Assembly (NCBI GenBank): GCA_030615365.1
Contig: JAUWZM010000030.1
Coordinates: 1-29,633, forward strand
DNA: 29,633 nt
Direction of reading: 5' to 3'
DNA from: Candidatus Aerophobota bacterium
Lineage (GTDB): Bacteria > Aerophobota > Aerophobia > Aerophobales > B3-G15
The position numbers and the translations under genes were made by a program. This document shows positions 1 through 29,633 of this stretch, piece by piece (position 1 is the first letter of the stretch; each line of letters opens with the position of its first letter). Below the pieces are notes generated by a model. That model saw only the letters and a list, made by a program, of their open reading frames with translations, did no database searches and was not told the origin of the DNA.

Positions 1-383
1 TTAGAAAGTGAGAAAGTTCTTTTTTGCATTCAGATATCCTACGCTCTTTCAGATAAGATGGAAGATCCACGCACTGAGCACATAAATCACCTTGTTTAAA
101 GATTTCTGAGTTTCCGACCTGGATTAATAATATCAGAGGCAAGGCTCTCAATAAATTTCAACTGAAACTCTTATTTGATGTGGAATTGCAAGAATAATTT
201 CACTTGCCACAATCACAAAAAAATATGCTCAATGACCTTCAAAAATGTCGAGTTTTCCGCACCTCTGAGATTACTAATTTTCAACTATTTTCCTGCAACT
301 CATATTTTTAGTTAAACCCAGATTCGGTAAACTGGCAAAACTCTTCACCTGGGTAGGGGATGCCAATATCATTTTCCTTTTTT

Positions 384-420
384 CCTCCCCATTGAGGGGG
401 GAGGATTAAGGTGGGGGTGA
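384..420. repeat. GC-rich palindromic intergenic repeat
   Basis: CCTCCCC is followed by ATTGA and then GGGGGGAGG, giving a stem of about 7 bp, with a GGTGGGGGTGA tail. It stands out from the AT-rich surroundings. I infer it is one copy of a dispersed intergenic repeat of the kind seen in many uncultivated bacteria; only one copy is in this window. Confidence 0.4.
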
Positions 421-534
421 AAGTTGGGCTAAGGTGAGGGGGCATTCAACCTCCCAATTACTTTTTAACTCTTGCTTTGCAAAGGACGCTTAGACTCACC
501 CCTACCCATCGAGAAATATTTTTTTCTCATAAGA

Positions 535-592
535 AAGTAGCCGCAGGCTTTAGCCTGCGCAAAACAACGCAACCTGATGGTTGCGGCTACTT
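535..592. repeat. REP-like nested inverted repeat
   Basis: The outer arms AAGTAGCCGC (535-544) and GCGGCTACTT (583-592) are perfect inverted repeats. They enclose two further perfect 7-bp hairpins, CGCAGGC-TTTA-GCCTGCG and CGCAACC-TGAT-GGTTGCG, so a single strand could fold into a three-way, cloverleaf-like structure. This resembles REP/BIME-type intergenic elements. The 'GCAGGCTTTAGCCTGC' core is one I associate with dispersed repeats of planctomycete and candidate-phylum genomes (recalled, not checked). Confidence 0.6.
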
Positions 593-759
593 ATACGAAA
601 ACCAGACCTGGAGTAATGTCATAGGATAAGCTTGGTGACTATTATCTGAATCGCCGAATTCAGGATAAAGATTTTCTGATATAAATGAGAAAGTGGTTAA
701 ATGTAGAATTTATGAGATACTGCAAAAACCATCTGCAAGACTTAATTCAAGTTACCTGC

Positions 760-1302
760 TCATCGTGACTGAACGGCTCTTGGAAAAACTATGTTTGATT
801 TGAAAATTGGTTTATGTAATACTGCATAATCCTCAAATCTAAAACCAAGCCGGTTGCATTCTTCAATGAGGAATTGAGCCGATGCAGGCGCTACTCCAAT
901 AACCAAACAGTCTTTACCTTTTTCGGCAATCTTTCTAATCAGAGGAATGATGTCTTTGTCGCCTGAACAAATAATAAAAACATCGATTATCTCTCGCTCA
1001 TAGAGAGTCTCCATTACATCACATAAAAGCAAAGGATCACCAATACTTTTTGATCCATCATCTCTTCCTGTTTTATAACTTGGTGTGTATACAGGCTCAA
1101 TCCCATTTTTATAGAAATTGTACAAATACTTACTTCGTCCAAGGGTATCGGCAACAAATGGAACATAAGCTTTTCCTACTACTACTCTACCTTCTTCTTT
1201 TCCTCGATCTAAAAGGACGCCAATATTGTAAGTTTCCCCTATGAAAGTTTCAGAGCACCTTGCCATATTCTCATGGTCTATAAAAATCGCCACTTTCTTC
1301 AT
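760..1302 (-). CDS. NYN-domain (LabA/DUF88-like) predicted ribonuclease
   Basis: A 180-residue protein made almost entirely of a NYN domain, a PIN-like metal-dependent nuclease fold. The expected acidic residues are visible: the first-strand motif AIFIDHEN (D9, with E11/N12), a middle DPLLLCD (D89, D95) and SGDKD at 113-117, matching the SGDxDF signature. It probably cleaves RNA in the cytoplasm, but its substrate cannot be read from sequence. Its ATG overlaps the stop of the upstream gene (ATGA), with GGAAGA just before it, so the two were a translationally coupled pair. It lies downstream of brxL on the same strand, so it may be a passenger of the defence locus. It appears intact although its partner is interrupted. 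Confidence 0.8.
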   Translation of the reverse strand: MKKVAIFIDHENMARCSETFIGETYNIGVLLDRGKEEGRVVVGKAYVPFVADTLGRSKYLYNFYKNGIEPVYTPSYKTGRDDGSKSIGDPLLLCDVMETLYEREIIDVFIICSGDKDIIPLIRKIAEKGKDCLVIGVAPASAQFLIEECNRLGFRFEDYAVLHKPIFKSNIVFPRAVQSR

Positions 1303-1886
1303 ATATCTTCCGTATTAAACTTGGAACGGATCCGTTCCTTATAAGCACCAAACATATAAGATAGAACCCTGGGAATGCCAAAAGTAACAGGCTCAAGGGA
1401 AATTTGGAATAAATAATTTATTATATATTCACTAATTTCTTCCACTGCATTGTATTCACCAAGTATTTTATTAAGCTCGTAAGCTTTTGAAAAATCTTCG
1501 TTTTTAAGCGCATCTTCAACGTATTTCTTAATATCTTTAACTTTTATTTTCTTTAGAACTGGTGAAGCGAGCTTCTGAAAGGTCAAATTCTTTAAACTTT
1601 CTTTATTTTTAGGAGAGAACTCTATTCGGTCTAGAAAAACACTTTCTTTTTCGAAGCCGACTTCGAATTCTAACGAGGGATATAGTGACCAATTCAGCAC
1701 TGGTACAACATCATCGGCTAAATCAATATCCTCAAGCAATATTTCGAATATCTCCTCTACCTTTACTGAATTCTGGGCCTTGTTTATTTCTTCCCTTATG
1801 GCTATGCAATCACCAAGACTAAACCAAAAATTACCGTTGAGTTCAATATTAAAAAAAATAGAACTTTCTCTTTTTTCAAGGTGGCC
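1299..1886 (-). pseudogene. 3' part of an interrupted gene of unknown function
   Basis: The frame stays open from a stop at 1887-1889 to the TGA at 1299-1301, about 195 codons, with protein-like composition throughout (FFNIELNGNFWFSLGD near the N-terminal end, FGIPRVLSYMFGAYKER near the C-terminal end). There is no ATG in the first 50 codons. The only in-frame start is a TTG at 1739 without a good ribosome site, and coding-like sequence continues upstream of it. I therefore read this as the C-terminal two thirds of the gene whose start lies at 2532, separated from it by an IS21 remnant. Family not recognised. The stop overlaps the NYN nuclease start by 4 nt, so the two gene products probably acted together. 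Confidence 0.6.
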
Positions 1887-2267
1887 TCAAAGCTATAATA
1901 AATTCCATAAGAAAAGCCAGAGAAAATTCCATAGTAAAAAAAGATATGAAAAAAATAAAAAAGATGCTAAAATTCTTCCTTGAAGTAATGATCAAGGAGG
2001 AATTATTAGATGATAGGAATCGCTATGTACACAACAATAAAAACACTATGGGAAAGGTATAAAAATAAGAGTAAGATAGCAAGGTTAACTGGCCATGACT
2101 GGAAAACAGTAGCAGGGGTAATAAAAGCCATAGAGGAGGGCAAAGAGTATCCGAGTAAGAAACCACATCCCAGATTTCTGGATCCATATCAAGAAAAGAT
2201 TATCCAATGGATGGAAGAGGGGTTAACAGGAGTACGTATACATGAAGAACTTCAAGGAATGGGGGTA
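1887..2267 (+). mobile_element. istA: IS21-family remnant (istA 5' end)
   Basis: A plus-strand ORF starts at ATG 2010 behind a strong AAGGAGG site (about 1995-2001) and encodes about 86 residues typical of the N-terminus of IS21 IstA: a short HTH (KSKIARLTGHDWKTV), a basic linker, and YQEKIIQWMEEGLTGVRI. Similarity stops after residue 86 (GMGV), where minus-strand coding sequence of the host gene begins. The left side carries a direct repeat of AAATTCCATA (1900-1909 and 1924-1933), as multiple terminal repeats of IS21 ends might give. The DDE core and istB are missing, so the element is dead. Boundaries are approximate, and no clean target duplication was found. Confidence 0.65.
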
Positions 2268-2532
2268 AAGAACGAATATTTATCTCTCGACACATTTTTT
2301 CAACTTCAGTGGGGGATGATTTCTTGGCAGTTTTTAGAATGGTATTAGCTTTTAGATAATCACCTTTCTCATACGCATTCTTGATTTGTCTGTTTATATC
2401 GATTTTATCAACAAGCGTATATTTGTCTTCTGTAGGATCAAAGGAAAGAGCCGAATTGGACAAAAATGCCATAAATTCAGCTAATTCACGTTCATTGACC
2501 GTATATTCCTTTTTTTGCTGTTTAGTGCTCAT
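2268..2532 (-). pseudogene. 5' part of the interrupted gene
   Basis: The ATG at 2532 opens a charged, helical N-terminus (MSTKQQKKEYTVNERELAEF) that continues for about 88 codons to CREINIRS. There the frame runs antisense into the istA remnant and becomes low-complexity. The gene continues at 1886. Together the halves make about 285 residues with no family that I recognise. The start is 146 nt downstream of brxL on the same strand, so read-through from the BREX operon is possible. No good Shine-Dalgarno is seen before the ATG. Confidence 0.6.
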
Positions 2533-2678
2533 TTTGGATGGACTTATTGAAAATTTTACTTTATTGTATATTGCAGACTGAGAAAGTCAAATGTGGCAAA
2601 TACTACTACCCAAATTTCAACTGAGTTTAACCAAAACAGAAAAAAATCTAATAAACCAGTTATTTAAATTATCTATCC

Positions 2679-4706
2679 TTAAATAATGCCTAAAGCTTTC
2701 ATAGCAGCAGCGGTAGGGTCTTTATAAAAAATAGGGTCTACCGCTTCAACAATTTCTGCAGGGACATCAAGGAAATGCCTTTTGTTCTCAATTGGGATAA
2801 GAGCCTTTTTTGCTCCATTATCTAAAGCAACTTGAAAAGGTTCTGCGAGGGAAGGCAAAGGTTTAAGATTGCCTTGAACGGTCATATCTCCTAATACCAC
2901 TGTAGCAGGTAGTACTGGCTGTTTCTTTAAAACTGAAAGCAAAGCAACAAATAAAGCTACCCCTGAAGGAGCTCCAATACCTGTACCTAAAAGATCTACT
3001 GCTTCCACATTGAAATCATGGGTATTAAAATCAGAGCCTACTCCTACCTGAGATTTTACACTCTTTAGGTAATTGAATGCTCTTTGGAAAGAATCTTTCA
3101 TTTTTCTGTCTAAAGTTCCAGAAATTTTTAATTTCCCTGTGCCAGAAGCCATATTTATCTCTACTCTATAAATTGTCGCTTTCGACTGTTCACCAATAGC
3201 TATTGTATAAACAGTTCCAGGAGAAAGAGGATCGGAAGAAATTAAGCCTTTCCCACCCTCCTCAGGTACGCCAACGAAAACTTCCTGCAGGGTCTCTTTG
3301 TCAATAATAGAAAAACTTGCCTTTGAGTATTCATAAGGCGCCAATTTCTTCAACTGCTCTTTAACTCTTCTCCTCCCCTCAAGAGCTAACTGAAGATATT
3401 CAAACAATTCTTCTTTGGTGAATTCCCCATCTGGATGTATTAACTTCAATAGTCCCGATACTGTTTTTCTTACAGCTTTTGAATCCCTGGTGTTTAAATG
3501 GGAGCCCAAATTAAAAAAGCGATCTATGCTTTCTGTAAAATTCCTTTTTCGCAATTCCTTTATCGCTTCGGCAAAATAATCAATTACAAAACCATAATGA
3601 TTCGTTAGAAATTCGTTTCTCATTTTATCTATTTCCCATCCTGGCAAATAGAAATGGATTCTATCTAAGAAAGCAATATCATCCCTTATTATCTCTGGCA
3701 TAGGAGTAAACAAATGAGAACTTTGAACTAATACATCAATTGATTGGTTTATATTACCAAACAGTACAATAGAAGCTTTTCCAGATAAAGCTTCTTTGCC
3801 TCGCGCAAAAGAGCCAGATTCACAATAAGTTTTCAAAGAAGTGATAACCTCTTTTTTCATTTTACTCAAGTCTGCAACTTCATCAAAAGCAACCACATCC
3901 CATATTCCGACAAGTCCTATCTGATTTTTACCAATATGATAAAAAAGGTTTGGCACTGTAGTGGGACCGGTAAGAAGTATTACATAGGGTGAGACATCCT
4001 GAAAAGCATAAGATTTACCTGTTCCTCGGGGACCAAATTCAACAAGATTGAAGTTACTTTCAATCAATGGAATGAATCTACACAAGTAAAGCAATTTTTT
4101 TCTTTTTGAAAGTTGAAATGGTTCAAGACCTATAGTCCGTATTAAAAAATCTATCCATTCGTCCCTGGTAAATTGCTTTCTACTTTCAATATATTCATCC
4201 ATATCAAAAGCTGCTATTTGGACAGGTTTTAACTCTCTAATCCTGAATGGACTTTTTTTTCCAGGTTCATCACCTTCATAAAAATACTCCAGCTCAACTT
4301 GAGCCCATATTCCTCCTTGAAGCAATCTTTCATATTTATTAATATAAATCTCTGGTATGTGAACATTTTTGTATCCAAAATTTATCAAAGTAGCCCAATA
4401 TTTATCCTCACTTGCTACCAATCTTACTACTACCTTATCAATAAAAGTATGCTTCCCTTTTGTTTTAACTTTAGCCTGAGCTTTCATGCTCTCATCGGAT
4501 CGAACATAATTTTCTACTAAAATGTTATTAGCCACTTTTAGTCCTGCCTCTATAGCCCTCTCATCATCTGTAGCACAATATTTCCCTAAAAGATATTCTA
4601 AAACATATACCGGGACATTTGCTCCTACTTTTACTTTTCTAACAAGATCTTTCCGGACAACTTTACCAGGAAAAACCCTGTTGGCTTTTTGATCTAAATA
4701 TGGCAT
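2679..4706 (-). CDS. brxL: BREX protein BrxL (Lon-like, AAA+)
   Basis: A 675-residue protein of the BrxL family and last gene of the operon; BrxL is required for phage restriction in type 1 BREX. The N-terminal third is BrxL-specific. An AAA+ ATPase follows, with Walker A GPRGTGKS (225-232), Walker B VVAFDEV (D275, E276), an asparagine-bearing FGNIN (sensor-1-like, 316-320) and an arginine in FLDRIHFYLPGW (R349). The C-terminus (about 540-675) is a Lon-protease-like domain with GAPSG (S580 at the nucleophile position). The lysine of the Lon dyad (GGLKEK in Lon) aligns here with SLAEP, so A620 stands in its place. Proteolysis is therefore doubtful, which fits published views that BrxL acts on DNA. 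The ATG at 4706 follows AAGGGAAA, 13 nt after pglZ. Confidence 0.93.
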   Translation of the reverse strand: MPYLDQKANRVFPGKVVRKDLVRKVKVGANVPVYVLEYLLGKYCATDDERAIEAGLKVANNILVENYVRSDESMKAQAKVKTKGKHTFIDKVVVRLVASEDKYWATLINFGYKNVHIPEIYINKYERLLQGGIWAQVELEYFYEGDEPGKKSPFRIRELKPVQIAAFDMDEYIESRKQFTRDEWIDFLIRTIGLEPFQLSKRKKLLYLCRFIPLIESNFNLVEFGPRGTGKSYAFQDVSPYVILLTGPTTVPNLFYHIGKNQIGLVGIWDVVAFDEVADLSKMKKEVITSLKTYCESGSFARGKEALSGKASIVLFGNINQSIDVLVQSSHLFTPMPEIIRDDIAFLDRIHFYLPGWEIDKMRNEFLTNHYGFVIDYFAEAIKELRKRNFTESIDRFFNLGSHLNTRDSKAVRKTVSGLLKLIHPDGEFTKEELFEYLQLALEGRRRVKEQLKKLAPYEYSKASFSIIDKETLQEVFVGVPEEGGKGLISSDPLSPGTVYTIAIGEQSKATIYRVEINMASGTGKLKISGTLDRKMKDSFQRAFNYLKSVKSQVGVGSDFNTHDFNVEAVDLLGTGIGAPSGVALFVALLSVLKKQPVLPATVVLGDMTVQGNLKPLPSLAEPFQVALDNGAKKALIPIENKRHFLDVPAEIVEAVDPIFYKDPTAAAMKALGII

Positions 4707-4719
4707 ATCATTTCCCTTT

Positions 4720-7299
4720 TTATACTATAATTTTAACATTAATATTACTAAGCTTTGCCAATTCCATCTCTGTTTCTGAATCAAGTAAATATATACCTAT
4801 GACGCCTGAAGTTACATTCTCATTTAAAATAATGGTAACAACATTGGGTTTGTTAGGTTCTAATATTACCTCTTTTGTCCCTTCGCTAAATCCATATTCC
4901 GCAGTTTCCGCTTGACCAATAGGGCTGCCCTCTTTTACGACCTGTATTCTAACTCTTTTTTCCTTGGGATTCATATCATCAAAAATAAGCAGTTCAGTTT
5001 CATAAGCTACCTTTACAGTAAATATACGATTAGTTATTGTCTTCTTGCTGATAGTTAAGAGATATTTTTCTTGGAAAGAAGACTTTTTAACAGTAAAGGC
5101 TTTCATCTTTAATTCCAGAAGGGGGATAATTACCTCTTGCAATGAGATGCCCCCATGAACATAAGGATTTTCTTCACCAGGTGTATTGAAAGCAGCGACT
5201 GTTTCAGGAAAAACAAAATCTAAATTGCATTTATATCCAAAATTGGACGCCTTGAAACGAACTGTATTTTCAGGCTCATCTCCGCCCTTTCCTATCCATA
5301 CACGTTTGTGCAAAACACAAGTTTCTCCTTTAGGAACTTTTACTTTCATATCTTTGCTTATTTCTGGACCAAATAAATAACCATGGTCAGCTGTAATAAC
5401 AAATATTTCAACTCCTAACCTCCTCAGGGTATATATAGCTCTTTTTATTTGCACAGTAATCTTATTCATAATTTCCTTAGCAATTAGTCCCTTACCACTT
5501 TCACAAATACTGTCTATTTCCTGCGAAGTGACAATAATAAAATCTGCGATATCAATTTTATCTCGTATATTTTTCCTCGGTTTTATAACCTGTTCTAATT
5601 TAAATACCTCCACCTTATAAGGGCATTCTTGAGAAAAATAATTTAATCTTTCACTTCTTTTGGATACTTTATTATTATTCACTTGAAGACAAATTTTCTT
5701 TTCTCCTCTTTCTATATCTATCTTTTCATTAAAATACAAAAGCAAAGAAAGCATCCCGAAAGAGGTTAAAGTAGGAACAGCTGCTAATGCCGGTGATATA
5801 TCTTTTTTATCATAGTTCTCTATTGAATGAAGAAAATCTTCTCCCATTTCATATCTAAATGCATCTATCAAAAAGTAGGCACATTTTTTCTTTTTCTCTA
5901 AGAAAGGTAGCAGTTTTTGTTTAAAAATATCCTTTTGATGTATAATGTTCTTTGCGCTTAAATATGCTGATGGTGAAAACTGGAAAAGAAAAAGTTTTGT
6001 CTCAATATTAATAAATTCAGAATATCTTTGTCTGCACTTGGACATAAAAATTTCTAATTTATCCTCAAATTTCCCTTCTATATCCACATCAGGATATTTT
6101 GTTTCCATCAATCGATAGTATTTATCAATTAAAGACCATTCCCAGGGCTTGTTTTTCCCAGTATAATAATTTATACACTCACTCAAACTTAAACTCTTAC
6201 CTTTAATTTCATTAAAAGCTTGATTAATAAAAATGACTAAGTCTATACTGTAACCCAAGAAAGACCATAATAAACCATAATCAGGTTCATTTTTAGCCCA
6301 AAAGGAACTCTTTCTTTTACCTATGATTTCTTTTGTAAAATTCAAACCCCTCTTTTCATTTAAATCAAGAACAAATTCTATTAACTTTTCCTCTACCACG
6401 GGAAATGTCTCACTCCTGGTTAACGCATCAGGGGGAAACTTTTCTTTTTCTATTTCATATTTTCTTTGTATTTTCTCTGCCCAGGTTTTATAACTTTTGT
6501 TAAAATCTGAACGTTTTCTCCAGGTGCCCACCAATTTTTTAACATTTTCTTTATATTCTTTCTTAGAAGGTAACTTTAAACTATGATATTTCCCTGCCAA
6601 TTCACTTTCCAAAGACTCAATGAAATCCATCATAAGAATCTTTTCAACCAATTTCTCTCTTATCTCTTCCGCCTCTTTAAGATGTTTTAGTTGAATACCT
6701 AAGTAATTATCCAGAAAGTTGACTAAGTCACTCAATAGCTTTTTTTCTTTCAAAGATTTATCGTGTTTTGTATCTGTCATAAACGACAAAATAAGAATTT
6801 CTGGATTATTAGTTTTAAATAAAGCAGACAAAGCACCTATCTGTATTGATTTTGCTCCCTCAATAATGCGCTCAATTTCATCTATAGTAATTGTTCTTTT
6901 TTCTATGCTCTTGCAAATATCTGCTACCAAATCAGAGGAAAATTTATCAGAAAGTGCCTTCTTAACAATTGTAGCAAGATCAGTGTTCTTATCCAAAGAA
7001 GCAGCAGGCTCTAAAATACAACCTGCCTTTTCTAACTCTATTAAAGGAAAATTTGTAACATCTCTACGATGCTCTATATATAGTAGAATATCCTTTTTTT
7101 CTTCGCCATTAAAATATCCCTCAGTCTTAAACCTTATTTCATAGTAACTTCCTTCATATTTTATAACTGGGACATCTATAAAATCAGATTGTCCCACTAT
7201 TTCTTTGTAAATACCCTTTGGGTCATACCAAATAACAATGCCGTATTCTTTTAGTTGCCTTTTTATTAGATTTTTTAGCTGGTTTTTAATTAAGCCCAT
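4720..7299 (-). CDS. pglZ: BREX phosphatase-like protein PglZ
   Basis: An 859-residue PglZ, the signature protein of BREX and Pgl systems. A helical N-terminal region is followed by an alkaline-phosphatase-superfamily domain at about 470-780. Visible motifs are LIDAFRYEMG (D479, metal ligand), PTLTSFGM (threonine nucleophile region, 510-517), VTSQEID (590-596) and ITADHGYLFG (D638, H639). The C-terminal 150 residues look like a beta-rich accessory domain. In BREX, PglZ is required for both methylation and defence; its substrate is not settled. The ATG is 1 nt after the brxC stop with GTGGG ahead, so the genes are coupled. Length and motifs are normal for the family. Confidence 0.95.
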   Translation of the reverse strand: MGLIKNQLKNLIKRQLKEYGIVIWYDPKGIYKEIVGQSDFIDVPVIKYEGSYYEIRFKTEGYFNGEEKKDILLYIEHRRDVTNFPLIELEKAGCILEPAASLDKNTDLATIVKKALSDKFSSDLVADICKSIEKRTITIDEIERIIEGAKSIQIGALSALFKTNNPEILILSFMTDTKHDKSLKEKKLLSDLVNFLDNYLGIQLKHLKEAEEIREKLVEKILMMDFIESLESELAGKYHSLKLPSKKEYKENVKKLVGTWRKRSDFNKSYKTWAEKIQRKYEIEKEKFPPDALTRSETFPVVEEKLIEFVLDLNEKRGLNFTKEIIGKRKSSFWAKNEPDYGLLWSFLGYSIDLVIFINQAFNEIKGKSLSLSECINYYTGKNKPWEWSLIDKYYRLMETKYPDVDIEGKFEDKLEIFMSKCRQRYSEFINIETKLFLFQFSPSAYLSAKNIIHQKDIFKQKLLPFLEKKKKCAYFLIDAFRYEMGEDFLHSIENYDKKDISPALAAVPTLTSFGMLSLLLYFNEKIDIERGEKKICLQVNNNKVSKRSERLNYFSQECPYKVEVFKLEQVIKPRKNIRDKIDIADFIIVTSQEIDSICESGKGLIAKEIMNKITVQIKRAIYTLRRLGVEIFVITADHGYLFGPEISKDMKVKVPKGETCVLHKRVWIGKGGDEPENTVRFKASNFGYKCNLDFVFPETVAAFNTPGEENPYVHGGISLQEVIIPLLELKMKAFTVKKSSFQEKYLLTISKKTITNRIFTVKVAYETELLIFDDMNPKEKRVRIQVVKEGSPIGQAETAEYGFSEGTKEVILEPNKPNVVTIILNENVTSGVIGIYLLDSETEMELAKLSNINVKIIV

Positions 7300-7300
7300 A

Positions 7301-10300
7301 TTATTCCCACTCGATAATAATTTTTTTCTCTTCTTTTAAAAGCATCTCTATCTGCTGAGTAAATTTCTTAATTTGGTTTTCAAATTCTTCTTGGTCAACA
7401 ATAACTTTATCAAAATACTCCGATAATCTTACTTTTTCTATGCTTGGATCGTTTTTTGCAATAAAGCTATCAATAGTATTTTGAATAAACTGCTCTACTG
7501 CTGAAAATGCTGAAATATCGGACCTCATAGCTGCAATGGACGCTCTACAATTTTTGCAGACATCAGAATCTTTCAAATCAAGATTTTGGCAGCATTTTGA
7601 ACCTATCTCCTTTAAAATTCTATTCTTAACCTCATCCGGTAAACTCTCCCATTCAGAAAGAATTCTAACTCTCCCATCTAACTGAGTATATAATTTATCT
7701 CTTTGAAAATGAACATCTTCATACGCTGGATAATATATCGACAAAATTTTTTCTGTATCTTTTGAAATAGTAGGTAGGCGATCGTAAAAATCCTCTGATT
7801 CGGCATTCTCTCTTAATCGTGTTAAAGTTTCCTTTATGGTTTCATCTTCCATAATTTCTTCCTCTAAACCGAAGGATATCTCAGGTAAAATCTCACGAGC
7901 TCGAGTTAAGATTTTTAAATTATTCTCTAATAAAGCTGATTCTATTCTGACAATTTTTTCTAAATTGTCTTTCAGTTCCTTGCCTTCCTCAGCTAAGAAT
8001 TTAACGCAGTCCTCTGAACTGTTATTTAATATCTGAGTCACGGTTCTTAAGAGATTTTCTACAAATTCCTTACAAGGAAGCTTTAAAACATCAGCTTTAG
8101 CTTTCATAGATAAAAGTATCTCTTTCTTTTGTGAAGACAATTCTCTTAATTTGTCTGTAATAGCATTTTCTTCTGCATCAACCTCTTTCCCGGTTATAGC
8201 TTCGTAATTTAGGCAAGCTTCTTTTATGACCTTAGGAGAAATAATCTGCTCTCGGGGCATGAATGCTGCGAGTTTAAATGCATTGTTGTTAACAATCGCT
8301 TCTCTACCCCCTGTCTCAGTATAGCTCTTGTAACGCCTACCTTGATAACTTACCTCAATCACACCCGCCCTGAATAAAGCACTCAATACTAATCTTATCA
8401 CATCCCGTTCCCATCCATAGCCCATACCTCCAAAATGTTTTTCCAATAATTTTCCAGTAACCTTTTCTCCGTATCGATGTCTTCCATTTATATAACGCAT
8501 TACTTCCTGTGCTATTGGTGCATCAACATTCATTTCATATTTATCATGTTGTTTTAGTACAAGGCTGAATCCTTCCTCATAAAAAATAGGAGGCAACCCA
8601 GAAAGATTAATAGAGGTCAACATATTCTGCGCTTCTTTTCCAGAAAAGCGTTTTGCCCCCATCCCAAATTTAGGAAACAAATCTGGAATGAGTTCATTGA
8701 TCAAACCTTTAATACTATCTGATAAAGTTTGTCCGTAACTTGAAATATCCCTTTTAACTCCTCCAAAAAAGATACTTCCTGAATAAGCAAAATCCTCCGT
8801 TTTATTTCTCAGTTTTCTGTGAGTTTTATCTTCCCTTATTTTTTCTTCACTATAGCACTTATGCTCCTCAGAAGTAAGCTGTCCTTGTGATGCAAGACGC
8901 TCATGTATTCTTATCATTTCTCTGGAGCGATACAGCTCTTCAATTAAACTGTGAATTTCCTCACTCTGAGGAAAAACCCAAAATATTTTATTTTTATTTG
9001 GATCCTGGCGTGATCCTCTCTTTTTATCCTCAGATATACCCTTAAATTCCTGTGTATCTTCTGCTATAGATAATTCAACAGTAATATCCCCATCACCGGT
9101 TAAACCCCTGCCATTTAGCATGTAAGATACAGTAAATATTTTTAAATTCTTATAGTTAAAACGCGTATATTTTGCATCTTTAAATAACTCCTCTAAGATT
9201 TCTCTACAAACCAAATTTCTATCTGCCGGCTTAGGGGCTAATTCATTTCTCTTAATATCCCAGTTTTTTTCCTGAGCAGTATATAATTTGTAACCTTCCT
9301 CACTTAACTTTATAAACTGCGCCTTCTCTAAAATCTTAATTGCCTCTTCTACTTCCTCAATGCAGGACTCTGCTCCTACATACGAATGCAGGAGTGCTGC
9401 TATATTTAAAGGACTTCGAGGAAGGTCTCTTATAAATTCAAGCAGACATATTACTTTAATAACTTTTGCAGTAAATGGCTTATCTGAAAATCTATTTTCT
9501 ATATCTAAAATATCCTTTTGTTTTTCACTGGAGATATTTCCAGATATCAAATCATAAACTTTGTCCAGGGTAACAAGAGCACCTAATTCCTGTTCAGCAA
9601 GATTAACCTTAGGATTAATAAGCATCTGCTGAGCTTGTTTTATAATAGTTCTGTTGCTTCCTCCAATATGCCGCGCTGCTCCCGGCTGAAGTCTGATACC
9701 TGACATAATATCAATAGATAGATCAATGTGATAAGGTAGGTAAGGATATAAATTTACAAAATCATCCTTTCTGGTTTCAGAATCTCTCGAAGTTCTTTCT
9801 AATTTTGTGCACTGGTTTAACCTGTGCTGGTTAGCTTCAAATAATTTACTAAGCTCTGGAATAACTGTTGCTTTTTTAGCTAAAACTCTTTTACTGGTAA
9901 CCTCAGAAATATCTGCCGGTGAGAGGTCTATCTCAGTTGGAAATCTATTTTTTAAACGGGCAAATTCTACTCTTTTATCACCAAGGGCACTTACTACCTC
10001 GTTAAGTTTTTCCTGCGAGGTTACAATTAGCCAGATAGGAGCTATTGTTTGTCTTTTCATAACCCTGTTTTTACTCTCAACTCCCAATGCCTGAACAATT
10101 GCCTGAAGATCCAGCATTTTACCAACACTACGAGAGACAAATTGCCCAACTTCATCAACGATGAATATCAAAGCGGTATTTTTTATTCTTCTTGTCATCA
10201 GGTCAAAACAACGTTTGGCAAGTTCATTTGGTGTTATATCCGCTCTCCCTCTAATATTTCCAAATTCATCCTTTGCTCCTAATGAACGAACCCATGAATC

Positions 10301-10957
10301 AGGCTGATTGTAAGTGCTCGGGTCTATTTCATAAAGAATACTGCTTGCCTCATTTAGAGCACTCGCTCTTTTGCGCCCCTTTGCCCAGGGTTGTAAGTAT
10401 TTTTTCTCATATAGTTTAATGAATTTTTCAAGTTTTTCCTCTTCCTCCAAATCCTGCTCAAGTTGAGCAATGTCAAAATCCTCAGCGTACCCTAACTCCC
10501 TTAGCAATACTTTATACATAATCTCTGTAATTCTATCAGAAGATGAACGCACACCTCTATCCATAGCCACATCAAAAATAATTGCTTTAGTAGGAATTTT
10601 TATTTTGATGTAGTCGAGGAAGTCCGAAATCCTTTTATCATTTGCCTGTCTTTTAAATAATTCTCTTGCATCTTGCCCTTTAATCTGCCTTCCTTCCAGA
10701 ATATAGCCTAAGATTTTTGCAAAACTTGATTTTCCAGACCCAAAAAAACCAGATATCCATGCTCCAATGCCTTCATGAGGACTGGAAGGTGTCTCAGAAT
10801 ATCCCCTTAAAAATTCTACAAAATGTTCTTTAATAGCATCAGTTGCTACATATTCAGATATTTCCTCATAAACAACCTCCTCATCTACCTGAGTAACTTT
10901 AATTACCTCTTCAATCTTTCTATCAATAGACCTTTCAAATATATCTCGTATTTTCAT
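7301..10957 (-). CDS. brxC: BREX P-loop ATPase BrxC
   Basis: A 1218-residue BrxC/PglY-type ATPase. The N-terminus (MKIRDIFERSIDRKIEEVIK) is characteristic. Walker A is GFFGSGKSS (70-78, K76) and Walker B is ALIFIVDEVGQF (262-273, D268/E269). The C-terminal half is charged and helical and carries a possible zinc knuckle, CC-x10-CxxC, near 1115-1137. BrxC is essential for BREX methylation and phage exclusion and probably forms part of the large DNA-bound complex with PglX and PglZ. A GGGGG-rich ribosome site precedes the ATG. The gene follows the AlbA_2 gene by 59 nt, whereas canonical type 1 loci place brxC before pglX. Confidence 0.95.
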   Translation of the reverse strand: MKIRDIFERSIDRKIEEVIKVTQVDEEVVYEEISEYVATDAIKEHFVEFLRGYSETPSSPHEGIGAWISGFFGSGKSSFAKILGYILEGRQIKGQDARELFKRQANDKRISDFLDYIKIKIPTKAIIFDVAMDRGVRSSSDRITEIMYKVLLRELGYAEDFDIAQLEQDLEEEEKLEKFIKLYEKKYLQPWAKGRKRASALNEASSILYEIDPSTYNQPDSWVRSLGAKDEFGNIRGRADITPNELAKRCFDLMTRRIKNTALIFIVDEVGQFVSRSVGKMLDLQAIVQALGVESKNRVMKRQTIAPIWLIVTSQEKLNEVVSALGDKRVEFARLKNRFPTEIDLSPADISEVTSKRVLAKKATVIPELSKLFEANQHRLNQCTKLERTSRDSETRKDDFVNLYPYLPYHIDLSIDIMSGIRLQPGAARHIGGSNRTIIKQAQQMLINPKVNLAEQELGALVTLDKVYDLISGNISSEKQKDILDIENRFSDKPFTAKVIKVICLLEFIRDLPRSPLNIAALLHSYVGAESCIEEVEEAIKILEKAQFIKLSEEGYKLYTAQEKNWDIKRNELAPKPADRNLVCREILEELFKDAKYTRFNYKNLKIFTVSYMLNGRGLTGDGDITVELSIAEDTQEFKGISEDKKRGSRQDPNKNKIFWVFPQSEEIHSLIEELYRSREMIRIHERLASQGQLTSEEHKCYSEEKIREDKTHRKLRNKTEDFAYSGSIFFGGVKRDISSYGQTLSDSIKGLINELIPDLFPKFGMGAKRFSGKEAQNMLTSINLSGLPPIFYEEGFSLVLKQHDKYEMNVDAPIAQEVMRYINGRHRYGEKVTGKLLEKHFGGMGYGWERDVIRLVLSALFRAGVIEVSYQGRRYKSYTETGGREAIVNNNAFKLAAFMPREQIISPKVIKEACLNYEAITGKEVDAEENAITDKLRELSSQKKEILLSMKAKADVLKLPCKEFVENLLRTVTQILNNSSEDCVKFLAEEGKELKDNLEKIVRIESALLENNLKILTRAREILPEISFGLEEEIMEDETIKETLTRLRENAESEDFYDRLPTISKDTEKILSIYYPAYEDVHFQRDKLYTQLDGRVRILSEWESLPDEVKNRILKEIGSKCCQNLDLKDSDVCKNCRASIAAMRSDISAFSAVEQFIQNTIDSFIAKNDPSIEKVRLSEYFDKVIVDQEEFENQIKKFTQQIEMLLKEEKKIIIEWE

Positions 10958-11016
10958 TTATAATACCCCCATTGGCAAATAAATGTGTACTTACGCCCAT
11001 ATTATTTAATCCTCTT

Positions 11017-12540
11017 TTACCTCTTTGCTCTGCCTAACAGTGATTTGCCTGCTTTGGTAATTTTGTATTTTTGAAGGCGGCTCTTTCGTTTATCAGGAAC
11101 AGTATAGTTAATTAGTTTTTTCTCAAGCAACACTGCGATAGCTTTCTTCAACCCCCCAGAAACTGTGCTGTGTCCCATTTTTTTTGCAATTTCTTTCTTT
11201 GATAAAGACTCAATCGAGCATTCAGAAAGAATTCTCTGTTGTGTTGCTGTTATCTCCACTTGGGCCTCCACTTGGGCCTCCACTTGTTTTCTAACCTTTG
11301 CCTCTGGATGTACATACAAAACTGCTGTAAAATAGATTCTTCCATCATCTGTTTTAAAAAAAGGTTCAGAAGAGCCATTTTCCTTTAATGCTTTTCTAAT
11401 CTTAGGAAACCCTGTGCCTCTCCCCTCAGTAAGATGCAGTTCCTTTAAAAAATCTCCAATACGACGGTTGCGGTATTTTCTTGCCACTACTCTTCCACTC
11501 ATCAAATTATTTCTATTAAGCGGAGGCAATGGCCCGGGGTAGCTAATAATTTCAATTCTATCGGGAAAAACTCTTACCTCAACTGGAGATTGATCCCTGT
11601 AACTGCGATGATAAACAGCATTAACCAATGCCTCCTCTATTGCCGCGTAAGGATAGTTAAAGAACCTTACCGCTTCTGCTTTAGCTGGAACTTTACGCAC
11701 TAATTCAAATATAACCTCATTTTTGAGGTAACTTAACGCATCTCTTACCTGCTGATGGAGCGGTCCTCCGAAGATTTTCTCTTTGAAACTATCGCCTACC
11801 TCATCTTGAAACTCAACAACATCAATACGGGCACCTCCGAAAAACCGTTCCGGACTATCGTTGAAAAAAAGAAGCCCTGCATTTTTTGGCTTTAAATACT
11901 CCTTCGGACCCTCAGCAATATTCATCCTGCGGCATAACCTAGGAAAGGGGATCTTAGTAGATTCTTCTAATAAAGCACTCTTAACTTCTGCCAGATAAGA
12001 TTGAATTAAAGTGAAGTTTAAGTCTGTAATTTCTGCTGTGTGGTTAATCTGGTCATCAAAAGGAACTTGGTTTGCCATTAACAAAAGTTCGCGTTCTTCG
12101 GATTCAGTAGCTTTTTTAGTGGAAGAATATCTTCTTATGTAGTAAGCATACTCTGGCTCCTTGGTCAGGTTTTTAGGTGCTTTATAAGGCCTGGTAGCAC
12201 CACCTGGACACCAGATAACTAATATTATTTTATTCTGAAACTCAACTGGTTCAGCAACAGGAAAATACTCAGGTCTTAATCTATGGCAAAGATTAAGCAA
12301 CTCTTTCTGGATAGTGACAACTTCTTTTTGAGAAAGCCCTACCGGGGGAAGAATAGGATGGTCATTATCTTCTTTAATTCCAACTATAATATACCCTCCA
12401 CCCCAATTATTAAAATCATTAGCAAAGGCACAGATAGTATGTAAAACTCTAACAGGGTTCCACCCTTCCTTAAACTCAATCCTTTCCCATTCAACAGTTC
12501 TGCCGTTTATTAACTCATTAATATTTGTCGGTAAAGCCAT
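11017..12540 (-). CDS. AlbA_2 / HATPase / winged-helix regulator-like protein inside BREX
   Basis: A 507-residue protein of the COG2865 type. An AlbA_2 (Schlafen-type) domain lies at about 15-150 (VEWERIEFKEG, GGGYIIVGI). A GHKL/HATPase_c_4 ATP-binding domain lies at about 290-405, with the N-box EEALVNAVYHRSY (302-314), PGPLPP (335-340) and GRGTGFPKI (373-381). A short QVEAQVEAQVE repeat (419-429) links to a C-terminal winged helix (about 433-500). Such proteins are usually called ATP-binding transcriptional regulators, but Schlafen-type AlbA_2 domains can also act on nucleic acid. It is not a core BREX component. Its place between pglX and brxC, co-directional with short gaps, suggests a regulatory or accessory defence role. 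Confidence 0.85.
   Translation of the reverse strand: MALPTNINELINGRTVEWERIEFKEGWNPVRVLHTICAFANDFNNWGGGYIIVGIKEDNDHPILPPVGLSQKEVVTIQKELLNLCHRLRPEYFPVAEPVEFQNKIILVIWCPGGATRPYKAPKNLTKEPEYAYYIRRYSSTKKATESEERELLLMANQVPFDDQINHTAEITDLNFTLIQSYLAEVKSALLEESTKIPFPRLCRRMNIAEGPKEYLKPKNAGLLFFNDSPERFFGGARIDVVEFQDEVGDSFKEKIFGGPLHQQVRDALSYLKNEVIFELVRKVPAKAEAVRFFNYPYAAIEEALVNAVYHRSYRDQSPVEVRVFPDRIEIISYPGPLPPLNRNNLMSGRVVARKYRNRRIGDFLKELHLTEGRGTGFPKIRKALKENGSSEPFFKTDDGRIYFTAVLYVHPEAKVRKQVEAQVEAQVEITATQQRILSECSIESLSKKEIAKKMGHSTVSGGLKKAIAVLLEKKLINYTVPDKRKSRLQKYKITKAGKSLLGRAKR
11255..11286. repeat. In-frame 12-bp tandem repeat
   Basis: The unit TCCACTTGGGCC occurs twice in full plus 8 bases of a third copy, encoding QVEA repeats between the ATPase and winged-helix domains. 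The units are identical, and 12-bp steps preserve the reading frame, so copy number could change by slippage without breaking the protein. Similar QVxxQV repeats occur in relatives of this family (recalled). Confidence 0.85.
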
Positions 12541-12578
12541 TTATATATAATCCTTTTGAAAATATTATTATTTACTTG

Positions 12579-15500
12579 TTAATCACTTACATCTTTAAAA
12601 ATCCTGCTTATCTGTGACCACTCGTATTTTCCCCCTTGCAACTCTTTAAAATACTTCTCTGGCTCTTTCCAGGGTATGAGTTTATAAAGTGGTACCATAT
12701 TAAGAATTACTCCGTCATCAATGTTTGGTTTATATCCTAAAGCAATAACCTCATTGATATCTTTCTTGAAATGCCCAAGTTCCTCAAGCAACTCCTCGCC
12801 CCTAACAATAAGTTTTTCTATATCTCTTTTTTCTCTTCCCTCCACTTTGTCTTTCTTAATATGCAGCTCTGAGAGTCGTGATTTCTCAAAATTTATTTTT
12901 GGTTCTGTATATTTGTTTATCAAAGAATAGAGGGTATCCTGGGTAAATTTAAGGTTATATAAATAAAATCCATAGTTTTTCTTACCTGATAAAAAGAGCC
13001 AGTAAATTGGCCTTTTTTTATACATCTTAGCATGATATTTTATGAAAAAATCAGAGATTAAAAACTTTCTTAAATCACCACCTAACACTTCAATTGCTTC
13101 CTCTCCTTTCTCATCACCAAGAGTTTTTTCTAATGCCTCTTTAATTCTTATCGGAGCATCCTCAGGATGACCTTCATCAAAAACAAGTATACCATCATCA
13201 TCTATCTGAATTCCCTCCACTTCAAACCTTCCCATAAGAACACCCAAAGCAAAAGACACATATTTTACAGCAAGCTGATATCTTTCTTCTTTTCTCGCAA
13301 ACTTGTTTTGCTTTATATATTTAAATACAGTTTCAGGGTGAAAACCTGAAGCAAGACAGATTTCCTCCAAAGTAAGGTATCGTGTGACTCCTCTTCCTCT
13401 TTCTTTAGATTCTATTTTCTGATTTTCGGATTCCTTATTTTTATTTAAAACTTGTTTAGGGATATGTTTTTGCAAATAGAGGCTTTCAATAATTTTTAAC
13501 CCCTCGCTATTTAAATCGCTAACTTTTTTAAGATTTCCTGGAAGTTCCCCAAACTCTCTTTCAATCTGTTCAATATCTTCTCTGTGGATATCATACAACT
13601 CATAAACTGCATTGGAAATCTGCGTCTCTAAAATTGCTAATTCTTTCTCCCTTTTTAGAATGTCTGTAAAACCAGTATCCCAGGAAGGTGGCTTCTCAAA
13701 TTCCCAGGAGTTCTCATCCATCCCTACCATCTCTTTTTTTATCTGGATGCATCGTTTGACTTTTTCTTCTATTTCTCTTGCAAGCTCAGGATTTTTGGTT
13801 TCCTCGGGGAAAGGAATGCGGGCAATGTCGCCGACCTGGTATGCAACAGTAGGACTAATCACCTTAATTAAGTAAGTAGACATTTTAGAATTTAATATCC
13901 CAAGTAATAGGTAAACACTGGTTTTATGGGGAAAAATTGAAGAACCAATAACATCAAAGATAAAACCTTGTGGAAGATAACGAACACTTAAATTGCTAAT
14001 GGTAAGAAATGAATAGGTAACTCCTTCTTTGAAATAATAATCTTGATTCTGTGGCCTTGAAGCTAATCTACTGTTTTTAAAAACGTGTTTTATTTCATAT
14101 CCCTCCTTTTCCCAGTTCACCACATACTCCTGATTACCATACCATCTATTTACCGCGCCACCCTTCATATAGGGAAACCACTTTCTTTCTGATCTTTTCG
14201 CTTCTTCATGGTTAGGACAGTTAAAACGAATACTATTGTGCCCAACCTCCCACCACAAGCGAAGGAATCTAAAGTTATCAGCAGTTGCAAGACCTTGACA
14301 GGGTTTAGCAACCTCTTCCAACGGTTTGTTTTCCTCAAACAATCCCCTTATTCTATCACTTATCCAATACACAAATGGCCAGCCGGGGATAGCTTTTAAC
14401 TTTTCCTGCTCTACGATAAATACTCTGTCAGATTCCTCACCAGAAAGATATTTGTTCAAAGATTCTTCAAAAGCAATGCGCTTTTGTTCCTCATTTTCAT
14501 CTACCAGGCGAAAATAGACTCCTTGAGGACTTATGGTGTTACTTTCATATTTACCAAGAGTATACATTGCAAATCCTTGTGCTGTTTTATTAGCAACATC
14601 AAACTCTGTTTTTGTCCCAAGATGGGCAAGAGACTCAATGAAAGTATCTTCAATAATTTCTTTTCTTATTTGTTCATGAGATGAGGTAAACATGAACGAA
14701 TGTATTGTTACCATACCGCAAAAACCACTTTGAGAGGTTAACTCAAGACATCTATCTATAAAAACTGTATAAAGGTCTCCTGATTTCCCTTGATATAATT
14801 CTTTAAGTTCATCAGCCAATGCTTTATTCCAATTTCTCCTTCCAGAATAAGGAGGATTTGTCACCACCACATCGTGCTTTCTCATCAAAGCATCCATAAG
14901 ATACATCCCTTTTTTTGACTCTTGGACGAGGAAACTATCTCCATTGGCTCTCTCAATAAACTCATTTATGGCTTTTATTAATTCTTCTTTAGCTTCTTTC
15001 CAGGCAAGATCTTCTTTAAGGAATAGTTGCCTTTCCCCTTCTGTCATAAATAGCTCTTGCTGAGCTTCATATTTTCTTACAAATTCCCTCCTGTGTTCAG
15101 ATAAAAACTCATTGATAGTTTCTTCAATTTTTAATAAGGACCCTAAATAATAAGCTTTTCTTAACTCAGGTAAAATTTTTTTAAGCAGTTCTTTGATAAT
15201 TTCATATCTCGGCGAGATAGAATCGACAAACTCATCGATGGCTCCTTTAGAAAAGCTTGGAATATCTGTATGAACCAGGTTATATTTTTGAATAGAAATA
15301 TTTTTGTTTTTAGTTTTTGCCTTTAAATATAAAGAAAGCGCCGATAACTGAATTGAGCGAAGGTCAATATCAACACCAAAGAGATTATTCTCAATAATAG
15401 CAGAGGGAATATTTTCTTCTTTTTCAATAGATGCTTTTTGAGGCCAACCAACGGTTCCTGCATTTTGCAGCTCCTCAAGATACATATCGTAAAACAAATC

Positions 15501-16436
15501 AAAGGCAACCATTCCAAAATGCATTGTTCCACAGGCAGGGTCGAGCAAAGTTATCTCTTTAACCGGTTTTAAAGGGATTTTTTCTCTATCACTTTCATTG
15601 GGAACATAATATTTTAATTTTTCTCTTATTTTTGTATCCGGGTGCATTCTAATCCAGAGGCGTGCTAATGTATTCTCTACAAGAAATCTTACAATCCATT
15701 TGGGAGTAAAAATTTGTGTGGCAGGGGCTATATCTTTTAGACCCATTTTCTTTTTTTGACTATAAATCTTATCAAACACCTCTTCTTTCTCATCTTCTAT
15801 AAAGTACTGGTAAACCCAGCCAATTACCTCATCTTTATTCCAGATATGGATGAGTTTATCCTGATTGATAAGCTCAAAAATCTTAATTAATGTTTTTTCT
15901 CTGGGAAATAATAAACTCACCAGAGCTTCTGGATCAAAAAGAACCTTTATCTCCTCATCACAAGATGCATTTTTGCATTGACAGTGGAAAAAATTTTTAT
16001 AAGCCTGGTAAACTTTTTCCTGTTTCCAGAGTTTCTCATCTTCCGGATTATCAGCCAGATAAAATATAAAGGCATTGGAGTTAAACCCGCGAGATACTGT
16101 TTGCTTTATAATCTTTCTTTTCTCCATCTCCATCATTTTGAAAGCTACAAAACGGTTAAGGTAAGTAAAGGCATATTCTTTTGCAAAGCTCCAAATAATT
16201 TCTTTTTTGGATTCCCCGCTTTCGGTTTTATATTTAACAAATTCCTCAAGTTTCTTCCTAACCCGAAGATCAAAAGAATTTTCCTTTAGATTTGGAAGAA
16301 AAGATAAATCTTCAAATATCCCATCTCTTTGCAAGCCATAAATTCCTTCTAACTGAGAAAAACAATCTTCAATTAAAATCTTTTTTACCTCAGGTATAAA
16401 TTTAGACTCTTTAATTATTTGCTGGATGTTTGTCAT
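12579..16436 (-). CDS. pglX: BREX adenine-specific DNA methyltransferase PglX
   Basis: A 1285-residue type 1 PglX, predicted to add N6-methyladenine to host DNA at a non-palindromic site as the BREX self mark. The N-terminal helical region includes a cysteine cluster, CQCKNASC (152-159). The methyltransferase core shows TQIFTPKWIVRFLVENTL (motif X, 240-257), LLDPACGTMHFG (motif I, 297-308), GVDID (354-358) and the catalytic VVVTNPPYSG (NPPY at 527-530). The long C-terminal half should hold specificity and phage-inhibitor contact regions, including an HTH-like stretch around LEEICLASGFHPETVFKYI. It starts 8 nt after brxB and appears full length and intact. Its sequence specificity cannot be read from the protein. 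Confidence 0.95.
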   Translation of the reverse strand: MTNIQQIIKESKFIPEVKKILIEDCFSQLEGIYGLQRDGIFEDLSFLPNLKENSFDLRVRKKLEEFVKYKTESGESKKEIIWSFAKEYAFTYLNRFVAFKMMEMEKRKIIKQTVSRGFNSNAFIFYLADNPEDEKLWKQEKVYQAYKNFFHCQCKNASCDEEIKVLFDPEALVSLLFPREKTLIKIFELINQDKLIHIWNKDEVIGWVYQYFIEDEKEEVFDKIYSQKKKMGLKDIAPATQIFTPKWIVRFLVENTLARLWIRMHPDTKIREKLKYYVPNESDREKIPLKPVKEITLLDPACGTMHFGMVAFDLFYDMYLEELQNAGTVGWPQKASIEKEENIPSAIIENNLFGVDIDLRSIQLSALSLYLKAKTKNKNISIQKYNLVHTDIPSFSKGAIDEFVDSISPRYEIIKELLKKILPELRKAYYLGSLLKIEETINEFLSEHRREFVRKYEAQQELFMTEGERQLFLKEDLAWKEAKEELIKAINEFIERANGDSFLVQESKKGMYLMDALMRKHDVVVTNPPYSGRRNWNKALADELKELYQGKSGDLYTVFIDRCLELTSQSGFCGMVTIHSFMFTSSHEQIRKEIIEDTFIESLAHLGTKTEFDVANKTAQGFAMYTLGKYESNTISPQGVYFRLVDENEEQKRIAFEESLNKYLSGEESDRVFIVEQEKLKAIPGWPFVYWISDRIRGLFEENKPLEEVAKPCQGLATADNFRFLRLWWEVGHNSIRFNCPNHEEAKRSERKWFPYMKGGAVNRWYGNQEYVVNWEKEGYEIKHVFKNSRLASRPQNQDYYFKEGVTYSFLTISNLSVRYLPQGFIFDVIGSSIFPHKTSVYLLLGILNSKMSTYLIKVISPTVAYQVGDIARIPFPEETKNPELAREIEEKVKRCIQIKKEMVGMDENSWEFEKPPSWDTGFTDILKREKELAILETQISNAVYELYDIHREDIEQIEREFGELPGNLKKVSDLNSEGLKIIESLYLQKHIPKQVLNKNKESENQKIESKERGRGVTRYLTLEEICLASGFHPETVFKYIKQNKFARKEERYQLAVKYVSFALGVLMGRFEVEGIQIDDDGILVFDEGHPEDAPIRIKEALEKTLGDEKGEEAIEVLGGDLRKFLISDFFIKYHAKMYKKRPIYWLFLSGKKNYGFYLYNLKFTQDTLYSLINKYTEPKINFEKSRLSELHIKKDKVEGREKRDIEKLIVRGEELLEELGHFKKDINEVIALGYKPNIDDGVILNMVPLYKLIPWKEPEKYFKELQGGKYEWSQISRIFKDVSD

Positions 16437-16444
16437 CTTAACTG

Positions 16445-17029
16445 TTACCTATTGTAAATGTTTACATGATAACTTCCCCCAACACCTCTTGAGGGCATTC
16501 CCATATATTTCAAACTTGTGATCCCTTCCATTTTTCCTGGATAAAAAAGTACCGTAGGTACAAGTGTTCTTCCTTTCATTTCATCTAAAAGAGCAGAAAT
16601 TCTGTAACTGTTAGGGGCAAATATTCCCGCTCTTACAAGGAATACAATATCTTTGGCCGAGTCTAATCCCCTCAATTTTCTCTCTAACAAATCAGGGATA
16701 GGAGAGTAATCAGGATCGGAAAGTATTATATTCAAAGACTCCTGCGCTTTTAAAAAACCAAATTCCTTTTCTTCTTTTATAATTTGTTCTTTTCCTCCTT
16801 CACTTTTTATTGCTTTAAAGAATAAATCTGATAGGGATATTATATGAACTCGTTTGCCTTTGTTATTAAGTCGAGTTGCAAGCAGTTTTACTTCTTTGCG
16901 CATTTCAAATTCCTTCTCAGGGTCGTATCGGAATATAGCAAAAGGCAAATCATGATAGGGACTTATTTTTAACTCTTTTGAACTTAAATCACGCTCTAAT
17001 TGCTCAAGCGCTTCTTTCAATGATGGCAT
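16445..17029 (-). CDS. brxB: BREX protein BrxB (DUF1788)
   Basis: A 194-residue DUF1788 protein of usual BrxB length. Recognisable features are the N-terminal HDLPFAIFRYDPEKEFEMR and the C-terminal PTVLFYPGKMEGITSLKYMG stretches. It is a small conserved BREX component needed for defence; its biochemical role is unknown. The ATG at 17029 follows GGAGG with 6-nt spacing and lies inside the end of brxA (26-bp overlap), showing translational coupling. No catalytic motif is visible. Confidence 0.92.
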   Translation of the reverse strand: MPSLKEALEQLERDLSSKELKISPYHDLPFAIFRYDPEKEFEMRKEVKLLATRLNNKGKRVHIISLSDLFFKAIKSEGGKEQIIKEEKEFGFLKAQESLNIILSDPDYSPIPDLLERKLRGLDSAKDIVFLVRAGIFAPNSYRISALLDEMKGRTLVPTVLFYPGKMEGITSLKYMGMPSRGVGGSYHVNIYNR

Positions 17030-17846
17030 TCACTACCTCCTCAAAGGCATTTTGGAAAAATTCAACTCTTACTATTTCTCCAACTTGCTCATACCTGAGA
17101 TATTTATCCTGATGCGCTTCCATAAAAAGACGCTCTATCTCCTGTGAATTTAGCAAAAACAATTTCCAGCAAGGATGTTCAATTATTCCTTTGCCTAAAA
17201 CCCCTTCTTTGAAAATAAAAAATGTAATATAAAAAAACACCGGTAAGGGGAAAAATTTAGGTGCTATTTTTCTCTTTCTTTTACCTTCAAGTATTCCAAA
17301 TCCTTTAAGAGCTGAAAATAACCCAGAAGCTACTCTCTTAATAACAGAATCTCCCCATTTTACAGGTATAGTTTTGTCCTGAACACCCTTTTCGATAAAG
17401 TCTGAAACATCTTTAGAATATATCTCTAAGATTCCCTTTTTGTATCTGGGAAGTAGAACCTTGCTAATAAAATCACCAATTAAAGGTTCATTGAGAGCGC
17501 AGTAAAGGTAAAGAATTGGCCGTAAAATTTCAATTGGAACATCTGCTTGCACAAGTTGCTTTAAAAAAGCCCAATGATTTTTAGGATAGCCACTAATATA
17601 TCGTGGCAAGAAAATATATCTTATAACATCTGAAACTCTTTTACGGCTTTTCTTCCCTAACACATTTTTTGAGATTAATTCTTTGATGAGATCTTTTTGT
17701 GGAATGTCATTGCGCCAGTATTTAAGAAGTATTTTTATATCTTCTAATACTGCTCCCCCTTTTTGCAAATTTGAAGTATACTTTGTTGGCCTAAGCAACA
17801 TACTGTTTATATCTGCTCTTCTTTTTTCTCCATCCGTCAAATTCAT
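17004..17846 (-). CDS. brxA: BREX protein BrxA (DUF1819)
   Basis: A 280-residue BrxA/DUF1819 protein, first gene of the BREX operon; family members are small helical DNA-binding proteins. I chose the ATG at 17846 because GGAGG lies 10 nt upstream. A longer frame opens at TTG 17942 without a ribosome site, and those 32 extra codons look like out-of-frame sequence of a decayed upstream HTH gene. The N-terminus reads MNLTDGEKRRADINSML and continues through LLKYWRNDIPQKDLIKEL, as in BrxA. It is slightly long for the family. The transcript probably starts upstream of 17846, in sequence now replaced or altered by an IS21-type end. I could not pick a convincing -35/-10 pair. Confidence 0.85.
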   Translation of the reverse strand: MNLTDGEKRRADINSMLLRPTKYTSNLQKGGAVLEDIKILLKYWRNDIPQKDLIKELISKNVLGKKSRKRVSDVIRYIFLPRYISGYPKNHWAFLKQLVQADVPIEILRPILYLYCALNEPLIGDFISKVLLPRYKKGILEIYSKDVSDFIEKGVQDKTIPVKWGDSVIKRVASGLFSALKGFGILEGKRKRKIAPKFFPLPVFFYITFFIFKEGVLGKGIIEHPCWKLFLLNSQEIERLFMEAHQDKYLRYEQVGEIVRVEFFQNAFEEVVNAIIERSA

Positions 17847-17989
17847 TCTTATCAAACCTCCACTGTTTTCCAAATCTAAAAGCTGAGATTTTACTCTTTT
17901 GAGGTGTATGTCCACCTTCCCTGTTCTGTACAACTTCCTCAACTACCAAAGATTGCTTCTCTAAAGCTTCCTTTAAAGTAAGTATGGAT
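17791..17989 (-). pseudogene. Decayed excisionase-like HTH_17 gene overlapping brxA start
   Basis: Minus-strand frame ending at TAG 17791-17793. Its last part reads KISAFRFGKQWRF then DKNEFDGWRKKKSR, the wing and C-terminal helix of MerR/excisionase-type HTH_17 proteins. Its first visible part, ILTLKEA, matches the family's N-terminal helix, but the middle is garbled. A piece in the next frame (LRKLYRTGKV) fits the missing recognition helix, so two frameshifts are likely. No start codon precedes ILTLKEA; an IS21-type end lies exactly there. The stop falls 53 nt inside brxA. It may once have encoded a regulator of the operon, or be debris of an integrated element. Confidence 0.55.
17857..17861 (-). 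promoter_or_regulatory. Ribosome binding site deciding the brxA start
   Basis: GGAGG on the minus strand, 10 nt before ATG 17846. It supports the shorter brxA start over the TTG at 17942. Confidence 0.7.
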
Positions 17990-17990
17990 A

Positions 17991-18014
17991 TGCATCGAAA
18001 ATTGACCCCCCTGG
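17991..18014 (+). mobile_element. IS21-type terminal sequence next to BREX
   Basis: TGCATCGAAAATTGACCCCC resembles the TG-initiated ends of IS21-family elements, which carry internal AATTGACCCC repeats. It reads rightward, so the element would extend away from BREX. It abuts the truncated HTH_17 gene. No istA or istB of normal length follows. Confidence 0.5.
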
Positions 18015-18883
18015 ATAAAAATGATATTCTCCTGGAATAAAAAAATGATTTACAATCTCCTTCGAAAAGAGAATTCTGGACATACAGTGGATGTACACTG
18101 GAAGCTCAGGCAGAGCAAGTAGCTAAGTCGCTTTTTGCAAGAACGGAAAAGAGGGGAGAAAGGAGCCAATTAAATAAGATTCCCGTTGGTAAATTACACA
18201 GGTTAATAACTAATTCACTGCTTACTGCGTTTAGCTTGAGAATCCCAACGTACGGAAGAGAATTTTAGAGAATTTTCAGTCTGTACTAAATGTTAGCCTG
18301 TTCTATTACCTCAGAAGTAATTTTAACCTATGTTTATCTCTTTGTCAAAAAAAATGGAATGAACCCCTGAAGTTGATCAAAATGACTCAGAATGGTAAAA
18401 TGCCTCCTTAGCTGGTACTCTCCCATCCTTACTCTCTGGAGGTACTTCTTTAGGTTATTAACGCCATCTATCCTATAAAACTCTGCTTTTCATTAAAAAG
18501 TTGCACTGACAATAATCGTCTGGTTCATTCACCCCTATTGACATAATGGGAAGAAGTGGTAGTATAATCTGTAGTTACACAGATAGATTCTCGATGGCCA
18601 TCCTTGTGGAATAGTAACTTACCCCAAACCGAAATATCCATTCAGTCTATCCGGTTGCTGTTAATAGAACCCCACTGACTAAGCTAAGCTCTATTCTGAT
18701 AGAAATAGAATCCCCTGTCGTTACTACTTTACTGTGTAGAGAGGGGATAATCAGAAAACAAGGACGAATATAGACTAAAACTTCTATGTAGAAAAGCCAA
18801 AGAAGGAAAAAATCAGATTAATGCAATGTATTACATTAAGTGATATGAGAAAATTTATAAAGAATTTGAAAGTCATATTTCGA
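18015..18883. other. Decayed mobile DNA without intact genes
   Basis: No complete gene is seen. A plus-strand frame at about 18062-18268 is open for some 60 codons (includes TLEAQAEQVAKSLFARTEKR), and a short ATG frame at 18046 starts MIYNLLRKENSG; neither is recognised. On the minus strand, 18365-18486 encodes LKKYLQRVRMGEYQLRRHF, and about 18527-18640 encodes MDISVWGKLLFHKDGHRES. Both look like broken transposase pieces, but I cannot name the family. Sequence at 18362-18385 resembles IS inner repeats. Confidence 0.4.
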
Positions 18884-18958
18884 GATGTTAGCGCAGCGAT
18901 GGTTTACACCCATGTATTGAATCGTGGAGGAAGAGGAGTTCTTAAGTCCGGTCGATAG
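18884..18958 (+). pseudogene. C-terminal remnant of integron-type tyrosine recombinase
   Basis: The last 24 codons before TAG 18956-18958 read DVSAAMVYTHVLNRGG plus RGVLKSGR. This matches the C-terminal box of integron integrases (DVSTTMIYTHVLxRGG), including the catalytic tyrosine in the YTHVL segment. The upstream bases in this frame (KVIFR) fit only loosely to the family's LLGHR, and the rest of the enzyme is absent. It is therefore a dead fragment. It points toward the cassette at 19007 and lies 49 nt from it. Confidence 0.75.
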
Positions 18959-19006
18959 ACTTTTGAATTTAATACCATTGGGAGGAATTTACTTATACTG
19001 CAAAAA

Positions 19007-19624
19007 ATGCAATATTTGTCAGATCACTTAGGCTGTCTAATACATATTAGAGGGACTTATTTCATGTTCAAAAGACTTCATAGGTGGGCGATTGAAGTAG
19101 ATCAAAATCACCAAAGCTGTAATATTGAAGCACAACGTTCGTTGATCCGTAATTTTGGCAAGTCGCTATATCAGTCGGTTGATGATTCATCGAGCTCTCT
19201 TCATCCACTCCAATACGTCTACTTCACAAGAATTTTTCGGCCTCAAAGAGATAAAATGGGTGCATACGTCCGGCTTCATTTCTTCGTCGAAGAAAATTTA
19301 TCGCATCCTACGGAGGATGAGCTGGACAAGAGATTGGATGTATTGAAAAGCCAAAGTAAGGTTTTCGCAATAAAAAACCAGTTAAAGGACGGCATCGAGG
19401 AAGCAAACCTGAAAGGAGCGAAGGATTTTCCAGACTTATATTACAGATATGTGCACCATGTAAGCCGAATGGCAGTAGAATTATTTAATAGAGAAGCAAT
19501 CGAAGTCGAGATTGACAAACTTCTGTGGACCTGGGCTCACAATCTTTTCAATCTCTTACGTGGTTTCGGCGTGTCAGTCCTTGAATTTGATCCAAGCGCA
19601 GTAGTCAGAAGCTATAGGATATAA
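19007..19624 (+). CDS. Integron gene-cassette ORF, unknown function
   Basis: A 205-codon ORF of no family I recognise, mixed alpha/beta in composition, with no signal peptide or membrane segment. It includes YVRLHFFVEENL and a helical FPDLYYRYVHHVSRMAVELF stretch. Its stop lies 8 nt before an attC-like site, the usual geometry of a gene cassette. The first ATG (19007) is poorly spaced from GGGAGG at 18980. A second in-frame ATG at 19064 has AGAGGG about 9 nt ahead and is a good alternative, giving 186 residues. GC is a little higher than in the BREX genes. Cassettes of this kind often carry defence or toxin functions, but nothing in the sequence shows one. Confidence 0.6.
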   Translation: MQYLSDHLGCLIHIRGTYFMFKRLHRWAIEVDQNHQSCNIEAQRSLIRNFGKSLYQSVDDSSSSLHPLQYVYFTRIFRPQRDKMGAYVRLHFFVEENLSHPTEDELDKRLDVLKSQSKVFAIKNQLKDGIEEANLKGAKDFPDLYYRYVHHVSRMAVELFNREAIEVEIDKLLWTWAHNLFNLLRGFGVSVLEFDPSAVVRSYRI

Positions 19625-19631
19625 GTAGACC

Positions 19632-19702
19632 CTCTATCAAGCCGCTCAAGATGACGTGGGTACAGCTTCGCTGACCCACGCAGCTTAGCGCCAGCGTTAG
19701 AC
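19632..19702 (+). other. attC recombination site
   Basis: The right core is GTTAGAC (19696-19702), a perfect GTTRRRY preceded by GCGCCAGC. The left side reads CTCTATC-AAGCCGCTCAAG; the left core is two bases off the complement of the right core. Between them CGTGGGT (19655-19661) and ACCCACG (19674-19680) form a perfect stem, extended by CAGC-TTC-GCTG. At about 71 bp with this layout it is a typical attC hairpin, somewhat decayed on the left. Confidence 0.8.
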
Positions 19703-19764
19703 ATCTATAATAAATTATAATAGTATTGAAGAAAGTTTTTCTTTAGATTCACAGGAGATACCTA

Positions 19765-20199
19765 TTGCAATTCACACTATATCGAGGAGTTTTAGCAACG
19801 TTGTTTTGTGCACTTTTTATAATCTGTTCATTGCCACATATTGCAGCTTCTGAAAATAATGAGCCTTCACTAAGTGAATTATTTCAAAGCTTCCGATCTA
19901 GAATTGTTCATATTGGACTGTTATCAACAGGCGAAAAGCAAGATGCTTTAACCATTGAAGAGTGGCACAAGAAAAATAGCCATTTTAAAAAGATAATCAA
20001 ATTATTTATAAGCGTTCCTACATGTGAGTATATGTTTACCTATCTCAAAGAGCATAATGCTCCAAGATCTGGTAATGCAGAGAACTCTATCAAACTCCTC
20101 AGATCCTGGGAAGACCCCAGATATGGTTTTAGAACTGCTAAAGGACTTCAAGATCATCTAAAGCTGTATCAGAAAATGAAATATTTAGGGCAAATATAA
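19765..20199 (+). CDS. Second cassette-like ORF, predicted secreted protein
   Basis: A 144-residue product of unknown family. The start is TTG at 19765 with AGGAGA 6 nt before it. The N-terminus is a clear Sec signal peptide, with a hydrophobic core VLATLFCALFIICSLPHI and likely cleavage after AAS (about residue 29). The mature part is charged and helical with one cysteine (VPTCEYMFTYLKEH). It follows the attC site by 62 nt, so it could be the next cassette in the array. No attC-like site is visible after its stop, so this cassette is incomplete or the array ends here. Confidence 0.55.
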   Translation: MQFTLYRGVLATLFCALFIICSLPHIAASENNEPSLSELFQSFRSRIVHIGLLSTGEKQDALTIEEWHKKNSHFKKIIKLFISVPTCEYMFTYLKEHNAPRSGNAENSIKLLRSWEDPRYGFRTAKGLQDHLKLYQKMKYLGQI

Positions 20200-20356
20200 T
20201 TTAAAACAAAAAATTTCCCCAAAATTAGCATCTGACAACGGAAAGAGAGAAAAAATTGCAACAAATTTGAGCAAGTTACGCTATCTAATCATTCATACTG
20301 GAAGGGGATTTCTCACCCCTCTCCTATTAAGAAAAGAGATTACCAGGAGGATAGCA

Positions 20357-20791
20357 TTGAAAGCACTAGTTCTTTGCCATCTTTTCAGGACTTGCCAAAA
20401 GAATTACAGGAAGAAAATCAAGTTCTTTGGGCTTGCTCTATTCATTTATTTGTTCGCCTCATACTCTTTATGTTACACGGAGGAGTCCAAGAATGTCGAT
20501 TTAGTGGGCTCTTTAGCTGGAGGACTACCCTATGAGGTTGTGGTTGCCGGTGACTATGCTTACGTAGCCGCGGGCTCAGTTCTTTACATCATCAATGTTT
20601 CGGATCCTGCGGCACCCTTTGAGGAGGGCTTCTACGATACCCCACTAGATGTGTATGGGGTCTTTGTTGCCGGAGATTATGCCTATGTGGCAGATGGGTC
20701 TTTAGGTCTTTGCATCATTGATGTTTCGGACTCTGACGCACCTTTTGGGTTTGAAAGGAAGGTAAAGGACGTTGAAAAGGCAGCAATGTAG
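20357..20791 (+). pseudogene. Truncated LVIVD-repeat protein
   Basis: A frame of about 145 codons starting at TTG 20357, preceded by AGGAGG with 6-nt spacing; the frame is open upstream to 20267. It has a signal-anchor segment (FFGLALFIYLFASYSLCY) and then two LVIVD-type repeats, VAGDYAYVAAGSVLYIINVS and VAGDYAYVADG followed by LCIIDVS. LVIVD proteins normally have many such repeats forming a beta-propeller. This one stops after two with an unrelated tail, so it is probably a truncated, non-folding remnant of a surface protein. It lies just upstream of another propeller-repeat protein on the same strand. Confidence 0.6.
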
Positions 20792-20889
20792 AGGAAAAGA
20801 GATGCTTGAATTGCCTTTTGAGCGGTTTTGCTGAAGAAAAAAAGGTCTCTTCCATGACTTTGTTTGAAATCAAGAACAGGAGACACACA

Positions 20890-23800
20890 ATGAAAATAGC
20901 ATTGGGCATCACAGCCCTGATCTTTGTACTCATGATGGTTGTCGTACAAAGCAGCTCACCGTCATCTTCTGTGAATTGGAGAAAAGATGATTCAATGTTT
21001 AGTGGAATTTATCTCTCATACTGCAGTGCGCCTACCTTTGCAGACCTGGATAATGACGGGGATCTGGATCTCATTGTGGGACAATATGGTGGCCATCTGG
21101 CGTATTATGAGAATGTCAGTACTGGTTCCAGTCCCGCTTGGGTACGGGACTATGACCTATTCAAATCCGTCTCCGTAAATTGGTATTCTGTTCCTATATT
21201 CGGAGACTTGGATAACGATGGAGATCTAGACCTAACAATGGGAAAGTACGATGTCATGCCCGAATACTACGAAAACACGGGAACCGTCAGCAATCCCAAT
21301 TGGAAATTCCGGTACTATTGGTACGCGGGCGTCTATGTTGGTTACCATGGTGGACCCACGTTTGCTGACTTGGACGGGGACGGCGATCTGGATTTGACCA
21401 TTGGGCATCACATGAGGTTCGGCTTTGGTTTCATAGGCAACTTGAGGTACTTTGAGAATACAGGGACCTGCTATTCACCGGTCTGGACTAGAGATGACCT
21501 GATGTTCAGCGGAATCGACTCTTTTTCTGCCGAGGATTCTCCAAAGCCAACTTTTTCCGACCTGGATAATGACGGGGACTTCGATTTGGTCATAGGGGTA
21601 TCTGATGGTACTCTCCAGTACTACGAAAACACGGGTACTGTTTCCAGCCCTATTTGGACAAGGGATGACTCAATGTTTAGTGGAATTGATGTTGGATGGC
21701 ACAGTGCGCCTACCTTTGCAGACCTGGATAATGACGGGGATCAGGATCTCATTGTGGGACAATATTATTCAGGTTATGGAAGTCTTAAGTATTATGAACG
21801 CATCAGTCTTTTCATAACCTCCCCTACTGCGGGTGACGTGGTCTCAAACACCGTTAATATCATTGCTTCAGTTACATATGATACAGAAACTACCGCAGTA
21901 GACTTTTTCTGTGACTCTGTCCTTCTTACCTCAGATACTGCCTCTCCTTATTCTGTTAGCTGGGATACCACCCAAGTCTCTGACGGAGAGCACGAGATCC
22001 AGGCAAAAGCACACCATACATCAGGCAGCACAGAAGAATGCCAAATCACGGTTGTTGTTAAGAATGTAGACCTGGCAGGTGCAATCTACTATCCGCGAAT
22101 GGCCAGGGTCTATAACAGCGATGAGGAGGAGGCAGAGACGCAGCTGTTCGTCAACATATTCTTCTATCAGGATGGACTCTGTGAGTCAGCTCCACTATAC
22201 ATCAAAACCTATTTCGAGAGTACGCAAGGCATTACCTATACATCTGCCAGAATTGAGCCCATAAGGCGATCGGAGGAAGGAACAAGATTTCCGGATTGGC
22301 CGTCCCTTACCGTTGATTCAGATGCAATGGGTTATGCAGGCAATATTCCCGTGCCTGAGGCGGCAATCAGCGGTAGAAGTTTTGTCGGGAAGGTGAAATT
22401 TGAGGTGTTGGGCAAACAGCCTGAGGATACTACCTACTTCACTTACTTGACGGATGGTTGGGCAGAGCTGAAGGCCGAATGGACCGACTTTGTTCTGAGG
22501 GTTGATTCCTATTCGTTCACCAATTTTCTCTATTCGCACGATCAGGGTATTTCCTCCTCTCTGGATAGGGTTGTAGCCACCATTTCCCCCTCTTTCCCCC
22601 TTTTGTTTTCGGCTATGATGACCCTCGAATGGTACACTCTTATGCAACTTTTTCCATCGATGCCAAGTCTTGCTCACTGTTTTGGCATGGCGGCAAGTAG
22701 TTTGTACTACAAGCACTTTCCTGGTGATGTTCCTTCTCCTTTAGAGGACAAGAATGACAACGATGAGGATGATGTGTATGATCTCTCGCTGGATATAGAC
22801 AAGTGCCTGGAAACAATTCAAGACTACCAGCTTACTCAACTCTTCTACCCAGCGGCCCCTCAAAATGCGGCTCAGGTATACACCGAGATCAAGGAAGCTA
22901 CCCAAGCAAATTCCCCTCAAGTAGTTGCTCTCTTCAGTAATGAGCCAAAACCTAAAAAAGAGCACGGTGTTACCCATCTCGGATTCTCTGAGTATAAAAC
23001 ACAAAAGATAATTGCCGCCTACGACAATAACTTCCCAGAGATGGTACTCTATCTTCAAACAGATAGTTTGGAGCCGGATTACCATCCCAAGTGTATCGTT
23101 CCCTGGCAGGGCTGGCTTAGTGAGTTTGCCCTGAAACATTTCGCACAAAGGACTCTACAAGAAATCAGTGAGCATGATCTCAGGGCCGCTGCCTTTCACT
23201 CTCCCGTTGAAACACTCTTCGTAGATAATGAGGGAAGAAGGATAGGCCGGTCTCAAGGGATCGATTATGCCGAGATCGATAATGCCTTGTATGCGGTAAT
23301 TGATAATACAGAAGTGTTTCTGATACCCGAAGACCTATCCGGTCACTTCACCTCGCAAGGAGATGCCTCAGGATCTTTAGGTGCTGAGTTTGTTTTCTCC
23401 ACCGAGGAGGCAACTGTTCGATGGGAGAGTTTTGCTAATCTTCCAGTAACAGAGCACGCGAGTTTCAAGTTCTCCCTCGGTGCTTCTAGTACTTATGTGG
23501 TGGACATTGATCAGAGTGGGGATGGCTCCTATGAAGAGAGAAAGTATCCAGACAAGGAAAGTTTCATCCCTATCGATGAGACATTTGACCCTGACTGTCC
23601 GGATATCACATTGACAGCTCCCGTTGGTGGCCAGATCTACAGTAGCGCAGTAAATATCTCTTGGCTGGCGGCTGATCCAAATGAGGACCCTTTAACTGTC
23701 AATGTTTACTATAGCAGTGATGCTGGGGCCAACTGGCACCTCCTGGCTCCCAATGAGGACAATGATGGAACCTATGAATGGGATACAGAAAGCTTTGATG

Positions 23801-26691
23801 ATGGCAACAGTTACAAAATTGAAGTTGTTGCCTCCGACGGAGTGAACAATGATCAAGATCAAAGCCGTATTTCCTTTGGTATAGATAACACTCCTCCTGA
23901 GATCATCATCACCTCACCTTCCTCAGGTGATACCATCTCAAGAATTGTTAATATTACCGCCTCTGCCTCTGATGCAAGTGGCATTACCCGGGTAGAGTTT
24001 TTCTGTGATGATGCTTTTATTGCTTCAGACACGACCAATACCTATTCTTGCAGCTTTGATACGGTTGCCCTGATCTCTGATGGAACTTGCACTTTAAAGG
24101 CTATAGCTTATGATACTCAAGGATTATCTGCCACTGATTCTATTTTGGTAGTAGTAGATAATACCGATCCAGAGTCTAATATAAGCTCACCAGCATCAGG
24201 GGATACCATTTCTGGAACTATAGATATTGTAGGAACAGCCTGGGATGCTAACTTTAAGGAGTATATCCTTGAGTATGGTGAGGGAACCTCACCTTCCAGC
24301 TGGGTAAGCATTACTACCTCAACTACTCCTGTTTCTTATGCTATCTTAGCCACCTGGGATACAGCATCTGTATCTGATGGTGCCTACACCTTTAAACTAA
24401 CAGTTGAGGATGAGGCAGGAAATACAAAAGAGGATAAGGTGCTGATTACCATAGATAACACCTTACCTCAGGTTACCATCACCTCACCAGAATCAGGTGA
24501 TGTGGTATCAGGTACCCTTGATGCGAGTGCCTCAGCTACCGATGATACTGGTATTGCTCAGGTAGAATTCTGGTGTAATTCTACCTTTATTGCCTCAGAT
24601 ACCAGCAATGATTACTCGGTAAGCTTTGATACGGTTGCCCTGATCTCTGATGGAACTTGCACTTTAAAGGCTATAGCTTATGATACTCAAGGATTATCTG
24701 CCACTGATTCTATTTTGGTAGTAGTAGATAATACCGATCCAGAGGCTAATATAACTTCACCAGCATCAGGGGAGACCATTTCTGGAACTATAGATATTGT
24801 AGGAACAGCCTGGGATGCTAACTTTAAGGAGTATATCCTTGAGTATGGTGAGGGAACCTCACCTTCCAGCTGGGTAAGCATTACTACCTCAACTACTCCT
24901 GTTTCTTATACTAGCTTAGCCACCTGGGATACAGCATCTGTATCTGATGGTGCCTACACCTTTAAACTAACAGTTGAGGATGAGGCGAATAATATCTCCT
25001 GGGATACAGTAACAGTCAATATAAATAATATTCCCCCGGTTATTGTCCATACGCCTACACCCTCGGCTACTAATCATCAGGACCTTCTCATAACAGCAGC
25101 AGTGAGCAGTGAATGTGCTCTTTCTTCTGTCACTATCTATTACCGCAAGGCAGGAAAAGACTCCTACAGTTCTGCTTCAATGACCCCTGGCTTTGATTAT
25201 CAAGGAACTATCCCTGCCTCAGTTGTTACTGAAAGAGGTCTAGAGTACTACCTTGAAGCAAGGGATATAAATGGCAACATCGCAACAGTGCCTGATGTAA
25301 ATCCAGATACATCTCCTTGGTGTGTGAGGATAAACTTTTCATCCTTAACTTTCCCTTTCTCTACCTTGCAGAAGAAATGGCAAATGATATCGGTGCCTGC
25401 TGATTTGGATAGTCCTGATCCTAATTCTGTCTTAGTAGATGATCTCGGAACTCAGGATAATACTAAATGGAAATTATATCGCTGGAATACAGCTAATAAC
25501 TCTTATGATGAGTATCCTAATATACCTGATAATTTTACCTCAGGCAAAGCTTTCTGGCTGATAACCAAAGATTCCAAAAACATCGATGTAGGAAAGGGAG
25601 GGAGTGTAGATACCTCCAGTGATTATGCTGTTAATTCACCCTCAGGCTGGGCCCAATTAGGCAATCCTTTTGCCTTTGATGTTGACTGGGATGATGTTAA
25701 GGTAAGAAAAGGCTTAGAGATTGTTTCAATCCAGCAGGCACAGAAGAATGGTTGGGTAAGGGATAAAATTTGGTACTGGAATGGATCGGAATACGAGTTC
25801 TCTCAGGCACCTTCAGGTACATTAGAATCCTGGAAAGGATACTGGGTGAAAGTACTAGTTAGTGGCTGCGAGTTTCTTATTCCACCTGTAGCTGTAGAAG
25901 CAGATGGATCATCTAAGGCCTTGGCCATGGGTAGGAATAATTACCTGCAAATTATAGCAAAGATAGGAGATTTAAAGGATAGTTATAACTTCATAGGTTT
26001 ATCTAATAAAGCTAAAGATAGCTACGACTCAGAAGATGTAGAGGAGGCACCACCTATTTCTCCTTACATTAGTTTATCTTTCCCCCATTCTGATTGGGGC
26101 AAAGATAATGCTTGTTATACCCAGGACATAAGAAAGACTCAGGATAAGGAAAAATCTCAGCCAGAGAAGATAATCTGGGATATGCAAATTAAAACAGATC
26201 AAACAGACAAAACTATCACTTTAGAGTGGAAAAATGCTAAGGCTATTCCAGAGGAATATTTCCTTTACCTTACTGATGAGGATGAAAGTACCTTAGCTAA
26301 CATGAGAGAGAAAAATGCCTATTCCTTTACCAGTTCCACCGGGAAAGATAACTTCAAGGTAATTGCCACGACCAAAGAGCTATCTTCACTGCCTGAAGAT
26401 TTAACCTTAACTGAGGTTTACAACTATCCCAATCCAGCAGATGATACTACTAATATTCACTTTAAATTGGGAGCAGAGGCAAATGTAACTATAAGGATAT
26501 ATACCATATCAGGTGAGCTGGTGTGGATGAAAGGGCAAAGCTATGATACTCAAGGGGTTTATGAGATACTCTGGAATCTTAAGAACGATCAAGGACAAAA
26601 GGTGGCCTCAGGTGTATATATTCTCTATGTTAAGGCGAGTAATTCTGCTAAAACAGTTACTAAAACCAATAAAATTGCCATAATAAGATAA
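20890..26691 (+). CDS. Large secreted multidomain protein with FlgD-like sorting domain
   Basis: A 1933-residue protein. ATG 20890 has AGGAG 8-12 nt upstream and a signal peptide (MKIALGITALIFVLMMVVV). An earlier in-frame start at 20806 is less likely. Domains in order: five FG-GAP/VCBS repeats with calcium-binding DLDNDGDLDL motifs (about 45-300); an Ig-like domain (about 305-395); a region of about 500 residues with a possible papain-like site (C597 in HCFGMA, H692, D712); five Ig-like domains, two nearly identical; a linker with KKWQMISVP; and a C-terminal FlgD-like domain (NYPNPADDTTNIHFKL … ASGVYILYVKAS … KIAIIR). The C-terminus suggests type IX-like secretion and surface attachment. Its role may be adhesion or processing of extracellular material. 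Confidence 0.85.
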   Translation: MKIALGITALIFVLMMVVVQSSSPSSSVNWRKDDSMFSGIYLSYCSAPTFADLDNDGDLDLIVGQYGGHLAYYENVSTGSSPAWVRDYDLFKSVSVNWYSVPIFGDLDNDGDLDLTMGKYDVMPEYYENTGTVSNPNWKFRYYWYAGVYVGYHGGPTFADLDGDGDLDLTIGHHMRFGFGFIGNLRYFENTGTCYSPVWTRDDLMFSGIDSFSAEDSPKPTFSDLDNDGDFDLVIGVSDGTLQYYENTGTVSSPIWTRDDSMFSGIDVGWHSAPTFADLDNDGDQDLIVGQYYSGYGSLKYYERISLFITSPTAGDVVSNTVNIIASVTYDTETTAVDFFCDSVLLTSDTASPYSVSWDTTQVSDGEHEIQAKAHHTSGSTEECQITVVVKNVDLAGAIYYPRMARVYNSDEEEAETQLFVNIFFYQDGLCESAPLYIKTYFESTQGITYTSARIEPIRRSEEGTRFPDWPSLTVDSDAMGYAGNIPVPEAAISGRSFVGKVKFEVLGKQPEDTTYFTYLTDGWAELKAEWTDFVLRVDSYSFTNFLYSHDQGISSSLDRVVATISPSFPLLFSAMMTLEWYTLMQLFPSMPSLAHCFGMAASSLYYKHFPGDVPSPLEDKNDNDEDDVYDLSLDIDKCLETIQDYQLTQLFYPAAPQNAAQVYTEIKEATQANSPQVVALFSNEPKPKKEHGVTHLGFSEYKTQKIIAAYDNNFPEMVLYLQTDSLEPDYHPKCIVPWQGWLSEFALKHFAQRTLQEISEHDLRAAAFHSPVETLFVDNEGRRIGRSQGIDYAEIDNALYAVIDNTEVFLIPEDLSGHFTSQGDASGSLGAEFVFSTEEATVRWESFANLPVTEHASFKFSLGASSTYVVDIDQSGDGSYEERKYPDKESFIPIDETFDPDCPDITLTAPVGGQIYSSAVNISWLAADPNEDPLTVNVYYSSDAGANWHLLAPNEDNDGTYEWDTESFDDGNSYKIEVVASDGVNNDQDQSRISFGIDNTPPEIIITSPSSGDTISRIVNITASASDASGITRVEFFCDDAFIASDTTNTYSCSFDTVALISDGTCTLKAIAYDTQGLSATDSILVVVDNTDPESNISSPASGDTISGTIDIVGTAWDANFKEYILEYGEGTSPSSWVSITTSTTPVSYAILATWDTASVSDGAYTFKLTVEDEAGNTKEDKVLITIDNTLPQVTITSPESGDVVSGTLDASASATDDTGIAQVEFWCNSTFIASDTSNDYSVSFDTVALISDGTCTLKAIAYDTQGLSATDSILVVVDNTDPEANITSPASGETISGTIDIVGTAWDANFKEYILEYGEGTSPSSWVSITTSTTPVSYTSLATWDTASVSDGAYTFKLTVEDEANNISWDTVTVNINNIPPVIVHTPTPSATNHQDLLITAAVSSECALSSVTIYYRKAGKDSYSSASMTPGFDYQGTIPASVVTERGLEYYLEARDINGNIATVPDVNPDTSPWCVRINFSSLTFPFSTLQKKWQMISVPADLDSPDPNSVLVDDLGTQDNTKWKLYRWNTANNSYDEYPNIPDNFTSGKAFWLITKDSKNIDVGKGGSVDTSSDYAVNSPSGWAQLGNPFAFDVDWDDVKVRKGLEIVSIQQAQKNGWVRDKIWYWNGSEYEFSQAPSGTLESWKGYWVKVLVSGCEFLIPPVAVEADGSSKALAMGRNNYLQIIAKIGDLKDSYNFIGLSNKAKDSYDSEDVEEAPPISPYISLSFPHSDWGKDNACYTQDIRKTQDKEKSQPEKIIWDMQIKTDQTDKTITLEWKNAKAIPEEYFLYLTDEDESTLANMREKNAYSFTSSTGKDNFKVIATTKELSSLPEDLTLTEVYNYPNPADDTTNIHFKLGAEANVTIRIYTISGELVWMKGQSYDTQGVYEILWNLKNDQGQKVASGVYILYVKASNSAKTVTKTNKIAIIR
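24052..24416 (+). repeat. Intragenic direct repeat, copy 1
   Basis: A 365-bp block repeated at an offset of exactly 570 bp (190 codons), with 6 mismatches by my count. It covers the end of one Ig-like domain and most of the next, starting at AGCTTTGATACGG and ending at GATGAGGC. Confidence 0.9.
24622..24986 (+). repeat. Intragenic direct repeat, copy 2
   Basis: Second copy of the 365-bp block, about 98% identical to copy 1. The flanking Ig segments are far more diverged, so the pair reflects recent duplication or gene conversion inside the large secreted protein gene. Confidence 0.9.
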
Positions 26692-26706
26692 AAATAGGAG
26701 AAAGTT

Positions 26707-27027
26707 ATGTTATTTAACAGGTTACCGATGAGAAAATATCTGGGCGTAGCGGTGATTGCTTTAAGTATCATCTTCCTTTTAACTCAAATAGGTCTCATTT
26801 CTCCTTCAAATTCACTTCCGTTCCCTCAAGATCGAGGAATAGCAGTAGCCGTCTCAATAGGGGGTCTCATTATTGGTGTATATCTTGTGGCAGGACCTCT
26901 GGGAGCACTTATCGCTACAGTTCCTATCATAATATTAGGAGGTACTGGTTGCGGTGGCGGTCCGCCTCCGCCTCCTCCCCCTCCTCCTGATAAGGATTTA
27001 GGAGAGCCACCTGAGCCTCCTAAGTAA
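26707..27027 (+). CDS. Small membrane protein with glycine/polyproline tail
   Basis: A 106-residue protein starting 15 nt after the large secreted protein, with AGGAGAAAG ahead of its ATG. It has two or three predicted membrane segments: YLGVAVIALSIIFLLTQIGL, IAVAVSIGGLIIGVYLVAG and PLGALIATVPIIILGG. A short GCGGG turn and nine consecutive prolines follow, then a charged PPEPPK end. No family recognised. Position between a FlgD-domain cargo and a PorV-like barrel suggests a link to export or anchoring, but that is inference from context only. Confidence 0.7.
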   Translation: MLFNRLPMRKYLGVAVIALSIIFLLTQIGLISPSNSLPFPQDRGIAVAVSIGGLIIGVYLVAGPLGALIATVPIIILGGTGCGGGPPPPPPPPPDKDLGEPPEPPK

Positions 27028-27070
27028 CTCTCTTCCCGATTAGGGCTTCCTCAATAAGGAGGTGTAAATA

Positions 27071-27997
27071 ATGCAAAATATATATAAAAAATTAGCTCTG
27101 GTCAGTACAGTTTCTCTTTTTATGTTGGGATTATCTTCCCTTTGTTTTTCTGCAGGCACTACTTCAGCTGAATTTCTTAAAATAGGGGTTGGAGCAAGAG
27201 CGTCCTCTATGGGATCATCTTTTTGTGCTCTGGCTGATGATGCAACCGCTGTTTACTATAATCCAGCAGGATTAGCTCAGCTTAAAGAAGATGAGCTTTA
27301 TCTTATGCACAATAGCTGGTTTCAGGAGATAAACCAGGAGTATCTGGTCCTGGCATTCTCCAGGCAAAACAGCAGCTTTGCCTTTTCGATAAATTATCTT
27401 TCTATAGGAAAGATTGAGAAAAGGTCCTCTGCAACCTCTAAGCCAGAGGATACCTTTACCTCCTCAGATGCTGCTCTTACCTTATCCTATGCTAAGGCTT
27501 TTAGTGAGAACCTTTCTATAGGGATAAACTTTAAGGGAATAAGACAGGTAATACATAACTTTGAAGCTACAGGATATGCTATTGATTTTGGTCTTTTGTA
27601 CACTTTTCCAAGGATAAACTTAGCTTTAGTTATCCAGAACATAGGGACAGAGGTTAAATTTAAAGAAAAGGCTTTTCCTCTTCCCTTAACTTACAAAGTA
27701 GGGATAGCCATTAAAGTTTTACAAAATACCATTTTAACATTGGAAGGAAAAAAGGGGAAAGATACAGATATATCCTATCATCTGGGAATAGAAAGTCGGT
27801 TCTTTAACTTACTTGCCTTAAGGGCAGGATACAACTCCAAAATAGCTCAAACTGAGTTAGGAGAATTCTCATCCCTATCTAAGGGGCTATGTGCCGGGTT
27901 AGGACTTAAGATAAATAATTTGCAGCTTGATTATGCTTACGTTCCTTATGGTGAACTGGGAGATACCCACAGAATTTCTTTAGGCATAAAATTCTAA
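27071..27997 (+). CDS. PorV/UPF0164-family outer-membrane barrel
   Basis: A 308-residue protein with a signal peptide (LALVSTVSLFMLGLSSLCFS, likely cleaved before AGTTSA). The family's N-terminal signature is clear: AEFLKIGVGARASSMG, then ALADDATAVYYNPAGLA. The rest is amphipathic beta-strands ending in a terminal phenylalanine (ISLGIKF), as expected for an outer-membrane barrel. UPF0164/PorV proteins belong to the FadL-like barrels; PorV shuttles type IX cargo to the surface attachment complex. Its place behind a FlgD-domain cargo gene, with AAGGAGG 8 nt before ATG, supports such a role. It could also be a general surface barrel unrelated to secretion. Confidence 0.85.
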   Translation: MQNIYKKLALVSTVSLFMLGLSSLCFSAGTTSAEFLKIGVGARASSMGSSFCALADDATAVYYNPAGLAQLKEDELYLMHNSWFQEINQEYLVLAFSRQNSSFAFSINYLSIGKIEKRSSATSKPEDTFTSSDAALTLSYAKAFSENLSIGINFKGIRQVIHNFEATGYAIDFGLLYTFPRINLALVIQNIGTEVKFKEKAFPLPLTYKVGIAIKVLQNTILTLEGKKGKDTDISYHLGIESRFFNLLALRAGYNSKIAQTELGEFSSLSKGLCAGLGLKINNLQLDYAYVPYGELGDTHRISLGIKF

Positions 27998-28090
27998 TGA
28001 ATATTTGTCTTTTTGTCGCCTTCTGTGCAAAAGTGCGACATTTACCAGAATTCTTTGGCCTGAAATCCCCATTTTATCAGCATTTCCTCT

Positions 28091-28225
28091 TTAAAAAAGA
28101 TTACTGAGGAAATTCATACTGAACGCTCAACGGTAGCAAAAATATTAAATAATGTGAAAAAATTCAAAATTGAAGAAATTCACTCTCCTCCCTCAATATC
28201 CCTTATTCTCAAAACAGGTCCGTAG
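28091..28225 (+). pseudogene. HTH fragment of a ParB-like/DNA methylase protein
   Basis: Open frame to TAG 28223 reading KKITEEIHTERSTVAKIL, then NNVKKFKIEEIHSPPSISL. It resembles the HTH in ParB-like and methylase-fusion proteins of mobile DNA (consensus near 'QEEIAEEVGIxQSTVSRIL…F…IHxPP'). There is no start codon and the neighbouring domains are absent, so it is a fragment. Family assignment is from memory of the motif only. Confidence 0.4.
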
Positions 28226-28238
28226 GGGGAGTGAATTT
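28176..28238. repeat. Inverted repeat with 10-bp perfect arms
   Basis: AAATTCACTC starts at 28176 and GAGTGAATTT ends at 28238; pairing extends imperfectly into CTCCTCCC and GGGGG. The loop is about 35-40 nt. It may be a structured RNA end or a small mobile-element terminus; no partner copy is in the window. Confidence 0.5.
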
Positions 28239-28547
28239 GAAAGTTTTGAAGTTGGTGAGATTTATCATTTAGTATCTGATTAGAGCTGCAGGATTAGACT
28301 CTGATTAAGGGTTTTACAAGCTCAAACTCACATGTTGATTTGCGCGACCCCAACATAAAGAAATTAGGACCTCCGGGTTCGACTAGATAATCTAATATTG
28401 TAATATTTTGAGTTTAAGAAGCAGTCAAATGAAAATATTACTTTTCCTCGTAACTCAATCTGCAATTTTGTGAGTTAATTGGAATCACCCTTCTGTTTAA
28501 CTTACCCCGAAAATCAAACGTGAATTCAAACTAATCTTCTTTTTAGT

Positions 28548-28604
28548 CTGGGGGTGGTCAAAATTCAATGGCGAAGAGGGGTCAGTTTTGGGTGGCGATC
28601 AACA
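28548..28604 (-). mobile_element. IS21-type terminal sequence
   Basis: Read on the minus strand from 28604, the sequence begins TGTTGATCGCCACCC, then has two related inner repeats, AAAACTGACCCC and AATTTTGACCACCCCC. A TG start followed by repeated TTGACC-type units is the usual look of an IS21-family end. No transposase genes lie inside. It resembles the end at 17991. Confidence 0.6.
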
Positions 28605-28753
28605 TCTTTCACAGATCGGAATTCTGAACTTTCAACTGATGTATTATCATGCTTCCCTCACATATTCTGTGCGTCTGACATAGTAATACACAGAATTCTC
28701 TATATTAAAGAATATCCCCAATATCTGGAACTTCATATATATCAAATAATCTT

Positions 28754-29146
28754 CTATACTATGTTGCGAGTATGGTATATATTCTCGGGGATCATGCTAC
28801 CCTTATATCCTAAAATCTCCTGGATATAGATTTTGGCTCCCCTACCAGTATTCTTGTCATACACCTCTGGATCATCCATTAAGGCTTTAAGAACTTGAAG
28901 ATTGTCCCCAAATATCAATTTATTAGTCCAACCGCTGTTTCCGTTGCCAAAGGTTTTTGCAGGTTGCAGCGGAACCGCCATGGTATCTGCAAGTATATCC
29001 TCTTCCCTCTCTTTCCCTTCATAAGTCAACTCATACTCCTTCTTCGTTTCAAAAGGAATAATATATCTGTAACTATCAGGAAGAGGCTCGCCTTTCTTCA
29101 AACATTTCGTTATAAATTCAATCTCTCCCTTGCTGAGTTTATTCAT
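28754..29146 (-). pseudogene. Truncated site-specific DNA methyltransferase
   Basis: ATG 29146 follows GAGGAG and begins MNKLSKGEIEFITKCLKKGE. The product reaches NKLIFGDNLQVLKALM and GAKIYI, the N-terminal part of type III-like/N4-N6 methyltransferases, where IYIDPPF should follow. Here the frame switches to unrelated residues (QEILGYKG…) at about 28822 and stops at 28754. The catalytic DPP(F/Y) motif and the rest of the enzyme are lost, so it cannot methylate DNA. An IS21-type end 220 bp downstream is a plausible cause. It follows the Fic gene by about 55 nt on the same strand. Confidence 0.75.
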
Positions 29147-29160
29147 ATAGGACTCCTCAT

Positions 29161-29196
29161 AAAATGACAACCTAAATGACAACCTAAATGACAACC
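29161..29196. repeat. Three tandem 12-bp units
   Basis: The unit TAAATGACAACC is repeated three times, with one mismatch in the first unit, between the Fic stop and the methyltransferase ATG. On the minus strand it extends the methyltransferase frame as RLSF repeats, but the ribosome site favours the later start, so it is probably noncoding. Confidence 0.85.
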
Positions 29197-29200
29197 GTTT

Positions 29201-29633
29201 TTACGCCAATACATAATGAGCACCTCTTCCTTTCCCACGCAATTTAACTACACTTAGATCCACTAGCTTAGAAACTTCTTTTAGCGCGGCCTGTCTTGTA
29301 ATTTCAAACATCTTTGAGATGTTACCAATTGTTATTTTACCATTTAAATTTATATATTCCACTATCTGCATCTGTCTTTCAGTTAAAGCAATCTGCCCTC
29401 TTTCCACTCTTCTTAATCTTTCGCTGCTAAGCCTTATTACTCTTTCTTTAACGGCCTCAATGCTTACATTTACTCCTTCAACAAAATATTCCAACCAGTT
29501 GGTCAAATCCAAAGTTTTTTGATCGACACTTTGTAATGCACTGTAATATGCCTGCCTGTCAGTGTCATAATAATCATCAAGGCAAAAGAATTGTTTGGCA
29601 TCAAAACCTCGTAAATAAAGGATCGAAGTTGCC
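29201..29633 (-). CDS. Fic-family protein, C-terminal part (runs off window)
   Basis: The minus-strand frame is open from the right edge to TAA 29201, about 143 codons. It begins SILYLRGFDAKQFFCLDDYY, the helix that follows the HPFxDGNGR motif in Fic proteins; the catalytic motif itself should lie just outside the window. A linker follows (LTNWLEYFVEGV … LTERQMQIVEYINLNG) and then a C-terminal winged helix (ITIGNISKMFEITRQAALKEV). This matches Fic proteins with a C-terminal wHTH, which AMPylate protein targets or act as toxin-like regulators. A shorter start at 29512 is not credible because coding similarity continues upstream. Confidence 0.85.
   Translation of the reverse strand, partial: ATSILYLRGFDAKQFFCLDDYYDTDRQAYYSALQSVDQKTLDLTNWLEYFVEGVNVSIEAVKERVIRLSSERLRRVERGQIALTERQMQIVEYINLNGKITIGNISKMFEITRQAALKEVSKLVDLSVVKLRGKGRGAHYVLA

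What the first reader, a model, noticed from the sequence alone, without database searches (positions are those of the whole stretch)
18884..20199. Integron remnant: recombinase tail, cassette and attC in 'reverse' orientation
The last 24 codons of an integron-type integrase lie on the same strand as, and just before, a cassette-like ORF whose stop is 8 nt from a recognisable attC. In classical integrons intI points away from the array. Same-strand orientation is the arrangement described for reverse integrons such as that of Treponema denticola. A second secreted-protein ORF follows. This gives a cassette source next to a defence locus.
Basis: partly seen in the sequence, partly recalled or inferred. 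Interest (0 to 1): 0.72.

Follow-up and report, generated by a model that had tools for sequence, protein, structure and literature searches.

The report
Decayed integron with one cassette
A broken piece of an integron (a bacterial gene-collecting device) is left beside a phage-defence locus: the tail end of its recombinase, one captured gene and that gene's recombination site; this is mostly ordinary, although the captured gene belongs to an undescribed protein family with the predicted fold of an antibiotic-peptide enzyme.

The parts
18884..18940 (+). intI remnant: in-frame C-terminal piece DVSAAMVYTHVLNRGGRGV
   Evidence: TIGR02249 profile 290-309/315, E=6.7e-4; 16 of 19 residues identical to the IntI of L113
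18945..18968 (+). out-of-frame continuation of the intI remnant, SPVDRLLN, matching the SPxD ending of other IntI proteins
   Evidence: six-frame reading; SPxD is seen in 9 of 9 IntI ends and 26 of 30 printed ends (the other four are cut off or show only a C-terminal extension)
19027..19033 (+). possible decayed attI/cassette boundary CTTAGGC (one mismatch to GTTRRRY); not significant, one of six such near-matches in 18884-19063
19064..19624 (+). cassette ORF, 186 aa, unannotated family with the predicted fold of the LanB glutamate-elimination domain
19632..19702 (+). attC: R'' CTCTATC 19632-19638 (worn), L'' 19644-19652 with extra C at 19647, L' 19682-19689, R' GTTAGAC 19696-19702
   Evidence: model R1 24.7 bits E=1.3e-4; hairpin; alignment with six other attC
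19933..20196 (+). ISL3-type transposase C-terminal fragment inside ORF 19765-20199; not a secreted protein
   Evidence: 23 relatives other than the window's own, 66-84% identical over 34-61% of the ORF; of five scanned, P0038 and P0039 score above the PF01610 cut-off and P0035 below it
2679..17942 (-). neighbouring BREX locus (brxA, brxB, pglX, AlbA/HATPase gene, brxC, pglZ, brxL), context only
   Evidence: Pfam and PADLOC matches

Best explanation
This is the decayed head of a small chromosomal integron. An integron integrase gene once stood on the + strand and was lost except for its last codons, which are frameshifted. One gene cassette and its attC remain directly downstream on the same strand, and a transposase fragment sits past the attC. 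The simplest ancestral layout is the reverse one (intI transcribed towards attI and the array). With no integrase left here, the cassette is fixed unless an IntI is supplied in trans. The cassette encodes a free-standing protein with the predicted fold of the glutamate-elimination domain of class I lantibiotic dehydratases. I infer that it acts as an enzyme or binding protein on a peptide or aminoacyl substrate. Shown: attC, IntI piece, order and strand, no other IntI or attC match of note in the window. Inferred: reverse ancestry, immobility, and the cassette protein's activity.
For: attC by covariance model and folding, and rare in controls. IntI piece by curated family model, by its only PDB match, IntI4, at E=0.044, and by other IntI proteins. 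The ORF stop lies 7 nt before the attC, as in ordinary cassettes (recalled). Same-strand examples with unbroken intI: L110 (intI + at 8235-9170, a dihydrofolate-reductase-like ORF named by eye, attC + at 10183-10252) and L125 (intI - ends at 2988, several ORFs on -, attC - at 935-1006). Wu et al. (PMC3607928, passages read) describe intI transcribed towards attI in Treponema. The cassette family gave no confirmed locus in the reference genomes or IMG/VR by pattern scan.
Against: Only about 19 in-frame residues of intI remain, and nothing above controls lies upstream. No attI is recognisable. The IntI tail most similar to the window's (L113) belongs to a classical integron. Phylum of G001: 3 classical (L052, L075, L076; L075 also has one attC past intI's 3' end on the opposite strand), 2 with the strong attC convergent (L077, L078), 0 same-strand. 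Phylum of G016: 4 classical (L113, L116, L118, L121) against 2 same-strand (L110, L125) among 39 loci searched with the model. The spacing from intI to the next ORF differs between the window, L110 and L125. The host is unknown.
Confidence: 0.6

Rival explanations
1. A classical integron was rearranged: a piece of intI was inverted or moved next to a cassette, so the same-strand order says nothing about the ancestor.
For: Classical order is the more frequent in the loci examined. A truncated intI piece with an attC about 60 nt past its 3' end, on the opposite strand, occurs in L078 (intI 863-1330 +, attC 1391-1449 -), so intI fragments do end up in odd places. A transposase fragment lies next to the cassette in the window.
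Against: It needs an extra event; the order and strands in the window match those of two loci with unbroken intI.
Confidence: 0.3
2. A lone attC cassette inserted at a secondary site near a chance leftover of an integrase; the two were never one integron.
For: Single attC in 29.6 kb; no recognisable attI.
Against: Two rare integron features within 0.7 kb, in an order and orientation known from integrons.
Confidence: 0.08
3. Chance resemblance of one or both parts.
For: The tail is short and the R'' box is worn.
Against: E=1.3e-4 for attC; E=6.7e-4 for the tail against 18,950 families; the two are adjacent.
Confidence: 0.02

Closest known systems
Reverse integrons of Treponema (T. denticola and relatives)
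   Same: intI and cassette on one strand, intI upstream of the cassette (PMC3607928 passages)
   Different: here intI is a fragment, there is one attC, no attI is recognisable, and the host is not shown to be a spirochaete
Same-strand integron loci L110 (G116) and L125 (G104) in the phylum of G016 (record title of L017: candidate division KSB1)
   Same: intI, ORF(s), attC all on one strand; the attC of L110 shares the L''/L' layout
   Different: unbroken integrase; L110's IntI carries a C-terminal extension of about 60 residues; different cassette genes and spacing
attC sites of the integrons in G001 and G030 (e.g. L052 3321-3383)
   Same: CGCT-AAG-TGACG arm and GCAGCTTAGC arm of L052 3321-3383 shared with the window attC
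   Different: those sites sit mostly in classical arrays and have canonical R'' boxes
Glutamate-elimination domain of class I lantibiotic dehydratases (MibB, MadB, NisB) and pyridine synthases (TbtD, PbtD)
   Same: predicted fold over nearly the whole 186 aa; H159, N163, L165 and G167 fall on the H961..N965..L..G motif of NisB by eye
   Different: free-standing and small; not matched by sequence profiles; NisB R786 corresponds to H72, a histidine in 18 of 22 members

Membership tests
Integron (complete) | intact intI gene | tested here: not met
   only a frameshifted C-terminal piece; no other IntI sequence above controls
Integron (complete) | attC with R''/L''/L'/R' and hairpin with an unpaired base in L'' | tested here: met
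   R'' CTCTATC is worn (5 of 7 pairs with R'); the other strand folds about as well (z -4.10), so bottom-strand bias was not shown
Integron (complete) | attI beside intI | tested here: inconclusive
   no exact GTTRRRY in 18884-19063; six one-mismatch words
Integron (complete) | array of two or more cassettes | tested here: not met
   one attC in the window; beyond the window not testable
Reverse integron | intI and cassettes on the same strand, intI transcribed towards the array | tested here: inconclusive
   order and strand fit, but only an intI fragment remains, so rearrangement is not excluded
Gene cassette | single ORF ending just before an attC in the same orientation | tested here: met
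   stop 19624, attC from 19632
LanB glutamate-elimination domain (PF14028) | Pfam profile match | tested here: not met
   no PF14028 match for any of 22 members at E<=10
LanB glutamate-elimination domain (PF14028) | fold | tested here: met
LanB glutamate-elimination domain (PF14028) | catalytic residues R786, R826, H961 of NisB (PMC4979651 passage) | tested here: inconclusive
   H159 is invariant and fits H961; H72 stands at R786; K117 possibly at R826; mapped by motif and by the printed alignment of L109 with NisB, not by superposition

The most novel reading that the evidence does not exclude
Integron cassettes are a vehicle for an undescribed family of free-standing, 186-residue proteins with the LanB glutamate-elimination / aza-cyclase fold, so that peptide-tailoring chemistry spreads as single-gene cassettes among uncultured bacteria.
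Probability: 0.35. Interest if true: 0.6.

Novelty: new member of a known kind. Interest (0 to 1): 0.35.

Why it matters
As an integron it adds a dead remnant next to a BREX locus and little else. It led to two same-strand (reverse-type) integron loci outside spirochaetes. It also points to a cassette-borne protein family whose predicted fold suggests peptide-modifying chemistry that sequence profiles miss. Integron cassette genes are mostly of unknown function (stated in PMC3607928, passage), so a structural lead for one family is useful.

Tried and rejected
Rejected: second secreted-protein ORF (transposase-like end). Second attC at 20190-20270 (no model match). XerC/D-type tail: both NCBIfam matches of the tail are integron integrases, and the only PDB match at E<=10 is IntI4.

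An isolated-IntI-tail 'recurrence' idea (noted) was dropped: the tail in L051 is cut by a contig end, and L053 is a larger deleted remnant. An intI box-I lookalike at 18812-18886 upstream of the tail was dropped: by mean score only 3 and 5 of 2000 shuffles of it reached it, by best score 8 and 11, and 1 of 1756 other window 25-mers reached it by mean score (13 by best); but in the wider scan its mean of 21.2 is below 24.3 reached in a control region and 22.8 in an unrelated minus-strand stretch.

DNA similarity of 17943-19063 to plasmids and of the cassette protein to plasmids: none. Cassette family in reference genomes and IMG/VR by pattern scan: pattern matches but no confirmed locus. In the phylum of G001 (single protein as query) 0 of 19, in that of G016 0 of 81, in that of G002 0 of 84 (alignment as query); the tool warns that an empty answer without a positive control shows little. 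IntI at E<=1e-80 in the phylum of G014: 0 of 45, same warning. Rfam, gathering cut-offs: nothing. Profile comparison of A1 with a LanB_C protein of L109: no match. Host: no close relative in the reference contigs (best PorV match over most of its length 40%); the 19 held genomes of the phylum of G001 all have PorV matches, 1 to 26 each, best identity among listed rows 47%, which is suggestive only.

My notes counted L077 as classical. Its one strong attC (6550-6610, minus, E=5e-11) is convergent with intI; two weak ones (E 0.07 and 0.23) lie in classical position. The report counts it as convergent. My own box scan of the 39 loci also gave hits that the model did not support at E<=0.1 and that I left out of the orientation count: L140 (classical position), L141 (same strand, 4 kb downstream), L111, L131, L139 and L148.

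Four of the 25 hits (P0007, P0011, P0018, P0024; P0007 appears to be the window's own) were left out of alignment A1 as partial. Six of the 45 IntI matches were not fetched (one of them, G016:C111, had been fetched as L055).

Full report
What is there. On the + strand, outside the 5' end of a BREX locus on the - strand (2679-17942), the window has a short IntI-type C-terminus (18884-18940), a 186-codon ORF (19064-19624), an attC (19632-19702) and a transposase-like end (19933-20196).

The attC. Rfam gave no match at gathering cut-offs, so I built a model. Nine attC sites from integrons of two genomes (G001, G030), none from the window, gave model R1. With filters off over both strands of the window, R1 matches 19632-19702 at 24.7 bits, E=1.3e-4; the next three matches are at 8.5, 8.2 and 7.7 bits. 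An independent scan for paired R and L boxes finds four candidates in the window, of which only this one folds well. At equal cut-offs it finds 3 in 0.999 Mb strand-bases of 35 other loci and 1 in 3.56 Mb of shuffled window. The bottom strand folds at -18.7 kcal/mol, z=-3.85; the top strand also folds well, z=-4.10. R' is canonical (GTTAGAC), R'' is worn (CTCTATC), and L'' has an unpaired extra base as in the other sites.

The integrase. In the frame of 18884 the peptide matches TIGR02249 (integron integrase) at positions 290-309 of 315, E=6.7e-4, with no Pfam match. For a profile of IntI translations from other genomes it is the best stretch of the window's stop-free frames (E=0.0037; next 1.7), and the IntI of L113 is identical at 16 of 19 residues. 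The SPxD ending of other IntI proteins (9 of 9; 26 of 30 printed ends, the other four cut off or showing only an extension) is present one frame away at 18945-18968, so the stop at 18956 is a decay product. The 0.94 kb upstream to brxA holds nothing else that rises above controls.

Orientation. Wu et al. (PMC3607928, passages) state that typical integrons have intI opposite to the cassettes and that Treponema has intI transcribed towards attI; a passage of PMC9668308 says that typical Spirochaetota IntIs are generally in reverse orientation. In the phylum of G001, 6 of 19 genomes have IntI at E<=1e-70. Where R1 found attC near intI the order was classical in L052, L075 and L076 (L075 also has one attC past intI's 3' end on the opposite strand); in L077 and L078 the strong attC are convergent with intI, L077 having two weak ones in classical position. 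L071-L074 gave no attC match with R1. In the phylum of G016, 34 of 82 genomes have IntI at E<=1e-80. Of 39 fetched loci, R1 (E<=0.1) found attC in six: L113, L116, L118 and L121 (classical), L110 and L125 (same strand). L110 reads intI with a C-terminal extension of about 60 residues, an ORF that looks by eye like a dihydrofolate-reductase-family protein, then attC. Same-strand loci are therefore real but the minority, and the window's order is compatible with, not proof of, a reverse integron.

The cassette protein. One search gave 25 proteins, one of them apparently the window's own; the alignment used 21 plus the window. No Pfam or NCBIfam family is matched by more than 3 of the 22 members, and those matches are weak. 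No confirmed locus appeared in the GTDB-representative contigs or IMG/VR by pattern scans, or in three phyla by the genome search, although the last three have no positive control. The AlphaFold model is confident (pLDDT 89, pTM 0.84). Foldseek's first three hits are NisB chains (best E 0.0065, probability 1.00, TMq 0.59-0.63); it gives no match at E<=0.001. Among the 997 chains then aligned, VIA-align ranks MibB 14.8, MadB 13.2 and 12.9, NisB 12.3 twice, TbtD 10.4, an aza-cyclase 9.4, TbtD 8.9 and PbtD 8.3; the first protein outside this group is at 8.1. Sequence comparison does not support the link: no PDB match of note with the profile, no PF14028 match, no profile match with a LanB_C protein. 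By motif, H159 (22 of 22) fits NisB H961, R56 (22 of 22) R775, R70 (21 of 22) R784, and H72 (18 of 22) stands where NisB has R786. NisB R786A, R826A and H961A transfer glutamates to NisA without elimination (PMC4979651, passage). H961A abolishes dehydration, R784A slightly lowers it and R775A leaves it normal (PMC4341554, passages). The chemistry may therefore differ from glutamate elimination. A search for papers with 'integron', 'gene cassette' and 'lanthipeptide' gave three, none on this subject by title and start of abstract (listing only).

The second ORF. ORF 19765-20199 has 23 relatives other than the window's own that match its C-terminal part at 66-84% identity over 34-61% of the ORF. 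Of five scanned, P0038 and P0039 score above the cut-off of PF01610 (ISL3-type transposase), P0035 below it, two not at all. The signal-peptide-like start is not shared by the ten relatives aligned.

Verdict. A genuine but ordinary integron remnant with one cassette; the reverse layout is plausible, not proven. The part worth following is the cassette-encoded protein family.

Noticed in passing
window 2679-17942 (-): Complete-looking BREX gene set (brxA, brxB, pglX, brxC, pglZ, brxL) with an AlbA_2/HATPase gene between pglX and brxC.
   Followed up: partly
L110 8235-10252 (G116), with similar IntI ends in L111 and L112: IntI with a C-terminal extension of about 60 residues in L110 and similar ends in the other two; in L110 the cassette and attC follow on the same strand, a reverse-type locus outside spirochaetes.
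   Followed up: partly
L125 223-3977 (G104): Second same-strand locus: intI and several ORFs on the minus strand, attC at 935-1006.
   Followed up: partly
L078 863-2175 (G030): Truncated intI whose 3' end lies about 60 nt from an attC on the opposite strand, array facing intI.
   Followed up: no
L052 4748-5683 (G001:C43): IntI with an in-frame TAA near its start.
   Followed up: no
window 2010-2348 (+): ORF that looks by eye like the start of an IS21-type transposase (recalled, not searched).
   Followed up: no
window 28754-29632 (-): Pieces that look by eye like a DNA methyltransferase start and a helix-turn-helix protein (not searched).
   Followed up: no
L109 1465-2487 (G068): Free-standing Lant_dehydr_C protein of 340 aa (E=2.6e-44), the only match at E<=1e-8 among 81 genomes of the phylum of G016.
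   Followed up: partly
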